Shown here in pieces: positions 1 through 64,000 of a DNA stretch of 64,000 nt. Numbering within the stretch: position 1 is the first letter of the stretch; each line of letters opens with the position of its first letter. Below the pieces are notes generated by a model. That model was not told where the DNA came from. It ran no database searches and saw nothing but the letters and a program-made list of their open reading frames with translations. The position numbers and the translations under genes are program-made. Where the stretch lies: NCBI GenBank assembly GCA_020444045.1, contig JAHLLS010000005.1, forward strand, positions 62,001-126,000, given 5' to 3'. Origin of the DNA: Deltaproteobacteria bacterium (lineage in GTDB: Bacteria > Desulfobacterota > Desulfobacteria > Desulfobacterales > UBA5852).

Positions 1-609
1 GTCGCTGGCCCGCTTGTTGATGGCATCCAGGATGGTGGAATCCACCAGTTTGACGATGGGGCTTTCTTCGGCGGACACTTTTTCGGCACTGAGGATGTAT
101 TCCCCCTGGTCGGACTCCTTGACCACCGACAGGCGCATGTCGTCCGATGAGCTGTCGATCATGTTGCGGGAGGTCTTGATCCGATGGATGGCTTTTTTGA
201 TGTTGTGCTCGCTGGCAACGACGGCCGAAACCTCCAGGTCAGTCAGCATTTCGAGCTCATCCACAAGCTTGAGCAGGTTCTTGGGTTCGGCCATGGCAAT
301 GGTGAGCTGTTCACCGGATTTTCGGTAAGGAACGAATTTGTAACGCGCCATCAAATCCACGGGCACCAGCTTGGACAGTTGATCCGGAATAGTCGCGTCC
401 AGCTTGACATACCGGTAGGAGAACTGGGCCGCCATGATCTGGGCGAGATCTTCCTGGTCGATCAGACCCTCCTCGAGGCACAGCTGTCCGATCATCTGCT
501 TGGAAATGTTTTTCTTCGACAGGATATACTTCAGGTCTTCCTGGGTCATGAAGCCGAGCTTCAGGGCCCAGTCGCCGAAACGGAGTTGGCGGTAGGCTTT
601 AGGTGGCAT
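1..609 (-). CDS. GspE/PilB-type secretion ATPase, N-terminal part (runs off the left edge)
   Basis: The 203 visible residues from ATG at 607-609 read MPPKAYRQLRFGDWALKLGF and continue to PIVKLVDSTILDAINKRASD, the point where the nucleotide-binding half of GspE/PilB proteins begins. The visible part matches the N-terminal MshEN/T2SSE-N region (two short helical repeats, then an alpha/beta domain with IAMAEPKNLLKLVDELE). In the family this hexameric cytoplasmic ATPase drives pseudopilus or type IV pilus extension. The Walker motifs lie outside the window. A gspF homologue lies just upstream on the same strand, so the two probably belong to one secretion or pilus locus. GspE and PilB cannot be told apart here. 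Confidence 0.85.
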   Translation of the reverse strand, partial: MPPKAYRQLRFGDWALKLGFMTQEDLKYILSKKNISKQMIGQLCLEEGLIDQEDLAQIMAAQFSYRYVKLDATIPDQLSKLVPVDLMARYKFVPYRKSGEQLTIAMAEPKNLLKLVDELEMLTDLEVSAVVASEHNIKKAIHRIKTSRNMIDSSSDDMRLSVVKESDQGEYILSAEKVSAEESPIVKLVDSTILDAINKRASD

Positions 610-622
610 TGTTTCCCATGTT

Positions 623-746
623 GACGGTTCCGTAAAATGTCCGATATCCGCGTTACGCTTCATCCCTCGTCATTGCGGCGTACCGCAAGTACGCCTCATT
701 CCTCGGGATTCGCAAGCCTTGATCTCGAACATTTTACGAAACCGTC
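623..746. repeat. Dispersed 124-bp palindromic element, copy 1
   Basis: An imperfect palindrome that opens with GACGGTTCCGTAAAATGT and closes with ACATTTTACGAAACCGTC, so the ends are inverted repeats. The centre contains GGCGTACCGCAAGTACGCC. The same element occurs at 21189, 29671, 35078 and 62620. It is always intergenic, here between gspE-like and gspF-like genes. Confidence 0.85.
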
Positions 747-790
747 TGCTACATGACTTTTTACTAGTCCATCACACCTTGATCTTGAGC

Positions 791-839
791 TTATTTCCGT
801 CCGCATCGCCGATGCTCGGCACGGGACAAAGGGAAATAA
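791..839. repeat. Fragment of the 17.6-kb repeat (CCGTCCGCATCGCCGATGC tail)
   Basis: About 48 bases match 17937-17984 with few differences: TCCGTCCGCATCGCCGATGC, then CTCGGC and GGGACAAAGGGAA. It looks like the tail of the longer repeat at 17603-17985. Downstream to 1020 I see only AT-rich intergenic sequence with a short direct-repeat-like stretch (960-985); no gene is visible there. Confidence 0.6.
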
Positions 840-1020
840 AAAAACCATACATTCAAGAACTTTTTTTAAGTCCCTCTAAAGGCGCCTCACTGTAATTTCT
901 ACCCTACAATAATTTCTATACGTGCGTGCCCTTCATGGTGAAAATATGTTTAGCGGACACAGATTAACACGGACACACACGGATATAAATATCTGAGTAT
1001 GAATTTCAGAATGAAATTCA

Positions 1021-2232
1021 TTAATTTATGGTTCCGGCCAGTTGAAAGATGGGCATATACATGGCCAACACGATAAACCCGATCAGCAGCCCCATGATAA
1101 TCATCAGCGCCGGCTCGATGGTCGACGAGATAACGGTCAGTTTTACATCGACTTCATCATCGTAGAAATCAGCGGCATCCAGCAGAACCTGTTCCAGTTC
1201 CCCCCCGCTTTCTCCCGCGGCGATCATGCGTATGGCCAGGTGGGGGAAAGCTTCCGTCTCGTCGAGTGCTTCGGAAAAACCCAGCCCCTCGGTGATGCGG
1301 CGCACCACCTGGATGAGCTTGTTCCTGAGAAATAGATTGTTCAGGGTGCCGGAGGCAATGCGCACGGATTCGATCAAAGGGGCCCCTGCGGTCAGTACCA
1401 TGGCCACGGTGCGCAGAAAAAGGGCTGTGGCGTAGCTGATGTAAAGGCGTCCCAAATAGGGTATTTTGAGGAGCCACTGATCCATGTGGATTCGCATGGT
1501 TTCCTGGCGGGCGGCGTGCGCCCAGCCGGCCGTTATCAGTATGGCGAGGAGTACCAGGTATATGAAATTATTTTTTATGCCGTTGCTGACATTGATCAGC
1601 ACCATGGTGATGGCCGGCAGTTGGGTGCCGCTCTCGAAATAGGTTTTCGTAAAGGCCGGCACGACATAGATTAGTAATAAAAACAAGACTGCGACAGATG
1701 CTGCCACCAGAATCAGGGGATACACCGAGGCGGAAATCAGTTTGCGCCGCAGGGCCATCATCTGTTTTAAATAGGCCACGTGCTTGATGAGCGCTTCCGG
1801 TATGTTGCCGCTTTTTTCGCCGGCCTGCAGAGAGGAGATATACAGATTGGAAAAAATGCGGGGGTATTTGGCAAACGCATCGGAAAGGGACTCGCCGGTG
1901 GACACATCGTAACGGACTTGCTGCAGGATATTGTTCAGTTCGGAAGGTTCGCTCTTCTCGATAATGGCATCCAACGCACCGACAATGGGCATTCCGGTGC
2001 GAATCAGGACCGCAAATTCCTTGTTGAATGAGAAAAAATCTCGAATTTTGAATTTTTTGGAACGGGGTTCCCCTCCCAGCGGCAACCGCAAACGATCTTC
2101 CCGCCGGATGCGATAAACGAAGTGACCGTCTTTTTCCAGGCGCCACTGGAGGTCGTCCCGCGAGTCGGCAGCAATCGTTTTTTTGACGTAATTCCCATCG
2201 GGCGTCATGTATTTGCATCGGTAGGACGGCAT
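1021..2232 (-). CDS. GspF/PilC-type inner-membrane platform protein
   Basis: The 403-residue product has the usual GspF length and shows two T2SSF domains. The first contains FNKEFAVLIRTGMPIVGALD (about residues 68-88), the second LFLRTVAMVLTAGAPLIESV (about 272-292). Membrane segments are VYPLILVAASVAVLFLLLIY, IYLVLLAILITAGW and ALMIIMGLLIGFIVLAMYMP. In the family this protein anchors the secretion ATPase and pseudopilin assembly in the inner membrane. It precedes the GspE-like gene on the same strand, separated by about 410 bases with two repeats, so one transcript is possible but not certain. It could also serve a type IV pilus. Confidence 0.9.
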   Translation of the reverse strand: MPSYRCKYMTPDGNYVKKTIAADSRDDLQWRLEKDGHFVYRIRREDRLRLPLGGEPRSKKFKIRDFFSFNKEFAVLIRTGMPIVGALDAIIEKSEPSELNNILQQVRYDVSTGESLSDAFAKYPRIFSNLYISSLQAGEKSGNIPEALIKHVAYLKQMMALRRKLISASVYPLILVAASVAVLFLLLIYVVPAFTKTYFESGTQLPAITMVLINVSNGIKNNFIYLVLLAILITAGWAHAARQETMRIHMDQWLLKIPYLGRLYISYATALFLRTVAMVLTAGAPLIESVRIASGTLNNLFLRNKLIQVVRRITEGLGFSEALDETEAFPHLAIRMIAAGESGGELEQVLLDAADFYDDEVDVKLTVISSTIEPALMIIMGLLIGFIVLAMYMPIFQLAGTIN

Positions 2233-2917
2233 TTCGCACGAAATCTTCCGGATGTGGCCGCAGTCTTTGACCGCGGGAAAGTGGCCAATTCACGTTATGA
2301 TGGTTTCGTAAAAGTTCTGAAGCCGTCACTCCCGCTAAGGCGGCGTGTCGCAATTAGAGAGAGCGTCCCATTTCTGGCTGTCATGCCCGCGAAGCCTGTC
2401 CCAGCGCAGGCCGGGGGCCGGCATCTCGTCTGGCTAATGGTTTGAATATGCAAGAGATTCCATCCTTCGAGACTGTGTCACAATTTCAAAGCAGCATTTT
2501 ACAGGTTTACGTCATTCCGGGCTTGACCCGGAATCCAGTTGTTTTTCTAAGTGTTACACCACTGGATGCCGGATCGGGGTCCGGCATGACAGGATGAAAA
2601 AAACTCCGTTTTGTAATGACGACACAGGCTCTTTCGCCGGAATGACGAATTCTGCCAAACACCCCGCGTGCCTATTGTGACACAGCCTCCTGCGCGGGGA
2701 TGACGAAAGGATTACCTCGGCGACTTTTTACGAACTTATCGAACTTAAAGTACAAAAACGCCGGGAAGTCAATATTTTACAATTATTTCTGGAGGTTTGG
2801 TGGCAACCGGTGTCAGCTCTTCATCTATTGGGATGCGTGCGGGCAGGCGACCAATAAAGTTGTTGATTCAATTTTGGATCCAAGCCTTTTACCTTCAGTA
2901 GATGACCTCGCAAGGGC
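2233..2917. other. Gene-free 685-bp interval with repeats
   Basis: I see no credible gene here. The interval holds a partial copy of the GTTTCGTAAAA element (2303-2345), a complete mobile-looking palindromic repeat (2469-2632) and another end fragment of it, ATTGTGACACAGCCTCC, near 2674-2690. An open frame at 2700-2957 has no ribosome binding site and no recognisable protein features. Confidence 0.6.
2469..2632. repeat. MITE-like 163-bp element, copy 1
   Basis: It opens with GAGACTGTGTCACAATTTC and closes with TTGTAATGACGACACAGGCT. Inside are two nested hairpins: ATTCCGGGCTTGACCCGGAAT and ATGCCGGATCGGGGTCCGGCAT. The same element, in the opposite orientation, is at 58322-58484, where the ends GAGACTGTGTCACAATT and AATTGTGACATAGCCTC are better preserved. 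Non-autonomous transposable element or amplified REP-like unit; there is no transposase in the window. Confidence 0.75.
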
Positions 2918-4414
2918 TTACCTGAGTTCGAATTTGGAGATAAGGCGGGAAAGATAGGTGCGCTGGATGCCCATGATCTTGGCAGCCTGGCTGCGGTTGC
3001 CGTTGGTGTGTTCGAGATTGAGGGTGATAAATTCTTTCTTGAACCTATTCAGGGCATCTTTCAAGGTGAGGCCGACCTCCAGGCCTGAATCGCAGCTCTG
3101 GGAATTAAAAATCGGCAGGTCTTCCGGTCGAATTTTTTTATCATCGCCCATGACGACCGCGCGCTCGATGGCGTTGCGGAGCTCCCGGATATTGCCCGGC
3201 CAGTCGTATTTGCGCATGCGCTGAACCGCTTCGTCGGACAGGGCGAGATTGGGCAGGCCGCGTTCACGTCGAAACTCATCCAGAAAGTACTCCGCCAACA
3301 TGGGGATATCTTCCTTGCGTTCCCTCAAGGCCGGCATTTGAATGCTGACAATGTTCAGCCGGTAGTAAAGATCTTCCCGAAAGCGGCCTTCCTTGACTTC
3401 GTCGGCGATATCGCGATTGGTGGCGGACAGCACCCGGACATCCACCGATATGGAGTCGTTGCCACCCACACGGTAAAAGACGCCTTCCTGAAGGACGCGC
3501 AGGAGCTTGGCCTGCATGCCGGCACTCATTTCTCCGATTTCATCCAGAAACAGTGTGCCGCCGTCCGCCAATTCGAATTTTCCGATTTTTCGTTTGAGCG
3601 CGCCGGTAAAGGCCCCTTTTTCATAGCCGAAAAGTTCGGCTTCCAGCAAAGTTTCCTGCAGGGCCGCGCAATTGAGGACCACCAGAGGGCCGTCCTTGCG
3701 CGGGCTGGAGCGGTGGATCAGATGCGCCAACAGTTCCTTGCCGGTGCCGCTCTCGCCTAAAATCAACGTGCTGGCACTGGAATTGGCCACTTTCAGGGCT
3801 TCGGTCGTAATGCGTTTCAAGGTTTGGCTTTTACCGACGATCTGGTGTTTGGCGGCCAGTTCTTCCCTCAGTTCGCGGTATTCCTGGCTCACTTTTTCAA
3901 ACCGTTTGGCATTCTGGATGGCCCGGGCGGCCACATCCGAGAAAACCGAAAGATCCCGCAGATCGTTTTCAGTCAGCGGGCGGCCGTCGGTTTTGTCGAT
4001 AACTTCCAAAACACCGATGATCCGCCCGTCGATCTGCATAGGGACGCAGGCGATGGACTGGGTGTCCAGGCGCAGGCTGTGGCTGATGGAGCTGTCCCAT
4101 AGGGGGTCTTGGCTTACATTGCTGATCAGGAGCGGTTTGCCCGTTTCAGCCACGTGGCCGGCGATGCCTTGCCCCAGATTGATGGTAAAGGATTTGACTT
4201 CTTGTTTCTTTTCGCCGGTGGCGGCTTTGAAAACCAGTTTTTTGGTCCGGCGATTCAGCAACAGGATCGAGCCGGCTTTGGCATTCAGAATGCCGGCGGC
4301 GGTTTCCAGTACCAATTCCAACAGCTTTTCAAGGTCCTGGGATGATGAAACCCAACTGGCGATTTCATGCAGCCTTTCCACAAGGTTTTCAGTGGGGGTC
4401 GTGCGTTCAGTCAT
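2918..4414 (-). CDS. GAF-domain sigma-54-dependent transcriptional activator
   Basis: The 498-residue protein has three parts: an N-terminal GAF sensor domain (about 20-170), a central AAA+ sigma-54 interaction domain (about 190-425), and a Fis-type helix-turn-helix at the C-terminus ([20 protein letters not shown]). Walker A is GESGTGKE, the sigma-54 contact loop GAFTGA is intact, and the Walker B segment is [12 protein letters not shown]. It resembles NifA/FhlA-type activators that respond to a small ligand through GAF rather than to phosphorylation, since no receiver domain is present. Targets are unknown. It stands alone, between a repeat-rich interval and a 650-bp gap. Confidence 0.93.
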
Positions 4415-5073
4415 TATTTAGTGGTCCTTAAGGGGTTGTTGCCTGTTTAACAGTATTCGTTTTGATTGAAACCCTTCACCGCCGGAGGCGATTTCGGAAA
4501 AGTCTTAGCGATGCAGGTTGGAATTCATTTTGCTTACGAAAGCGAAGTATCGCAAAAACTTGGCATATTTGGTTGTCCCATTGCGAGGAATCATCCGCGG
4601 TTAAATATCGGTTAATTAACCTAAAAACATTAGCTTTCGATAGGATTTATAGCTTTGATTTCTGCCCGATGCGTTACTTGTGGTATGTTGAGCAAAAGGG
4701 ATGACTTATCCCCTTGTAAAAACCATTGCTCCGCCAAGACCCCGGAGCTTGAACATACTGAGGACCTATAGCCAGCGTGGCAGGGCAGTCCGACTTAAAG
4801 TGTCTACCAATCATGTTGACGTGAGATATGCATGCCGATGCCATTTGGGCAAACAGAAACAGGTTTTAATGGATTTGCCGCTTGAACTATCAAATCAGTA
4901 AGTAAAATCGCCTCTTTTTTTTATCTGTATAAAATAGTACACTCTTATATGGATTGCAACCTCGTTTAATCCATGGAACAATAAGATACACAATGATTAA
5001 ATTGTGATCCACGCCTCCCATCATGTTTGATCGGGCATTGTCGTGGCATCCAACCTTATCCCGGAGGAGGATC
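4415..5073. other. Gene-free 660-bp interval
   Basis: AT-rich spacer between the divergent activator and the TPR lipoprotein gene. Open frames at 4462-4901 lack ribosome binding sites and protein-like composition. It probably holds promoters for both flanking genes. I could not find a convincing -24/-12 sigma-54 site; TTGGCATATTTGGTTGT near 4560 lacks the conserved GC. Confidence 0.5.
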
Positions 5074-7353
5074 ATGGGACGCTTTCGATGGTTGCTGCTG
5101 ATGGTTGTTTTCAGTCTTATTTTCTGTCTGGCCTGTGCGTCCGACGAGGAAAAAATCCAACGCTATCTCACCAGCGGCGACAGCTATTTCGCCCAGGAAG
5201 AGTATCGCAGCGCGGAAATCGAATTTAAGAATGCAATCCAAATCGATCCTAATCGCGCAGAGGCCCACCTCAAGCTGGGGGAAACCTATCTCAAGCTTGG
5301 CAATGCCAGAGGGGCTTTTGGTGAGTTCAGCACGGCTGCCAAGATCGCTCCGGACAATCTGGATACCCAGTTGAAACTGGCGACCTTTCTTTTTTTGGGA
5401 CAGCAAATGGCGCCGGCGCGCGAAAAGGTCGATCTGGTTCTTGCCGCGGAACCCGAAAATGTCGAGGCCTTGCTGTTGCGCGCCGGTCTGGATGAACGCG
5501 AAGAACGGTTTGACGAGGCCTTGGCCACCTATGAAAAAGTGCGCCAGATCGACAGCCAGCGTGTTGGGGCCTATCTGGGGGCAGCACGGGTTCAGCTCCG
5601 TTTGGGGCATGCGGATGCGGCCGAAGCGGCATTGATCGAAGCCGGGCAGGTATCCCCGGAGGGGTTGGAAGCGCCCATGGCGCTTTTCCGCTTTTATGTC
5701 GGTCAGGGCCAACTGCAGAAAGCCGATACGGTGATCCAGAAGGTCATCGCCGAACATCCTGACAACGAAGGCTTGCTGATCGTGCAGGCCAATTTTCTGG
5801 CCCGCCAGAATCGGCTCGATGCGGCCGAAGCGGCTCTCAAGCGAGCCGTGGCAGTGGCCCCTGACAGCCCCCGGCCTTATCTGACGCTGGCCGCGTTCTA
5901 TGAAGCCAACAACGCATCGGACCAGGCCCTGGCAACCTACCAGCAGGCGCTGACCGCCAACCCGGATGACACCCAGATCAAGGTTCGCCTGGCGCGGTTT
6001 TATTTGAATTCCGGCAAGATGGGCGAGGCCCAGACCCAGGTCGATGCATTGCTGGAAGAGCGGCCGGATTATGCACCGGCCAAAATGCTCAAGGCCGAAA
6101 TCTTGACGGCCCGGCAGCAGTTTGCCGAGGCCATTGTCCTGCTGGACCAGTTGATCGCAGATGAGCCGCAAGCGGCCCGGGCGCACTATTTCAAAGGATT
6201 GGCCCATGTGGGCCAAGGCGAGCGCCAGACGGCGCAGACCGCCTTGGCCAAAGCTATTGAACTTGCCCCCCGCGATGCCCGGGCTCGCATGCTGATGGCG
6301 GAGATTTACATGGGGGAGCGGGAGTTCGACCTGGCGATAAAAGAGGCCCAGGCGGCGCTGGAAATCGCACCGCACAGCTACCGGGCCAAACTGATTATGG
6401 GTAATGCCTTCATGCTGAAGCGCGATCTTGATGCGGCCGGCAAATGGTATGGCGACCTGGTGGCCTCCGAACCCGAAAACCCGGTCGGTTACTACCGGAT
6501 GGGACTGCTCAGCCGCGCGAAACAGGACAATGCGGCCGCGCTTCAGTATTTCGATCGTGCGGCCGCCATCGATCCCCTGATGGTGGATGCCACGCGGCAA
6601 ACCGTTCTTCTCCTGGGATCCGAAAAGCGCTACGAGGAGGCCTTGGAGCGCTGCCGGGCGCAAATGAAAGCGGTGGGTGAGGACAAACCGGCCCAGGCCG
6701 TGCTCAGCAGTCTGGCCGGCGATTTGCTTCAGGCCCAGGGGCGGGCAGCCGAGGCCGAAGCGGCCTATCAGCATGCCCTGGCATTGAACCCTGATTTTAT
6801 GCGCCCCTATTTCGCGTTGGCCCGCATGCACCTGCGCAGCAACAATGCCGCGCAAGCCATTGCCCAGTATGAAGCGGCGCTTCAACAAAATCCGCGGCAG
6901 CCCGGCATCCATACCATCCTGGGAACGTTGTACGACCAGCAGAACCAGCCGCAGCAATCCGAAGCGCAATACCGGAAGGCGCTGGCTATCGATCCGGAAT
7001 TTGCACCGGCCGCCAACAATCTGGCCTATCTTTTGGCCACCAAGGGACAGAGCCTGGATGAGGCGCTCACCTATGCGCGGGTGGCCAAGGCCAAATATCC
7101 GGAGGATCCCGGCGTCATGGATACCCTGGGCCTGGTCTATCTGAAAAAAGGGCTGATCGACAGTGCCGTCAGCGAGCTCAAAGACAGCGCCGCCAAATTG
7201 GGTGACAACCCGACCGTCCGCTATCATTTGGGATTGGCGTACCATTTACAGGGGAATGCGGACCTTGCGCGCCAGGAGTTGCGCGCCGCGCTGGATTTGA
7301 ACAAGCCATTTCCAGAAAAAGAAGATGCGCAGCAACTCCTTGCGGAACTGTAA
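5074..7353 (+). CDS. TPR-repeat lipoprotein resembling PEP-CTERM-system PrsT
   Basis: I chose ATG 5074 because a GGAGGAGG ribosome binding site ends 4 bases before it. The 759-residue product starts with a signal peptide ending in a lipobox-like CLACASD, so it is probably a lipoprotein. Nearly all the rest is tandem tetratricopeptide repeats (YRSAEIEFKNAIQIDPNRAE, then about 20 similar units). Such proteins are scaffolds for multiprotein assemblies. Long TPR lipoproteins of this kind (PrsT) accompany exosortase/PEP-CTERM loci, and this window does contain PEP-CTERM proteins, but no exosortase gene is next to it. It heads a five-gene co-directional run; the next start is 11 bases downstream. 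Confidence 0.85.
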   Translation: MGRFRWLLLMVVFSLIFCLACASDEEKIQRYLTSGDSYFAQEEYRSAEIEFKNAIQIDPNRAEAHLKLGETYLKLGNARGAFGEFSTAAKIAPDNLDTQLKLATFLFLGQQMAPAREKVDLVLAAEPENVEALLLRAGLDEREERFDEALATYEKVRQIDSQRVGAYLGAARVQLRLGHADAAEAALIEAGQVSPEGLEAPMALFRFYVGQGQLQKADTVIQKVIAEHPDNEGLLIVQANFLARQNRLDAAEAALKRAVAVAPDSPRPYLTLAAFYEANNASDQALATYQQALTANPDDTQIKVRLARFYLNSGKMGEAQTQVDALLEERPDYAPAKMLKAEILTARQQFAEAIVLLDQLIADEPQAARAHYFKGLAHVGQGERQTAQTALAKAIELAPRDARARMLMAEIYMGEREFDLAIKEAQAALEIAPHSYRAKLIMGNAFMLKRDLDAAGKWYGDLVASEPENPVGYYRMGLLSRAKQDNAAALQYFDRAAAIDPLMVDATRQTVLLLGSEKRYEEALERCRAQMKAVGEDKPAQAVLSSLAGDLLQAQGRAAEAEAAYQHALALNPDFMRPYFALARMHLRSNNAAQAIAQYEAALQQNPRQPGIHTILGTLYDQQNQPQQSEAQYRKALAIDPEFAPAANNLAYLLATKGQSLDEALTYARVAKAKYPEDPGVMDTLGLVYLKKGLIDSAVSELKDSAAKLGDNPTVRYHLGLAYHLQGNADLARQELRAALDLNKPFPEKEDAQQLLAEL

Positions 7354-7364
7354 TTGGCTGGCCG

Positions 7365-8513
7365 ATGCGATTCCTATCATTCAAAGCGCTTTTCGTACTG
7401 GTGATGCTGCCACCGATTTTGTACGTAGCCTCCCTTCAGGGACTCGAGGGGTATTTGGAACATCACTATCGCAGCGCGCTTGCCAACCGGATACCGGGAG
7501 ACACCCAGGCGCTTTTGACCGGACGGATCCGTTTGACCGATCAACTTCAGACCATCGTCGAGGCGTTGCGCACAGAGGCGGTTTTTCACCATCATGGCGT
7601 GGTGCTGACAGTGACCATCCGGACGCAGACAGGGCGCCGGCTTTATCCTCCCGCGTTTAGCGAAGATACCACCGCCGAACCGGGCCATGAAATGATGCGG
7701 GTGGCCAGTGAAAACTTCACCTTGCTGAACGAAGGGCTGGACGTTACGCTGGATGTGACGATTGGCCATAATACCCTGGTGGCCAATGCGGTGCTGGCGT
7801 CCTGTATCCTATTGGCCCTGGCGGGCTTGGCGGTTCTCTATCGGCGAGGCGTGCGTGGTTACGAGGCGGAAGAAGCCCAGCGTCAGAAAGAACGGGATGC
7901 CATAAGGGTTCGCGAAGCCAAGCAGAAAGAGGCGCTGGCGGTTCTAACCGATCAAAAAAACGATCTGGCGGCCGAAATTGACACCATTCAATCAGACCTG
8001 CAAGCGGCCCAGGAGCGCGCCGCTCGCAACGAAGCCGATCTATTTGATGAGGTCGAAACCCTCGAAGAGAAGTTGCAGCAGAATTTGAAACAGCAGGATC
8101 AGCAGCAAGCCCGGGTGCGGGAACTGGAAGATCAACTGGCCCAATTGGCCCGGGAACGGGAAGCCCTCAGTGTTCAACAGGGCAAACTTGCCGGCGGGTT
8201 GCGCAAACGCATGGACACGCTTTATAAGAATACCACTTTTTCGGATCGTTCGTTGGCGGGTTTGGCGGAATTGCCCGAAACCCTGCAGATCAAAGCCGAA
8301 GAAGTCATTCATCAGCTGGATGCCCAGGCGGATGATGTTCCGGTCAAACGGAAATTATTCCGGGGCAAAGGCAAGGAGACGGTTTTCGAAATCGTGTTTG
8401 CGCGCAAAGGACGCCTGTATTTTCGCCGGACCAAGGCGCGCAAGGTGGACATTCTGGCGATCGGCACCAAGAATACCCAGGAGAAGGACTTACTCTATTT
8501 GGATCGGATCTGA
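7365..8513 (+). CDS. Membrane sensor with coiled coil and C-terminal RelE-like domain
   Basis: I do not recognise the full-length family. The 382 residues show an N-terminal membrane segment (FKALFVLVMLPPILYVASL), an extracytoplasmic region of about 110 residues, a second membrane segment near residues 144-162 (NAVLASCILLALAGLAVLY) and a long cytoplasmic coiled coil (about 170-275, rich in E, Q, K and A heptads). The last 55 residues (VKRKLFRGKGKETVFEIVFA, then RLYFRRTKARKVDILAIGTK) resemble the small beta-sheet core of RelE/HigB toxins, ending in a KNTQEKD segment like the KKTxKTP of HigB. Whether it cleaves RNA or is only a binding fold is unknown. It sits tightly behind the TPR gene. Confidence 0.7.
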   Translation: MRFLSFKALFVLVMLPPILYVASLQGLEGYLEHHYRSALANRIPGDTQALLTGRIRLTDQLQTIVEALRTEAVFHHHGVVLTVTIRTQTGRRLYPPAFSEDTTAEPGHEMMRVASENFTLLNEGLDVTLDVTIGHNTLVANAVLASCILLALAGLAVLYRRGVRGYEAEEAQRQKERDAIRVREAKQKEALAVLTDQKNDLAAEIDTIQSDLQAAQERAARNEADLFDEVETLEEKLQQNLKQQDQQQARVRELEDQLAQLAREREALSVQQGKLAGGLRKRMDTLYKNTTFSDRSLAGLAELPETLQIKAEEVIHQLDAQADDVPVKRKLFRGKGKETVFEIVFARKGRLYFRRTKARKVDILAIGTKNTQEKDLLYLDRI

Positions 8514-8582
8514 TAGACAGTCAGCCCCCCCTTACCGGGGGCGTCTGTTCCCAAAACAACCCATGAGGATGAACGGTTAGCC

Positions 8583-10292
8583 ATGTATCTCGAGCATTTC
8601 GGCCTGAAGGCCAAACCTTTTCAAATCAGTGCGGACCCCAAGTTCCTGTGGATGGGCAGCAAGCACAAGGAAGCGCTGGCCATCCTGAAATACGGTATCT
8701 TCGACAACCGGGGATTCCTGCTGCTGTCCGGTGACGTGGGAACGGGCAAGACCACCCTCATCCACGCCCTGACCCAGGACATCGGCAGCGACACGGTGGT
8801 TGCCACGGTGCCGGATCCCGGTTTGTCCCTGATGGATTTTTACCGCTATATCGCTAAGTCTTTTGGGATCAAGGAGCCCTTCGAAACCAAGCAGCAGTTT
8901 CTGGAGGTGTTCGAAACATTTCTGCTGCGCAATGAATCGTTGAATAAAAAGGTCCTTCTGATCATTGATGAGGCCCAGCGCCTGACATCCGACCTGCTGG
9001 AAGAAATCCGCCTGCTTTCCAATATTGAAAAGGATTACACCAAGCTGCTGAATATTTTTTTCGTGGGGCAAAACGAGTTCAACGACATTATTTTGAAGCA
9101 GAAAAACCGCCCCCTGCGCCAGCGGATCACGATCAATTATAACATCGATCCCCTGGAGCAGCATGAAGTCATGGAATACATCAACTTCCGTCTAAGTGTG
9201 GCCGGGTGCGAAGAGCCGTTGTTTACCGGTGATGCGGTGCGGGAGGTTTTCGCTTTTTCGGAAGGCTATCCGCGGCTTATCAATATCGTCTGCGACCATG
9301 CCCTGCTGACCGGTTTCGTCCAGGGGGTGGCACGCATTACCGGCAGTATCGTGAGCGAGTGTGCCGAGGAATTGCGCATCCATTCCGTCACGCCGGCCCC
9401 ACCACCACCGGAGCCGGCCGTATGGCCACCGGCGGCCATGCCGGCCCCGACCGTGTATCCAACCCCGACACCCGCTCCGGAGAAAGATCGCGGGTTGTCT
9501 TCCGCCCAGACCATGCTGGTGGTGATCATCGGCATTATGTGTTTTGTGGCCGGATTGCTGGTGTTTTCCATACGCAACCGCCCAGTGCAACCCGAAGCCG
9601 CAACGACCAAGGAGACCGGTAAGGCCGCCGCTGTTGTGGCGTCTACAAGCGAGGAAGGTACATCACCGGCGGCTGAAGCCTCCCAGACCCCCTTAGAAGA
9701 TTCACCACCGGTGACAGCGGCCGTCGGGATTCCCGCAAACGATAAGGCCGCGCAGCCTCCGGTCGATCAATCGCCGGATACGATCCCGGAACCTACAGTG
9801 ACCACCGCGACGATGGGTGCCGATCCGGATGCCGCTGAAGCCCCTTGGCTGAAGCCCGCTCCGAAGCCGGCGCCTGTGGAATCTGTGGTGGAAACCAGCA
9901 ACCGGGAGAAGCCGGCCGTGGATATGGCGTTGACCACGGAGACGCTGCGCGTGAATTTCCAGATGGATTCCAATGAACTGACGCCGGAGGGCATGCAGGA
10001 CCTCGATCGCGCCGCCGCACTGCTGAATGCCCGCAACGATATTCAAGCCAAGGTGACGGGATATACCGACGCGGTGGGTAATCTGCATTACAACCTCAAA
10101 GTTTCCGAGTTTCGCGCCAATATTGTGAAAATCTATCTTGTGGGCAAGGGCGTGAATGCGGAGCGCATCACATCGCTGGGGATGGGCCCGGCCAACCCCA
10201 TTGACAGCAACGATACGCTCGAGGGCCGCCGCCGCAACCGCCGGGTCGAAATCGAATTTGAGAGCACAAGGGGCCAATCACTCCCCGACTGA
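8583..10292 (+). CDS. GspA/ExeA-like AAA ATPase with transmembrane helix and C-terminal OmpA domain
   Basis: The 569-residue product starts MYLEHFGLKAKPF, typical of the GspA/ExeA and XrtA-associated ATPase group. Walker A is GDVGTGKTT (about 50-58) and Walker B is VLLIIDEAQ (about 124-132). After the AAA domain come a proline-rich stretch (about 274-303), one membrane helix (MLVVIIGIMCFVAGLLVFSI) and a Pro/Ala-rich periplasmic linker. The end is an OmpA-like peptidoglycan-binding domain (LRVNFQMDSNELTPEGMQDL through RRRNRRVEIEF). GspA proteins couple cytoplasmic ATP hydrolysis to periplasmic peptidoglycan contact, normally through a different peptidoglycan-binding domain, so OmpA is a substitution. 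A paralogue without OmpA lies at 43224-44807. Confidence 0.9.
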   Translation: MYLEHFGLKAKPFQISADPKFLWMGSKHKEALAILKYGIFDNRGFLLLSGDVGTGKTTLIHALTQDIGSDTVVATVPDPGLSLMDFYRYIAKSFGIKEPFETKQQFLEVFETFLLRNESLNKKVLLIIDEAQRLTSDLLEEIRLLSNIEKDYTKLLNIFFVGQNEFNDIILKQKNRPLRQRITINYNIDPLEQHEVMEYINFRLSVAGCEEPLFTGDAVREVFAFSEGYPRLINIVCDHALLTGFVQGVARITGSIVSECAEELRIHSVTPAPPPPEPAVWPPAAMPAPTVYPTPTPAPEKDRGLSSAQTMLVVIIGIMCFVAGLLVFSIRNRPVQPEAATTKETGKAAAVVASTSEEGTSPAAEASQTPLEDSPPVTAAVGIPANDKAAQPPVDQSPDTIPEPTVTTATMGADPDAAEAPWLKPAPKPAPVESVVETSNREKPAVDMALTTETLRVNFQMDSNELTPEGMQDLDRAAALLNARNDIQAKVTGYTDAVGNLHYNLKVSEFRANIVKIYLVGKGVNAERITSLGMGPANPIDSNDTLEGRRRNRRVEIEFESTRGQSLPD

Positions 10293-10301
10293 TGGAAGAC
10301 A

Positions 10302-12209
10302 ATGGGATCTAAAACGAAATTCAAGACGGATTACATGGTGCTATCCGGGTTGCTCGTGGCGACCATTTTCTGGCTGATCGATTCCATTCTGCACATCTTT
10401 TTCTTCAATGAATTCGATATTATTCTCCAACTCATCGGCCCCAATCAATACAATATCGCCATCCGGATGATTGTCCTGTGTCTGTTTGTTCTGTTCGGAT
10501 CCCATGCTCAGTACACGATCAATGCCCGCAAGAAAGCCGAACAGGAGTTGGTGGATTACAAAAATTCACTGGAGGAGGCGGTCCGGCAGGGCACCTGCAA
10601 ACTGCAGGAAATGAACGAGCAAATGCGCCAGGAGATCTCAGAGCGCAAGCGCATGGAATCGGCAGTACGCGAGTCCGAAGAGAAATACCGTCTGCTGGTG
10701 GAAAACGCCAACGAAGCCATTTTTATCCTTCAGGACGATCAGGTCAAATTCACCAACCCCAAAGCCGATGAGATCATCACCCGCCTGTCTCTGGACCCCA
10801 CGAAACCTGACCTGACCCGACTGATTCATGCCCAGGAACGCGAAAAAGTCATTGAATGGTACCAACGGCGCCTCAAGGGGATGGAATTGCCCTATTCCTT
10901 CATGTTCCGCCTGGAGGGGCCGCGTTCGGTATCCATCTGGGTCGAACTCAATTCCATTCTCATCAAACTCAACGGGAAGCCGGCGACCCTTAACTTCATG
11001 CGGGATGTGACCCTGCAGAAAAAATTGGAAGAGCAGTTTTACCAATCCCAGAAAATGGAGTCCATCGGCACTTTGGCAGGGGGTATCGCTCACGATTTCA
11101 ACAATCTGTTAATGGGGATCCAGGGGAATGTGAGCGTGATGAACTTGGAAGTGGGTGCGGCCGACCCCTTGCAGGAAAGCATCGATAGCATTGCCCGCTG
11201 CGTTAAAAGCGGCTCTCAGTTGACCAATCAGCTGCTGGCTTTCGCCCGGGGCGGCAAGTATGTCGTCACCCCCAGCAATCTGAATACAATTGTCTATAAA
11301 ACCGCGGAAATTTTCGGACGAACCAAAAAAGAAATCGACCTTCATCCGGTATTCGCCAAAGACATCTGGCCGGTGGAAGTCGACCCCAGCCAGATCGAAC
11401 AGGTTCTCATGAATCTGTATGTGAATGCCTGGCAGGCCATGCCCGAGGGCGGCGATCTGTATATCGAACTCGAAAACGTACGCCTGGACGAGCATTATGC
11501 GCGCATCAAACCCTTCAACATCCGGCCCGGGCGATTTGTCAAACTTTCGGTGACGGACACCGGCGTGGGGATGACCCCCGAAACCCAGAAGCGCATCTTC
11601 GAGCCCTTTTTTTCCACCAAGGAAAAGGGGATGGGCACCGGGTTGGGGCTGGCGTCGGCCTACGGCATCATCAAAAATCACAACGGATTTATCAATTGCT
11701 ACAGTGAGCTCGGGCACGGCACGACCTTCAACGTCTATTTCCCGGTGTGCGAAGAGACGTATCCGCCCGAGGACGGTGGTGCCGACGGCGAACTGGTGGA
11801 GGGCGTGCCCGGGGGCGACGAAACCATTCTCTTTGTCGACGACGATGAAGAAATCATTACGGTGGGGCGCAAAATTCTGGCCAGCCTGGGTTACACGGTG
11901 CTTGTCGCCAGCGGCGGTCAGGCGGCGGTCGATCTTTTTATCGACCAGCAAGACCGTATCGCGCTGGTGATTCTGGATTATGTAATGCCGGGCATGGGGG
12001 GGCGTGAAGTATTCGAGACCTTGAAGCAGATTCAGCCGGAAGTGAAGGTCTTGCTCTCCAGCGGCTACAGCAGCACCGACCAGGTGGCGGCCCTGATCGA
12101 AAAGGGCTGCCGGGGGTTTATCCAGAAGCCCTACGATACCGTCAAGATGTCCCGCACGATCCGGACCATTCTGGATGGAGTGGCCGTGAAGCCCGCCGAA
12201 GAGAACTGA
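10302..12209 (+). CDS. Membrane hybrid histidine kinase (PAS-HisKA-HATPase-REC)
   Basis: The 635-residue protein has two N-terminal membrane segments (MVLSGLLVATIFWLIDSIL; NIAIRMIVLCLFVLFGS), a coiled coil and one PAS domain (RLLVENANEAIFILQDDQ). The HisKA box is GTLAGGIAHDFNNLLMG. The HATPase part has N (NLYVNAWQAMP), G1 (DTGVGM) and G2 (GMGTGLGLA) boxes. A C-terminal receiver domain starts at ILFVDDDEEI, with the phosphoacceptor in VILDYVMPG and the conserved lysine in IQKPYD. It would autophosphorylate on His and pass the phosphate to its own receiver; no partner regulator is adjacent. It starts 9 bases after the ATPase gene, so co-transcription is likely. Confidence 0.93.
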   Translation: MGSKTKFKTDYMVLSGLLVATIFWLIDSILHIFFFNEFDIILQLIGPNQYNIAIRMIVLCLFVLFGSHAQYTINARKKAEQELVDYKNSLEEAVRQGTCKLQEMNEQMRQEISERKRMESAVRESEEKYRLLVENANEAIFILQDDQVKFTNPKADEIITRLSLDPTKPDLTRLIHAQEREKVIEWYQRRLKGMELPYSFMFRLEGPRSVSIWVELNSILIKLNGKPATLNFMRDVTLQKKLEEQFYQSQKMESIGTLAGGIAHDFNNLLMGIQGNVSVMNLEVGAADPLQESIDSIARCVKSGSQLTNQLLAFARGGKYVVTPSNLNTIVYKTAEIFGRTKKEIDLHPVFAKDIWPVEVDPSQIEQVLMNLYVNAWQAMPEGGDLYIELENVRLDEHYARIKPFNIRPGRFVKLSVTDTGVGMTPETQKRIFEPFFSTKEKGMGTGLGLASAYGIIKNHNGFINCYSELGHGTTFNVYFPVCEETYPPEDGGADGELVEGVPGGDETILFVDDDEEIITVGRKILASLGYTVLVASGGQAAVDLFIDQQDRIALVILDYVMPGMGGREVFETLKQIQPEVKVLLSSGYSSTDQVAALIEKGCRGFIQKPYDTVKMSRTIRTILDGVAVKPAEEN

Positions 12210-12218
12210 GATACCACT

Positions 12219-12857
12219 ATGCGCCTTTACGCTGCTTCCGATCTCCACGGGAAATACCGTTATGGCGAGACTATCAAAGACGGTATCCTGCGCAGCCGGG
12301 CCGATGCGATGGTGCTGGCCGGTGATATTCTGAATTACCGTCGCAACCCTGATCTGCTGCGGTTTCTGGATGATCTGCCGGTGCCGGTTTTTTTGGTGCG
12401 CGGCAACAGCGATCCGGCATTCTTGGAGAGGTGGGCGGCCCAAAGCCGGAATGTGCGCTCCCTGCATCTGAATCCCGTCGTCCTGGATGGTGTCGTCCTG
12501 GTCGGGTTGAGCGGCACGCTCCCGCTGCCTTTCCATTCCCGCGTTGGGTGGCATGAGTCACGGATGCTGCGTCGACTGGCACCACTGGTTCATGCCCGCA
12601 CGATTGTCGTGGCCCACCCGCCGCCGCACGGATGCCGCGACCGGGTCCTGGGGCGCTGGTCTGCCGGAAGCCGGGGGGTGTCCCGACTGATCCGCAAAAT
12701 CGCACCGGCCGTGATGGTCTGTGGTCATATCCATGAGGCAGCGGGTGTGGAGCGCTTGGGGGATACCCTGGTGGTCAATTGTGCCCTGGGGCCGGACCGT
12801 TTGGGCGCCCAAATCGTGTTGGAAGACGGCCGGGCGCCCTCAGCGGAGATGGTATAG
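12219..12857 (+). CDS. Calcineurin-like metallophosphoesterase
   Basis: The 212 residues carry the metal-binding motifs of the family in order: SDLHGK (residues 7-12), AGDILN, RGNSDP, VAHPPPHG and CGHIHEAAG. Members hydrolyse phosphodiesters or phosphomonoesters using two metal ions; the substrate here cannot be predicted. It begins 9 bases after the hybrid kinase and is the last gene before a strong bidirectional terminator, so it probably closes the operon that begins at 5074. A second phosphoesterase of the same superfamily lies at 18766-19503. Confidence 0.88.
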   Translation: MRLYAASDLHGKYRYGETIKDGILRSRADAMVLAGDILNYRRNPDLLRFLDDLPVPVFLVRGNSDPAFLERWAAQSRNVRSLHLNPVVLDGVVLVGLSGTLPLPFHSRVGWHESRMLRRLAPLVHARTIVVAHPPPHGCRDRVLGRWSAGSRGVSRLIRKIAPAVMVCGHIHEAAGVERLGDTLVVNCALGPDRLGAQIVLEDGRAPSAEMV

Positions 12858-12945
12858 ACGATTGGCGCCATGCCGTCGTATCGATCGACGGGCATTGCCT
12901 CTCCCCGAAAAACATCCGCCATCGGCGTTACGCCAATCCATCTCA

Positions 12946-12971
12946 TAAAAAGGCCCCTCGCGGGCCTTTTT
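12946..12971. terminator. Bidirectional rho-independent terminator
   Basis: AAAAAGGCCC-CTCG-CGGGCCTTTTT is a 10-bp GC-rich hairpin flanked by an A-run and a T-run. It sits between two convergent genes and overlaps the stop codon of the minus-strand acyl-CoA synthetase, so it can serve both strands. Confidence 0.9.
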
Positions 12972-14772
12972 ATTCGGCGTACATTTCTTCGATCATCGAC
13001 TGAAAATTTTCCAGAACAACGTTGCGCTTCAGTTTTAGCGACGGCGTGAGCTCGCCCTTTTCCTGGGAGAATTCCCGCTGAACGATGCGGTACTTTTTGA
13101 TGGTCTCGAATCGGGCCAGTTGCCCGTTGCGGGCCTGCACCCGGGCCTCGACCAGCGCCAGAAAGGCCGGGGCGGTCAGCAGATCGACGGGTGCTGTGAA
13201 GGGGATGTCGTTTTCGTGCGCCAGATGAGACGCCACGTCCAGATTGATGGTCAACAGCGCGGAGAGAAATTTGCGCCGGTCGCCGATGACGATGAACTGG
13301 GCAAAGAGGGGATCGCTCAGAAAAATGCCTTCGATTTTTTGGGGCGCGATATTCTTGCCGCCCGAGGTGATGATGATGTTCTTCTTGCGGTCTGTGATGG
13401 AGAGAAACCCATCGGCGTCGAACTGGCCGATATCACCGCTCATGAAATAACCGTCTTCGGTGAAGGAGCGGCGGGTTTCTTCCTCCATTTTCCAGTAGCC
13501 TTTGAAAACGTTGTCGCCCTTGACCAGGATTTCACCGTCGTCGGCCAGTTTGATGCTGACGCCGGGCAGCGGCTTGCCCACCGTCCCGATGCGGTAATCG
13601 CTTAAATTGCTCATGGTGGCTGGGGCAAAGCATTCGGTCATGCCGTAGCCTTCCACCACCGTGATGCCGGCGGCGTTGAAAAACAGAATGATATCTCGAG
13701 ACGTGGGCGCCCCCGAGGCCGTCATCCAGCGCACGCGGCCCCCCAAGGCCTGCTGCAATTTGCTGAAAATGAGACGATAGGCCAGGCGGTACTGCCACTT
13801 CATGAACAGCGGGATCGGGGCCTTCTTTTCCCGGAGGTCGCTGATTTTCAAACCAATGGCGTGGCCCCAGTAAAAAATCCTCTGGCGCCACCGGGGTTGG
13901 GCCTCCACCTGCAGGCATATTTTCTGGTACACTTTTTCACATACCCGCGGGACGGCCAGGATCATGGTGGGCCGTTTTTCCTTGAAATCCTGCAGCAGGG
14001 TGTTGATGGTTTCGGCATAGGAGGCCGTGATGCCCTTGTACATCCCGTAGTAGTGTCCGGCGGCACGCTCGAACACATGGCTCAGGGGGAGGAACGGTAC
14101 CGTGCTGTCGGCATCCGAAGCGTAGGGGGGGCGAATTTGATCGAGCGATTCGATGACGGCGATGATGTTGCGATGGGTGATCATGGCGCCTTTGGGAACG
14201 CCGGTGGTGCCCGAGGTGTAAACCAGCGTAGCCATATCGTCCGGTTTGACGGCATCGGCCAACCGCTGGAACAAATCCGGATTTTCCCTCAGCCGCTCTC
14301 GTCCGGCGGCCATCAAATCCGCAAACGAGATGACACCGGTCTCCCGTTCATCGGCTTCGAAGGGGGCCATGATGACGATGTGCTCCAGACTGGGGCATTG
14401 CGGCCATGCTTCGCGGGCTTTCGCCAGCTGTCCGGCATCTTCCACCACGAGGACCTTGGTGCCTGAATTGTCGACGATGTATGCGATTTCGCCCGCTGTC
14501 AGCGACGGATAGATCGTGACCACGACACCGCCGACGCCCAGGGTGCCCATATCGGTATACAGCCATTCCAGGCGGTTTTCCGACAGCAGCGACACCCGGT
14601 CGCCCTTGCGGATACCCAGATGGGTCAGCCCCAGGCCGGTCTCACGGGCCCGCTCATAATACTGGGTCCAGGTGGCTTGATGCCATTGGCCGTTGGCTTT
14701 TTTCTCGATGGCCAGGCGATTCTCATAGCGCTTTGCCTGCCGGGCGAAAACGTCATTGATGGTCTGATCCAT
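12970..14772 (-). CDS. Long-chain acyl-CoA synthetase (AMP-binding, FadD15-like)
   Basis: The 600-residue protein has the length and motif order of the bacterial FAA1/FadD15 group. The ATP/AMP signature is YTSGTTGVPKGAMITHRN (about 183-200), the A5-type motif is GYGMTECFA, and the hinge is DRKKNIIITSGGKNIAPQKI. It would activate long-chain fatty acids to acyl-CoA at the inner face of the membrane for beta-oxidation or lipid synthesis. It is monocistronic: a terminator lies at its 3' end and an AT-rich upstream region (14773-14870) could hold its promoter. Exact chain-length preference cannot be read from the sequence. Confidence 0.93.
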   Translation of the reverse strand: MDQTINDVFARQAKRYENRLAIEKKANGQWHQATWTQYYERARETGLGLTHLGIRKGDRVSLLSENRLEWLYTDMGTLGVGGVVVTIYPSLTAGEIAYIVDNSGTKVLVVEDAGQLAKAREAWPQCPSLEHIVIMAPFEADERETGVISFADLMAAGRERLRENPDLFQRLADAVKPDDMATLVYTSGTTGVPKGAMITHRNIIAVIESLDQIRPPYASDADSTVPFLPLSHVFERAAGHYYGMYKGITASYAETINTLLQDFKEKRPTMILAVPRVCEKVYQKICLQVEAQPRWRQRIFYWGHAIGLKISDLREKKAPIPLFMKWQYRLAYRLIFSKLQQALGGRVRWMTASGAPTSRDIILFFNAAGITVVEGYGMTECFAPATMSNLSDYRIGTVGKPLPGVSIKLADDGEILVKGDNVFKGYWKMEEETRRSFTEDGYFMSGDIGQFDADGFLSITDRKKNIIITSGGKNIAPQKIEGIFLSDPLFAQFIVIGDRRKFLSALLTINLDVASHLAHENDIPFTAPVDLLTAPAFLALVEARVQARNGQLARFETIKKYRIVQREFSQEKGELTPSLKLKRNVVLENFQSMIEEMYAE

Positions 14773-15225
14773 GGCAACTCCGATGTTTTATGTTTCATGA
14801 AATGATTTAAATTCATTATTATAATTAAATTCAAAATAATAATTTTGTTTAAATTATCTCAAAGCGATTGTCAACGCCGCAATGATCCTAAAGGTGATTG
14901 ATTTTGTACGGGGCAAAAGGCTTGCATTCACAGACCAGGTGTGAAAAAGTTGCCCGCGTTATTCACGGGCGGCACCGGTTTACACGAGATTCGGTTTAGC
15001 TTCGGCAGATCCCCAAAGGCCGTGCTGAAAAGGGCATCGTCACTGACGACACGGGACAAAGGCGCCGCCAGATCCGAACACCACCATGGTGGGAAAAAGG
15101 ATGCGCTGATTTGCGCAGGCCGGATGGGATCCGTCGTCGGTGACCATTCATGCAGCTCCGGGTTTAGCCAAAGATACGGCAGCCGTGTGCTCCCTTTCCA
15201 ATATCATAACAGCGACGGTTCTAAG
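14773..15225. other. Gene-free 450-bp interval
   Basis: The first 100 bases are very AT-rich, consistent with the promoter of the leftward synthetase gene. The remainder is GC-rich and open in one rightward frame from 14941, but that part has no signal peptide, no conserved look and no ribosome binding site. I see no supported gene in it. Confidence 0.45.
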
Positions 15226-15933
15226 ATGACTCACAAACCGACCAATGCCCCTTCATCGCTCCTGCGCCTCCGGGAGAGCATTGCCTTTTTTCGTGTTTAC
15301 GGGTGGGAAATGTCGCGCTTTTTCATCATCCTGTATCTGCCGGTGGTGCTCGTATCGCTGCTGGTGCCGGAAAGCGGCGGCACGGATACGGACGGCAGCG
15401 GCTTTCCGGCGCTATCCTTCATATTCAATTTTTTTTACCAGCCAATATATACTGGTGCCCTGATCTACCAGTTGACGCGTATCGAGGCCGGTCAGACCTG
15501 GACGATACGGGAAGGATTCATTACGGGCGTTCGTTTGTGGGACAAACTTCTGCTGGTCAATCTGGTGAGCCTGGCGCTGACCCTGGTGGGGTTCATGGCG
15601 CTGATTGTGCCGGGGCTGATTGCCTATGCGCGGCTGGCCCTGGCGGAGTTCCGAGTCGTCATTGACGGCGACCATCCCCGCGACGCCTTGAAAAACAGTT
15701 TCGCGATGACACGACCTTACACCCTGCCGATCATTTCCTGCACGGCCGTGCTGTTCGGAGTGTTTCTATCCCTGCAGCTGGTGATCGAGTGGTTGACGGC
15801 CGTATTGCATATGCCGCTGCTCTTTCCGGTGGCCTTGAACACGGTTCTGTCCGTCGTGCTCATGCTGTTCCTCACCATTCTGCTCTTTCGGTTCTATGGG
15901 TTGGCGGGGCCCCCTCGCGTGCCACCCGAATAA
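15226..15933 (+). CDS. Multipass membrane protein, YciC/DUF975-like
   Basis: I chose ATG 15226 because upstream in-frame sequence is not protein-like and the topology is complete from here; the ribosome binding site is weak. The 235 residues contain about five hydrophobic segments, including FIILYLPVVLVSLLV, LLLVNLVSLALTLVGFMALI and LPIISCTAVLFGVFLSLQLV. The pattern of a loop with ARLALAEFRVVIDG followed by DALKNSFAMTR is typical of the YciC/DUF975/glycerophosphoryl-diesterase membrane-domain group, whose role is poorly known. The lipoprotein hydrolase follows after 12 bases, so the two are probably co-transcribed. Confidence 0.7.
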   Translation: MTHKPTNAPSSLLRLRESIAFFRVYGWEMSRFFIILYLPVVLVSLLVPESGGTDTDGSGFPALSFIFNFFYQPIYTGALIYQLTRIEAGQTWTIREGFITGVRLWDKLLLVNLVSLALTLVGFMALIVPGLIAYARLALAEFRVVIDGDHPRDALKNSFAMTRPYTLPIISCTAVLFGVFLSLQLVIEWLTAVLHMPLLFPVALNTVLSVVLMLFLTILLFRFYGLAGPPRVPPE

Positions 15934-15945
15934 CGGGAGGTCGCC

Positions 15946-16746
15946 ATGCGGCGGTATATCATTCTGAGCCTGATCCTGGTGCTGGCCTGTGGCGGATGTC
16001 TGGCGGGCACCGCTGGCAGCGGCGCTCCGGAAGCCGCGCCTGGGTACCATAGCCCCTGCGTCCTATTGCTGCACGGGTTGGGGCGGACATCCATGTCCAT
16101 GGCAGCCATGGCCCGGCAACTTGAGAGGGATGGTTTCCGGGTCACGCGTTTGGCCTATCCATCGACCGATGCCACGATCGAGGTGCTCACCCGGGACCAC
16201 CTGGCACCGGCCGTCGAGCGCTGCTATCAGGATCATTGCCGGGTGCTGCACCTGGTTTCCCATTCTTTGGGCGGCATATTGATCCGGCAATATCTGCAGA
16301 CGCACGCGTTGCCCGTGGGCAGCCGCATCGTCATGCTCAGTCCGCCCAACCAGGGCAGCGAAATCGCTGATTACTTGAAATCCTATCGGATCTACCACTG
16401 GATCACCGGTCCGGCCGGTCAGCATTTGGGCACGCAAGCCGACAGCGTGCCGAATCGGCTGGCACCGGTGGATGCGCCTATCGGGATTATTGCCGGCCGC
16501 ACCAGTTGGAACCCGTTGTTTTCCTATTTGATTCCCGGTCCGGATGATGGAAAGGTAGCCGTAACCCGTGCCCGTTTGAAGGAGATGGCCGATTTCCTGG
16601 TGGTTCCCGCCGGCCATACTTTTATCATGAACGATGACATGGTCATCGCCCAGACGATCCACTTTCTGCGATACGGTCGATTTGACCGTGCTGAAAATGA
16701 CCAGGACGCTGGCAATCCGCCTGATAATTCACAGAATACCCCCTGA
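15946..16746 (+). CDS. Alpha/beta-hydrolase, putative lipoprotein
   Basis: The 266-residue product begins with a signal peptide ending in LVLACGGC, consistent with a lipobox, followed by a Gly/Ala/Pro linker. The hydrolase core then starts CVLLLHGLGRTSMSM, with the nucleophile elbow SHSLGG (Ser near residue 106). Candidate acid and His residues are in GPDDGKVAV and PAGHTFIMND. This arrangement fits small esterase/lipase-like enzymes exported to the envelope; the substrate is unknown. It is sandwiched between the membrane protein (12-base gap) and the ion-channel gene (12-base gap), giving a probable three-gene unit. Confidence 0.82.
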   Translation: MRRYIILSLILVLACGGCLAGTAGSGAPEAAPGYHSPCVLLLHGLGRTSMSMAAMARQLERDGFRVTRLAYPSTDATIEVLTRDHLAPAVERCYQDHCRVLHLVSHSLGGILIRQYLQTHALPVGSRIVMLSPPNQGSEIADYLKSYRIYHWITGPAGQHLGTQADSVPNRLAPVDAPIGIIAGRTSWNPLFSYLIPGPDDGKVAVTRARLKEMADFLVVPAGHTFIMNDDMVIAQTIHFLRYGRFDRAENDQDAGNPPDNSQNTP

Positions 16747-16758
16747 CGTCGAGGTCGC

Positions 16759-17559
16759 GTGAATACCTTTCGCCATCAGTTGCACGAAATCATCTTTGAA
16801 GCCGACACGGCCATGGGGAAATGGTTCGATGTCGTGCTGATCTTCAGCATTGTCGTCAGCGTGGTGTTGGCCATGCTGGACAGTGTGGCGACGATTCAGG
16901 CGGTCTACGGACAATGGCTGTATATCGGGGAATGGGTTTTTACGCTCCTCTTTACGGTGGAATACCTGCTGCGCCTGTTTTGCGTGCAGCGGCCGCTGCT
17001 CTATGCCCGCAGTTTTTTCGGGGTGGTGGATCTCCTGGCGATCCTGCCCACCTACCTCAGTGTCATGCTGCCGGGCGGGCAGTATTTTATTATCATCCGG
17101 GTGCTGCGGCTGTTGCGCATTTTTCGGGTGTTCAAGCTGGTTCAGTTTCTCAGTGAGGCACGGCTGCTTATCGGTGCGCTGCGGGCGTCCTCCCGTAAAA
17201 TAGCGGTGTTTCTGTGCACGGTCATGACCCTGGTGATCATTTTCGGTGCCCTGATGTACGTGGTCGAAGGGGCGGCCAACGGATTTACGAGCATTCCGCG
17301 CAGCGTCTACTGGGCCATCGTCACCATGACGACGGTGGGGTATGGAGATATCTCGCCCCAGACGGATTTCGGGCAAGCCCTGGCCGCCATCATCATGATC
17401 ATCGGCTATGGGATCATTGCCGTCCCCACCGGCATCGTCACCGTCGAACTGTCCCATGCCGTGCACCGGGGGGTCTCCACCCAGGCTTGCCCGGCGTGCG
17501 GCAGGGAAGGGCATGACAAGGATGCCAAGTTTTGTAAATACTGCGGTGAAGGGATTTAG
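16759..17559 (+). CDS. Voltage-gated-type potassium channel with C-terminal zinc ribbon
   Basis: The 266 residues give six transmembrane segments. S4 carries regularly spaced arginines (IIRVLRLLRIFRVFKLVQFL) and the pore loop has the potassium selectivity filter TTVGYGD followed by ISPQ. It belongs to the Kv-like ion_trans family. After S6 (IIMIIGYGIIAVPTGIVTVE) there is a short cytoplasmic tail with two CxxC pairs, CPACGREGHDKDAKFCKYCG, which looks like a zinc ribbon. That tail could sense metal or redox state, but this is inference. Last gene of the 15.2-17.6 kb unit. Confidence 0.92.
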   Translation: MNTFRHQLHEIIFEADTAMGKWFDVVLIFSIVVSVVLAMLDSVATIQAVYGQWLYIGEWVFTLLFTVEYLLRLFCVQRPLLYARSFFGVVDLLAILPTYLSVMLPGGQYFIIIRVLRLLRIFRVFKLVQFLSEARLLIGALRASSRKIAVFLCTVMTLVIIFGALMYVVEGAANGFTSIPRSVYWAIVTMTTVGYGDISPQTDFGQALAAIIMIIGYGIIAVPTGIVTVELSHAVHRGVSTQACPACGREGHDKDAKFCKYCGEGI

Positions 17560-17602
17560 TGTTGTTTTGAGCCCTCCCCTCAATTGGAAAGCTGCAAAAG
17601 GT

Positions 17603-17985
17603 TATTGTTCGTTTGTTACTTTTCTTTCACGGAAAAAGAAAAGTAACCAAAAGAAACCGCCCTTGTCCCGCTTCATCCTGCGCGTCACCAAACCGGGCGA
17701 GGCAGCAAGGATCATGCTGTCAGGCAAGGCGTCAAACGCAGCGAGGCGCGCAGCAATCGTCAGATTGTGAGCACCCGAGCAAGCTTGGGACTCACCGAAA
17801 CACGTATAAGCAGATGAGAACTCCCGCAGCGCGGGACAACGCAGCATGGCGGCATGAGACGCCGCTGAATTGCTCGGTTTCGGCCGGAGCACGCGGTTAC
17901 TCACCCGCCGTCGGCGGGTTCAGACAGTCCGCGCGCTTGTTCCCGTCCGCATCGCCGATGCTCGGCGCGGGACAAAGGGAATAGG
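17603..17985. repeat. Long interspersed repeat with a GTTACTTTTCTTT palindrome at its head
   Basis: The head is a hairpin, GTTACTTTTCTTT then a short loop then AAAGAAAAGTAAC. The body is GC-rich with several short palindromes (for example CACCCGCCGTCGGCGGGT). The tail, CCGTCCGCATCGCCGATGCT and following, recurs at 791-839. No frame in it looks like a real protein. It fills the gap after the channel gene; the following 100 bases up to 18085 also show no gene. Confidence 0.55.
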
Positions 17986-18085
17986 ACCAAAACCCAAAAA
18001 GGTTTTAAACCATCTAAGAGGTGCATCGTTAGCAGTTCCCGCTCGGTGGCTTCTCGGTTTGGGCCATTGGTTGTTGCCCGAATGT

Positions 18086-18391
18086 TTAAAGAGGGAGCTT
18101 TTCGAACTTGAAAGGGCGCCCGTGGGCGGGGTAGATGGTGGTGACGCCTTGGTTGCGGAGGGTTTGCCAGCTGTCCCGGATCGGTCGGCGGCTTTCCCCG
18201 AAGGGGGGCCAGAATGGTCCGCGGCCTCCCGGCAGGTAGTTTACGGCCAGATCGCCGACAAAGGCCTGGCCGGAAGCGGTAACGACCGTCAGGGAGCCCG
18301 CCGTATGTCCCGGGGTGGGAAGGACGCGGGCATCGAAATGGGTCATACCCAATCGGACAATGTGTGGAAGACTTATCATAACGCCTTTCAT
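18086..18391 (-). pseudogene. Truncated metallo-beta-lactamase-fold hydrolase (C-terminal part only)
   Basis: The 101 residues contain the second half of an MBL-fold hydrolase: LPTPGHTAGSL, AFVGDLAVN and YPAHGRPF, which supply later metal ligands. The N-terminal HxHxDH motif and about 120-140 residues are missing; the preceding sequence on this strand belongs to a divergent small gene (18437-18742). The remaining open frame begins without a clear ribosome binding site. It therefore looks like a decaying 5'-truncated gene, next to a 380-bp repeat that may mark the rearrangement. Confidence 0.7.
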
Positions 18392-18436
18392 TCACTATAA
18401 AAGGAATTCATCCCCGTTGAGCAAGGAGCGATATCA

Positions 18437-18742
18437 ATGAGCCTGTCGTTTGAAGAAAACCCCATGGTCTGGGTTGTCGTGCAGACCGTGGATGGTGTTG
18501 AACAGTTTGTGGGCCAGCACAGTGCCGATCTGGACATCATGTTTATTCCGTTTTTTAAGGATAAAGAAGAAGCCCAGCAGGGGTTGAGCCTGATTAGGCG
18601 CGCCAAGGGCAGCCGCTATGAAGTTCAGGCCGTTCACATTAAAGACTTGGCCGAAGATGCTGCCCATCACGGTTTTTTGTTGTTTCAAACCGATGCGGAC
18701 GGCCAAGTTCTGGACAAGATCGATCCCCATACGGTGTCCTGA
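18437..18742 (+). CDS. Small conserved-looking cytoplasmic protein of unknown function
   Basis: The 101 residues read MSLSFEENPMVWVVVQTVDG, then FIPFFKDKEEAQQGLSLIRR and end HGFLLFQTDADGQVLDKIDP. There is no signal peptide or membrane segment. It looks like a compact alpha/beta protein, and the central segment faintly recalls SseB-N-type domains, but I would not assign it. A possible ribosome binding site, AAGGAGCG, lies upstream of the ATG at 18437, and a run of AT-rich bases at 18395-18410 could be the promoter. Convergent with the phosphoesterase that ends at 18766. Confidence 0.65.
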   Translation: MSLSFEENPMVWVVVQTVDGVEQFVGQHSADLDIMFIPFFKDKEEAQQGLSLIRRAKGSRYEVQAVHIKDLAEDAAHHGFLLFQTDADGQVLDKIDPHTVS

Positions 18743-18765
18743 CATCCCGGTTTCGGGGTGTCTGA

Positions 18766-19503
18766 TCATGACGCCAGGGAAACAAGTTCGATGGTTTCTT
18801 CCGCTTGGTCCCAGAGCAGGCAAAGCCCGTCTGCCAGGGCGCCGCAGGTCACCACGGCGGTTTGGTGCCGGGTCAGGGGGTGACGTCGGCCCGGGTGGAG
18901 TGTTTCCCGCTGTAGAGACGCCGGCCCGGCACGAACGATTTCCGGTTGATGGCTGTGCCCCCTGAAAAGCTGTCGGCCCGGGTAGGACCGGAAAAAGTGC
19001 TGTAAGTGGCCCGGGTCCATGGCATCCACCATGCAGCGCGGGCCCATGCGGGATGCAAACGGCAGCGAATGGGCCAACAGGGCCGATCCGATTTGCCGGG
19101 TCAAGGGCATTTTCCGGATGATCTCCAGCGCTTCTGGGCTAATCTGCGCCGATCGGTTGAGCAGTAGGGTGTGGTCATTGTTGCCGCGGATCGCCAGAAT
19201 GTGATGGGCGGTCAATCGCTCCAGGCAGGCCGAGACGGTTTCGGGGCAGTTCGTATCGCAGATATCCCCCAGGTGGACGCTTACGGCACAGCCGCAACGA
19301 TGGAAAAAGGTGGCGGCGGCCCCAATGCTGTCGGCCTCGCCATGACTGTCGGCCATGATGCCGATCCGGGCCAGTGGTGCCGGATCGTGGGTGGCGGGTC
19401 GGTCAATGTCGGTGGTGGTGCGGGCCAATGCGGTTCCCCCGGGCGAATGAACTACCCCGCCGCAGAGCAGCGGGGTAGTTATAAAGGCAATGTAACACCC
19501 CAA
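18766..19503 (-). CDS. YfcE-like metallophosphoesterase
   Basis: The catalytic motifs of the calcineurin-like superfamily are present in order: IGIMADSHG, HLGDICD, IRGNNDH, LAHSLPF and FRGHSHQPE. The start is uncertain. The frame can begin with TTG at 19503, but the first 35-40 residues are not conserved-looking and overlap a hairpin module, so a downstream TTG or GTG start (near 19410-19450) may be the real one. The product would be about 205-245 residues with a C-terminal beta segment that has TCGALADGLCLLWD. Substrate unknown. The upstream neighbour is an acyl-CoA synthetase on the same strand. Confidence 0.78.
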   Translation of the reverse strand: MGCYIAFITTPLLCGGVVHSPGGTALARTTTDIDRPATHDPAPLARIGIMADSHGEADSIGAAATFFHRCGCAVSVHLGDICDTNCPETVSACLERLTAHHILAIRGNNDHTLLLNRSAQISPEALEIIRKMPLTRQIGSALLAHSLPFASRMGPRCMVDAMDPGHLQHFFRSYPGRQLFRGHSHQPEIVRAGPASLQRETLHPGRRHPLTRHQTAVVTCGALADGLCLLWDQAEETIELVSLAS

Positions 19504-19543
19504 GCGACGGGGGACATAACCCCTCGTCCGCCTCTGGCGGATT
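19448..19543 (+). other. Three-hairpin structured module (REP-like or guide-RNA-end-like)
   Basis: Three hairpins follow each other within about 96 bases: AACTACCCCGC with GCGGGGTAGTT, then GACGGGG with CCCCTCGTC, then CCGCC-TCT-GGCGG. The right edge GGATTAAA coincides with the stop codon of the synthetase gene on the other strand. The compactness suggests a structured RNA end or a REP unit rather than a simple terminator, because no T-run follows the hairpins on either strand. Confidence 0.5.
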
Positions 19544-21116
19544 AAATTTTAAAACTTTCCGCAATGCCCGCATATTGTTTGCGCAGCTGGGGTTTTTCAA
19601 TCTTGCCGGTAGGATTGCGCGGAACGTCCCCGAAAATGACCCGGCGCGGGCGTTTATAGCGCGGCAGGGCCTCACAGAAGGCGTCGATCTCTTTGGCGTC
19701 CAACGTCTGGCCGGGCTTGGTTTTGACGATGGCCGTGGCGATTTCTCCCAATCGCAGGCTGGGCAGGCCAATCACGGCCACGTCCTGGACCTTGGGGTGT
19801 TCCTGCAGAAAGTCTTCGATCTCGACCGGATAGATATTTTCCCCGCCGGTGATGATGACATCCTTTTTACGATCCACCAGCCAGATAAAGCCGTCTTCGT
19901 CTTCGCGCGCGATATCGCCGGTCATCAGCCAGCCGTCTTTTAAGGTCTCCCGCGTGGCTTCCGGGTTTTTGTAGTATTCGCGCATGACCCCCGGGCCTTT
20001 GATGATGAGTTCGCCAGGTGTCCCCGGGGCGACGGGTGATAGCGTTTCGTCGACGATGCGGTACTCCCAGTCGAAACCGGGCCGCCCGATGGCGCCGACT
20101 TTGTGGCTGTTTTCCATGCCCAGATGCACACAGCCCGGGCCGGTGGATTCGGTCAGGCCATAGTTGGTGTCGTACTGGTGTTGGGGGAAGCATTTCTGCC
20201 ATTCGCGCACCAGGCTGGGCGGCACGGGCTGGGCACCGATGTGCATCAGGCGCCATTGATCCAGGTTGAAATTTTTGAGTTTCAGTTCCCCGCTTTCAAT
20301 GGCGAACAAAACATCCAGGGCCCATGGCACCAGCAGCCAGACAATGGTCACCTGCTCCTCGGAGACGGCCTCCAGGATCCAGCGCGGTTCGATGCCTTTC
20401 AGGATGACAGCTTTGGCACCCACGATAAAGTTGCCGAACCAGTGCATCTTGGCCCCGGTGTGGTAGAGGGGCGGGATGCACAGAAAATTGTCGTCGTGGG
20501 TCTGCTGGTGGTGGCGGTTTTCCACGTAGCAGGCAAACTCCAGGTTGCGATGGGTCAGCAGGGTGGCCTTGGGGGTGCCGGTGGTGCCGGAGGTGAAGTA
20601 GAGCGCGGCTTCATCTTCCAGGTTCAGCGGGATATCGGGCGGAATGGGTTCGGCCGAGGCCAGGAATGCCTCGTAATGCTCGGCGTAGTCGGGCGTCTTC
20701 TCAAGGGGGCCAACGAAAATATATAAGCGGACCATGCCATCCAACTCGGACTTGATGGTGTTGATCCGGTCGATAAATTCTTCCCCGAAAATCATGGCCC
20801 GGGCTTCGGCGGTTTCCGTGCAGCGCCGAATCGTCTTGGCCACGAAGCGAAAATTGAGCGGAACGGCCCAGGCGCCCGTGCGCAAGATGCCGAAATAGAT
20901 CGGCAGCCACTCGATACAGTTCATCATCAGGTGTACCACCCGGTGGTCTTTTTTAATGCCCCGGGCCAGCAGCGCTTGCGCTACCCGATTGGCCTGGTCA
21001 TCGAAAGAAGACCACGTGATTTCGGTGCGCTTCTTTTCGGCCGGCGCGCGTTCGATCAACGCGGTTTCGTTGCCGTACATGCGGGCGTTGCGGGCCAGGA
21101 TTTCAGTGATGATCAT
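19542..21116 (-). CDS. Acyl-CoA synthetase (AMP-binding)
   Basis: The 524-residue product has the AMP-binding signature YFTSGTTGTPKATLLTHRN (about 172-190), the motif NYGLTESTGPG, and the C-terminal hinge DRKKDVIITGGENIYPVEIE. A catalytic lysine is in NPTGKIEKPQLRK. It is shorter than the FadD15-like enzyme at 12970 and closer to medium-chain or generic acyl-CoA ligases. It would make an acyl-CoA from a carboxylic acid, ATP and CoA in the cytoplasm; the acid cannot be predicted. The 3' end abuts the three-hairpin module; a 124-bp-type repeat lies 70 bases upstream of the start. Confidence 0.92.
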   Translation of the reverse strand: MIITEILARNARMYGNETALIERAPAEKKRTEITWSSFDDQANRVAQALLARGIKKDHRVVHLMMNCIEWLPIYFGILRTGAWAVPLNFRFVAKTIRRCTETAEARAMIFGEEFIDRINTIKSELDGMVRLYIFVGPLEKTPDYAEHYEAFLASAEPIPPDIPLNLEDEAALYFTSGTTGTPKATLLTHRNLEFACYVENRHHQQTHDDNFLCIPPLYHTGAKMHWFGNFIVGAKAVILKGIEPRWILEAVSEEQVTIVWLLVPWALDVLFAIESGELKLKNFNLDQWRLMHIGAQPVPPSLVREWQKCFPQHQYDTNYGLTESTGPGCVHLGMENSHKVGAIGRPGFDWEYRIVDETLSPVAPGTPGELIIKGPGVMREYYKNPEATRETLKDGWLMTGDIAREDEDGFIWLVDRKKDVIITGGENIYPVEIEDFLQEHPKVQDVAVIGLPSLRLGEIATAIVKTKPGQTLDAKEIDAFCEALPRYKRPRRVIFGDVPRNPTGKIEKPQLRKQYAGIAESFKI

Positions 21117-21188
21117 GGTGTTGGCTTTCTGTGCGTTTCAGGGGTTTCCGCATATGGCCATTATAGTATCTTGCTAAAGCACATTGCA

Positions 21189-21333
21189 GACGGTTTGGTA
21201 AAACGGTCGAGATCAAGGCTTGCGAATCCCGAGGAATACCGCTATCGCGGGTGCCGAAGGCAGCGTACTTATCGTACGCCGCAGTAACGAGGGATACGCG
21301 TAACGCCGATATCGGGCGTTTTACCAAACCGTC
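21189..21333. repeat. Dispersed palindromic element, copy 2 (145 bp)
   Basis: The ends GACGGTTTGGTAAAACGGTC and GCGTTTTACCAAACCGTC are inverted repeats. The interior has CTTGCGAATCCCGAGGAAT and CGTACTTATCGTACG as in the other copies, with an extra 20 or so bases (GCTATCGCGGGTGCCGAAGG) near the middle. The terminal arms differ from copy 1 by compensating changes, which argues that the palindrome is maintained. Confidence 0.85.
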
Positions 21334-21549
21334 ATTTGCTGGGCAGCGATGTGCATAGCAGAGAGCACCGGCGACGGTCAACCGGGTCGGGCCGATTTCG
21401 ACGGGAAATCTGGCCTTGTTATCGACAATTTCTGCCAAGCGGCGGAATATATGTTGCCGTCATTTCGCCGGCGAAGATCCCGGCTTGACAATGGTGCCTT
21501 GCCCGCTTTAAGGACCGGAGGGGTTTATTCGCAACGTTAGCAGCAGAAA

Positions 21550-21655
21550 CCTTTTTCACCATGAAGGACATGAAGAGCATGAAGAAATCAATTTGTCCGT
21601 GACAAATTGATTCACTAAGGTTTTTCCTTCATGAACTTCATGCGCTTCATGGTAA
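21550..21655. repeat. Palindrome built from ATGAAG-type triplets
   Basis: Left arm TTCACCATGAAGGACATGAA and right arm TTCATGCGCTTCATGGTAA are inverted repeats. An inner hairpin, CAATTTGTCCGTGACAAATTG, sits between them. Similar CATGAAG-rich palindromes are common intergenic features in Desulfobacterota. A short related end, TTCATGGTGAAA, is near 934-946. No gene is visible in the remainder of the 21117-21723 gap. Confidence 0.6.
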
Positions 21656-21723
21656 TATCGTTTTGTTAAAAAATAGAACTGTTTATCTATGGTCAATCAT
21701 GTTGCAAAAAAGGATGGCGCGCC

Positions 21724-22515
21724 ATGCAGCCGATTCAAGATTTCCCTTTATCGCAACGGGCGGTGATACAGTATGTGTTATGCGATATTGACGACACCTT
21801 GACAATTAATGGACGGTTGCCGGCAGTGGCCTACGCCGCCCTGGAACGCCTGGACCAGGCCGGAATTCAGGTCATCCCGATCACAGGCCGCCCGGCCGGG
21901 TGGTGCGACCACATGGCCCGTATGTGGCCGATTGCCGGCCTGGTGGGCGAGAACGGCGCCTTCTATTTCCGCTACGATGCCACCCAGCGCCGCATGGTGA
22001 GGCGTTATTGGAAAACGGATGACGAGCGCCGCGAAGACCGCACCCTTCTTGATCGCATAGAGAAAGACATCCTGGAGGCCGTTCCCGGGTGCCGGGTATC
22101 GGCTGATCAACCCTACCGGGAGGCGGATCTGGCCATCGATTTCTGCGAAGACGTGCCGGCCTTACCCATGGTCGACGTGGAAAAAATTGTTCAACATTTC
22201 AAACAGGCCGGCGCCCGGGCCAAGATCAGTTCGATCCATGTCAACGGCTGGTTCGGCGACTACGACAAGCTTGCCATGACCCGGATATTTTTTCGGGAAC
22301 AGTTCGCCTGTGATCTGGAGGCGGTTCGCAACAAGGTCGTCTTCGCCGGCGATTCACCCAACGACGAACCCATGTTCGCCTATTTTCCACATGCCGTGGG
22401 GGTGGCCAATGTGCGGGATTTTGCAGGCCAGATGGAACACCCGCCGACCTGGGTTACGGAAGGGGAGGGCGGATTCGGGTTTGCCGAAATGGTGGGGATT
22501 CTTCTGGATCGCTGA
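21724..22515 (+). CDS. HAD-IIB family phosphatase
   Basis: The 263-residue protein shows HAD motif I (LCDIDDTLT, about 19-27), motif II (PITGRPAGW) and motifs III/IV (VVFAGDSPNDEPMF). A cap domain lies between motifs II and III, typical of the Cof/sucrose-phosphatase/phosphomannomutase IIB group. It would remove phosphate from a sugar phosphate or similar small metabolite. It ends about 50 bases from the convergent end of the ugp genes. A role in handling imported phosphorylated compounds is possible but only inferred from position. Confidence 0.85.
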   Translation: MQPIQDFPLSQRAVIQYVLCDIDDTLTINGRLPAVAYAALERLDQAGIQVIPITGRPAGWCDHMARMWPIAGLVGENGAFYFRYDATQRRMVRRYWKTDDERREDRTLLDRIEKDILEAVPGCRVSADQPYREADLAIDFCEDVPALPMVDVEKIVQHFKQAGARAKISSIHVNGWFGDYDKLAMTRIFFREQFACDLEAVRNKVVFAGDSPNDEPMFAYFPHAVGVANVRDFAGQMEHPPTWVTEGEGGFGFAEMVGILLDR

Positions 22516-22564
22516 TTTAAACCGCTGGGTGGCGGTCCAATTCTGAACGGTTCGGCCCGAACTG

Positions 22565-23485
22565 CTATTTTTCCCTTTCCACCAACCCCTTCACAAACCA
22601 GCGCTGCATGAGCAGGACTACCAGGATCGGCGGCAGCATGACGATCAGGGCTGCGGCCATGGCTTCGTTCCAAAAGGGCAAGTCGTCGGCTTGCGGTATC
22701 AGGTTTTGCAGCCCGATGACAGCCGTCGTCATCTTGGGGTTGGTGGTGATCAGCAGGGGCCAGAGGTACTGGTTCCAGCCGTAGACAAACTCGATGACCA
22801 CCAGCGCGGCGATATTGGTTTTGGACAGGGGCAGGATGATTTTACGGAAGAAGGTCATGGCCGAGGCGCCGTCAATCTTGGCGGCTTCGCAAAGCTCTTC
22901 CGGGATGGTCAGAAAAAACTGCCGAAAAAGAAAGGTACAGGTGGCGGAGGCCACCAGGGGCAGGATCAGGCCCGTGTAGCTGTCCAGCAGGCTTAGATCG
23001 AGTTTGACCTGTATGTCATGCCCTATAAACCAGGCAACAATTCCGTCGAGACGCAAAAAATCCCAAACCATTTGCAGGGGCCCGAACAGGTTGGCTGCCA
23101 TTTCATAAGTAGGCAGGATCCGGACTTCCACCGGCAGCATCAGCGTGCAGAAAACCGTCACGAAGGCCACGGTTCGCAGCCGGTAGTCGAAATAGACGAT
23201 CGAAAAGGCCCCCAGCAGGGAGACACAGATTTTTCCAAAGGTAATGCCGCTAGCCATAATGAAGGAATTCATCAGCTGGGTTCCCAGGTCGCCTTTGTTC
23301 CAGGCTGCCTGCATGTTGACCCAGAACTGGTCGCTGGGCATCAGCGGCATGGGCACCATCGAAACCGTTTCGATGGTATGGGTGGCGGCAATCAAGGCGT
23401 AGATGATGGGGAAGCCTACGATGACAATTCCCACCATCAGAAAGACGTATGTCAGCATATCCAGAATGGGTGTTCGCTCGACCAT
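22565..23485 (-). CDS. ugpE: Glycerol-3-phosphate ABC transporter permease UgpE
   Basis: The 306 residues resemble UgpE in length and topology: six membrane segments and the inner-membrane transport signature EELCEAAKIDGASAMTFFRK for contact with the ATPase. The N-terminal part PILDMLTYVFLMVGIVIVGF and the end QRWFVKGLVEREK are typical of the binding-protein-dependent sugar permeases (MalG family). With UgpA it forms the channel for sn-glycerol-3-phosphate or glycerophosphodiesters. It begins 6 bases after ugpA, so the pair is translationally linked. It is the last gene of the leftward ugpB-ugpA-ugpE unit. Confidence 0.9.
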   Translation of the reverse strand: MVERTPILDMLTYVFLMVGIVIVGFPIIYALIAATHTIETVSMVPMPLMPSDQFWVNMQAAWNKGDLGTQLMNSFIMASGITFGKICVSLLGAFSIVYFDYRLRTVAFVTVFCTLMLPVEVRILPTYEMAANLFGPLQMVWDFLRLDGIVAWFIGHDIQVKLDLSLLDSYTGLILPLVASATCTFLFRQFFLTIPEELCEAAKIDGASAMTFFRKIILPLSKTNIAALVVIEFVYGWNQYLWPLLITTNPKMTTAVIGLQNLIPQADDLPFWNEAMAAALIVMLPPILVVLLMQRWFVKGLVEREK

Positions 23486-23491
23486 CAGTGA

Positions 23492-24382
23492 TTAACCTGT
23501 ATATTGCACGCGGCGTTCGACATATTTGAACTGCATGACCGTGATAAAGATGATCAGGCTCATCAGGACAATGGATTGTGCCGCCGAAGAGCCGAGATTC
23601 AGGCCGATGAAACCGTCCTGATAAACCTTGTAGACCAGGATATTCGTGGCGCCGCCCGGGCCGCCCTGGGTGACGGTGTGGATAACGCCGAAAGTTTCGA
23701 AAAAAGCAAAAATGATATTCATCACCGTGACAAAGAAAAGGGTCGGGGACAGCATGGGAATGATGATGGCCCAGAAGCGTCGAAAAGGGCTGGCGCCGTC
23801 CATGGCCGCTGCCTCGATCAGGGAATGGGGAATGGCCTGCAGACCCGCCATAAAGAAAACGAAATTGTAGCTGATTTGCTTCCAGGCACTGGCCATGATC
23901 ACCATGAGCAGAGCGTCGGTGCCGTTTAAAACCGGGTTCCAGTCGGTGCCGAACCATCGTTTGATGGCCAAAGACACGACGCCATAAGATGGGTGCAGCA
24001 GAAAAAGCCATAAAACGCCTGAAATGGCAGGGGCAACGGCATAGGGCCAGATTAAGAAGGTCCGGATGACCGCTTTAGCCTTCAGGGCACGATTGGCCAA
24101 GGTGGCAAGAAATAGCCCGGTGGAAATGGAGACAAAAGCCGTCGAAGCACTGAAGATCAGGGTCGTGACAACAGATTGCAGGTAAAGTGGATCCCGGAAC
24201 AATTGGATAAAATTATCAAACCACACGAAGCGGTTGTGGAGTCCGAAAGGGTCGCTCAGCATCATGGACTGCATCAACCCCTGAAGTGCCGGCCAGTAGA
24301 AGAAAGTGGCCGTTACCAATATCTGAGGCAGGATCAGGATATAGGGCAAAAAGCGATTGGAGAATATCGAACGCTTTATCAT
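23492..24382 (-). CDS. ugpA: Glycerol-3-phosphate ABC transporter permease UgpA
   Basis: The 296-residue product is MalF-family. The N-terminus FLPYILILPQILVTATFFYW and the EAAAMDGASPFRRFWAIIIP loop (ATPase contact) are characteristic, and QSMMLSDPFGLHNRFVWFDN matches the UgpA periplasmic start. Six transmembrane segments are predicted. It pairs with UgpE. A strong hairpin (24399-24436) lies between ugpB and this gene, which may reduce permease expression relative to the binding protein. Confidence 0.92.
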   Translation of the reverse strand: MIKRSIFSNRFLPYILILPQILVTATFFYWPALQGLMQSMMLSDPFGLHNRFVWFDNFIQLFRDPLYLQSVVTTLIFSASTAFVSISTGLFLATLANRALKAKAVIRTFLIWPYAVAPAISGVLWLFLLHPSYGVVSLAIKRWFGTDWNPVLNGTDALLMVIMASAWKQISYNFVFFMAGLQAIPHSLIEAAAMDGASPFRRFWAIIIPMLSPTLFFVTVMNIIFAFFETFGVIHTVTQGGPGGATNILVYKVYQDGFIGLNLGSSAAQSIVLMSLIIFITVMQFKYVERRVQYTG

Positions 24383-24398
24383 GATTGCTCGGCGTTGT

Positions 24399-24436
24399 AG
24401 CGGCGCTTCGGATTTGTCGAATCCGGAAGCGCCGCT
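24399..24436 (-). promoter_or_regulatory. Intercistronic hairpin between ugpB and ugpA
   Basis: AGCGGCGCTTC-GGATT and AATCC-GGAAGCGCCGCT form a stem of about 16 bp with one unpaired C/G position. No T-run follows on the minus strand, so it is not a typical terminator. By analogy with the malE-malF spacer it may protect the upstream ugpB message from 3' decay and lower ugpA expression; this is inference. Confidence 0.6.
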
Positions 24437-24464
24437 GTATTTATGGCATTATACGATCGATGCT

Positions 24465-25793
24465 TTATTGATAAGTCTTTTCAAAAGTCCGCAGTAATTC
24501 GTTGCTGCGTTTGACAGCGCTGTCGAGGGCTTCCTGAGGGCTCTTGGTGTCGTTCCAGACCAGCTCGAGTTCCTCATTGATAACGTTGCGGATCTGGATG
24601 AAATAGCCCAGGCGCAACCCGCGCGAGATCGGGGTGGGGTCCCTACGGGTCATTTGCTTGATGCCGACTTCCTGATAGGGGAATTCTTTATAGTACCCTT
24701 GCTCTTTGAGCGCCTTGTAGGCTGTCAGGGTGATCGGGAAGTAACCGGTTTCCTTGTGCCAGTAAATCTGCATGTCGTTGTTGGCCAGGAATTCCAGGAA
24801 GGCCGCTACACCGGCATATTCCTCTTTGCTGTGGCCCTTGAGTACCCAGTTGGAAGCCCCGCCGATGATGCTGTTCTGGGGCTCCTTCATCCAGGATTCC
24901 ACGGGCAGCGGTGCCACATCCCAGGTGAAATCCTTGACCGCTTTCTGCAGTTTGGCAATGCCACTGATGGAATCGATATAAACAGCGGCGTTCTGGGCAA
25001 TGAACTCAGCCTTAGGGCCCTGGTATTTCTGGCCGCCGTAAAAGAAACGGCCGTCTTTCATCCAGGATTTCAAGCGTGCAATATGATTGACGACTTTATC
25101 GTTGTTGATCAGCAGCTCACAGTCCAGGCCTTCATAGCCATTGGCCTTGGAAGCGAACGGGATGTTGTGGATGGCGGAGTAGTTCTCGATCTGGGTCCAG
25201 GACTGCCAGGCCGTGACCATCCCCCCGGGAGTGCCGGATTGGACGATTTTTTCCAGCATCTGGCCCAGTTCGTCCCAGGTGACCGGCTTGGATTTGTCAA
25301 GGGGTGCCAGGCCGGCCTTCTTGAACAGGTCCACGTTGTAGTACATGACCGGTGTGGAAGAGTTGAACGGCATGGAGACAAGGTTGCCATCTGCATCCAT
25401 GTAGTAGGACAGTACGGGCTGCAGGTAGTCTTTCCAGTTTACGTTGTAACCGGCATCGGCCATGAGTTCATAGACCGGATAAACCGCGCCGGAGAGCATC
25501 ATGGTCTGAGTGCCCACCTCGAAGCTTTGCAGAATATGGGGTTGTTTACCGGCCCGGATGGCGGCCACACCGGCGTTGACGGTTTCATCGTAGTTGCCCT
25601 TGTTGGTGCCGATGACCGTGTATTTATCCTGCGAGTCGTTGAATGCTTTGATCATGGTATTGACGACCTCGCCGCGCGCGCTGCGCATGGCGTGCCACCA
25701 GGTGATTTCAATGCGCTCGGCTAGCACTTCGCCGGCCGTGAAAACGACCACCATAGCCAGAACAATGAACAAGATAAGATTGCGTGATTTCAT
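24465..25793 (-). CDS. ugpB: Glycerol-3-phosphate periplasmic binding protein UgpB
   Basis: I chose the second ATG (25793), because AGGAG lies 8 bases before it while the first ATG is only 2 bases away. The 442 residues have a Sec signal peptide (LILFIVLAMVVVFTAGEVLA) and the UgpB hallmarks ITWWHAM, GNYDETVNAGVAAIRAGKQP and ILQSFEVGTQTMM. It would bind sn-glycerol-3-phosphate or glycerophosphocholine-type diesters in the periplasm and deliver them to UgpAE. The divergent ugpC gene starts 300 bases away, so the full importer is present and both promoters lie in 25794-26093. Confidence 0.93.
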   Translation of the reverse strand: MKSRNLILFIVLAMVVVFTAGEVLAERIEITWWHAMRSARGEVVNTMIKAFNDSQDKYTVIGTNKGNYDETVNAGVAAIRAGKQPHILQSFEVGTQTMMLSGAVYPVYELMADAGYNVNWKDYLQPVLSYYMDADGNLVSMPFNSSTPVMYYNVDLFKKAGLAPLDKSKPVTWDELGQMLEKIVQSGTPGGMVTAWQSWTQIENYSAIHNIPFASKANGYEGLDCELLINNDKVVNHIARLKSWMKDGRFFYGGQKYQGPKAEFIAQNAAVYIDSISGIAKLQKAVKDFTWDVAPLPVESWMKEPQNSIIGGASNWVLKGHSKEEYAGVAAFLEFLANNDMQIYWHKETGYFPITLTAYKALKEQGYYKEFPYQEVGIKQMTRRDPTPISRGLRLGYFIQIRNVINEELELVWNDTKSPQEALDSAVKRSNELLRTFEKTYQ

Positions 25794-26093
25794 AGCCATT
25801 TCTCCTCTCCCTGGATTGCTATTGACGCTGAGAACCCGCCGTTCGGGTCCCGTTTTTTATCATTGAAATGATTATATGCCCATAGCAATTTACAGGCATA
25901 TCGGGGATGTGTTAATGGAGTCAAGGATTAATTGGGGCCGTTGCCGTAGAAACTGGAAAGCATCGGTTGTATGCGCATATTTTAAATAAATTGTTCAGGT
26001 TAAAGTCAAGGATAGCAGGGCGCAAAAGACTTGAAAATGCAGGGATAAAGGGCCCATAGATGGGGTTCTTGATCCCGGGACAGGAATGTTACG

Positions 26094-27191
26094 ATGGCAC
26101 GTGTCGATCTGAAAAAGGTGGTCAAGCGGTTCGGTAAGGTGGAAGTGGTGCACGGTATCGATCTGGAGATCAACGACGTCGAATTCGTTGTGCTGGTGGG
26201 GCCTTCGGGCTGTGGCAAATCCACTACCCTGCGAATGGTGGCCGGCCTGGAAGAGATCAGCGACGGGGAAATCTATATCGACGATCAGCGGATCAACGAC
26301 GTGGCTCCCAAAGACCGCGGCGTGGCCATGGTGTTTCAGAACTACGCCCTTTATCCGCACATGAACGTCTATAACAACATGGCCTTCGGGCTCAAGCTGC
26401 GCAAAACCCCCAAAGCCGAAATCGAGGAGCGGGTGCAGCGCGCCGCCGCCACGTTGGGGCTGACCGAATTTTTGAAACGCAAACCTCACGAGCTATCGGG
26501 CGGGCAGCGGCAGCGGGTTGCCATGGGACGGGCCATTGTCCGCAATCCCAAGGTGTTTTTGTTCGATGAACCGCTTTCCAACCTGGATGCCAAATTGCGC
26601 ACCCAGATGCGCATCGAAATCAAACTGCTGCATCAGAAGGTCCAGAATACGATTATCTACGTTACCCACGACCAGGTGGAGGCCATGACCCTGGCCGATC
26701 GGATCGTGGTGATGCGGGACGGGTACATCGAACAGGTAGGCGCGCCCCTGGACATTTTCGAGAACCCGGTCAATACCTTTGTGGCCGGTTTTATCGGCAG
26801 TCCGCCCATGAACCTTGTGCCGGCGCATCTGGACACTGCCGCCGCCGGGCTGGTGCTGGCCTTTGAAGGCGGGCTGCGGGTTCCGGTCCCTGCCCGGGAG
26901 GGCGCCAAACTGCAAGCCGGCATGGACGTGGTCATGGGGTTGCGGACCGAAGACCTCACCATCGACAACGGGGATACCCACCTGCCGGAGGAATGGAAGA
27001 CCGACGGCCTGGTGGAGGTGGTGGAGCCCTTGGGCAGCGAAACCAATCTGCACATGGACTTGTCCGGCACCAAAATGATCGCTAAAAGCGAGGGCCGTAA
27101 ACTGGTTTCCGCCGGTAAAAAGGTCCGGTTGGCCATGAACCTCGAACACCTGCACATTTTTGACGCCCGGACCCGTGCGTCGATCTATTGA
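26094..27191 (+). CDS. ugpC: Glycerol-3-phosphate ABC transporter ATPase UgpC
   Basis: The 365-residue protein is a MalK/UgpC-type ATPase. Walker A is GPSGCGKST, the Q-loop is [11 protein letters not shown], the signature is [15 protein letters not shown], Walker B is [12 protein letters not shown] and the H-loop is [10 protein letters not shown]. The C-terminal half forms the OB-type regulatory domain ([11 protein letters not shown] and [11 protein letters not shown]). It energises uptake through UgpAE. It is transcribed away from ugpB. The preceding 300-bp spacer (25794-26093) contains only AT-rich promoter-like DNA. After it, 27192-27425 holds hairpin-prone sequence and no gene. Confidence 0.93.
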
Positions 27192-27425
27192 ACACGGACG
27201 CCGGCCCTACCGATCAGGATTTTTTGCCTTCTTTTCAGTCCGAGTGCTGCACGGGGATGGTTTTGCGGCAGACCGTGCAAGGCGGCTTTTCGTTTGCTTG
27301 ATTGACGGACGAAGACGATTATCTTTAGGACCGTTGCCGGGTGTATTTCAGGCCCCCGCCGTATGTGGGGCCTGCCTGGCAAAGGCTACGATTCAATCAA
27401 TGCAAAACCGGAGATGTCACGCGAC

Positions 27426-27884
27426 ATGACAACAACGACCAATGCCTATCTCATCCGTTGTCCGGACTGCCGGACACGCAACCGTATCCCGGCCGATAAG
27501 CTCGGTGCGGTGGCGCGCTGCGGTAAGTGCGGCGGTTCGATTCCCACCGCCGAGGTTCTCATTGCGCAACCGCATTTGGTGACGGACGCCAATTTTGAGG
27601 CCACGATCCTGAAATCCCCCATCCCGGCCCTCATTTTCGCCTGGGCGCCCTGGTGCGGCACCTGCACGCAGGTGGCGCCGGCCTTCGACAGTTTCGCCCG
27701 GGAGTCCCATGGCCGTGTTCGGGCCGGCAAGCTCAATGTGGACGCCAACCGTCAGCTGGCATCACGCTTCAATATTCTGAGCGTGCCGTTTCTTTTTGTT
27801 TTCGATAACGGCCAGTTGAAGCAGAGCCTGCCCGGTGTCCAGACCAAGCATGAGTTGATGATGCTGATGGCGCCTTATATCTGA
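27426..27884 (+). CDS. Thioredoxin-2-like protein with N-terminal zinc ribbon
   Basis: I took ATG 27426, preceded by GGAGATG at some distance; an in-frame ATG at 27414 is possible. The 152 residues start with a zinc ribbon (CPDCRTRNRIP and CGKCGGSIP), as in TrxC. The thioredoxin fold follows with the active site APWCGTCTQVAP and the cis-proline segment SVPFLFVF. The usual WCGPC is WCGTC here, which in related proteins shifts the redox potential. It should reduce protein disulfides in the cytoplasm. The following gene of unknown function begins 16 bases later. Confidence 0.88.
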   Translation: MTTTTNAYLIRCPDCRTRNRIPADKLGAVARCGKCGGSIPTAEVLIAQPHLVTDANFEATILKSPIPALIFAWAPWCGTCTQVAPAFDSFARESHGRVRAGKLNVDANRQLASRFNILSVPFLFVFDNGQLKQSLPGVQTKHELMMLMAPYI

Positions 27885-27900
27885 GACGAATGGAGCCTCG

Positions 27901-28848
27901 TTGACGCCTTCCGCCCCGCCAGCAATCCCCGACGATTTGGAAACAGTCCTTCGCCGTTACATGGCAGACGGCATTACGCTGACGGGAGACGTTCGTAATT
28001 TCATGACGGCCACCTTCGGCGACGCTTCGGCGGCCACCTTGCGGGAGTTGGTGTTGGACGAATCCAGTGCCGAACGGGACTCCCTTCTGGATCTGGTGTT
28101 CTTTCCGGATCAGGCACTGCAGCTTGCCATCGAACCGGTCATAGAAAGTCATGGCCTGACGGAAGAGGACGTCAGCCTTCTTGCGGCGCGGCTCAAGGCG
28201 GCGCCCGTCGCGACCGGGTTGCGCCTTCCGGGGGTGACGGACATCTTCCCGACCGTGATGCCGGCGTTTTTAGTGGACGCATTCCTGGCCCGGTTGAATC
28301 TTGCCTGGCAGCCGGCGGCGGCGCTAAGTGAGCTGATGATCCATCTGGATACTCACCCCCTTTCGCCAACCCATGACCGCGAGGATGGCCGTCTTCGGCT
28401 TCGGGTCCGCCTGCGCAACGCCGGCTTGCGGCAAACACCGGCTCAGGTTTTATTTTTGTGTGATTTTTTCGAGCGTTTGCCTTTCGACGACAAGGGGTTT
28501 GTCGACAAGTTGGACTTTATGCTCGTCTTTCTGAGAGAACATGAAGGGGCCACCCATTTTTACCAGGCCCTGATGGATCGCAAAAAATTTCTTTTTCGGC
28601 ATCTTTTGAAAAACCGGCAGACGACGGAATGGGCCGCCCGTACGAACATGGAAACCCGTATCATGGCAGGGGTGCGGCCCTCTTATTTCGATGTCCATGC
28701 GGCGGAACGCTCGCTGGCACTGATCGACCGCATTGCCATGGCGGTTTTCGGCCGCACGGAATGGCTGGACGGTTCGCTCCGTTCGGTGGACCTGGGGAAT
28801 TATACCGAAGCTCCGGATCCGGCGGAATTGGTGGATCGGCTGTCCTAA
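27901..28848 (+). CDS. Uncharacterised soluble protein
   Basis: I do not recognise this family. The frame opens with TTG at 27901 (GGAG lies 8 to 10 bases upstream); ATG 27961 is an alternative. The 315 residues are largely helical and acidic, with no signal peptide, membrane segment or catalytic motif. Segments that stand out are FDDKGFVDKLDFMLVFLREH, FYQALMDRKKFLFRHLLKNR and MAGVRPSYFDVHAAERSLAL. Coding quality is good: codon use matches the neighbours and no stop interrupts the frame. It is downstream of thioredoxin and upstream of lolA, with which it may be co-transcribed. Confidence 0.65.
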   Translation: MTPSAPPAIPDDLETVLRRYMADGITLTGDVRNFMTATFGDASAATLRELVLDESSAERDSLLDLVFFPDQALQLAIEPVIESHGLTEEDVSLLAARLKAAPVATGLRLPGVTDIFPTVMPAFLVDAFLARLNLAWQPAAALSELMIHLDTHPLSPTHDREDGRLRLRVRLRNAGLRQTPAQVLFLCDFFERLPFDDKGFVDKLDFMLVFLREHEGATHFYQALMDRKKFLFRHLLKNRQTTEWAARTNMETRIMAGVRPSYFDVHAAERSLALIDRIAMAVFGRTEWLDGSLRSVDLGNYTEAPDPAELVDRLS

Positions 28849-28978
28849 CGGCGGCTGTCTGATCGCCCTGTTGCGCTTTTGAGGGAGCGGCAAGAATCCA
28901 CCAGGGTGTTTACAACGTGGGCGGTTTCCCTTAAGAAACCACCTGTGCATGATGATACGGATAGAAGGGATGGGTAGG

Positions 28979-29668
28979 ATGAGGATACAGTCATGGCTTG
29001 GTACGGCAGGGCGGCAATGGAGCGTGATCGCTCTATTCGTCGCACTGATCACGGTTGCTGTTGCCCGGGCTGACGAGGAGACCCCTCTCGATCCCCTGGT
29101 GGATGAAATCCTGTCCGGCGTGGAAGCGCGCTACGCCAGCTCCGCCTTTGCGGCCCGTTTCGACATCGAGTCAACGCTCAAGGCCATGCAGGTCACGGAT
29201 ACGGCTTCCGGTCGCCTGAAGGTGAAATACCCGGGCAAAATGCGCTGGGAGTATGAACAGCCCGATCCCATGCTGTTTATCACCAACGGTGTCACACTAT
29301 GGATGTATCAGCCCCAAGAAAACCAGGTTACTGTGGGGTTGACGGATGAGGTATTGGGCGGCAGCCAGGGCGCCAGTTTCCTGTCGGATGTTCGTTTGCT
29401 GCGCAAACAGTTTCAGATCGATCTCGATCCGAATGGCAGTGATGAACGCGCCCGGCTCAAACTGACGCCCCGGGATGGGGCTTTCGATATTGCCTTTATC
29501 ACCCTGACCATTTCCCGGGCGACGAACGATGTGGTTGAGGTGGTCACCACCAATCAATACGACGATACGACCCGCATCGTCTTTCATGACATCGTATTTC
29601 AACAGACGTTTCCGGACGCCCTGTTTGAATTCGAGATCCCGGAAGGTACCGACGTGCTGCAGTTTTAA
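28979..29668 (+). CDS. lolA: Outer-membrane lipoprotein carrier protein LolA-like
   Basis: I chose ATG 28979 because AGAAGGGA lies about 8 bases before it; 28949 is possible. The 229 residues have a Sec signal peptide ending AVARADEE, then the LolA-type half-barrel: RYASSAFAARFDIESTLKAM, GRLKVKYPGKMRWEYEQPDP and LFITNGVTLWMYQPQENQVT. The KMRWEYxxP and DGxxxWxY patterns are diagnostic. It would shuttle lipoproteins from LolCDE across the periplasm. The C-terminus, FEIPEGTDVLQF, fits the family. The stop is followed after 2 bases by a dispersed palindrome. Confidence 0.9.
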   Translation: MRIQSWLGTAGRQWSVIALFVALITVAVARADEETPLDPLVDEILSGVEARYASSAFAARFDIESTLKAMQVTDTASGRLKVKYPGKMRWEYEQPDPMLFITNGVTLWMYQPQENQVTVGLTDEVLGGSQGASFLSDVRLLRKQFQIDLDPNGSDERARLKLTPRDGAFDIAFITLTISRATNDVVEVVTTNQYDDTTRIVFHDIVFQQTFPDALFEFEIPEGTDVLQF

Positions 29669-29670
29669 AG

Positions 29671-29793
29671 GGCGGCTTTGTAAAAAGCCCAATATCGGTG
29701 TTGTGCGGCATTCCTCGTCCGTGCGGCGTACAAAAGTACGCCTCCCTCCTCGGAATTTGCACGCCTTGATCTTGAACTTTTTACAAAGCCGCC
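29671..29793. repeat. Dispersed palindromic element, copy 3 (123 bp)
   Basis: It starts GGCGGCTTTGTAAAAAGCCC and ends TTTTTACAAAGCCGCC, with GCGTACAAAAGTACGC in the centre. It begins 2 bases after the lolA stop codon, so it may also act in transcript 3'-end formation. The arm sequence differs from copy 1 in both arms together, keeping the pairing. Confidence 0.8.
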
Positions 29794-29860
29794 TATATGC
29801 TAAATATTTTTTGGGCTGCTTCTATTTCAGTGACGACCAAGGCATAGGAGAAAGGTTGCC

Positions 29861-30757
29861 ATGCAAGATCAGATTCGATCATTGTTGCAGGAACGCCGGG
29901 CGATCCTACTGGCGCATAATTACCAGCCCCCGGAAATCCAGGATGTGGCCGACGTGTGCGGTGATTCCCTGGAGCTGAGTATCAAGGCCTCCCAGACGGA
30001 CGCCGAGATCATCGTCTTCTGCGGCGTGCATTTCATGGCCGAAACGGCCTCCATATTGTCACCGGCCAAGACCGTGCTTTTGCCCCGCCGGGATGCCGGC
30101 TGCCCCATGGCCGATATGGTGACCCCCGAAGCCCTCAAAAAGAAGCTGGCCGTTCTGCCGCCCATGCCGGTGGTGACGTACGTCAATTCGACGGCCGAGG
30201 TCAAAGCGCTTTCCACGATCTGCTGTACCTCGGCCAACGCTTTCGAGGTGGTGGAAAGCCTGGATGGCGACGAGGTATTGATGGTGCCGGATCGCAACCT
30301 GGCCTTGAACACGGCCGCCCGCAGCCGCAAAAAAATTCATACCTGGGAAGGGTACTGCCCTTTTCACAATCTGCTGACGGTGGGCGACGTCGATGCCGCC
30401 AAAGCCCGCCATCCCGAAGCGATTTTCATGGCGCACCCCGAATGCCCGCCGGAGGTGGTGGCCCTGGCGGATGTCGCCGTCAGCACCTCCGGGATGATCC
30501 GCTATGCACAGAAGTCTGCCGCAACAGACTTCATCGTGGGCACCGAAGTGGGCATGCGCTACCCCCTGGAAAAAGCCTGTCCGGACAAGACCTTTCACAT
30601 GGTGTCGCCCCGCATGCGTTGCGACGACATGAAGAAAATCTCACTGGCGGATATTTTGGCCTGTCTGGAAAACATGGCCGGCGAGGTCAAAGTGCCGGAA
30701 GACATTCGGGTGCCGGCGCTGAAGGCCGTCCAGCGGATGGTGGATTTGTCCATTTGA
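29861..30757 (+). CDS. nadA: Quinolinate synthase A
   Basis: The 298-residue length fits the short NadA class. It catalyses condensation of iminoaspartate with dihydroxyacetone phosphate to quinolinate in NAD synthesis, using a 4Fe-4S cluster. Diagnostic stretches are ILLAHNYQPPEIQDVADVCG, VFCGVHFMAETASILSP, DAGCPMADM, TYVNSTAEVKA, WEGYCPFHNLL, AHPECPPEV, STSGM and GTEVGMRYPLEKACPDKTF. The ligand cysteines are present in the expected regions. The ribosome binding site is GAGAAAGG. nadB and nadC are not in the window. A strong bidirectional terminator follows. Confidence 0.96.
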   Translation: MQDQIRSLLQERRAILLAHNYQPPEIQDVADVCGDSLELSIKASQTDAEIIVFCGVHFMAETASILSPAKTVLLPRRDAGCPMADMVTPEALKKKLAVLPPMPVVTYVNSTAEVKALSTICCTSANAFEVVESLDGDEVLMVPDRNLALNTAARSRKKIHTWEGYCPFHNLLTVGDVDAAKARHPEAIFMAHPECPPEVVALADVAVSTSGMIRYAQKSAATDFIVGTEVGMRYPLEKACPDKTFHMVSPRMRCDDMKKISLADILACLENMAGEVKVPEDIRVPALKAVQRMVDLSI

Positions 30758-30799
30758 GAAAAACACGATCTGATTTTTTTAGTGATGGTGTAAAAAGAT

Positions 30800-30840
30800 A
30801 AAACGCGGTGGCCGTCTGTATGGCGGCACCGCGTTTTTTT
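30800..30840. terminator. Bidirectional terminator between nadA and yebC
   Basis: AAACGCGGTG-GCCGTC, loop TGTA, and GGCGGC-ACCGCGTTT form a long stem of about 16 bp. A T-run follows on the plus strand and an A-rich segment precedes it, so it can also terminate leftward yebC-side transcripts. Confidence 0.88.
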
Positions 30841-30873
30841 GGAATGGATCGTGTCGTATGGCTGGGAAAAGCC

Positions 30874-31614
30874 TCAGGCGCCCACCATGTCGTCGGGAAT
30901 ATCGGCATTGGTGTAGACTTTCTGGACGTCATCGCAGTTATCCAGCATGTCCATGAGGCGGATCATTTGTTCGGCCTGTTTGCCTTCCAGGCTGGTGGTG
31001 TTCTGGGGCAGCATGGTGACCTCAGCGTCGATACAGGGGATGCCGGCCGCATCGATGGCTTCCTTGACCGCCTCGAAATCTTCCGGGGGGGTGATGACTT
31101 CGAAGTTGCTGCCGTCCTCGCGCACGTCCTCGGCGCCGGCCTCCAGGGCGGTTTCCATCAGCGTTTCTTCATCCACGGCGGAGCGCTCCATCACGAGATA
31201 GCCTTTTTTGTCGAACATCCAGGCCACGCAACCGCCGGCGCCAAGGTTGCCGCCGCATTTGGTGAAGCAATGCCGGATTTCAGACACGGCCCGGTTCTTG
31301 TTGTCGGTGAGGGACTCTAGGAGCACGGCGGCTCCGCCCGGTCCGTAACCTTCATAGGTGTTCTCCTCGTAATTGACGCCCTCCAGATCCCCGGTGCCCT
31401 TGGCAATGGCTCGCTCCATGTTGTCTTTGGGCATGTTTTCGTTTTTAGCGGCGGTAATGGCTGCCCGGAGACGCGGGTTGGCGTTGATGTCGCCGCCGCC
31501 AGTGCGCGCGGCAACCGTTATTTCCTTGATGAGTTTCGTGAATACTTTACCCCGCCGGGCGTCTGCGGCACCCTTGCGGTGTTTGATATTAGCCCATTTG
31601 CTGTGCCCTGACAT
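30874..31614 (-). CDS. YebC/PmpR family protein
   Basis: The 246 residues start [20 protein letters not shown], the invariant opening of the YebC/TACO1 family, and continue with [20 protein letters not shown] and [20 protein letters not shown]. Members act as transcriptional regulators and, as shown more recently for the family, help ribosomes through stalling sequences. It is a cytoplasmic three-domain protein of normal length. It starts immediately next to rlmE (the genes abut), so the two are translationally coupled. Confidence 0.96.
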
Positions 31615-32235
31615 TTATGCCTCCTGTTTTTTCCCCTTGCCGATAACGAAAATCTCACGGCTGGCCTTGCGGCTGCTCTGGGGTTTGTAGATATGACATC
31701 GTGTAAAATCGTGTTTGATCTTATCGATAAACGCGGGTGAATCGGGTCCCTGAAAAATTTTACAGACCAACCGGCCGCCGTCTATCAGAAATTTCCGGGC
31801 CATGTCCAGGGCGCTTTCACACAGGGTCACCGACCGGGCGGCGTCCACGTCCCGATGGCCGGTGGTGGCCGGTGCCATGTCGCTGAGGATGCAATGAAAT
31901 CTCCGCTGCAGCATTTCATTGACGTCATCGTTCAAATCGAAAATGTCCGCAACGATGGCCTGGGCGTGTTCCGGCAATTCCAGGTTTACCGGCTTCAGGT
32001 CCAGACCCAGAACAAATCCACGCGCACCGGTTATCTGCGCCGCGTATTTAAGCCAGGATCCCGGAGCGCAGCCCAGATCGAGAACCCGGTTGCCCGGGTG
32101 AATCAACCGGTAGCGTTTTTGCATTTCCTGAAGTTTATAGACCGACCGGGCCGGGAAATTATCTTTCCGCGCCTTACGGGTGTAATGGTCTTCCCAACGG
32201 TTGCGGGAATTCGGTTTGGAACCTTTTCGGGTCAT
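31615..32235 (-). CDS. rlmE: 23S rRNA (uridine-2552-2'-O)-methyltransferase RlmE (FtsJ/RrmJ)
   Basis: The 206-residue protein shows the FtsJ SAM-binding motif VLDLGCAPGSWLKYAAQ, then FVLGLDLKPV, the DMAPATTGHRDVDAARS segment and VCKIFQGPD. These contain the K-D-K-E catalytic arrangement (SARSVYKL-type K in SVYKLQEMQ, D in SDMAP, K in VCKIF). It methylates U2552 of 23S rRNA on the large subunit. The C-terminal RKASREIFVIGKGKK binds RNA. The stop abuts the yebC start. Upstream, 32236-32380 is a short AT-rich spacer without a gene. Confidence 0.95.
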   Translation of the reverse strand: MTRKGSKPNSRNRWEDHYTRKARKDNFPARSVYKLQEMQKRYRLIHPGNRVLDLGCAPGSWLKYAAQITGARGFVLGLDLKPVNLELPEHAQAIVADIFDLNDDVNEMLQRRFHCILSDMAPATTGHRDVDAARSVTLCESALDMARKFLIDGGRLVCKIFQGPDSPAFIDKIKHDFTRCHIYKPQSSRKASREIFVIGKGKKQEA

Positions 32236-32380
32236 GCCTATGGTGTTTCACCCGCCTTTACGCGCTTTAATTGATTGTCTTTACTTGATAAAAAGCAACC
32301 TCCTATACAATTAAAGCCGATAGAAAGTCAAGGCGGCACACCCATTCGACCCGTACCTCCGCGTATGGCATACACGGGGG

Positions 32381-33751
32381 TTAGAACAAATTCTCCAAGG
32401 CATCTTCCACCGTGCGCACACCGATGGTTTGGATGCCGGGCACGGTTTCCATGCGGCGCGTGTTGCTGTGCGGTACCAGACAGCGCTTGAAGCCCATTTT
32501 GGCGGCTTCCAGCGCCCGGATATCCACATGGCCCACGGCGCGGACTTCCCCGGTGAGACCCACCTCGCCTAAAATGAGCATGTCCTCGGGCACGGCCTTG
32601 TCCAGGAAACTGGAGGCAATCGCGGCGACAATGGCAAGGTCTACTGCCGGTTCGTCCACTTTGACGCCCCCGGCCACATTCATGAAGACGTCCTGCCCGA
32701 TCAGATGCAGGCCGAGTTTCTTTTCCATAACGGCCACCAGCAGGGCCACCCGGTGGGCGTCGATCCCCAGGATGGTGCGGCGGGGGGTGCCGTAGGTGGA
32801 GCCGCTCACCAGGGCCTGCAGCTCCAGCAGAATCGGCCGCGTGCCTTCCATACTGGCCGTCACCGACGAACCGGGCGCGCCGGCCGGGCGCTCGGACAGG
32901 AAGACGGCCGACGGATTGGCGACTTCCACCAGCCCCTGATCGCGCATTTCGAACACGCCGATTTCGTTGGTGGAGCCAAACCGGTTTTTGACGGCCCGCA
33001 GCACGCGAAAAACATGATTGCGGTCACCTTCAAAGTACAGCACGGTGTCCACCATGTGTTCCAAAAGCCGCGGGCCGGCGATGGCGCCGTCTTTGGTGAC
33101 ATGGCCCACCAGCAGGACGGGGATGCCGGATTTTTTGGCCATCATCATCAGACGAACCGTGGCCTCACGCACCTGACTGACGCTGCCCGGGGCGGATGTC
33201 AGTTCACTGTTGAACATGGTCTGGATGGAATCCACCACCACCACGCAGGGCTGATGGGTTTCCACCATTTGGATAATGGCGTCCACGTCAATTTCCGAGA
33301 CCACCAGCATATTGGTTGCCACCGTATCCAGGCGCTGACTGCGCAGTCGGATTTGCCGAATGGATTCTTCGCCGGAGACATAGAGCACCTTACCGTGGTG
33401 GTTGGCCAGGCCGTGCAGGGCCTGCAGCATGAGGGTGGATTTACCGATGCCGGGATCGCCGCCGATCAGCACCAGGCTGCCTTCCACCAGTCCGCCGCCC
33501 AAAACCCGGTCGAACTCCCCGACGAACGTCTGGCAGCGTTGTTCGGCCTCCAGATCCACCTGGTCGATGGGGACCGGTTCCGCGGCGGCCGAAAGAGCTC
33601 TGCGAGGTGCACCCGGAACAGACGCCGGTCGGGTGGATTCTACCATGGTGTCCCACTGTTCGCATTCCGGGCAGCGGCCCATCCAGCGCAGGGCCTGATA
33701 CCCGCAGGATTGACAGGTAAAAATGGTTTTCGGTTTTTTGGAGGTGGCCAT
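32381..33751 (-). CDS. radA: DNA repair protein RadA (Sms)
   Basis: I used ATG 33751, giving MATSKKPKTIFTCQSCGYQA at the N-terminus; longer in-frame extension is not conserved. The 456 residues show the C4 zinc motif (CQSCGYQALRWMGRCPEC), a RecA-like core with Walker A GGDPGIGKST, the RadA KNRFG motif (VKNRFGST) and a C-terminal Lon-protease-like domain (GGVKVDEPAVDLAIVAAI). RadA is a hexameric helicase that promotes branch migration in recombination. Length and motifs are complete. Confidence 0.96.
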   Translation of the reverse strand: MATSKKPKTIFTCQSCGYQALRWMGRCPECEQWDTMVESTRPASVPGAPRRALSAAAEPVPIDQVDLEAEQRCQTFVGEFDRVLGGGLVEGSLVLIGGDPGIGKSTLMLQALHGLANHHGKVLYVSGEESIRQIRLRSQRLDTVATNMLVVSEIDVDAIIQMVETHQPCVVVVDSIQTMFNSELTSAPGSVSQVREATVRLMMMAKKSGIPVLLVGHVTKDGAIAGPRLLEHMVDTVLYFEGDRNHVFRVLRAVKNRFGSTNEIGVFEMRDQGLVEVANPSAVFLSERPAGAPGSSVTASMEGTRPILLELQALVSGSTYGTPRRTILGIDAHRVALLVAVMEKKLGLHLIGQDVFMNVAGGVKVDEPAVDLAIVAAIASSFLDKAVPEDMLILGEVGLTGEVRAVGHVDIRALEAAKMGFKRCLVPHSNTRRMETVPGIQTIGVRTVEDALENLF

Positions 33752-34159
33752 GGGGGATCGTCTTTGTCCTTCCCGAAGCGGGAGATAGCGGTGGCAGGCG
33801 GTGGCTGTGCCTCGGAAGACCGTATAGCACGACCGGTAAGTCGCCATCAAGACGCCTCGTCAATCCATGACGCCCGCCATAAATCGCGGCGGCGGGCCGA
33901 AACCGCCAGACAATTGCAGCGATCGACTGGATCAAGGATGCTGAATGTGGTAAACATAAGCGATCATCCTTGCTTTCAGGCGCGACCCATTGCGGCTGAG
34001 AACCCTCAGGCAACTTCTCCCTCATAGAAAGTCCGGGCTCGCCAATGCGGTGATGTATGATTATGGTGTTCGTTATCCGGCGGATGGTCCCCGGCCGTAT
34101 CGGCCTGCCGACCGGTATACGGAAACCCGATAGGAATCAGCCAACCAGGAGATGACATC
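33752..34159. other. Gene-free 408-bp interval
   Basis: This divergent spacer separates radA from the transglycosylase gene. It has several weak hairpins (for example GGATCAAGGATG with CATCCTTGC, near 33929-33975) but no supported gene. Promoters for both flanking genes should lie here; I could not pick convincing -35/-10 pairs. Confidence 0.4.
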
Positions 34160-35047
34160 ATGACGATAAGGGGCGGAAAAACCGGACGAAATTTGGCGTT
34201 GCTCCTGCTTCTGCTGGTAGGCGTCTTATCCGTCGGGTTGGAGGCCATTGGCGCTATGGCCGTTTCGCAACCCTTTGATCACGTGCAATCCCGATTGATC
34301 GCAGACGGGTTTGATGCCGAACGGGTACGCGAGCTCTACCGTCAACCGGAAGTGGTTTTTGAATCACGGGGGGTTGCCCTTTTTTTCAGACACAGTGAAG
34401 CGCGCCTGAACTATGGCCAGTTCCTCGAGGAGCGGCGCCTTGCAATGGCGCGCCAGTATGTCATCGACCACAGTGGTGCCCTGGCAGCGGCCGAAGCGCA
34501 ATATGATGTCCCACGGGAAATCATCACGGCCATCATGCTCGTGGAAACCCAGCTGGGAACCCTGGTGGGCAACCAGACGGTTTTCAATATTCTTTCGACC
34601 ATGGCAGCCCTGGAGGATACGACGGTACGGAAAGCTTTTTGGAGCGATCTCCCCACGGAGCGTCGCCTGAAGCGCAAGGCATTCGAAAAAAAGGCCGATC
34701 GAAAATCCCTCTGGGCTTACAACGAGCTTAAAGCCCTGTTGCGTTATGTCGAAGCGGAGAAAATGGACCCGGTGACGATCCAGGGATCCTATGCCGGCGC
34801 CATGGGCTATTGCCAGTTTATGCCAAGCAATGTCCTGCGGCTCGGGGTGGACGGCAACGGAGATGAGCGGGTCGATCTTTTCGATCACACCGACGCCATC
34901 GCCAGCGTGGGCAACTACCTGAAGCACCACGGCTGGAAGCCCGGCATGACGCGCCAGCAGCAGTATCAGGTGATTCTGAAGTACAATTACAGCAAACCTT
35001 ACGCGAACACGATTCTCGATATTGCAGCCCGATTAAGTAACGGCTAA
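34160..35047 (+). CDS. Lytic murein transglycosylase, MltB/SltB-like
   Basis: The 295 residues begin with a membrane/signal segment (LALLLLLLVGVLSVGLEAIG). The catalytic Glu is in IITAIMLVETQLGTLVGNQT, followed by family motifs FNILSTMA, SYAGAMGYCQFMPSNVLRLG and GDERVDLFDHTDAIASVGNY. MltB enzymes cleave glycan strands of peptidoglycan with formation of 1,6-anhydro ends. There is no lipobox, so it is soluble periplasmic or anchored by its N-terminus. GGAG precedes the ATG. A dispersed palindrome follows about 30 bases after the stop. Confidence 0.9.
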   Translation: MTIRGGKTGRNLALLLLLLVGVLSVGLEAIGAMAVSQPFDHVQSRLIADGFDAERVRELYRQPEVVFESRGVALFFRHSEARLNYGQFLEERRLAMARQYVIDHSGALAAAEAQYDVPREIITAIMLVETQLGTLVGNQTVFNILSTMAALEDTTVRKAFWSDLPTERRLKRKAFEKKADRKSLWAYNELKALLRYVEAEKMDPVTIQGSYAGAMGYCQFMPSNVLRLGVDGNGDERVDLFDHTDAIASVGNYLKHHGWKPGMTRQQQYQVILKYNYSKPYANTILDIAARLSNG

Positions 35048-35077
35048 GAAACCAATTACTGTTCGGAAAAAAATTAA

Positions 35078-35201
35078 GACGGGTTCGTAAAAGGTTCAAG
35101 ATTAAGGCGCACAAATTCTGAAGAATGAGGCGTACTTATCGTACGCCGCAATGATGAGGAGTGCCGCGCAACACAGATATTGATCCTTTTACGAACCCGT
35201 C
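35078..35201. repeat. Dispersed palindromic element, copy 4 (124 bp)
   Basis: Ends GACGGGTTCGTAAAAGG and CCTTTTACGAACCCGTC are perfect inverted repeats of 17 bases. The centre is GGCGTACTTATCGTACGCC. It lies between the transglycosylase gene and a small membrane protein gene whose start is 13 bases downstream, so it may contribute to that gene's leader. Confidence 0.88.
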
Positions 35202-35213
35202 GAAAGGATAGGT

Positions 35214-35426
35214 ATGGAGCTGAAGACAGCCATTACGTTCATCGTGGCGTGTATACCGTTTCTCCTGTTTACGATCTGGGCCATCGTGGACGTGTTGATG
35301 AAAGATTTCGGCACCACCGGACGCAAGGCGCTCTGGGCCCTCGTGGCGTCTGTGCCGTTTATCGGGGCAGTCGTCTATTTGCTGGTGGGATTCCGTCAGG
35401 GGCGCAAGCCCGAACACACCGGCTGA
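35214..35426 (+). CDS. Small membrane protein with PLDc_N-like domain
   Basis: The 70 residues contain two hydrophobic helices (ITFIVACIPFLLFTIWAIVD and LWALVASVPFIGAVVYLLVG) joined by a short basic loop. The pattern, ending in VYLLVGFRQG, matches the PLDc_N (phospholipase D N-terminal) membrane domain that also occurs as a free-standing protein. Function is unknown. The ribosome binding site AAAGGATAGGT lies close to ATG 35214. This is the last gene before the tRNA and the integrated element. Confidence 0.75.
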   Translation: MELKTAITFIVACIPFLLFTIWAIVDVLMKDFGTTGRKALWALVASVPFIGAVVYLLVGFRQGRKPEHTG

Positions 35427-35460
35427 ATCTACCGGGGTGCCAAAAGCATCATGAATGCAT

Positions 35461-35489
35461 TTGACAATTTTCACGATTTCCGCTAAATG
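35461..35489 (+). promoter_or_regulatory. Sigma-70 promoter of the tRNA-Glu gene
   Basis: TTGACA (35461-35466), a 17-base spacer and TAAATG (35484-35489) form a good sigma-70 promoter about 25 bases before the tRNA. The -35 box is perfect; the -10 box is moderate. Confidence 0.7.
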
Positions 35490-35513
35490 CCTCTCACATT
35501 TCCATACAAATGT

Positions 35514-35588
35514 GGTCCCATCGTCTAGCGGTTAGGACGCCGGCCTCTCACGCCGGTAACGGGGGTTCGATTCCCCCTGGGATCACCA
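35514..35588 (+). tRNA. tRNA-Glu (anticodon CTC)
   Basis: A complete cloverleaf of 75 bases including an encoded CCA end. The acceptor stem GGTCCCA pairs with TGGGATC, the D arm follows TCGTCTAGCGGTTAGGACGC, the anticodon stem is CCGGC/GCCGG with loop CTCTCAC (anticodon 35547-35549), and the T arm is GGGGG-TTCGATT-CCCCC. It reads GAG codons. It is the integration site of the element that follows; the 3' half is duplicated at 41449-41496. Confidence 0.97.
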
Positions 35589-35592
35589 CTGA
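35545..35592. other. attL: 48-bp direct repeat within tRNA-Glu
   Basis: Identical to 41449-41496. It begins exactly at the anticodon loop (CTCTCACGCCGGTAACGGGG) and runs 4 bases past the CCA end. Integration at the anticodon loop is a known class of tRNA attachment for tyrosine integrases. Confidence 0.95.
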
Positions 35593-35635
35593 TTACAATA
35601 GGTTTTCAAACCTACCATTTGCCGCTTGGGGAGTT

Positions 35636-35704
35636 GACGGCTCCCCAGACGGCTTTTTGTTTCCCCGGCTCAATTTGAACAATACCGCTAACTATTAGAC
35701 GGCT
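35636..35704. promoter_or_regulatory. GACGGCT repeats: putative left arm-type integrase sites
   Basis: Three exact GACGGCT copies at 35636, 35648 and 35698, the first two spaced 12 bases apart. The right end has three copies at 41358, 41370 and 41380 with the same 12-base spacing for the first two. This placement just inside both att sites fits arm-binding sites of a tyrosine recombinase; binding itself is inferred. Confidence 0.6.
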
Positions 35705-36768
35705 TGACCAATCGTTACGACCTCTGACTTTGATTTCGATGATAGGCTTTCCAACGCATCTCTGACGCGTTCCATTCCGATGCTCTTCAAATACCGTTCT
35801 GTTGTGCTGGGACTTTGGTGCCGCAAAATGGTCTGTATGACGCCAAGGTCGTATCCCAGATTGAACAGGATGGACGCGGACAGATGCCGAATAGCGTGGA
35901 ACCCAAAAGGCTTCACCTTTGCATTGTCGCAAAGCTTTCGCATGAATTGGAGCCTATACCTAAAAGGCTGTCCGTAATGTTCACGGGTAAAGGCCGTCTT
36001 GTCCAAGCATAGAAATACATGCGTATGGTCCTTGATGGGGCGGTACTGCCACCAGGAGCGTAGAGCCTTTCGCAGTTCCTGGGTCATGGGCAACCAATCA
36101 TACTCATAGGCCCCATCCTTGCGTTTGCGTGTCCATAGTCGAATACGATTGCTGCCGAAATCAATATCCGACCACTGCATACGAAATACCTCTCCGCGAC
36201 GTGCAGCTAGGTGCAGGAAGGTCAAGAGCATCACTTTGTCCTGGCCCTTGGCCGCGTCATACATCTTCCAAAAATCCTCCTCTGGAGGAACATAGCGTGG
36301 CTGCCGAACCTCTGGCATTCGTTCCACCAAGCAAGGGTTTGGGCTTTGTAGGGTAGGGCTCATATATTTTATGCCCCAGTTCCAGGCCGCTACCAGGTTC
36401 TTGCGGTCTTTGTTAGCAGCGTATCCAGATCGCACCTCCTTCTGTTTGATGATGTAATCCAGCACATGGGCCGGTTTCAACGCCGAGACAGCCATTGAAG
36501 GGTTGACGACTTTGAAGAACCGTTTGAACATCGAGACCTTTTCTTTGTAGGTCTTTACCGAGAAGCGGACCCTGGCCACATCCAGATAGGCCTGAGCCCA
36601 ATCACCCAAACAGGCCGTGACGGTCTTCCTGTTCCATTCTTCGACGGGCTTTCGCCTCATCCTGGCTTCCCAGTTTTTTGCTTCCTTCTTGGTCAACAAC
36701 ACCTTCTCCAGCCTCTGGCCCTCTTTTTTCACTTGGGCTATCCACTTCTGTCCTCTTTTGTACGGCAC
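35695..36768 (-). CDS. Tyrosine-family site-specific integrase
   Basis: GTG 36768 is the start, because AAAGGAGGTGTGCT precedes it; extension to an upstream ATG would lose this site. The 357 residues show the core-binding domain (VKTYKEKVSMFKRFFKVV) and the catalytic domain with Arg191 (LAARRGEVFRMQW), His291-x-x-Arg294 (HAIRHLSASIL), His317 (ILRHQSPSTTERY) and nucleophile Tyr326. All catalytic residues are present, so it should be active. It sits next to attL and reads towards the tRNA, the usual arrangement for tRNA-integrating islands. Its start overlaps the HTH gene by 167 bases in another frame. Confidence 0.95.
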   Translation of the reverse strand: MPYKRGQKWIAQVKKEGQRLEKVLLTKKEAKNWEARMRRKPVEEWNRKTVTACLGDWAQAYLDVARVRFSVKTYKEKVSMFKRFFKVVNPSMAVSALKPAHVLDYIIKQKEVRSGYAANKDRKNLVAAWNWGIKYMSPTLQSPNPCLVERMPEVRQPRYVPPEEDFWKMYDAAKGQDKVMLLTFLHLAARRGEVFRMQWSDIDFGSNRIRLWTRKRKDGAYEYDWLPMTQELRKALRSWWQYRPIKDHTHVFLCLDKTAFTREHYGQPFRYRLQFMRKLCDNAKVKPFGFHAIRHLSASILFNLGYDLGVIQTILRHQSPSTTERYLKSIGMERVRDALESLSSKSKSEVVTIGQAV

Positions 36769-36925
36769 AGCACACCTCCTTTTCAAAGAACCGATAATGG
36801 CGACCCAAGCGTATTCCACCTAACGACTGGTAATGCTTCCTCACGGTTTTCACATCCAGACCGAGATACAGGGCAACATCCTTGGCTCGCAACGCCTTTC
36901 CCAACTGTTTTTCAATCCCTTTCAT
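36602..36925 (-). CDS. Small helix-turn-helix protein, probable excisionase or regulator
   Basis: The 107 residues begin with an AlpA/MerR-like HTH: LRAKDVALYLGLDVKTVRKH, then GGIRLGRHYRFFEKEV, the classical excisionase pattern in which the wing follows GRxYRF. GAGGTG lies 8 bases before ATG 36925. The second half (PSEKRGPEAGEGVVDQEGSK and following) overlaps the integrase start and is likely disordered. Placement directly upstream of the integrase on the same strand supports a role in directing excision or repressing the operon. Confidence 0.75.
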   Translation of the reverse strand: MKGIEKQLGKALRAKDVALYLGLDVKTVRKHYQSLGGIRLGRHYRFFEKEVCCAVQKRTEVDSPSEKRGPEAGEGVVDQEGSKKLGSQDEAKARRRMEQEDRHGLFG

Positions 36926-37133
36926 TCGATTTCACCTCACATGCAGTGGCGTTTGCTGATCCACAGCTTGTGGCCGTGAGGTTGGCCGCCAGTTTTACGA
37001 GGTGGTGCTCGTGCGTTGCGTTCGGTTGTTTACCCAGAAAAACCCAACAAAATGGCAGTTCATGCTGCCTGCGGCCGATGCGGACGCAAGAACTATGTTC
37101 TTGCGCCGTAGAGCCGCCTTTCATTATCAAGTG

Positions 37134-38828
37134 TCATAGCCGTGGTTTGAACCCCTTCATGGCATCCCGGTATTCCCTGACCATTGTTTCGTACAGGGTG
37201 TCGCGGTGCCGGGTTTGCACTATGACGCTGTCAAAAACCGATAGGCCGAGTATCTCTCTGTCCATCAGGCTCAATAAGATGGCGTTCATGATGTCGCTAT
37301 CCTTGTTCTGAAGGGTGAGTCCGATGTCCGAAAACAAATACTTGGCAATGGGTCCGTGGGCCTCTCTGAACGTGTTGACGAGGCTCACAAGAGGCTTTTC
37401 CCGGGCGGGCAAGGGTATGCCCCTGTCTTTCAATTCATTGCGAATGGCTCCATATGCGGAGCGTTCATCTTTGGCATTGATAGCCACAAGACCGACCGCC
37501 TTGTAGGTGGCTCTCATGTCCGGCCCTTCGCAAACCTCGTAAGGGTCGATTTGATAATCAATTCCTTCCAGGTGGTAGAGCATCAGGATGTGATAGGCCG
37601 AATAATCCAGTTCGACGGTCGGCTGCCCGTCAATGTGGATGCAGGGCCGCAGATGTTTCGGGATGCTCTGGTGCAGGGCTCCGTAAGCTCTCCCGCCAAG
37701 GCTGAAGGATTTGCGATTGTAAACGCGGTGGAGATATTCGTAGGCCAGCCGTAGCGTCAATTGTTCAAGCCCTATCTCCCGCATAGGAAAGCGTTCCGCC
37801 AGGAATTCGCTGGCAGGGTCTGAGTCCGGGATACTGGCCGCATGCCGGCAAAGGTCTGCCAGGTAATTCACCAGCATATCCACCACAAAACGGCCTTCAC
37901 GCAAATACACGATTGACGTGGCTTCCGGCAGTTTCTTCTGAGTCATGGTGGGAAGGAGAGAATGGTACGGAGTACAAGATGAATGTATACTACGGTACGG
38001 TATGGGAAGGAATTGGTGGATATACGGTCGTACTGGATGTATTACTGTATCAGATAGAACTACTGATAATACTTCAATACTGTTATTAACTATACTATGA
38101 TACAGTGTCTCTGTCAGAAACCGATGGTCGATTTCTACCGTTCTGTCCAGATTGACGGTAATCTCGTGTCTGTCGATATAGTCGTTGTATTCTTCCAACG
38201 CCCTTTTATAACGAAGTATTTCCGGTGTATTGCGATAGCCGACCTTGTGCTTTTGCCTGGTCGCATCCCGCAAAATAATCAGCTCTTCAGGCCGTCTGAC
38301 GTGGAAGAAATCGGGCTCTCTCAAGCGATGGGTATAGAAGTGTTGCCACAGCCTGGGGGTGGCCCACATGCGGCTCTGGCGGCCTATCTCCTTGTCTGAA
38401 TTCCAGACCCCCTTCTTCTGCTGGATGTATCCCAGGTGTGCCAGAGCGTCGATGACCGGAATCATCCGGTCGTATTTGAAGAAGAGTTTCCCGTAGCGTC
38501 GATTGCTTGCGTAAGCCGACCTATCGCGGGAATAGCGGACGGGCTTGCCCATGAACCGGGCAAACCAGAGATTGATGAGCACGGTTTTGATGGCGTCCTT
38601 GGTCTTGCTCACCGTGGATACTTTGATGAGCCCTTTGACTTCATCGAATACCCTGTTTACAAGCCCCTGGAGACGTTTGGAACGGGACGCATAGACGTTA
38701 AGCGGCATGGCGTCCTCATACCAGTTGCCCGCATCGCATACGTGGTCTACTTCTTCTGATAAAGCATGGTGCTCTGGCGAATAGGGGAAAATCATCGGCC
38801 GCCTAGCCGCCCACTCCACAAATTTCAT
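37134..38828 (-). CDS. Divergent superfamily-A DNA polymerase-like protein (TV-Pol type)
   Basis: ATG 38828 is chosen because AGGAGG precedes it. The 564-residue protein has no exonuclease domain. The C-terminal half carries a polymerase palm: motif A in TVELDYSAYHILMLYHLEG (Asp408), a motif B-like helix MRATYKAVGLVAINAKD (Arg439, Lys443) and motif C in GLSVFDSVIVQ (Asp533). The segment before motif A, GGRAYGALHQSIPKHLRPCI, matches the pattern of TV-Pol proteins, described in bacterial mobile elements and the Sputnik virophage and proposed to have primase and polymerase activity. It probably replicates the excised element. The linker (about 240-300) is unusually variable and encoded by repetitive DNA. 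Confidence 0.75.
   Translation of the reverse strand: MKFVEWAARRPMIFPYSPEHHALSEEVDHVCDAGNWYEDAMPLNVYASRSKRLQGLVNRVFDEVKGLIKVSTVSKTKDAIKTVLINLWFARFMGKPVRYSRDRSAYASNRRYGKLFFKYDRMIPVIDALAHLGYIQQKKGVWNSDKEIGRQSRMWATPRLWQHFYTHRLREPDFFHVRRPEELIILRDATRQKHKVGYRNTPEILRYKRALEEYNDYIDRHEITVNLDRTVEIDHRFLTETLYHSIVNNSIEVLSVVLSDTVIHPVRPYIHQFLPIPYRSIHSSCTPYHSLLPTMTQKKLPEATSIVYLREGRFVVDMLVNYLADLCRHAASIPDSDPASEFLAERFPMREIGLEQLTLRLAYEYLHRVYNRKSFSLGGRAYGALHQSIPKHLRPCIHIDGQPTVELDYSAYHILMLYHLEGIDYQIDPYEVCEGPDMRATYKAVGLVAINAKDERSAYGAIRNELKDRGIPLPAREKPLVSLVNTFREAHGPIAKYLFSDIGLTLQNKDSDIMNAILLSLMDREILGLSVFDSVIVQTRHRDTLYETMVREYRDAMKGFKPRL
37955..38105. repeat. AT-rich, repeat-laden segment inside the polymerase gene
   Basis: A stretch rich in TACGGTA, GTACT, ACTGTAT and ATACT-type words (for example CTACGGTACGGTATGGG) encodes a low-complexity linker. 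The clustering of short direct and inverted words resembles iterons of replication origins. A similar TACTGTA-rich stretch is at 41208-41260. An origin function is a guess. Confidence 0.35.
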
Positions 38829-38862
38829 ACGCTGTACCTCCTGTGGTTTACGTTTCGACCAA

Positions 38863-38915
38863 ATAAAAAAAGCCCTCAGCCACAAGAAAAAACAGAACCT
38901 CCGCCCGTTTGGGGG
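38863..38915 (-). terminator. Possible attenuator/terminator upstream of the polymerase gene
   Basis: On the minus strand AAGCCC and GGGCTT frame a long loop with an inner CACAAG/CTTGTG stem, followed by TTTTTTTATTT. It would end transcripts entering from the right before the polymerase ribosome binding site, or regulate them. Confidence 0.4.
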
Positions 38916-38942
38916 CTTGTGCTTGTCTGATTTTTCTTATGG

Positions 38943-39382
38943 ATGAAGGCTGTTGGTCGAACGCCCACCCTGGGGTACTGCTATTTGGGTCTGCCCGAGG
39001 GACTTACCGACCCGATAGGTATTTTACGCATACCTGACGTCAAATATGCGAATTATGAGCGTATTGTCAATAGGGCGGCTCGTTATCATCCTCAAAAAGC
39101 TCACGTTCGATACGCCGCCGCTCAAGATTTCAACAACGATATTCTATGCAGAGGCCCCATTTTCATCAATTTAATTCGCAATAAAAATATAATAAGAATT
39201 AAATTGCCTTGTGAGTAAAATATTACCTATCTTCTTGGTCAATATCTGCGAATAATTTACACAATAAGTACACTAAATCAGTGAAGTAAGATCTGATCTC
39301 ACTGTATTTTATACATATTAAATTAATGGGTATAATTGCATAATTATTGCATATAGGGAGGGGAAACCTTTTAAAAAAGATA
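38943..39382. other. AT-rich spacer with leader promoter region
   Basis: An open frame at 38943-39218 has no ribosome binding site and I do not support it as a gene. The segment 39170-39360 is very AT-rich. TATAAT at 39331-39336 is about 50 bases before the riboswitch aptamer and is the best -10 candidate; a -35 box (TTTATA, 17 bases upstream) is weak. Confidence 0.4.
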
Positions 39383-39470
39383 AGGCCAAACTCACCGTAA
39401 GATGAGGACGGAAAGCTACGGGTCTCTCAGGGGCGATTGCCACAGACCTAAGGGAGAAAGCCGGGTTGCC
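39383..39470 (+). ncRNA. Cyclic-di-GMP-I (GEMM) riboswitch aptamer
   Basis: The conserved GEMM-I elements occur in order. GGCCAAAC opens P1/P2, CTCA-CCGTAAGA-TGAG is P2 with its loop, GGACGGAAAGCTACGGGTC corresponds to the diagnostic GGACGCAAAGCC segment and start of P3, and GCCGGGTTGCC closes the structure. The known family binds c-di-GMP between the two long helices. The 3' strand GCCGGGTTGCC can instead pair with AGGCACCCGG to form a terminator. The gene controlled starts 136 bases downstream and encodes a PEP-CTERM protein, a cell-surface class often placed under this riboswitch. A cGAMP-preferring variant cannot be excluded. Confidence 0.88.
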
Positions 39471-39497
39471 TAAATTCAGGCACCCGGTTTTCTGTTT
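39459..39497 (+). terminator. Riboswitch expression-platform terminator
   Basis: CCGGGTTGCCT, loop AAATTC, AGGCACCCGG then TTTTCTGTTTTT. The 5' arm is the closing strand of the aptamer, so ligand binding and termination are mutually exclusive. This predicts a switch that turns transcription on when c-di-GMP is bound. Confidence 0.8.
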
Positions 39498-39541
39498 TTA
39501 TAATCCTAACAACACAGGCACCCCGGGAAGAAAGGAGGTTA

Positions 39542-39595
39542 ATGGGGTGGACAGGCAACCATTGCTGCATCACGAATAACAGATTGAATCATTAA
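39542..39595 (+). CDS. 17-residue leader ORF between riboswitch and PEP-CTERM gene
   Basis: A strong ribosome binding site AAAGGAGG lies 3 to 4 bases before ATG 39542. The frame encodes MGWTGNHCCITNRLNH and stops with TAA at 39593-39595, which overlaps the AAGGAGG of the next gene. This spacing suits translational coupling. The short ATG spacing and small size leave doubt whether it is translated. Confidence 0.4.
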   Translation: MGWTGNHCCITNNRLNH

Positions 39596-39605
39596 GGAGG
39601 AGTCT

Positions 39606-40385
39606 ATGAAGAAGGCTTTTTTATTCTTGGTCTTGTGTGTTGTGCTGATTTTCGGCTTCAGCAGCAATGTATCGGCTTTATTGGTCAATCAGACGGTTGG
39701 GGCTCATCGCGTTGTTTACGATACCCTCAACGATCTGTATTGGTATCCTGTCTTGACTGATTTTACTGACATGACCCGGGATCAACAACTGGAGGCCATC
39801 GACGGACTGGCATATGCTGGATCAGATGACTGGCGAATGGCGACTTGGTTTGAAACGAGCGTTTTGAAGATATCCTTGGCTAGTATGGCCACAGTTGATG
39901 TCGTGCCGACGGACTTTGAAGATTTCCCTAACCCATCTTATGATAATAGGACCTGGGATTCGCCTTATTGTGCCTGGGATGTTGATAGTGCGGCTTTTTT
40001 TACCCCTACGGGAGAATTCGATTTTGGTGCAATTGGTTTAGACGACGTAATTGCTGATGTCTTTAATGGAAGGACCGCTGGTTGGGGTGTGACCAACATG
40101 GGCCCTGATGGTTTTTGGGGTGACCTTGAATGGGTGGCAGACTCCGCCGATGACCATTGGGTTTCTAGCTCATACATCAATGAGGGTGATGAGAATCTGA
40201 CAATGACATTCAACTTCGACCAGCATTTTAGAGATGATAATGCAACTTCTATGTGGATGGGCGGCGTTGGTGCCTGGGCTGTGACCAATAACGTTGCACC
40301 CGTCCCCGAACCTTCAACCATCGTTCTGATGGGTTTAGGTCTTGTTGGTCTTGCAGGGTTTGGCAGGAAGAAGTTCAAAAAATAG
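39606..40385 (+). CDS. PEP-CTERM sorted extracellular protein
   Basis: The 259 residues have an N-terminal signal peptide (AFLFLVLCVVLIFGFSSNVS) and end with the PEP-CTERM tripartite signal: VPEPSTIVLMGLG, hydrophobic helix, and basic tail GRKKFKK. Exosortase would cut this tail and release or attach the protein outside the outer membrane. The mature part has repeated tryptophans and aspartates (YDTLNDLYWYP, DDWRMATWFET, GGVGAWAVTNN) resembling DUF1566/lectin-like beta domains of other PEP-CTERM proteins, but I do not assign a function. AAGGAGG precedes ATG 39606. It is cargo of the mobile element, so the host must supply the exosortase. Confidence 0.93.
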   Translation: MKKAFLFLVLCVVLIFGFSSNVSALLVNQTVGAHRVVYDTLNDLYWYPVLTDFTDMTRDQQLEAIDGLAYAGSDDWRMATWFETSVLKISLASMATVDVVPTDFEDFPNPSYDNRTWDSPYCAWDVDSAAFFTPTGEFDFGAIGLDDVIADVFNGRTAGWGVTNMGPDGFWGDLEWVADSADDHWVSSSYINEGDENLTMTFNFDQHFRDDNATSMWMGGVGAWAVTNNVAPVPEPSTIVLMGLGLVGLAGFGRKKFKK

Positions 40386-40408
40386 CTGACGGCATATAGC
40401 ATTCATGG

Positions 40409-40446
40409 AGCCCCGTTACTCACCGGTAGCGGGGTTTCTATTTTCG
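40409..40446 (+). terminator. Rho-independent terminator after the PEP-CTERM gene
   Basis: CCCCGTTA, loop CTCACCGG, TAGCGGGG then TTTCTATTTTC: a GC-rich stem of about 8 bp with a T-rich tail. Confidence 0.82.
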
Positions 40447-40468
40447 TCATTGGACGATCAGGACGATG

Positions 40469-40657
40469 TTACCAAGGTTTATCAATTATGCCCCAGTAGT
40501 CGTCATCTGACGCATCAGAATCTCCCCTAATCCTGTCCCGCTCCAAGTATTCTTTCGCAATTTGCTCTGACAAAGGACCGATTATCATCCAGTCCTCCCA
40601 ATCCAACCCTTCATCGTCGTAAGACCCGTCAAAGTCGCCCATGAAATCATCGCACAT
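40469..40657 (-). CDS. Small highly acidic protein
   Basis: GAAGGAGG lies 5 bases before ATG 40657, so I took that start; the 62 residues begin MCDDFMGDFDGSYDDEGLDW and include WEDWMIIGPLSEQIAKEYLE. About a third of the residues are Asp or Glu. I do not recognise a family; such acidic small proteins on mobile elements can be DNA mimics, anti-defence factors or chaperone-like partners, none of which is shown here. It is encoded leftward, convergent with the PEP-CTERM gene. Confidence 0.65.
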   Translation of the reverse strand: MCDDFMGDFDGSYDDEGLDWEDWMIIGPLSEQIAKEYLERDRIRGDSDASDDDYWGIIDKPW

Positions 40658-40672
40658 GATATCCTCCTTCAT

Positions 40673-40951
40673 TTATTGGTTTTTACCCTCCGAAAGCGAC
40701 CGAACGGACGCTGCCTATTGGCAGCGCCGTTTCGGCGACTCCAATGGGGGGGTACAAATCCCCATCCAACTATCTATTGTTCAAGTCCAATTTATGGTCC
40801 CGTTTACACGCTCGGTGGTCGATTTATGGGGTGAACCACGATAGGCCCGAGAAATGCCCTCTCAAACCTGTGAGACAGCATTGAATGGCAGGGGAGTTGG
40901 CAAGGGGAAAAAGGGGTGGCCCGGTCGGAGAACCAATACTGGCTTGTTGTG
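40673..40951. other. Spacer between two small element genes
   Basis: No gene seen. A hairpin CGCTGCCTATTGGCAGCG is at 40709-40726. The run GGGGAAAAAGGGGTGG near 40907-40922 is purine-rich. Confidence 0.4.
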
Positions 40952-41080
40952 CTATGGTGTACTGGAAACATAGAGGCCCAGGAAAACCAGCAGCACTGCG
41001 TTTGTGATGACCAGCACCACCTCGATTACAGAGACCATGTATCGGTCATGGATACTGCCAACAAGATTGACTCGTAACAT
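40952..41080 (-). CDS. 42-residue single-pass membrane protein
   Basis: An exceptionally strong ribosome binding site, AAAGGAGGTGA, lies 5 bases before ATG 41080. The frame reads MLRVNLVGSIHDRYMVSVIE, then a hydrophobic helix VVLVITNAVLLVFLGLYV, and ends SSTP. The signal for translation and the clear helix make this a real gene despite its length. It could be a small toxin-like or regulatory membrane peptide. I cannot assign a family. Confidence 0.7.
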   Translation of the reverse strand: MLRVNLVGSIHDRYMVSVIEVVLVITNAVLLVFLGLYVSSTP

Positions 41081-41448
41081 CTCGTTCACCTCCTTTCATT
41101 GTTAGTCGATTTTCGCCCAATATGGTCGAATATCGTGGTAATTTCTCGCTATTATTGATGCTACTGGAATGGTACAACTTACAAGCGGAGAGGGACACGA
41201 TGTCCATCTGTAACACTGTATGCTACTGTAATTACAATTCTATTACTCTACTATGGTTGTCAGGCTGTTCTTGTGGCAGGTGTAACGGGACGCCTACGGG
41301 GGGCAAACGCACACACTTTCGCGTTTATGTTGGACTTGGGGTGGCCGCAGGCACACTGACGGCTTTTTAGACGGCTTTTGACGGCTCTGGATGGGTCTTG
41401 TTAGATGCAAAATGCTGTAAATGTAGGTGAAATACGCTTGGAATCGCA
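41081..41448. other. Right-end region of the element without a supported gene
   Basis: A rightward frame from 41122 or 41200 exists (GGAGAGGGACACG before ATG 41200) but its product, with many Cys and Asn, is not convincing. The stretch 41208-41260 is AT-rich with TACTGTA words. The GACGGCT repeats close the region. Confidence 0.4.
41358..41386. promoter_or_regulatory. GACGGCT repeats: putative right arm-type integrase sites
   Basis: Three exact GACGGCT copies at 41358, 41370 and 41380, embedded in TTTT-containing spacers, about 63 bases inside attR. Same words and 12-base spacing as at the left end. Confidence 0.6.
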
Positions 41449-41496
41449 CTCTCACGCCGGTAACGGGGGTTCGATTCCCCCTGGGATCACCACTGA
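41449..41496. other. attR: 48-bp direct repeat of the tRNA 3' half
   Basis: Identical to 35545-35592. It carries the tRNA anticodon loop, 3' anticodon stem, T arm and CCA, but no 5' half, so it is the displaced original end of the gene. Confidence 0.95.
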
Positions 41497-41503
41497 AAAT
41501 ATC

Positions 41504-41535
41504 AAGGGCTTGCATTGATTTGTAAGCCCTTTTTC
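41504..41535 (+). terminator. Terminator after attR, probably the original tRNA-Glu terminator
   Basis: AAGGGCTTG, loop, TAAGCCCTTTTTC. It lies 8 bases past the att repeat, where the native tRNA terminator would have been before integration. Confidence 0.75.
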
Positions 41536-42013
41536 ATTGCCCCGGGTTTTGGTTTCCCACCACTATTCCTGCTGTAAAAATTAGGTGCTGCCAGCTTGGA
41601 TTGATTAGCCGTCCCCATGAGGCACTCATTCAGGATGGTTGACTCTTGCACCTCCTTGATGATTCGGAAGACGGAAGAATCATTGAGCTTTGTGAGCCAC
41701 TCGTTGAAATCGAGGCTTTTCACCTGAGAGGATTGAAACTGAGCAATCGATTTCACAATCTTCTGCAAACCATTTCCCTCGCTGGCACGCCAGTGGATCT
41801 TTGTAAGCCCGAAGATGCAGGATTTTGTATTGATATATTGCGGTTAGGGAAAACGGGGTTTCATGCACGAATCTTGCATTTCCCAATCAGCTAATGCTCG
41901 CGGCAAAACAGGCATTTGACTGGAAGGGATAACAATTTAGCCGTTACCTGAAGCGCCAAGGTACGCCGGCGAGCATCCTTGGCGCTTTTGCGGGAAAGGG
42001 GGGAGCTCAAGAC
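41536..42013. other. Spacer between attR and the TAXI gene
   Basis: A leftward frame (41502-41768, TTG start, 88 residues) and a rightward one (41646-41894) overlap; neither has a good ribosome binding site or recognisable features. One could be a gene remnant of an older insertion. Confidence 0.35.
41951..41989 (+). terminator. Strong terminator or attenuator upstream of the TAXI gene
   Basis: AAGCGCCAAGG, a 17-base loop, CCTTGGCGCTTTT: an 11-bp stem with a short T-run. It ends 24 bases before the TAXI start codon, so it either ends an upstream transcript or acts as an attenuator. The loop GTACGCCGGCGAGCAT contains its own small CGCCGGCG palindrome. Confidence 0.75.
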
Positions 42014-43051
42014 ATGAAGACTTCAAGACGTCCGACACACCAACCTGGCGGCGCGATGTTCAGACGCTATACCCTGTTTTTTTGGGCCGTGATGGTCGCG
42101 TGCTTCCTGCCTCGAAACGGCTGGGGGGCACCTCTCATCGAAATGGGTATGGTAACGGGAGGACCTGCTGGCACCTATTACCAGTTTGGCCTGAACCTTC
42201 AGGAACTGGCCCAACAGAATGGCATCGAACTGCGGGTGGATAATTCCAAGGGGTCTATCGAAAACATCTACGCCGTCTATCAACGTCCCAAGACCCAGTT
42301 GGGCATCGTTCAGTCGGATGTCCTGGCGTTTGTATCTCGGGTTCAGAGTAATCCTGTGCTGAAGGGCATTGCCCTCAAGACGAAGATGGTCTTTCCGCTT
42401 TACAATGAAGAAATACACCTGGTGGGAAAAAGCGATATCCAGGGATTCGATTATCTTGCCGGGCGCAAGGTCGCCATCGGCAAAGAAGGCAGCGGCACCT
42501 ACATGACGGCCGAACTTCTGTTCAAGGTATCCGGCGTCGAACCGGCGCAAAGGCTGGCGATAGGGACCGACGAAGCGCTCGATGAACTGAAACGCGGCAA
42601 CATCGACGCCATGTTTTATGTCGCGGGCTACCCTGTCAAACTATTTAGTGAAAGTGTTCAACCCGAAGACAACCTGGCCCTTATTCCCATTGTCCATAAA
42701 AGCATTCTGGAATTCTATCCGCAGTCGGAAATCCCCGGCGGCACGTATACCTGGCAGGCCGAAACCGTCCCCACTGCGGCCGTCAAGGCGGTCCTGGTTG
42801 CATACGATTTTCGGAACTTCCACTGTGATACGGTCGGCAAGATGGCCAAGCTCATCTATGAGAATCTGGATTGGCTTTCCGCCAACGGGCACGCCAAATG
42901 GCAGTCGGTGGATTTGAACTACCAGCTCAAGGGATGGGAGCAATACGACTGCGTCGCCAAGTATCTGGCCGGTGTTCGACGGCCGCCGCAAACCAGCGTC
43001 CAGGAACTGAACCCGGTTTTGGACGCTTTGAAGGAAATGCTTGCCGAGTAG
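42014..43051 (+). CDS. TAXI-family periplasmic solute-binding protein (TRAP-associated)
   Basis: The 345 residues have an N-terminal signal region (TLFFWAVMVACFLPRNGWGA). The mature part begins with the TAXI hallmark MGMVTGGPAGTYYQFGLNLQ, then GSIENIYAVYQRPKTQLGIV and RKVAIGKEGSGTYMTAELLF. Family members bind small organic ligands in the periplasm and usually serve a TRAP transporter, but no TRAP permease (DctM/DctQ-like) is in the window. GGGGGGAG precedes ATG 42014; ATG 42056 is an alternative start. The next gene is a GspA-like ATPase, so the binding protein may act as a sensor input rather than a transporter component. Confidence 0.87.
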   Translation: MKTSRRPTHQPGGAMFRRYTLFFWAVMVACFLPRNGWGAPLIEMGMVTGGPAGTYYQFGLNLQELAQQNGIELRVDNSKGSIENIYAVYQRPKTQLGIVQSDVLAFVSRVQSNPVLKGIALKTKMVFPLYNEEIHLVGKSDIQGFDYLAGRKVAIGKEGSGTYMTAELLFKVSGVEPAQRLAIGTDEALDELKRGNIDAMFYVAGYPVKLFSESVQPEDNLALIPIVHKSILEFYPQSEIPGGTYTWQAETVPTAAVKAVLVAYDFRNFHCDTVGKMAKLIYENLDWLSANGHAKWQSVDLNYQLKGWEQYDCVAKYLAGVRRPPQTSVQELNPVLDALKEMLAE

Positions 43052-43223
43052 AAAGCGGCAGGCCAACAGCCGGCAAGGGTCGGCCGGTAAGGGCCGATCG
43101 GGGCGGGAGCGTGAAATGCTTCCCTGAAGCTGGGCCTGCAAGGTCATTCACGGCAGGGCCGGCGAGCGAGTGACCGCAATGGATGGGTTTGACAACTCGA
43201 CCCGCCATCGCCAAGCAGACATC

Positions 43224-44807
43224 ATGTATCTGGATCATTTCAATTTAAAGACCAAACCGTTCGCGCTGAGCACGGACCCCCGTTTTTTGTGGGCCGGCGC
43301 CAACCAGCGCCAGGCGCTGGCGACCCTGTCCTACGGGCTCCAGGAGAACAGGGGGATCGTTGTCCTGAGCGGTGAATTCGGCACCGGTAAGACCACGCTG
43401 GTCAACGCGTTTATCCAGAGCTTGGACGATACGGTCCGCGTGGCCCAACTCTCCGAACCGGGCGGCGACCCGGGTTATTTCCGCGCGGCTGTGGCCGAGG
43501 GGTTCGGGATCCGGATCGAAAACCACGATCGGGAGGGGCTCACCGAATGTCTCATCCGCCTGGCGGAGGATCGGCAGGGATACCGGCACCGCCTCCTGTT
43601 GGTGATCGATGAAGCTCAGGGGCTGACAGCGGAAATGCAGGCGGACTTGCTCCACCTGGCCTGTCTGGAGAACCAAGGCCACCGCCTGCTGCATATCCTC
43701 CTCGTCGGGCAGAATGAAATTTTCAAGTGGGCCGTCAGTGCCACGCGTGAAGCATTTCTCAGCCAGGTTTCGGCCACCTGTCGACTGCACCCCTTGAACG
43801 AGCGTGAAACAGCAGACTACATCGAACTTCGCCTGCGCGTTGCCGGTGCTCGACGGCCGCTTTTTGACGAAGGGGCCGCCAGTGCCATCCATTGCTTTTC
43901 CCGCGGCGTACCGCGTGCGATCAATTTGATGGGTGATTATGCCCTGCTGCACGCCCACTTGAAAGAAGCCGACAGGGTCGATGCTGAAATGGTGGGCATC
44001 TGCAAGGATCGCTTTCAGATCGCGACTATCGATGATGGGGGCGCTCCGGAAGTGACCGTGCGCGATCTCACAACGCTGCCCACGGAACCACAACCACCCC
44101 TTCGAGGTAAGATTCCGCGAGGTCTGGGACTTGCGGCACCGATACTGTTGATTCTCATACTGGCTGGTTTGTGGCGCTACATGGCGTTAAACAACGCATC
44201 GTTGAACCGGGATACGGCGCATTCTATGAAATCTCCGGCAGCGGAAATTTCGCCGCCGTTCCGTCCAGCCTCGCACCCCGCGCCGGGGCCGTCTACCCCC
44301 GCCGAAGCATCGCAAAAGGCCAGTACGATGCCATTTGTGGCGCCCAAATCCGTGGTCAAACAGGATCTGCCGCCGAAAACGCAGCATCCTCCGTCGGAAA
44401 CAGCATCATACCCGCAGCCGGCCTTATCGCAGATGGGAGATACTGAGGAGATCCAAACTCCGACGGTTGATGCGCGTGTGGGGCAAGAGCCCGAGGCAAC
44501 ACAGCCCCCTCAGCTGATGAAAGATTATTCATCTCCAACGGAAACGATCCCAGACCTGCAACCGGACGCTCCGCGGACGGGTGATGCAGAGGCGATTCAA
44601 AAAAGGGCCGCCAAACAGCTTTCCGAACCACCGCCGGAAGAGAAACCTTCCGTTGCTGTAGAACCGAAACCCGCCATTTCGGCCCTTCCCCGGGCGGCCG
44701 GGGATGCCGATCCCGGAGACATTATCGACTGGTTGATCAAAGAAAAGCAGAAGGGCGGGAATCCAACGCCACAGGCCCCCGACGAAATTTCTCCTTCCAC
44801 AGAGTAA
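43224..44807 (+). CDS. GspA/ExeA-like AAA ATPase with transmembrane helix and periplasmic tail
   Basis: ATG 43224 gives MYLDHFNLKTKPFALSTDPR, aligning with the ATPase at 8583; a GTG at 43170 could add 18 residues. The 527-residue protein has Walker A SGEFGTGKTTL (about 49-59), Walker B LLLVIDEAQGL, a sensor region and one membrane helix (AAPILLILILAGLWRYMAL). The periplasmic tail is about 220 residues, rich in Pro, Glu and Ser and apparently disordered, ending GDIIDWLIKEKQKGG. Unlike its paralogue it has no OmpA domain. It follows the TAXI gene by about 170 bases on the same strand. The gap 44808-45123 shows only a short TTG-initiated frame of no clear nature. Confidence 0.88.
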   Translation: MYLDHFNLKTKPFALSTDPRFLWAGANQRQALATLSYGLQENRGIVVLSGEFGTGKTTLVNAFIQSLDDTVRVAQLSEPGGDPGYFRAAVAEGFGIRIENHDREGLTECLIRLAEDRQGYRHRLLLVIDEAQGLTAEMQADLLHLACLENQGHRLLHILLVGQNEIFKWAVSATREAFLSQVSATCRLHPLNERETADYIELRLRVAGARRPLFDEGAASAIHCFSRGVPRAINLMGDYALLHAHLKEADRVDAEMVGICKDRFQIATIDDGGAPEVTVRDLTTLPTEPQPPLRGKIPRGLGLAAPILLILILAGLWRYMALNNASLNRDTAHSMKSPAAEISPPFRPASHPAPGPSTPAEASQKASTMPFVAPKSVVKQDLPPKTQHPPSETASYPQPALSQMGDTEEIQTPTVDARVGQEPEATQPPQLMKDYSSPTETIPDLQPDAPRTGDAEAIQKRAAKQLSEPPPEEKPSVAVEPKPAISALPRAAGDADPGDIIDWLIKEKQKGGNPTPQAPDEISPSTE

Positions 44808-45123
44808 CGCCCAATGTCATCGATTACAGTTGGCAACCATTCTTAAGCCTTTTCAGGGTATCGGCAGCCTAAAAACGGCCAGACGCTATAGAACCGTTTA
44901 CATTGAATCCGCTATGGACTATATGCGTCGCGTTCTAACTCAACACGCGGCACAAAAAAACTGGGGACTGGCCACCTGTGCCATCAAATTAGCCCGAACA
45001 TTTCATGAAATTTTTTCTACACATTAAATTTTATGCAAATATTCAGTGTAATAAAACCTATTCAGGGTATGATTTTCAGGTGACACTTTGTACCCTTGGC
45101 CGCTTTCCAAAATCATAGAAAAT

Positions 45124-45241
45124 GTTTCACCCTGTGGGCGCGCCCGAGATGCCCATTGGCCGCGTTACCAGGGGCTTGCGGTAGCATTCGTACAGTGGCG
45201 CCCCTGATGCCTTGCCAATGAACATCTCGAACGCGTGAAAT
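45124..45241. repeat. Imperfect palindrome of about 118 bp
   Basis: Outer arms TTTCAC..CGAGATG.CCATTGGC (45125-45160) and the complement of GCCAATGAACATCTCGAACG pair; inner arms contain CCAGGGGC and GCCCCTGA. It does not resemble the GACGGTTTCGTAAAA element. It sits in the gap between the GspA-like ATPase gene and the decayed att site. Confidence 0.6.
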
Positions 45242-45275
45242 ATTCGGGTTAGGTGTTGGCAGGCATAGCAGATCT

Positions 45276-45406
45276 GACGGCTGTTAACGGCCGGAAACGG
45301 ATTCCAACGGCTGAAAAAAGGAAAATACGATGGAATCCTCAGTATAACGTTCTCGCACGTCGGTAGCCGGGGTTCGATTTCCCGTGGGATTTACACCAAT
45401 ATGATC
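45276..45406. other. Decayed third att-like site with a tRNA-Glu 3' half
   Basis: Bases 45350-45400 (TTCTCGCACGTCGGTAGCCG, then GGTTCGATTTCCCGTGGGAT) align with the 48-bp att repeat with several substitutions and small gaps. They keep the anticodon-loop, T-loop and CACCA parts but no 5' half. GACGGCT at 45276 with related AACGGC words at 45286 and 45306 lies about 70 bases to the left, as at attR. Confidence 0.6.
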
Positions 45407-45408
45407 AG

Positions 45409-45440
45409 TGGGTTAGCCCTTATGGGTTAACCCTCTTGCT
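45409..45440 (+). terminator. Weak hairpin after the decayed att site
   Basis: GGGTTAGCCCTTAT then GGGTTAACCCTC, followed by TTGCTTTTG. Position relative to the att-like site mirrors the terminator at 41504. The rest of the gap to 45600 shows no gene. Confidence 0.4.
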
Positions 45441-45603
45441 TTTGAACTTGTCATCCTCACGCCATGTTACAGCGGCAGGCTTTTTATCAGAGGTTTCAGA
45501 AATCGCCGGCATAGTGATACAACCTCCGTGCATCAAAACCAGCTAAGGTTTTCTTTGATTACACTATTCACGAAGGTCAACGAAGAACAGATTAAAGCAC
45601 TTG

Positions 45604-46842
45604 ATGCCAATTCGCCTTAAAATCGGGAAGCGTTCTCCGGAGGCCTGGCAAGGCACGTTAGTCATCATGTGCTTTGCCCAGATGGTCTCCATGATCGGCT
45701 TTTCCAGTATTTTTCCGTTTCTTCCACTCTACGTGAAGTCCCTGGGAACCGTTACGTCCCTGAGTGCCGACCTTTGCACCGGACTGGTCTTCTCCGGGCA
45801 GGCCTTCAGCATGATGATCGCCTCGCCCATTTGGGGCGCCTTGGCGGACCGATGGGGACGCAAGCTTATGGTGGCGCGGGCCATGTTCGGGGGGGCCGTC
45901 ATCATGGCGTTGATGGCCTTCGCCCGCTCGGCCGAAGAATTGGTGGCCCTGCGCATGATCCAGGGGTTGATCACCGGCGTCATGGGTGCCACCAATGCCC
46001 TTGTGGCCGCCACGGTGCCGCGCGGTCAGGCCGGGTACGCCATGGGACTCATGCAGGTGGCCATGGGACTGGGGCTGGGGTTGGGGCCCGTCATCGGCGG
46101 CGTGGTGGCGGACGCCTACGGCTATCGGGCAGCCTTTTACATCACGGCCGGACTGCTGGCCTTTGCCGGCGTCGTTGTCTGGGTTGGCGTCGATGAACAT
46201 TTCGTGGTCGGGGAATCCACCGACCAGGCGCCTGCTGGTTTCCTTGCCGCCTGGCAGCGCGCCCTGTCCTCGCGCGGCGTGCCGCTGGCCTACACCCTGC
46301 GGTTTATCAATCAGATGGGGCGCATCATCTTCATGCCGATCCTGCCGCTCTTTATTCTTACGCTCATCGACAACCCGGATATGATCAACAGCTATACCGG
46401 GATTGTGATCGGTCTGTCTTCGGCGGCCACCGCCTTTTTTTCGATTTACCTGGGGCGCATGGGCGACCGCTCCGGCTACCGGCGAACCGTAATCGTCTGC
46501 CTGCTGGTGGTGTTTCTGCTGTTTCTCCTGCAGGCGCTGGTAAGCGCCGGCTGGCAGCTGCTGGTCTTACAGATGTTTTACGGCATCGCTCTTGGCGGCA
46601 TCGTCCCGGGGATCAGTGCCTTGCTGGCCGTCTACAGCAGGCAGGGTGACGAAGGGGCGGTTTATGGTCTGGACAATGCGATCACCTCGGGGGCGCGCAT
46701 GATCGGTCCTTTACTGGGTGTCAGTATCGCGGCCTGGTTCGGGGTGCGGATGGTTTTCGGGGCCGCCGCCTTGCTATACCTGACCGCCGCCTTGCTGGCC
46801 GTGTGGGGGTTACCGAAAAAAAACCACACGGTCGAGCATTGA
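45604..46842 (+). CDS. MFS family drug:H+ antiporter-like transporter
   Basis: The 412-residue product has 12 predicted membrane segments. The DHA1-type motif A is GALADRWGRKLMVAR (after segment 2), and motif C-like GLGPVIGGVVADAYG lies in segment 5. It resembles MdtG/TetA-like exporters driven by the proton gradient; the substrate is unknown. ATG 45604 follows a TTG at 45601, and the ribosome binding site is poor, so the exact start is uncertain. It is the first gene to the right of the decayed att site. Confidence 0.88.
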   Translation: MPIRLKIGKRSPEAWQGTLVIMCFAQMVSMIGFSSIFPFLPLYVKSLGTVTSLSADLCTGLVFSGQAFSMMIASPIWGALADRWGRKLMVARAMFGGAVIMALMAFARSAEELVALRMIQGLITGVMGATNALVAATVPRGQAGYAMGLMQVAMGLGLGLGPVIGGVVADAYGYRAAFYITAGLLAFAGVVVWVGVDEHFVVGESTDQAPAGFLAAWQRALSSRGVPLAYTLRFINQMGRIIFMPILPLFILTLIDNPDMINSYTGIVIGLSSAATAFFSIYLGRMGDRSGYRRTVIVCLLVVFLLFLLQALVSAGWQLLVLQMFYGIALGGIVPGISALLAVYSRQGDEGAVYGLDNAITSGARMIGPLLGVSIAAWFGVRMVFGAAALLYLTAALLAVWGLPKKNHTVEH

Positions 46843-47266
46843 AGGCAATCCAAGCGTTTCTCCCTCCCGTTTTAAATTCCTGCTATTAGATCGATGAGGT
46901 AGACGGCAGCGAAGGCCTGTCCGTGATGGCTTATGTCGGTCAATCCATGTCTATTTCTTCATCTCCGCTTGCCGATAGGGTAGACGTTGGACCCGCAAAA
47001 CTCGGTTATGGACCGGTGGTGGATGCCTGAACCGGTGATCGGCAAGAATATTAATGAAGTGGGAAACCTGCTTCTTATTGTACTGAAACGGTTTACCCTA
47101 AAACTGGCGTAATCTTTTCTTTGACGGTCATTTTTTTAAAGTGCACAAAGGACGCTAAAATAAAATATTTATAATATAATTAGATGTTTAAATTTATGAG
47201 AGAAGTGGACGAGCCGGCTGTTGGCATCGCTTTTGCTGCATCTGGTATCTAAATAGGAGAGAAGCT
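46843..47266. other. Gene-free 424-bp interval
   Basis: GC content falls sharply from about 47090 to 47190 (TAAAATATTTATAATATAAT), a likely promoter region for the small genes that follow. No supported gene and no clear repeat seen. Confidence 0.45.
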
Positions 47267-47518
47267 GTGCGCTTGGTTTGGAGGTTGATCGCCATATTGA
47301 TCATGATCTTACCGCCGGTGATTGATGTTGTCATGGCCGGTGAATTCCCCGGGGCTGCACTTTCATCACGCCATCCCGCATGGCCGAGCATTGAACCGCC
47401 AATGCTCGTCATGCTGGGATGTATCCTCGTCTGGCTTGCCGGGCTGTGCCGCAAGAAGTTCAACCAAAAATCAAACAGAGACCATCATGTCCCCGGTTAT
47501 TCAAAACAAACCAACTGA
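47267..47518 (+). CDS. Very small PEP-CTERM-like exported protein
   Basis: GTG 47267 is preceded by AGGAGAG at 5 bases. The 83 residues have a signal peptide (LIAILIMILPPVIDVVMAGE) and then only about 20 residues before a second hydrophobic helix: IEPPMLVMLGCILVWLAGLC, followed by RKKFNQK. This closely resembles the PEP-CTERM signal at 39606-40385 (EPSTIVLMGLGLVGLAGFGRKKF), with P-E-P reduced to I-E-P-P. If processed, the mature peptide would be about 25 residues. It overlaps the start of the next small gene in another frame. Confidence 0.6.
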   Translation: MRLVWRLIAILIMILPPVIDVVMAGEFPGAALSSRHPAWPSIEPPMLVMLGCILVWLAGLCRKKFNQKSNRDHHVPGYSKQTN

Positions 47519-47672
47519 ACGACGCTCCGGTATCGATCGGCGTCAGTTTTCCTATGCCCTGCATATCCCCGAGCGAAGAAACCGCGAGGATCGCCGCCGC
47601 AAGCTTCCCAAACGCCTCCAGGAAGCGATGCCCGTTGCGGCCAAAACCCCATTGCCAGTCATTCACCCCTGA
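47487..47672 (+). CDS. Small basic protein with RRSGIDRR repeats
   Basis: The 61 residues from ATG 47487 include ERRSGIDRRQFSYALHIPER and RNREDRRR, a repeated arginine pattern seen in short proteins and N-terminal tails of Desulfobacterota proteins. The function is not known to me. There is no signal peptide or membrane helix. The ribosome binding site is weak, so translation may be coupled to the overlapping upstream gene. Confidence 0.55.
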   Translation: MSPVIQNKPTERRSGIDRRQFSYALHIPERRNREDRRRKLPKRLQEAMPVAAKTPLPVIHP

Positions 47673-47761
47673 TTATTGCACATTCCCCACCCCTTTCTAT
47701 CTTGAAATATCGAAAAGATTCGACCACTTGAGTAATCTTTCCGTCAGACAGTACGTGAGGA

Positions 47762-48844
47762 TTACCGTTCTTTCCGAATGATATGGATGATGTCCCCCGG
47801 ATAGATCAGGTCCGGGTTGCTGATTTGGCTGAGGCGCGCCAATTCGGGGTATTGGAACGGGTCATCGAGGTAGTGCGCGGCAATATCCCATAGCGTATCC
47901 CCCGGGACGACCTGGTGGACGATCTCGTCGATGGCCAACGGGGTCTGGTGTGAAAACGGCGGGGACGGGGCTGTTGTTTTTGCGGCGGGGCGTTCGACCA
48001 TCAGGGTAAATTTTTCGGTTTCCACCCGCATGATCTCCCGTGAGGCCTCTGACACCGGTGCGGGGACAGGCGGGGCTGGGTCCGTTACGACGGTTGCCTG
48101 ACGGGAGGGTGCATCATTTTCAATAACTTCCACGGGAGCGGTGTTTTCCGGTCTATCCGCTATCGCTGAGGGGGCCGCCTTGATTGGTGGCGCCGGTTGA
48201 TCCGGGACCGGTGCTTGGGGTTTTAATCCTGTTTGTGGGGAATCAAGGTCTTTGGGGTGGGGGGTTATAGATGGCAGGGGGGCCGTTTCAATATCGGTTT
48301 CCACTCGCGATGCGCTCCTGCGCTGCTGGAGCAAAAGGACGGAACTGAGGGCGACGATCAGAAGCAGGATTAAAACCACCGTCAGGGTCAGGGCATAGCG
48401 CCGGGTCCGCCGGTGGGGCATGGACGATACCGCCCGTTTTTGCACTGGTTTTTTCCGGAACGGACGGGAAATCGCGATGAGCCGGTCGTTTTCAGCGGAA
48501 CGGGACATGGGTATGGCGACCGGCGGTCGGGTTGTTTTCGTGGCCGGGCCTATGCCGGAATCTTCTGGATGGTCAGCCCTGTGCGCACTTTTTTCTGCGT
48601 ATGCTGTCGCTCTAACTGTTGCAGGCGCCTTGTCTTCCGGGTGTTCGTGTTCAGTGGATGATCGATCCGGCGCCGGGGTTTGGGCCCGCACGTCATCGGC
48701 CATTCGTGCCATCGTTTCTAAATCCGGACTGGGATAGGGGGTTTCCTTGGCCTGATCGAGCCGGGTGAAGGTTGTGTGAAACAGAACCTGTTCGTTGTGC
48801 AGCATAAAGGCATCAAACAGGTCCATGGGGCTATGCGCGCTCAA
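47762..48844 (-). CDS. LysM-domain membrane protein
   Basis: The 360 residues start with a cytoplasmic region (about 145 residues, charged, with PMDLFDAFMLHNEQVLFHTT), then one transmembrane helix (YALTLTVVLILLLIVALSSV) and a long Pro/Thr/Ala-rich periplasmic linker. A C-terminal LysM domain closes it: HQVVPGDTLWDIAAHYLDDP and IYPGDIIHIIRK. LysM binds peptidoglycan glycan, so this is a cell-wall tether or sensor. It lies downstream of the DUF4340 gene on the same strand (about 40 bases), as part of the leftward Gld-like ABC unit. Confidence 0.85.
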   Translation of the reverse strand: MSAHSPMDLFDAFMLHNEQVLFHTTFTRLDQAKETPYPSPDLETMARMADDVRAQTPAPDRSSTEHEHPEDKAPATVRATAYAEKSAHRADHPEDSGIGPATKTTRPPVAIPMSRSAENDRLIAISRPFRKKPVQKRAVSSMPHRRTRRYALTLTVVLILLLIVALSSVLLLQQRRSASRVETDIETAPLPSITPHPKDLDSPQTGLKPQAPVPDQPAPPIKAAPSAIADRPENTAPVEVIENDAPSRQATVVTDPAPPVPAPVSEASREIMRVETEKFTLMVERPAAKTTAPSPPFSHQTPLAIDEIVHQVVPGDTLWDIAAHYLDDPFQYPELARLSQISNPDLIYPGDIIHIIRKER

Positions 48845-48886
48845 CGGGTGCCGGGAGAAATGGGTGCCCGGCGGGTGTTTTTTTAT

Positions 48887-49864
48887 TTACGGTTTCGGTG
48901 TGTCTTCCGTGCTTTCCAGGCTGGTCAGGAAATCTTTGACCGGATCGATGTCGAAATCGGACAGGGTGAAGGGATCCTGCCGCAGGGACGAGCGGGCCGG
49001 CACCTCGGTGGCGGCGTCGTCCGCCGGATCGAAAATCTCGAGGACGGACTCTGACGCACCATTGATGCGGATGAGAAAGGTCGGATCGGCAAAATCGGTT
49101 TTAGCCCGGTCGGTCAAATACGTGCGGCATTTCAGTCCGGAGAGTTCCGCCAGCAGTCGCTGCACGGCATCGTTGGCGACCGGTTGCCCATCGGCGGTCT
49201 TCCATTCGATGTCCGTTGCATTTTCAGGCGCAGTATCGGTGGCCGCGTTGTCGCCCTCCGGTGCAGGTGTGGTGGTTGTCTTTGTTATCGTGACCGTCTT
49301 GCCTTCGGTGGTGATCGAGTATTCCGTGACATCCTCTTTTTTAAAGGCCAGAACCGTTTTATCGCGCAGCTCATCCACGGAGTGGTCGAAATCCTGCCGG
49401 AAATTGCCCTGGGCGTGGTAGACATTGGGATTTTCCGACAGGGTGATATAGGTGTGCCGCAGTGTATCCGCGGCTTTGCCGATGCGGAAGCTGCGCACGG
49501 CCTTGTCATCCTGATACGCTGTCACCCGGATCTGCTGATTCTCATCGAGCTCGTAGCGGGTATAATTTTGGGTTTCCGATACCAGGGCGGTGACTTTCAG
49601 ATCGGCAAGAGTGTCGAGCATCCGGTCCACAAGAGCGCTGTCAGCCGGATAATCGCCCGGTGCGACCATCCAGCCATCGTCCTGCCGGGTCAGCACGACG
49701 GTCTGGTCACCTTTGCCGATTTCGATTTTAGTCAGGTCCTGTGTTTTTACGGCAGGCAGTTCGGGCAGGGTGTAAGTGGTCCGATCCGTATTCCGGAAAA
49801 ACAAGTAGAGTCCCAGGGCCACAATGACCACCGCCAGGATGGCGTATTCTTTTTTAACCTTCAT
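48887..49864 (-). CDS. DUF4340 domain protein
   Basis: ATG 49864 is used; AAAAGGAG lies 12 bases upstream. The 325 residues have one N-terminal membrane helix (YAILAVVIVALGLYLFF) and an extracytoplasmic DUF4340 region: TRQDDGWMVAPGDYPADSAL, ITLSENPNVYHAQGNFRQDF and LAFKKEDVTEYSITTEGKTV. DUF4340 proteins are regularly encoded after GldG-type ABC auxiliary proteins in bacteria that do not glide. The role is unknown; envelope export or stress has been suggested from context only. It follows the GldG-like gene by 19 bases. Confidence 0.88.
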   Translation of the reverse strand: MKVKKEYAILAVVIVALGLYLFFRNTDRTTYTLPELPAVKTQDLTKIEIGKGDQTVVLTRQDDGWMVAPGDYPADSALVDRMLDTLADLKVTALVSETQNYTRYELDENQQIRVTAYQDDKAVRSFRIGKAADTLRHTYITLSENPNVYHAQGNFRQDFDHSVDELRDKTVLAFKKEDVTEYSITTEGKTVTITKTTTTPAPEGDNAATDTAPENATDIEWKTADGQPVANDAVQRLLAELSGLKCRTYLTDRAKTDFADPTFLIRINGASESVLEIFDPADDAATEVPARSSLRQDPFTLSDFDIDPVKDFLTSLESTEDTPKP

Positions 49865-49883
49865 AGCAGGATTTTCGCTCCTT

Positions 49884-52070
49884 TTAGGATTCCAGGAACA
49901 TGGCCTGAATGCGTTTTTTGCGTGCGATGCGGCGCAGCCAAACCCCGACACCGAAGAGCACTACCAGGATCGGCAGGCCGGCAATATTGACGGCTTTTGT
50001 CATGGTGCGCATGGCCGGCGAGGGGTCTTCCAGCGGGTTGAAGCGCTGTTCCTTGCTGCGCATCACCGCCACGTCGCCGCGATCATTGAGATAATCGATC
50101 ACGTTCATGATGAACATGGAGTTGGGCGTGCGGCCGTCGGCTTCCAGCACGTTGTCCTGAATGAGTTCCGCCGATCCCACCAGCAGGATTTTGGCCGGCT
50201 GCCCTTTGTCCCGGCGAAGGGAGGTGCTTTCGATGCCGGAGAGATCCTTGCTGGCCGGGTCTTCTGTTTCGATGTCGGTTTCCGCGGTGTCGGGCGCTTC
50301 GGCCTCCGCGGGCGCTGGTTTTTCCGGAATCGGCTGCCCGGCAAAGTAACTGGGGAATTCACCCTCCAGAATATAGGCCAGCGGATAGGACTGCAGATCC
50401 TCGGCGGGCGGCGGCGAACCGAGCAGCATGGGGTCCAGCGTAATGCGGTCCTTCATCTCCCAGGACTGGTCCGAGGAAGAAAACAGGCGGGTGGCCGACA
50501 GACCGTTTTCCTTCAAACGTTGGTCATCGAGAACCAGGGGCGACATTTTAAGGGCGATCAAGCCTCGGATGTTTTCCATAAAGGGCAGGTCCTGGTTGAT
50601 ATTGGTGCTCTTGATAAGCGGGGCAAAGTAAATGGGGCGCTCGCCGCCGCCCATCTCGCTGGGCAGACGCTGTTTGTAGCAGTTTTCGTCCAACACCATC
50701 GACGGGGTAATCTTGACCCCGTAGGTTGCCAGCAACTTTCCCAGACCGGTATCGACCGGCTCGAAGGAGGGCCCCTGCATAAAGGCGGTCTGGGGGGCTC
50801 CCGGCCCGCGTTCCATGTAACTGTCCAGGAGCAGGATCAAATTGGTGCCGCGCATGAGGGCCTGGTCGATCTGGTAGAGGTCGTAATCCGAGAAGGGCTC
50901 GGTGGGGCGTGCGATGATCAGGCTGGGTAGGCTGGTCGGGATGGGTTTGTCCTGAAGTTCGATGCGTTGGAGGGAATAGCTGTCCGACACCAATGTCGTA
51001 AAGCTGCGCAGGGTGACGTTGTTCTGCCGGCCCGGCATCGGGTCCAGCGCCAGGGTGCCGTTGCTGACCAGATAGCCCAGGTTTTCGTTGATGTCCACCA
51101 GCGCTTCAAGATTGGCGTTGATCAGGCCTTCCATCTCGTCGATGCCGACCATCTGGTATTGCGTGCCGATAATCGGCAGCCGCAGAACATTGAGCAGAGG
51201 CGTCGTGACGGTCTTGTCACCATATGTCATCACCAGCCCGATGAGGCCGTGGCCGGGGGCAAGGTTGGCCTCGGGGATGGCGGGCCAGTTGATCGTCATG
51301 ATGTTGTATTGCTTGGCGGCTTCAGCGCCTTCAGGGTCCCGGGAGGGATCAATATGGCGGTAGCTCAATTTGTTGTAGGTTGTGGCATTGACCTTCTTGA
51401 TGATGCCCTCCAGGCGTTCGGCAAAGGAGGGCAGTTCGTCCAGCCCCATATACTGGGCCACGTCCTTGAGGGAGGAAGACAGAAAGAGGGTGACCTGAAT
51501 ATTGTCTTTCAGGTTGAGAAAGGCACTGGTTTTGTTGTTCAGCTTCTGGATGGCGGTGGTCAGTTTATACTCCAGTCCGTCGATGGACGTGATGGTGGGG
51601 ATCTGCTCGACCATGTCGCCGTGAATCAATGCCAGGCCCATATAGGCCCGTTTGAATTTGACTTCGTCTTCTTCGATGGCCTGGATCTGGACCGGGTTTA
51701 TCCCGTAATCGGTGGCCTGCTGCTGGTTTTCGCCAGCCTGCAGGCCGACATCACCTTCCTGCGGGCTGACATCGTAAAAGCGGTAATTGAAATTGCGGTT
51801 GGCATGCAGGGCGTATTCCTCCAGCAGATCATGCAGGTAGCGCTCGGTATTGTTATACGGCGCCGGCAGGTTCTTGGTGAAGAAAATCTTGACAGTCAGG
51901 GGCTCCTGGAGGGTTGCCACGACCCGTTTGCTGGTTGGTGAGAGGGAGTAGATGTGGTTGGCCGTCAGGTCCCACCGAAAAAACAGCGTCAGTCCGGCGA
52001 TATTGAGCAGGACCAGCACGAGAAGGTAAATGGAAAATTTTATGTATTTTTCATAGGTGCGCGTCGCCAT
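49884..52070 (-). CDS. GldG-like ABC transporter auxiliary protein
   Basis: The 728 residues have an N-terminal membrane helix (IYLLVLVLLNIAGLTLFF) and a C-terminal one (NIAGLPILVVLFGVGVWL) with a large periplasmic region between. Motifs such as FRWDLTANHIYSLSPTSKRV, PLTVKIFFTKNLPAPYNNTE and RYLHDLLEEYALHANRNFNY are the GldG/IFT52-like (ABC_transp_aux) signature. Bacterial homologues partner with GldA/GldF-type ABC subunits. It lies between the permease gene (10-base gap) and DUF4340. Family known, substrate unknown. Confidence 0.93.
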   Translation of the reverse strand: MATRTYEKYIKFSIYLLVLVLLNIAGLTLFFRWDLTANHIYSLSPTSKRVVATLQEPLTVKIFFTKNLPAPYNNTERYLHDLLEEYALHANRNFNYRFYDVSPQEGDVGLQAGENQQQATDYGINPVQIQAIEEDEVKFKRAYMGLALIHGDMVEQIPTITSIDGLEYKLTTAIQKLNNKTSAFLNLKDNIQVTLFLSSSLKDVAQYMGLDELPSFAERLEGIIKKVNATTYNKLSYRHIDPSRDPEGAEAAKQYNIMTINWPAIPEANLAPGHGLIGLVMTYGDKTVTTPLLNVLRLPIIGTQYQMVGIDEMEGLINANLEALVDINENLGYLVSNGTLALDPMPGRQNNVTLRSFTTLVSDSYSLQRIELQDKPIPTSLPSLIIARPTEPFSDYDLYQIDQALMRGTNLILLLDSYMERGPGAPQTAFMQGPSFEPVDTGLGKLLATYGVKITPSMVLDENCYKQRLPSEMGGGERPIYFAPLIKSTNINQDLPFMENIRGLIALKMSPLVLDDQRLKENGLSATRLFSSSDQSWEMKDRITLDPMLLGSPPPAEDLQSYPLAYILEGEFPSYFAGQPIPEKPAPAEAEAPDTAETDIETEDPASKDLSGIESTSLRRDKGQPAKILLVGSAELIQDNVLEADGRTPNSMFIMNVIDYLNDRGDVAVMRSKEQRFNPLEDPSPAMRTMTKAVNIAGLPILVVLFGVGVWLRRIARKKRIQAMFLES

Positions 52071-52080
52071 GCCCGACTCC

Positions 52081-52785
52081 TTATTTCTTTTCCTGCATTG
52101 CGAGGTGTGCTGCGTACAATCCGAGAAAAACCAGGCTCAGAAAGTAGAGAATGTCGCGTGAATCGATAATCCCTTTGGCGACATTCTGAAAATGCGAACT
52201 GGCTCCAAGGTAATTGACGACATTGAGTATGGGGGTGGGGAAGAAAAAAAGCATGCGGTCCATCGTGGTCAGGGCAAAACAGATGACAGCCCCCATGATA
52301 AAGGCAATGATCTGGTTGCGCGTCAGGGCCGAGGCAAACAGGCCGATGGCGGTAAAGGCGGCCCCCAGCATGACCGCACCGGCGTAGCCGCCGATGACCG
52401 GCCCCCAGTCCAGTTCCCCCATCATGGCGATGAAGACCGGATAGACCAGGGTCGGCACGAGGATGGCGCTGACGAAAACGACGCCCGCCAGAAATTTTCC
52501 GACAATGATCTCGCGGAAGGTGACCGGCAGCGTCAGGAGGATCTCATAGGACCCGGTATTCAGCTCTTCCGCAAAAAGCCGCATGGTGATGGCCGGTACC
52601 ACAAAGGCAAACGTCATGGGCAGCAGGTTGAAAAAATTGCGCATATCGGCCTGGTTGAAGACAAAAAAGGTCGAGAAAAACAACCAGCCCGTCACCAACA
52701 GGAAGACCGATATAACGATGTAGGCGATGGGCGAGATAAAAAAATCTTTCAGCTCTTTGCCCATGATCTGGGACACCTGATGCAT
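52081..52785 (-). CDS. ABC-2 type permease, GldF-like
   Basis: The 234 residues have six membrane segments and start MHQVSQIMGKELKDFFISPI, a characteristic GldF/NosY-type opening. The motif LFAEELNTGSYEILLTLPVT is the cytoplasmic loop before segment 3. It should form the pore for the adjacent ATPase. The ATPase gene stops 1 base before this start, so translation is coupled. Confidence 0.92.
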   Translation of the reverse strand: MHQVSQIMGKELKDFFISPIAYIVISVFLLVTGWLFFSTFFVFNQADMRNFFNLLPMTFAFVVPAITMRLFAEELNTGSYEILLTLPVTFREIIVGKFLAGVVFVSAILVPTLVYPVFIAMMGELDWGPVIGGYAGAVMLGAAFTAIGLFASALTRNQIIAFIMGAVICFALTTMDRMLFFFPTPILNVVNYLGASSHFQNVAKGIIDSRDILYFLSLVFLGLYAAHLAMQEKK

Positions 52786-52786
52786 G

Positions 52787-53725
52787 TCAGTTCTCCTTGG
52801 TCAGTTCTCTAAAAATGGTTTCCAGATTTTTGGTCTGCTGGACGAATTCCACCAGGACCCAATCCGTGGCCTTGATGGCCGTGTAGACGGCCGGTCGCGG
52901 ATCATCGGTCCCGCGGCAGGTCAACGCCAGATTGAGGATGCCATTCGTGTCCGGGGCCGGTGACGCGGTGGCGGTGATCCCGTCGATCGTGCTCAAGGTG
53001 GCGATGGCATCTGCCGGATCGGCGTTCTGCAAGGCCAGGTGAATCCGACGGGTATGGCTGCCGGACTGTTTCAGATTTTCAGTGCGGTCATCCGCCACGA
53101 TGCGTCCCCGGTGGATAATGACGATACGGTCGCAAGTGGCTTCCGCCTCGCTCAGGATGTGGGTGGATAGAATAACGGTTTTTTCCCGTCCGATTTCGCG
53201 GATGATGTCCCGGATTTCCACGATCTGGTTGGGGTCCAGGCCTGAGGTGGGCTCATCGAGAATCAGGATTTCAGGGTCGCTCATCATGGCGTGGGCCAGC
53301 CCCACCCGCTGTTTGAGCCCCTTGGACAATTCGCCGATGGTTTTGTGCATGATGCCCTGCAGTCCGCAAAGGTCCACCAGGCGGTGCAGGCGTTCGGCCT
53401 TGGCGTCACCGGTCAGTTTACGGATGCTGGCGACATAGTCGAGATAATCATAGACCAGCATGCCGGGATACAAGGGGGCGGACTCCGGCAGATAGCCGAT
53501 CAGCTGCTTGATGGCAACGATGTCGTCCTGGAGGTCGAAATCCTTGATTTTAACCTGACCCGCCGTGGGTTTGAAATAGCCGGTCAACATGCGCAGGGTC
53601 GTGGTTTTGCCGGCCCCGTTAGGGCCTAAAAGGCCAATAATTTCACCTTTCTGAATGGCAAAGTCGATACGATCCACGGCACAGAAATCGTCGTAGTATT
53701 TGGTCAATCCCTCGACCTGGATCAT
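52787..53725 (-). CDS. ABC transporter ATPase, GldA-like
   Basis: The 312 residues show Walker A GPNGAGKTT, Q-loop YLPESAPLYPGM, signature LSKGLKQRVGLAHA, Walker B ILILDEPTSGLDP and H-loop STHILSEAE. It belongs to the NodI/GldA-type ATPases of ABC-2 exporters. It is the first gene of the leftward unit ATPase-permease-GldG-DUF4340-LysM. Upstream, 53726-54123 has no gene I can support, though two shadow frames exist there. Confidence 0.94.
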   Translation of the reverse strand: MIQVEGLTKYYDDFCAVDRIDFAIQKGEIIGLLGPNGAGKTTTLRMLTGYFKPTAGQVKIKDFDLQDDIVAIKQLIGYLPESAPLYPGMLVYDYLDYVASIRKLTGDAKAERLHRLVDLCGLQGIMHKTIGELSKGLKQRVGLAHAMMSDPEILILDEPTSGLDPNQIVEIRDIIREIGREKTVILSTHILSEAEATCDRIVIIHRGRIVADDRTENLKQSGSHTRRIHLALQNADPADAIATLSTIDGITATASPAPDTNGILNLALTCRGTDDPRPAVYTAIKATDWVLVEFVQQTKNLETIFRELTKEN

Positions 53726-54123
53726 GCGGTGTCTCCTTTATTAAAATGGCTTAAAAGGCCAATATACCGGGCTGCAACGCCAAGACGACGACACATGCCC
53801 TGATCCGGTGCCCGTATGCATTGTTTGGTCAATGGTTTTACGGAAGTCCCATCTCTGACGTGCCACCGTTTTCAAATGGTCCCGAGCAGGACGATAACGG
53901 CATGCGGGCCTGCTGTATCATGGATTGCAACCGGCTGCAACGGTCGGTATATCAGATAGCTGAAAGGGGCCTCGCAGCCAAAACGGTCGTTGGTGGTGGC
54001 ACACCGGCGGGGGGGATGACAGGCGTGACGGGGGGAGCGGTGTCGTTCTTTGGTGCACGCCGTAAAAGGGCCGCCGCCGGGGAAGCAGGCGTCACTGACC
54101 ACCGGTGTGTAATGGCGGCAGGC

Positions 54124-54312
54124 CTATCGAATGAGGGCGCGATCGACGATCACGGTCCATTCCTCGATCAATTTACGGCGATGGTCGATGACCCATTGGC
54201 GACCATTGCGCTGGATCAATTCCTCGAGGCGCGTGCCGAGGATGGTCAGTTCTTTTGGGGTGCCGGGCAGGTCCTCGCTGCCGAGGAGGGCGGCGATCAT
54301 CTTGATTTCCAT
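54124..54312 (-). CDS. Small protein of unknown function
   Basis: I chose ATG 54312 because residues before it in the longer frame are Pro/Arg-rich and not protein-like, whereas MEIKMIAALLGSEDLPGTPK begins a compact helical segment. The 62 residues continue ELTILGTRLEELIQRNGRQW and VIDHRRKLIEEWTVIVDRAL. No membrane helix or signal. GGAAGG is about 11 bases upstream. I do not know a family for it. Confidence 0.55.
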   Translation of the reverse strand: MEIKMIAALLGSEDLPGTPKELTILGTRLEELIQRNGRQWVIDHRRKLIEEWTVIVDRALIR

Positions 54313-54426
54313 TTGCCGTGGTGCCTTCCGGTTCTGCGGTCCTGACGGGGAGGGAAAACAGCCCGGGTGCGTCCAAAAGGGGAAATCGCGATAAGTCCGA
54401 GGTGCCATCTGACGGGATGGCCCATG

Positions 54427-54738
54427 TCAGGCGTCCGAGCTTTTGTCCAGTGCGCTGCTGATCTTTTTCAACTGATGATTGGTTTCCTTCAACGTCAGAC
54501 GAATTTGCTTCAGGGCCGACAAGACGTTTTCATCTGTTTCAGGCGGTGCCTCCCGGCCGGAACCGATTTGGCGGGAAATGTCATCCAGGCGAATACCGAG
54601 CGTGACAATGAAATAGAGGAGCAGCATGAACATGTAGTCGTCTTTGCGCCAATTCAGGTTGAGAAAACCAAAAGATAACAGAATGAGAAAAATGACACTG
54701 GTGACCGCGTAGGGATGCTGTGACAGAAACTTTTTCAT
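54427..54738 (-). CDS. Small two-helix membrane protein
   Basis: ATG 54738 follows AAGGAA at 6 bases. The 103 residues start MKKFLSQHPYAVTSVIFLIL, with two hydrophobic helices (VTSVIFLILLSFGFLNL; YMFMLLLYFIVTLGIRL) and a cytoplasmic, charged coiled-coil tail (ENVLSALKQIRLTLKETNHQ). It looks real by composition and start signal. Function unknown. Confidence 0.65.
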   Translation of the reverse strand: MKKFLSQHPYAVTSVIFLILLSFGFLNLNWRKDDYMFMLLLYFIVTLGIRLDDISRQIGSGREAPPETDENVLSALKQIRLTLKETNHQLKKISSALDKSSDA

Positions 54739-55110
54739 GCAGGTTCCTTGCATCCCAAACGGACAATGGGCTGCGGGGATAAGGTGGCCGGAACAAACGA
54801 TACGGACGATAGGGCAAGTTGTTTTTGCTTGGCCTAATCACTACCATAAGAGAAGCGGATTTAAAAATCAATCCACACTAGGCGGCCTGATCGAAGATTG
54901 GGGAGCAGTGGCATTGACCCGAGGACCCGTGATCGCCGGTAAAACGTTCGCCCGCGCTGGGTTTTAGCGCCCTCGGGTTGCGAATCAAGGCCCGTGTGTC
55001 AATTTTACAGGGCAGCGGCGACCAATTGACAAACGGGTTGCCGATAGACACACTTTTACAGTAAGTGCGAATATACCCATAATATTGGCCGGCAGTCGAG
55101 GAGTTCACTG
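54739..55110. other. Gene-free 372-bp divergent promoter region
   Basis: The interval separates the leftward small membrane protein and the rightward DUF547 gene. It holds some AT-rich patches (54830-54880 and 55070-55090). No repeats or genes are visible. Confidence 0.45.
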
Positions 55111-55872
55111 ATGAGACATACGGTTCATACCCTTGTTTTACTATGCGGATTGACCACAAGCCTTTTGTTTGTCGGCCCGGTTTCTGGCAGGGCCCAATCG
55201 GTGGTTGATCATGACCTTTATGCCCAGTTGCTCACGCAGCATGTACGGGACGGGGTCGTCGATTACGGCGGGCTGAAACGGCAGGAGGCGCTTTTGGATC
55301 GCTATCTCGACCAGCTGGCCGGTATCGATCCTGACGGACTGGCGGATAAAGAGCGATTCGCCTTTTACACCAACGCTTACAATGCCTGGACCCTGAAGCT
55401 GATACTGGATCATTACCCCGGAATTCAATCCATCAAGGACACGGGCCGGCTGTGGCAGAGTCCCTGGAAGAAAAAAATTGCCCGGATCGGGGGCGGCCTG
55501 TTATCCTTAGACGAGATCGAGCATGATATCCTGCGGGCCCGGTACCAGGACCCGCGGGTCCATTTTGCGGTGAATTGCGCCTCCAAGGGATGCCCGCCGC
55601 TTTATGGCAAACCGTTCACGGGACGCGATTTGGATCGTCAGCTCGATCAGGTCACGCGGGCTTTTATCAATGATCCTGCCCGTTACCGGCTGGAGGGGGA
55701 TACGCTCCATGTCAGCCGTATTTTTAAATGGTTTGCGGAAGATTTCAATGACGACCCCGTCGGATTCTTCAAGACCTATGCGGAGGAACCCTTGCGCTCC
55801 CAATTAGATGCCATCCCGGGGAACGTACGCGTCACCTATCTGGACTACGATTGGTCGTTGAACGGAACCTGA
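55111..55872 (+). CDS. DUF547 domain exported protein
   Basis: The 253 residues start with a signal peptide (TLVLLCGLTTSLLFVGPVSG). The rest is a DUF547 domain: DGVVDYGGLKRQEALLDRYL, FYTNAYNAWTLKLILDHYPG, LSLDEIEHDILRARYQDPRV and HFAVNCASKGCPPLYGKPFT. The Cys-containing NCASKGCPPL and YNA motifs are family hallmarks; a transglutaminase-like fold has been suggested for the family. Function remains unknown. GAGGAGT precedes ATG 55111. It lies about 50 bases upstream of the flavoprotein gene and may be co-transcribed. Confidence 0.9.
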   Translation: MRHTVHTLVLLCGLTTSLLFVGPVSGRAQSVVDHDLYAQLLTQHVRDGVVDYGGLKRQEALLDRYLDQLAGIDPDGLADKERFAFYTNAYNAWTLKLILDHYPGIQSIKDTGRLWQSPWKKKIARIGGGLLSLDEIEHDILRARYQDPRVHFAVNCASKGCPPLYGKPFTGRDLDRQLDQVTRAFINDPARYRLEGDTLHVSRIFKWFAEDFNDDPVGFFKTYAEEPLRSQLDAIPGNVRVTYLDYDWSLNGT

Positions 55873-55922
55873 CGAAACGGGATTGGTATACCAGACCGAA
55901 CGTTTATGAACAGGGGGTATCG

Positions 55923-57413
55923 ATGGCACGCTTCGATTACGATATCGGGATTATCGGTGGCGGTGCCGCGGGATTGACCGTAGCATCCGGTGCGGCCCAA
56001 CTGGGCGCCAAAACGCTGCTGATCGAGCAAGAGCCGGCCTTAGGCGGGGATTGTCTGCACTACGGGTGCGTCCCCAGTAAAACCCTGATCAAATCCGCCC
56101 GAATGTATCATGCCATCAAAAATGCCAGTGCCTATGGCTTGCCAACGGTGGATATGCCGCCGGTCGATTTCCGCAAGGTGGCGGATCGTATCCGTTCCGT
56201 GGTGGCGACGATTCAGAAGCATGATTCCGTCGAGCGCTTTTGCGGGTTGGGGGCCCAGGTCAAGTTCGGCGCGGCGCGGTTTACGGATGACCACACCGTG
56301 GAGCTCGAAGGACGACCCTACACGGCCAAGACATGGGTGATCGCCACCGGGTCGTCGCCCGTCGTGCCCCCGATCGACGGTCTGCGGGAAACCGCCCATC
56401 TGACCAATCGCGACATTTTTTACATGGATACGCTGCCGGCCTCCCTGACCATTTTGGGGGGCGGCCCCATCGGCATCGAGATGGCCCAGGCTTTCGCGCG
56501 CCTGGGCAGCGCGGTGACGGTGGTGGACATGGCTTCCCAAATTCTGGGCAAGGAAGACAAGGATATGGCCGATGCGGTGATGGCCGTCCTGGTGAATGAA
56601 GGCGTCAAGTTTCATCTGAACGCCAAAGTAATGGGCGTCCGGGAAGCGGGTGCCCAAAAAGCGGTCGTCATCGAGACGGCCGAAGGGGTGGAGCAGACGC
56701 TGCATTCCGAGGCGATCCTGGTGGCCATCGGACGGACCCCCAATGTCAGCGGTTTGGGCCTGGAGGCCGCCGGCGTGGACGTTGCCCGTGCGGGCATCAC
56801 GGTGGACCGTCGACTGCGGACGTCGCGCAGCCACATCTATGCCGCCGGCGATGTCAACGGCGGGTATCAATTTACCCATGCCGCCGGATACGAGGGCGGC
56901 ATCGTTATTGCCAATGCGGTTTTCCGGCTGCCGCGCAAGGCCGATTATACCTATCTGCCCTGGTGCACCTATACGGATCCGGAACTGGCCAGCATCGGCA
57001 TGAACGAAAAAGCCGCCCAGACACAGGGCATCGACTATGCGGTCTGGACCGAGGCTTTCAAAGACAATGACCGCAGTCTGGCCGAAGGGGAACGGATCGG
57101 GGTGATTAAGATGCTCCTGGATGAAAAGGAAAAACCCATCGGCGTCCAGATCCTGGGTCCCCATGCCGGCGACCTGATGAGCGAATGGGTTGCCGTGCTG
57201 AACGGGAAGATGAAGTTGTCCACCCTGGCATCTGCGGTGCATCCTTATCCCACCCTGGGAGAGATCAACAAACGCGTGGCCGGGAACTATCTGGCCCCCA
57301 AGATATTTTCCGACCGGGTTAAAAAGGGCCTCAAACTGTTTTTCAACCTCAAGGGCCGAGCCTGTGGCGGTCCGCAGGACAAGTGCCAGCAGGATTGTGA
57401 AATGGAGGGATAA
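55923..57413 (+). CDS. MerA-like FAD-dependent pyridine nucleotide-disulfide oxidoreductase
   Basis: ATG 55923 follows AGGGGG by 6 bases. The 496 residues have the FAD motif GIIGGGAAGLTVASG, the redox pair in GGDCLHYGCVPSKTL (Cys44, Cys49), the NAD(P) motif ILGGGPIGIEMAQAF, the second FAD segment YAAGDVNGGYQFTHAA and the C-terminal HPYPTLGE. The C-terminal tail CGGPQDKCQQDC has extra cysteines, as seen in mercuric-reductase-like membrane-linked enzymes. A MerA-type metal reductase or lipoamide dehydrogenase-like enzyme is possible; no mer regulator is near. It is followed by a TVP38-type membrane protein, a recurrent pairing. Confidence 0.9.
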   Translation: MARFDYDIGIIGGGAAGLTVASGAAQLGAKTLLIEQEPALGGDCLHYGCVPSKTLIKSARMYHAIKNASAYGLPTVDMPPVDFRKVADRIRSVVATIQKHDSVERFCGLGAQVKFGAARFTDDHTVELEGRPYTAKTWVIATGSSPVVPPIDGLRETAHLTNRDIFYMDTLPASLTILGGGPIGIEMAQAFARLGSAVTVVDMASQILGKEDKDMADAVMAVLVNEGVKFHLNAKVMGVREAGAQKAVVIETAEGVEQTLHSEAILVAIGRTPNVSGLGLEAAGVDVARAGITVDRRLRTSRSHIYAAGDVNGGYQFTHAAGYEGGIVIANAVFRLPRKADYTYLPWCTYTDPELASIGMNEKAAQTQGIDYAVWTEAFKDNDRSLAEGERIGVIKMLLDEKEKPIGVQILGPHAGDLMSEWVAVLNGKMKLSTLASAVHPYPTLGEINKRVAGNYLAPKIFSDRVKKGLKLFFNLKGRACGGPQDKCQQDCEMEG

Positions 57414-57510
57414 TGCGACCGGCTGCCGCTGGCGGGCGTGTGCTGTTGCCTCGAAGCGCGGCGTGTTGCCTGGAGCGCGGGACCAGCGCTTTTTCAAGGA
57501 GAAGACAAGG

Positions 57511-58209
57511 ATGGATGACAGCCCCCAACCAAAGCCCGGCGACCGACGGAAGGCCCTTATCAAGGCAGGCCTGTTCCTTCTGTTTATTGTCCTGGCCATT
57601 GGTCTGGTGCGGTATTCCCCGTTGAAGGATTATCTCACGGCCGAGGCGCTGCAGCAGTTCCTGAATGCGGCCGGCCTGTGGGCCCCGGTTGTCTTTATGG
57701 TCGTTTATGCGGCCGGGGTCTGCCTGTTTGTCCCGGGAACACTCCTAACAGGACTGGGGGCAGCGATCTTTGGTGCTTACTGGGGGTTCCTCTACGTCTG
57801 GATCGGCGCCATGATCGGGGCCAGCCTGGCCTTTTTTATCGGACGGACCCTGGGGCGGGATTTTGCGGCCTCCCTCATTGGCGACAGGCTCAAAAAATAT
57901 GACGAGGCCATCCGGCGCAATGGCTTTGCCACGGTGTTGTACCTGCGGTTGGTCTATTTTCCGTTTACGCCCATGAATTTCGGAATGGGTCTGACCAGCG
58001 TCGGCTTCCGGGACTACGTGTTCGGCACCGGGCTGGGGATCCTTGTGGGAACCTTTATCTTCACCTTCTTTATTGGAACATTGAAAGACATCTGGGCTTC
58101 CGGCGACTGGGGGCAGTTGCTGTCGTTCAAAGTCTTTTTTTCGATCGCGCTGTTTGTATGTTCCTTTTTTATTCCGAAGCTGATCAAACGGTTTCGAAGT
58201 ACGGAGTAA
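57511..58209 (+). CDS. TVP38/TMEM64 (SNARE-associated/DedA-like) membrane protein
   Basis: ATG 57511 is preceded by AAGGAGAAGACAAGG. The 232 residues contain about five hydrophobic segments: LIKAGLFLLFIVLAIGLVRY at the N-terminus, then VFMVVYAAGVCLFVPGTLLT and the family motif GAAIFGAYWGFLYVWIGAMI with the conserved FFIGRTLGRD loop. VYFPFTPMNFGMGLTSVGFR is the second signature. These proteins act as lipid scramblase-like or transport proteins in other organisms; the specific role here is unknown. It is commonly found after MerA-like flavoproteins. Confidence 0.9.
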   Translation: MDDSPQPKPGDRRKALIKAGLFLLFIVLAIGLVRYSPLKDYLTAEALQQFLNAAGLWAPVVFMVVYAAGVCLFVPGTLLTGLGAAIFGAYWGFLYVWIGAMIGASLAFFIGRTLGRDFAASLIGDRLKKYDEAIRRNGFATVLYLRLVYFPFTPMNFGMGLTSVGFRDYVFGTGLGILVGTFIFTFFIGTLKDIWASGDWGQLLSFKVFFSIALFVCSFFIPKLIKRFRSTE

Positions 58210-58321
58210 GGCTTTCTATATTAATAACAGTATGCTTTATTTTCATGACAGGGCCACTGATTGTTGCGTGTTTAATTGCTGATGGATTTGTAAAAATCTC
58301 CAAGTCGTCACTCCCGCGAAG

Positions 58322-58484
58322 GAGACTGTGTCACAATTACAAAATGGACTCTTTTTCATCCTGTCATGCCGGACTCCGATCCGGCATCCAGTGTTGTAAC
58401 ATTCAGAAAAACAACTGGATTTCGGGTCAAGCCCGGAATGACGTAGACCTGTAAAATGTTGCTTTGAAATTGTGACATAGCCTC
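58322..58484. repeat. MITE-like 163-bp element, copy 2 (inverted relative to copy 1)
   Basis: Terminal inverted repeats GAGACTGTGTCACAATT and AATTGTGACATAGCCTC are 17 bases long with one mismatch. The two inner hairpins (around ATGCCGGACTCCGATCCGGCAT and TTTCGGGTCAAGCCCGGAAT) match copy 1 at 2469-2632 in reverse complement. No target-site duplication was obvious. The rest of the 58210-58579 gap holds other short GTCACTCCCGCGAAGG fragments but no gene. Confidence 0.8.
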
Positions 58485-58579
58485 GAAGGCGTGAGTCCAT
58501 AACCGACTGAAAAACTGGATTCCCGCTTGCGTGGGGATAACAAAAGCACGCCTTCTGCAACGTTTAACGGAGAATTCCA

Positions 58580-59821
58580 ATGCGCGGCCACCGATACAAA
58601 GCAATCCATTTCTTGCTGCTCATCGTTATGCTTTTCTCATTGTTGGCTTGTTCGGAAGAGCCGGAAAAAAAAGCTGCGGAACAAAATTGGGAAGACATTG
58701 TGACGGAAGCCCGCGGGCAGACGGTAGACTGGTTCATGTGGGGCGGGTCGCCGGCTGTGAATGCCTATGTCAACGGGTATCTGGCCGACCAGCTGAAGAC
58801 ACAGTATGACATTACCCTGCGCCAGGGTCCGGTCCAGGATATTGCCGAGGTGGTCAGCAAACTGGTGATCGAAAAACAGGCCGGTAAAGATAAAGACGGT
58901 CATGTGGATCTCATGTGGATCAACGGGGAGAATTTTCGCACCTGTAAAAAAAATGGATTGCTGTACGGCCCTTTTGCGGATCGCCTGCCCAACCAGCGCC
59001 TGGTGAACTGGGATCGGCCCTCGGTCTCCAATGATTTCGGCGAACCGGTGGAGGGTCTGGAGTCCCCCTGGGGCAGCGCCCAGGTGGTGATGATCTACGA
59101 CACGGCCCGGGTGCCGCAGCCCCCCCGTACGGTGGGGGATTTGCTGAACTGGATACGAAGCCATCCCGGCCGTTTTGCCTATCCGGCCCCGCCTGATTTT
59201 ACCGGGTCGGTGTTTGTGCGGCACATTTTCTACCATGTGTCCGGCGGCGCCCAGCTCTGGCAGGGGCCGATGGATCAGGCCGCTTTCGATCAGGCCGCGT
59301 CCGACACCTACCGTGTTTTAAAAGAACTGGCGCCCTCTCTCTGGCGACAGGGCCAAACCTATCCCGAATCACCGGTGCGCATGAACACCCTTTTTGCGGA
59401 CGGCGAGGTGGATTTTTCCTTTTCCTATCACCAGGCCGAAGCTTCCCGCAACATCCTCGATGGCCTTTTCCCCGACACGGTTCGGACCTATGTGTTCGAT
59501 GAAGGCACGATTGCCAACACGCATTTTGTCGCCATCCCCTTCAACGCCGCCGATACGGCCGGTGCCATGGTGGTGGCCAATTTTCTTTTGTCACCGGAAG
59601 CCCAGCTCAAAAAGGCCGCTCCGGATGTCTGGGGGGATTTCCCGGTCATCGATCCGGCGCGGCTGCCGGCGGAATGGCGGAAACGCTTCGACGCCCGCCC
59701 CTTGGGGGCGGCAACGCTGTCCGACACCGAACTGCAATCCCACCAGCTGCCGGAGCCGCCTTCGGAGATCCTGATTCAACTGGAGAAGGGGTGGCAACAA
59801 CACGTTCTGAAGGGGCGGTGA
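58580..59821 (+). CDS. YnjB-like ABC transporter substrate-binding lipoprotein
   Basis: The 413 residues start with a signal peptide ending LFSLLACSEE (lipobox LLAC). The mature part is the YnjB-type binding protein: DWFMWGGSPAVNAYVNGYLA, VDLMWINGENFRTCKKNGLL and PWGSAQVVMIYDTARVPQPP. It likely captures a substrate for the two permeases downstream. YnjB/ThiB-type relatives bind thiamine, phosphonate or other small compounds, and the real ligand is unknown. The gene's TGA overlaps the next start by one base (ATGA), so the four genes form an operon. Confidence 0.9.
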   Translation: MRGHRYKAIHFLLLIVMLFSLLACSEEPEKKAAEQNWEDIVTEARGQTVDWFMWGGSPAVNAYVNGYLADQLKTQYDITLRQGPVQDIAEVVSKLVIEKQAGKDKDGHVDLMWINGENFRTCKKNGLLYGPFADRLPNQRLVNWDRPSVSNDFGEPVEGLESPWGSAQVVMIYDTARVPQPPRTVGDLLNWIRSHPGRFAYPAPPDFTGSVFVRHIFYHVSGGAQLWQGPMDQAAFDQAASDTYRVLKELAPSLWRQGQTYPESPVRMNTLFADGEVDFSFSYHQAEASRNILDGLFPDTVRTYVFDEGTIANTHFVAIPFNAADTAGAMVVANFLLSPEAQLKKAAPDVWGDFPVIDPARLPAEWRKRFDARPLGAATLSDTELQSHQLPEPPSEILIQLEKGWQQHVLKGR

Positions 59822-60735
59822 TGGATTCCCCGTCTCGACCCGACGCTGATGCCCGCACGCGCTGGGGACCGGGCGCTGGCGGACTGGTGCTGTTGCTCCT
59901 GCCGGCCCTTGCGGTGATATGGGTGCTGTTCGGTGGGGGATTGGCGTTGGGTCTCGTACAAGCATTGGGATATCTCCCGGGAGCGGGTCTGGGTGAGTTG
60001 TCCTGGGGTCATTTTGTAAGGGTATTGAGCGACCCTGATTTTTTCAGAAGTCTTCTGCTGACGTTTTATATCGCCGGAACATCGACAAGCATTGCCGCCG
60101 GCATCAGCATTCTCACCGCGCTTTTGCTTGCATCCCTGGTGGAACGGTCCCGCGTGATCCATTTTATTTTTCAGGTGCCGCTGACGGTGCCCCATCTGGT
60201 CATTGCGGTGGCCGTGGTGTTCATGCTGGCACCGGCCGGGCTATTTTCCCGTGCGGCAGTCGCCTTGGACTGGATTCAAACATCATCTGATTTCCCGTTG
60301 CTGATCAACGACACCTGGGGCGTTGGCATCATCCTGGCCTACGTCTGGAAAGAAGTCCCGTTCATCACCCTGATGATTCTGGCGGTTCTAAGACAATCCG
60401 GCAACGCGCTGCTGGATGTCGGCCGGACCTTAAAAGCGTCGCCCTGGCAGCGGTTCCGCTACATTACGCTGCCCACGATATTCCCGGCCGTGGGTGCCGC
60501 CAGTCTGATCGTATTTGCTTACACCTTCGGTGCGTTCGAAGTACCGTTCCTGCTGGGCCGGACCTTTCCCATGACCCTGCCGGTATGGGCCTACAAGAAT
60601 TACAGCGACATCGACCTGCTGGCCCGCCCGGAAGGCATCGCCACCGGTATCGTGATTGCCCTGGTCGTCATGCTGGCGGTGGTGCTGGCCCAGATGGTGA
60701 CCAAGGCGGCCCGTAAACGCGGGGTGATCCTATGA
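59821..60735 (+). CDS. YnjC-like ABC permease, first subunit
   Basis: ATG 59821 shares its A with the preceding TGA. The 304 residues contain six membrane segments and the inner-membrane EAA-like loop LDVGRTLKASPWQRFRYITL. The N-terminal cytoplasmic extension (about 20 residues) is Arg/Asp-rich. In E. coli YnjC is a single fused permease with two homologous halves; here the two halves are separate genes. Longer upstream frames start within the binding protein and are not used. It overlaps the second permease by ATGA. Confidence 0.9.
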   Translation: MDSPSRPDADARTRWGPGAGGLVLLLLPALAVIWVLFGGGLALGLVQALGYLPGAGLGELSWGHFVRVLSDPDFFRSLLLTFYIAGTSTSIAAGISILTALLLASLVERSRVIHFIFQVPLTVPHLVIAVAVVFMLAPAGLFSRAAVALDWIQTSSDFPLLINDTWGVGIILAYVWKEVPFITLMILAVLRQSGNALLDVGRTLKASPWQRFRYITLPTIFPAVGAASLIVFAYTFGAFEVPFLLGRTFPMTLPVWAYKNYSDIDLLARPEGIATGIVIALVVMLAVVLAQMVTKAARKRGVIL

Positions 60736-61526
60736 CGCGCCCGGTTCGGCGGATGACGGGATGGATCGTGGTGACGGCCATCGGGCTGCCTTTTGTGCCG
60801 CTGATCTTATGGTCTTTCTCGGAACGCTGGTTTTTCCCCGGCCTATGGCCTCAGGCATGGGGCCTGCGCGCCTGGACCTATATTGCTTCGACGGCCGGTA
60901 TGCAGGTCATGGCGGCCATCGGGCACAGTGTCGTTGTGGCGGCTGTGACCGCGGCCCTTGCGGTTGCAATAGGCCTTCCGGCCGGCCGGGCGCTGGGGCT
61001 TTATACCTTCAAGGGCAAAGACCTGGTTTCCGTTATCTTGACGTTGCCGATCATCGTGCCGCCGCTCTGCGTTGCCATGGGGCTGCACCTGTGGTTTATC
61101 CGCCTGGGGCTGGCCGAGACCTATGCGGGCGTCATCGGGGTTCATCTGACCTTCTGCCTGCCCTATGCGATATTCGTGTTGTGGGGTGTTTTTTCCAATT
61201 ACAATCCTGATTTCGAGGATCAGGCGCGGTCCTTGGGGGCTTCGCGTTTTACGGTGGTAACACGGGTGATGCTGCCCATGATTCTACCGGGCCTCAGTGT
61301 GGCAGCCCTTTTTGCGTTTCTGCTCTCATGGAGCCAGTATCTGAGCACGCTGATCATCGGCGGCGGCCGTGTGACCACCTTGCCGATCCTTTTGTTTGCC
61401 CTGATGGGCAGCGGCGATCGTCCGGTCGCGGCCGCGGTCAGCCTGGTTTTTGTTGCCCCGACCTTTGTCGCTCTGCTATTCAGTGCCCGATACGTGGGGA
61501 CGCGCAGCCTGACCGGAGTGCATTGA
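60732..61526 (+). CDS. YnjC-like ABC permease, second subunit
   Basis: The 264 residues have six predicted membrane segments, beginning IVVTAIGLPFVPLILWSFSE, and the ATPase-contact loop EDQARSLGASRFTVVTRVML. With the first permease it forms a heterodimeric channel of the Fe/thiamine-type (binding-protein-dependent) transporter family. Start and stop overlap the neighbours by 4 and 1 bases, indicating strict co-translation. Confidence 0.9.
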   Translation: MTRPVRRMTGWIVVTAIGLPFVPLILWSFSERWFFPGLWPQAWGLRAWTYIASTAGMQVMAAIGHSVVVAAVTAALAVAIGLPAGRALGLYTFKGKDLVSVILTLPIIVPPLCVAMGLHLWFIRLGLAETYAGVIGVHLTFCLPYAIFVLWGVFSNYNPDFEDQARSLGASRFTVVTRVMLPMILPGLSVAALFAFLLSWSQYLSTLIIGGGRVTTLPILLFALMGSGDRPVAAAVSLVFVAPTFVALLFSARYVGTRSLTGVH

Positions 61527-62563
61527 TGGGTGACCTACACATTGAAAACCTGACCATCGATTATGGCGCCCGCGCGGTGATCCGTGGGCTCGACCTGGAT
61601 GTGCACGATGGGGAGATGGTGTCGCTGTTGGGTCCCAGCGGGGCCGGCAAGACCACCATTCTAAAAGCCGTCGCCGGACTGCTGGAGCCTTCCGGGGGGA
61701 ATATCCTGATCGACGGTCATTCCGTAAGGGGGGTGCCCCCCGAAAAACGGAATGCCGTGATGGTGTTCCAGAAACCACTCTTGTTCCCTTTTATGAACGT
61801 ATCTCAAAACATCGGTTTCGGCCTGCGCATGCGGGGCCAGGCCGGCGGAGAAACCGACCGGCATGTGGATCACATTCTGGCGCTGACCCGGTTGGAAGGA
61901 CTTTCGCGCCGCAAGGTGCATGAGCTTTCCGGCGGCCAGCAGCAGCGGGTGGCATTGGCGCGGGCTTTGGTCTTGAAACCGTCCATATTGCTTCTGGATG
62001 AACCCCTCAGCAACCTGGATGCCACCCTCCGTCAACGCATGCGCGAGCTGATCCAGACCATTCAGGCCGAAACCCGGATGACCATGCTCTTTGTCACCCA
62101 CGACCAGTCCGAGGCCTTGATGCTTTCCCACCGGGTGGCGCTCCTGCTGGATGGCCGTTTGCGGCAGGTGGGCACGCCGCGCCAGCTGTTCCATCATCCG
62201 GCCGATCCGGAGGTGGCGCGCTTTTTTGGTGGGACAAATTTCTTCCAGGGCCATATCCAAGACGGCATGTACCATTCCGATTTTGGTGCTTTCGCCGTCG
62301 GTCCGCAGGATGGCAACGGTCATCTGCGAACCGCTACCATCCGACCGGAAGATATCCGAATTGGTCCGCGCCGTGCTGAATCCTCCGGGGGACTGACCGG
62401 TCGCATCGTCAAGACGAACTTCGAGGGCACTGCCACCCGGATCGTCGTGGCCTGCGGCGCCGGCGAACTGGTGGTGCTGACTTCCCGTGACGGGTTTTTT
62501 CCCGGCCAGGAGGTCGAAGTGACGGTCCCGCCGGAGAAGATCCGACTTTTTCCCGACCCATGA
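61526..62563 (+). CDS. YnjD-like ABC transporter ATPase
   Basis: ATG 61526 overlaps the preceding TGA by one base. The 345-residue ATPase has Walker A GPSGAGKTT, Q-loop VFQKPLLFPFM, signature LSGGQQQRVALARAL, Walker [13 protein letters not shown] and H-loop VTHDQSEAL. A C-terminal TOBE-like domain (TIRPEDIRIGPRRAESSGGL) is present, as in iron and polyamine importers. It energises uptake via the two permeases. Substrate unknown. A dispersed palindrome follows about 55 bases after the stop. Confidence 0.93.
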   Translation: MGDLHIENLTIDYGARAVIRGLDLDVHDGEMVSLLGPSGAGKTTILKAVAGLLEPSGGNILIDGHSVRGVPPEKRNAVMVFQKPLLFPFMNVSQNIGFGLRMRGQAGGETDRHVDHILALTRLEGLSRRKVHELSGGQQQRVALARALVLKPSILLLDEPLSNLDATLRQRMRELIQTIQAETRMTMLFVTHDQSEALMLSHRVALLLDGRLRQVGTPRQLFHHPADPEVARFFGGTNFFQGHIQDGMYHSDFGAFAVGPQDGNGHLRTATIRPEDIRIGPRRAESSGGLTGRIVKTNFEGTATRIVVACGAGELVVLTSRDGFFPGQEVEVTVPPEKIRLFPDP

Positions 62564-62619
62564 TGGTTCTTTTTTTCTTGCAGATGAAACCTGATGGATC
62601 CGTAAAAAATCCGATGCCA

Positions 62620-62740
62620 GACGGTTTCGTAAGAAGTTCGAGATACGGCTTGCGAATCCCGAGGAAAGAGGCGTACTTTTCGTACGCCGCAATGACGAGG
62701 GATACGCGTAACGCCGATATCGGACCTCTAACGGAACCGA
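62620..62740. repeat. Dispersed palindromic element, copy 5 (121 bp)
   Basis: Starts GACGGTTTCGTAAGAAGTTC, contains CTTGCGAATCCCGAGGAAAG and GGCGTACTTTTCGTACGCC, and ends near ACGGAACCGA. The right arm has decayed compared with copies 1 and 4. It lies 28 bases before the start of the following gene. Confidence 0.8.
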
Positions 62741-62767
62741 CAAGCGTCAACGGGTGAGGCCATACAC

Positions 62768-63805
62768 ATGAGCAATCTGATGACATCCATGCAGGCACGG
62801 GTCGAAGCGTATCTTGCGGCCCGGGACTGGTCCGAGGTGCCGGTGATGGCCCGCGGACCGTTTCAGGTCACGCCTCTGGCGCGCGGGGAATACAACCTCA
62901 ATTATCGCGTCACGGCCGGTGAGCAGCATGTGGTGTTTCGCGTCAACATGGGCACCCAGATCGATCGGGACGATCAGATCCAGTACGAATTTGCCACCCT
63001 TAAACTGCTTGAAAACAGCGGTGTGACACCGGTACCGTATTTTGTCGATGACACCCGCACGTTCTTCGAACGGGGCATCGGCATCATGGCCTATTTGCCC
63101 GGGCGCGCTCTGGACTACACCACCGATCTGGACGCGGCAGCCGCGCTGTTGGCCAAAATTCACCAGGTGCCGGTCCCGTTGGGCGACCATCACCTGATCC
63201 GGGAAGAGGCCCCGCTGGATTTGATCTACCGGGAATGCGCGCAGTTGCTGCAGACCTATTTCCGCTCTGAACTGGCCGATCCGGCCATACGCATGTTTTT
63301 GGGCGAAGTCCTGGCCTGGGCGGCGGAAGCGCGCGCGACAGAGCAATTCTACCAGCAAGACCCCTGGCCCTGCATCGTCAACACGGAGGTCAATTCCGGC
63401 AATTTCATCGTTAATCCATCGCTAAAAACGATGCATCTCGTGGACTGGGAGATGCCCCGCTGGGGGGATCCCTCCCAGGATCTCAGCCATTTCTGCTCTC
63501 CCTTGACCACGCTCTGGAAGACGGCCTATCGCATGACCCCGGGGAACAAGGCCCGGTTTCTGGCGACGTATGCCCGGCACATCGATGACCCTCATCTGCG
63601 GGATACCCTGCCGGAGCGGGTTCGCCTGCGCGATCCCTTTGTCTATCTGCGGGGGATATCGTGGTCGGCCATGGGGTGGGTGGCCTACCAGACGGAATTC
63701 GCCGGGATGAAAAATGCGGACACCTGGGCGACGCTCCAGCGTTATATGGACATCGATTTTATACGGTCCCTGTTCGAGCCTATGATGCGGCAGGGGGCGT
63801 CGTGA
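62768..63805 (+). CDS. APH-fold small-molecule kinase-like protein
   Basis: The 345 residues have the aminoglycoside/choline-kinase-like fold: glycine-rich loop region RGEYNLNYRV, VVFRVNM with the presumed ATP lysine replaced by Arg, and GIMAYLPGRALDY. The catalytic-loop region reads CIVNTEVNSGNFIVNP, followed by the metal-binding MHLVDWEMPRWGDPSQDL. In standard APH proteins the loop is HxDxxxxN; here the Asp position is Glu (NTEVNSGN), a variation that recurs in some family members. Substrate unknown. It precedes, by 73 bases, a TIGR04282 glycosyltransferase. Confidence 0.8.
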   Translation: MSNLMTSMQARVEAYLAARDWSEVPVMARGPFQVTPLARGEYNLNYRVTAGEQHVVFRVNMGTQIDRDDQIQYEFATLKLLENSGVTPVPYFVDDTRTFFERGIGIMAYLPGRALDYTTDLDAAAALLAKIHQVPVPLGDHHLIREEAPLDLIYRECAQLLQTYFRSELADPAIRMFLGEVLAWAAEARATEQFYQQDPWPCIVNTEVNSGNFIVNPSLKTMHLVDWEMPRWGDPSQDLSHFCSPLTTLWKTAYRMTPGNKARFLATYARHIDDPHLRDTLPERVRLRDPFVYLRGISWSAMGWVAYQTEFAGMKNADTWATLQRYMDIDFIRSLFEPMMRQGAS

Positions 63806-63878
63806 CGATGCTGAGGCGGCTGGCGGCCCCAAACGGTCATTGGTTGTCATCGGAATCATTTGGAATGGAATCAGTGGT

Positions 63879-64000
63879 ATGCCCCATCGCGAGTGCTTGA
63901 TCCTCTTTACCCGTTATCCGGAACCCGGCACCACCAAAACCCGTCTGGTACCGCACCTGGGGCCCGCCGGGGCGGCCGACCTCCAGCGGCAAATGACGGC
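63879..64000 (+). CDS. TIGR04282-type glycosyltransferase, N-terminal start (runs off the right edge)
   Basis: From ATG 63879 the 40 visible residues read MPHRECLILFTRYPEPGTTK, then TRLVPHLGPAGAADLQRQMT, which matches the nucleotide-binding start of the DUF2064/TIGR04282 family (FTRYPxPGxTKTRL). Members are small nucleotide-sugar-dependent transferases, some in arsenosugar synthesis. The ribosome binding site is weak and only the start is visible, so the function remains tentative. The preceding 70 bases contain no other gene. Confidence 0.8.
   Translation, partial: MPHRECLILFTRYPEPGTTKTRLVPHLGPAGAADLQRQMT

Follow-up and report, generated by a model that had tools for sequence, protein, structure and literature searches.

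Genes for TV-Pol polymerases were described in 2008 beside integrases and read as mobile elements (Iyer, Abhiman and Aravind 2008; PMC2579912), the group being marked by an extra N-terminal domain or a fused D5 helicase and by integrase, resolvase or transposase neighbours; a helicase often accompanies the polymerase, and the alignment list includes Desulfococcus oleovorans and Geobacter bemidjiensis. Pipolins, in the consulted part of PMC7385651, integrate into tRNA genes, join a recombinase to their own family-B polymerase (piPolB), vary in gene content and transfer horizontally. PolA-SSB primases such as CcPol-MP of SCCmec place a family-A polymerase on a mobile element, use an OB-fold partner and adjoin a helicase, with a primase role shown or proposed (PMC10061031, consulted sections). 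On the chromosome of strain GP59 a c-di-GMP riboswitch stands ahead of a PEP-CTERM gene, the consulted part of that report giving no att-bounded element as its context (PMC12530212).

Here we describe a 5.95-kb element (35545-41496) within a window of 64,000 nt, the whole stretch of DNA analysed, from a bacterium of the Desulfobacterales. It is probably a TV-Pol-type site-specific element with a tRNA-Glu gene as its target; excision is likely, self-replication outside the chromosome is predicted, and its cargo lies behind a likely c-di-GMP ON riboswitch. With the TV-Pol mobile elements it shares a family-A-like polymerase, the N-terminal extra domain seen in a subset of them and a neighbour from their lambda-type integrase, resolvase or transposase repertoire, but the tRNA att sites, arm sites, orf67 and riboswitch cargo found here are absent from the consulted 2008 main text; the N-terminal domain predicted there to be all-helical (PMC2579912) looks winged-helix-like in our model, and no helicase match emerged from a Pfam scan of the element genes. 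The pipolin hallmark of tRNA-gene integration between att repeats is present, as is the plan of recombinase plus own polymerase, whereas the primer-independent family-B polymerase is replaced by a predicted family-A fold, and membership was rejected on that point; by analogy, the element may be regarded as an A-family counterpart of pipolins (PMC7385651, in part). As in PolA-SSB primases (PMC10061031, in part), a family-A polymerase lies on a mobile element; in place of their OB-fold partner and helicase we see a 67-aa acidic neighbour and, in the Pfam scan, no helicase match. An earlier note on this DNA knew of no described element with this combination, a claim weakened by the TV-Pol/integrase elements and by pipolins; because TV-Pol/integrase neighbourhoods were already described in 2008, we regard the element as an A-family variant and not as a wholly new kind.

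Results

The element is inserted in tRNA-Glu(CTC) between two 48-nt repeats that are identical at 48/48 positions and spaced 5904 nt apart (Table 1), and its GC content is 0.494, as against 0.552 in the 2 kb on each side and 0.557 across the window. The site is uninterrupted in three of four same-genus genomes (L113, L114 and L116), which, together with the repeats, supports a tRNA-Glu integrative element. The polymerase is absent from all five other family genomes compared (5/5), and the exact attP junction was not found in viral_contigs. The earlier note had anticipated this anatomy, including the identical repeats, the lower GC, an integrase, an overlapping HTH gene, a superfamily-A polymerase of TV-Pol type, a GEMM-I riboswitch with its terminator and a PEP-CTERM gene, all of which are borne out by the matches given here and below.

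Table 1. Features of the element and its target site (window coordinates).
Feature	Position	Strand	Evidence or remark
tRNA-Glu(CTC), target gene, intact on integrase side	35514..35588	+	ARAGORN, Rfam
attL, 48-nt direct repeat, anticodon arm to just beyond tRNA end	35545..35592	+	repeat comparison
Two GCCGTC arm-type sites (35636-35641, 35648-35653) within terminator-like hairpin	35636..35653	-	
Tyrosine integrase (int), 374 aa	35695..36819	-	PF00589, phrog_1
Third attL-end GCCGTC, in window only	35698..35703	-	
Excisionase-like HTH protein (hth), 107 aa, overlapping int	36602..36925	-	phrog_66; TIGR01764 weak
12-nt site AGCGTATTCCAC across int start codon, within hth	36808..36819	+	also found in repeat comparison
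TV-Pol-like family-A polymerase (pol), 564 aa from ATG	37134..38828	-	homologues, predicted structure; longest ORF to 38885
Hypervariable insert in pol, AGTA/TACT-rich repeat DNA	37866..38114	-	
Polymerase N-terminal region, predicted winged-helix-like domain	38082..38726	-	weak matches
Promoter-like hexamers 5' of riboswitch	39308..39336	+	10 such sites in region vs 7.4 expected by chance
c-di-GMP-I riboswitch aptamer	39376..39474	+	Rfam covariance models
Intrinsic terminator using aptamer's 3' strand, -19.2 kcal/mol	39459..39505	+	RNA fold
PEP-CTERM protein gene, 259 aa	39606..40385	+	PF07589; Lcl_C match under cut-off
Terminator-like hairpin 3' of PEP-CTERM gene	40407..40438	+	terminator scan
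orf67, small acidic core protein, 67 aa	40469..40672	-	relatives upstream of pol
Small hydrophobic ORF, 45 aa, possible membrane peptide, unproved gene	40952..41089	-	
Three GCCGTC arm-type sites inward of attR (41358-41363, 41370-41375, 41380-41385)	41358..41385	-	
12-nt site AGCGTATTCCAC with 1 mismatch, inward of attR, inverted relative to int-start copy	41427..41438	-	
attR, 48-nt direct repeat identical to attL	41449..41496	+	repeat comparison; uninterrupted site in L113, L114, L116

The integrase matches PF00589 at E 1.3e-19 and carries the motifs ARRGE (206-210), RKRKDG (231-236), HAIRH (308-312) and LRHQSPSTTERY (332-343), which we take, from general knowledge of the family, to contain its catalytic residues. 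The HTH protein matches the excisionase family phrog_66 at 5.2e-6, with an HTH_17 match under that model's cut-off and a weak match to the terminase small subunit (0.0022); partners 45-73% identical to it precede the integrase at L017, L020, L021, L025, L027 and L034, and another at L082 is 46% identical. The GCCGTC repeats at both element ends would be integrase arm sites: in L020 and L021 the attL-end pair keeps the same distances to the edge of att, and in L034 it stands 4 nt further; at the attR end L020 and L075 likewise have three of these repeats, whereas L021 and L022 have two, all at comparable distances. The arm-type sites and the 12-nt site occupy conserved positions, and both are newly recognised here.

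The polymerase, whose start is probably at 38828, judged from its closest homologue P0001 (564 aa), has no Pfam match at E < 0.09 and matches phrog_4756, of unknown function, at 2e-51; its sequence profile alone found no polymerase in the PDB. Its predicted fold is of the family-A, T7-like type with superfamily-A palm, fingers and thumb, the fold matches having low TM-scores of 0.18-0.35 of the query, and R399, D427, R458/K462 and D552 are invariant in 28/28 aligned proteins. Taking the TV-Pol catalytic features from PMC2579912 and matching residues to roles by eye, we find the two catalytic aspartates, the template-contacting arginine and the fingers RxxxK, along with the extra N-terminal domain and the integrase neighbour; fold and residues support assignment of the gene product as a predicted TV-Pol-type polymerase. 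Its N-terminus may be winged-helix-like, as the model weakly supports, and the AGTA/TACT-rich insert within the gene is a candidate replication origin.

Polymerase, HTH gene and a related integrase adjoin a tRNA gene at seven other loci. The earlier note would have given up its proposal had no other genome carried this gene order with matching att repeats; the search found the order and the repeats in other genomes, and that objection therefore falls. A PEP-CTERM gene lies inside three of seven att-bounded elements and is lacking from four, and the riboswitch was seen inside the present one only (the riboswitch search covered all of the seven but L073 and L080); no family-wide pairing of riboswitch and cargo is evident. 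L075 features a serine recombinase in place of the tyrosine integrase. Relatives of orf67 lie upstream of pol in L013, L016, L020, L021, L025 and L027, with a 39-residue match in L024, and from its distribution orf67 reads as a conserved core gene, not cargo. Both of the tiny genes listed in the earlier note are thus present as ORFs, but the 67-aa one belongs to the core and the 45-aa one, which has no relatives among the loci compared, is unproved as a gene. The six scanned ORFs hold no relaxase/transfer or capsid/packaging family bar the weak HTH terminase match (0.0022), and a conjugative element or prophage was rejected on this basis.

The aptamer scores 65.1 bits with RF03167 (c-di-GMP-I-GGC variant; cut-off 59), its best Rfam model, and 59.9 bits with RF01051 (cut-off 35). 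With contact positions numbered, as we assume, G20/A47/C92, the variant presumably owes its name to a G at the position-47 equivalent; here that base is A despite the 65.1 bits, and we rejected the variant identity. The aptamer therefore reads as ordinary c-di-GMP-I, and by eye its ligand-contact bases match the canonical class. The terminator, not listed by a simple terminator scan, is found by RNA folding, and in this model the riboswitch looks like a c-di-GMP ON switch. Downstream, the PEP-CTERM motif is C-terminal and scores 30.2 bits against a cut-off of 20.7; similar riboswitch/PEP-CTERM pairs occur on contigs C14 and C10 of the source genome. No exosortase was found in that genome with PF09721 or TIGR04178 (G000; 97.3% complete, 6.2% contaminated), whereas same-genus G004 has two, which weakens the proposal that the element equips its host with a surface protein.

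Discussion

The anatomy shows integration, in which 48-nt sites in the tRNA gene would have been recombined to leave attL and attR, and excision is predicted to be the likely work of the element's own tyrosine integrase. The HTH protein may control direction by binding AGCGTATTCCAC at two places, next to attR and across the start of int, thereby coupling excision with int expression; orf67, pol, hth and int all share one orientation. The polymerase, with its winged-helix-like N-terminus, could act as initiator, primase and polymerase in one, possibly starting at the AGTA-rich origin inside its own gene. At high c-di-GMP the aptamer would keep the strand required by the terminator, and the PEP-CTERM gene would be read.

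A dead genomic island would be immobile, its integrase and polymerase kept by recency only and its cargo an ordinary host gene that became trapped. For it speak polymerase genes that are split (L027, L029, L084), a remnant of an element end adjoining the tRNA in G003 (L115), and stretches of host contig C10 that are 84% identical to the riboswitch and 78% identical to the PEP tail with its terminator. We nonetheless think it unlikely for the present copy, where the core ORFs are open, residues conserved in relatives are kept, the att copies are identical and the arm and 12-nt sites are retained. Phage satellites resemble the element in size, tRNA site, HTH protein, integrase and replication protein, and the polymerase has partial distant matches in 253 phage records, all below 60% identity. 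That it is a satellite or defective prophage, its polymerase aiding replication during infection by a helper that packages the element, is nonetheless improbable given the outcome of the capsid and packaging scan and given that viral_contigs yielded only one distant locus for the polymerase and one for the integrase. Least probable of all is that the polymerase is cargo serving repair or defence and not a replicase. Polymerase and integrase trees disagree and point to different histories, as would be expected of a movable module. Against this reading, the polymerase is found again, in many cases together with orf67, next to tyrosine and serine recombinases that are unrelated (L013, L014, L016 and L075), and published members of its family come from viruses and from mobile elements that have replicative helicases (PMC2579912).

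New for the presumably self-copying TV-Pol element favoured here are the putative arm sites, the 12-nt site, the core status of orf67, the discordance between trees, the candidate origin and, weakly, the N-terminal winged helix. A bolder and doubtful extension would be a class of 'A-pipolins', whose winged-helix and family-A protein would recognise AGTA repeats within the gene that encodes it, start priming at them and replicate the excised circle with no helicase supplied by the element, the family repeatedly ferrying exosortase-type proteins between sulfate-reducer-related genomes, here under host c-di-GMP via a travelling riboswitch.

Few mobile elements have their own polymerase, and for the TV-Pol branch considered here the literature consulted gave only the 2008 sequence prediction. 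To that prediction we add att sites and putative arm sites, another conserved site, a gene of the core, a candidate for the origin and the range of hosts. Should the cargo function as predicted, the element would bring its host a gene pre-wired to the host's own second-messenger signal.

Insertion at a tRNA-Glu Gene

The earlier note had described lower-GC DNA between identical 48-bp att repeats, and this is borne out: a 48-nt stretch from the anticodon arm of an intact tRNA-Glu(CTC) to just past the tRNA end recurs exactly at the far boundary, and the 5.9 kb between the copies have a GC content of 0.494 vs. 0.557 for the window. From attR along the minus strand, the gene order is orf45, orf67, TV-Pol-like polymerase, excisionase-like HTH gene, integrase and tRNA, with the c-di-GMP-I riboswitch and PEP-CTERM gene on the opposite strand between orf67 and the polymerase.

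Coordinates of the element, its surroundings and features of compared loci
Sequence	Feature	Coordinates	Strand
Window	Palindromic repeat	35078-35201	
Window	tRNA-Glu(CTC), intact	35514-35588	
Window	attL	35545-35592	
Window	Integrase	35695-36819	-
Window	HTH gene	36602-36925	-
Window	Polymerase	37134-38828	-
Window	c-di-GMP-I aptamer	39376-39474	+
Window	PEP-CTERM gene (259 aa)	39606-40385	+
Window	orf67 (small, acidic)	40469-40672	-
Window	orf45 (small, hydrophobic)	40952-41089	-
Window	attR	41449-41496	
Window	Possible older tandem island	41497-45351	
Window	Degenerate tRNA-Glu 3' fragment	45352-45444	
L022	Riboswitch and PEP-CTERM gene outside attR	6037-6968	
L025	IS21-type pair	6952-9168	
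L075	att-bounded element	3548-13859	
L120	Two riboswitches and PEP-CTERM gene	6992-9809	

Among six family genomes the polymerase is found in the host genome only (E up to 1e-20), and the tRNA-Glu site is held by all four same-genus genomes. When the two flanks were joined without the element and aligned to the same-genus loci, the alignment crossed the junction by 15-43 nt in L113, L116 and L114 (genomes G004, G001 and G002) and ended at it in L115 (G003), where the sequence past the junction resembles the element's attL end (85% over 60 nt) and is read as a putative scar of another element. Beyond attR lies a second, degenerate tRNA-Glu 3' fragment, whose downstream stretch resembles that of the G004 tRNA (79.8% over 94 nt); the DNA between it and attR is possibly a tandem island that entered this site earlier. 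A palindromic repeat of ~125 nt with 25-nt arms, with >100 matches in five related genomes, looks like a dispersed REP/MITE-type element.

A Family of Related Elements

Protein search gave 208 polymerase relatives, 120 of them listed, and the genome_contigs scan 23 polymerase loci; the gene occurs in 31 of 389 genomes and 19 of 150 genera across the order and in 7 of 395 genomes in the phylum search, counts that include the host genome and in which many genomes are those of the named loci. In a comparison of 40 loci (L012-L035 and L072-L087), polymerase, HTH and integrase (53-78% identity) co-occur at L017, L020, L021, L025, L027, L082 and L022+L034, the last being two contigs of one MAG joined by inference because the polymerase breaks off at residue 510 on one and resumes at 510 on the other, and because both carry the same 49-nt att repeat; L029 and L080, whose integrases reach 30-31%, were left out. 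The integrase-HTH-polymerase trio beside tRNA genes, which the earlier note had proposed as a search target, recurs in other genomes: a tRNA adjoins the integrase at all seven loci, namely tRNA-Glu(CTC) in L021, L027 and L082, tRNA-Glu(TTC) in L034, tRNA-Asp in L017 and L025, and a tRNA cut by the contig end (partial Rfam match) in L020. The polymerase is also found beside different tRNAs or tmRNA, accompanied there by different recombinases: a tyrosine recombinase in L013, serine recombinases in L014, L016 and L075. Repeats of att type were identified in L020, L021 (its repeat contained in that of L020), L075 and L022+L034, and in L073 and L080 once more DNA was added; the remaining 16 of 22 loci tried gave matches of ≤16 nt only. 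L020 comes from a MAG named Methanococcoides, an archaeon, and its integrase is nearly the same as in deltaproteobacterial MAG loci L021 and L027; the contig is probably misbinned. In the Desulfosarcina cetonica element L025, an IS21-type gene pair, IstB (3.4e-78) plus an rve transposase, splits the polymerase from HTH and integrase.

The integrase tree groups the window with L020, L021 and L027 (99/99), and the polymerase tree groups these three with L025, L073 and L024 (99/99), leaving the window's polymerase outside; modules have therefore been exchanged. Relatives of orf67 lie upstream of the polymerase in L013, L016, L020, L021, L025 and L027, and in L024 across 39 residues only; further matches occur in L073, L077, L079 and L080, and in L078 distant from the polymerase. 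Several relatives carry an ArdC-like gene (BLAST) and other genes absent from the window, with ArdcN above cut-off in L075 and no ArdcN match in L017.

GCCGTC repeats flank both ends at near-equal distances in the window, L020, L021 and L022+L034, and we infer that they are integrase arm sites. The 12-mer AGCGTATTCCAC lies 56-68 nt inside attR in the window (1 mismatch), L020, L021, L022 and L075; in inverted orientation it covers the integrase start in the window, L017 (1 mismatch), L020, L021, L025, L027, L034 and L082 (1 mismatch), against a chance expectation of 0.01-0.09 per stretch; it is absent in L080, and L073 has one copy, elsewhere. We take it as a candidate excisionase/regulator site, from which a rival reading, RNA pairing of the inverted pair with the integrase start in the circle, is not distinguishable. 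L075 bears GCCGTC repeats at one end only: its attR end retains the GCCGTC block and the 12-mer seen in elements with a tyrosine integrase, and the other end holds a large serine recombinase, our reading being a putative recombinase replacement.

The Polymerase

The polymerase has no worthwhile Pfam match and one PHROG match, of no assigned function. Family-A catalytic residues, matched by eye to the set of Iyer 2008 (PMC2579912), are invariant in all 28 aligned proteins, and the structures matched by the predicted model (pLDDT 76.6, pTM 0.72) are apicoplast PolA, Taq, Klenow and mitochondrial/T7 RNA polymerases. Modelled by itself (pLDDT 84.0), the N-terminal part bears a weak likeness to MarR/PadR/TFE-type winged helices; it is separated from the family-A part by a hypervariable stretch. 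There, AGTA/TACT occurs 133 times in 25 relatives, window left out, vs. 29 predicted from the rest of the genes, 88.5 in a dinucleotide control and 85 in a codon shuffle (maximum of 1000: 108), and is depleted in the rest of the genes (153 vs. 220); the stretch is a possible replication origin inside the polymerase gene.

A Predicted c-di-GMP-Linked Cargo

The riboswitch resembles one place on host contig C10 (84% over 93 nt), and the PEP-CTERM tail with terminator a second (78% over 146 nt); in six family genomes, own copy aside, only the protein's last 107 residues match, and 25 proteins among the matches listed, including Candidatus Thiodiazotropha, show 42-79% identity over 92-100% of its length. 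The cargo therefore appears to have come from outside, its ends resembling sequence of the host lineage. On C10 itself (L120), two c-di-GMP-I riboswitches stand ~1.1 kb apart, the second preceding a 478-aa PEP-CTERM gene. The 3' strand of the aptamer also forms part of the terminator hairpin (-19.2 kcal/mol), so the riboswitch would be an ON switch. As for the proposed surface-protein cargo, a PEP-CTERM gene does lie inside the att sites, as in L022 (212 aa) and L075 (297 aa), making three of seven elements with both ends known, but anchoring at the surface is uncertain because no exosortase was detected in the host genome. Immediately beyond attR, outside the Desulfobacula element L022, lie a c-di-GMP-I riboswitch and a further PEP-CTERM gene, as if a neighbour or earlier cargo.

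The claim that no such element had been described is weakened: Iyer 2008 (PMC2579912) had already described this family of polymerases and the integrases beside them. Among the matches listed in searches of the open-licence literature, no paper dealt with a TV-Pol element with riboswitch cargo. Pipolins (PMC7385651) are an analogue whose polymerase is PolB.
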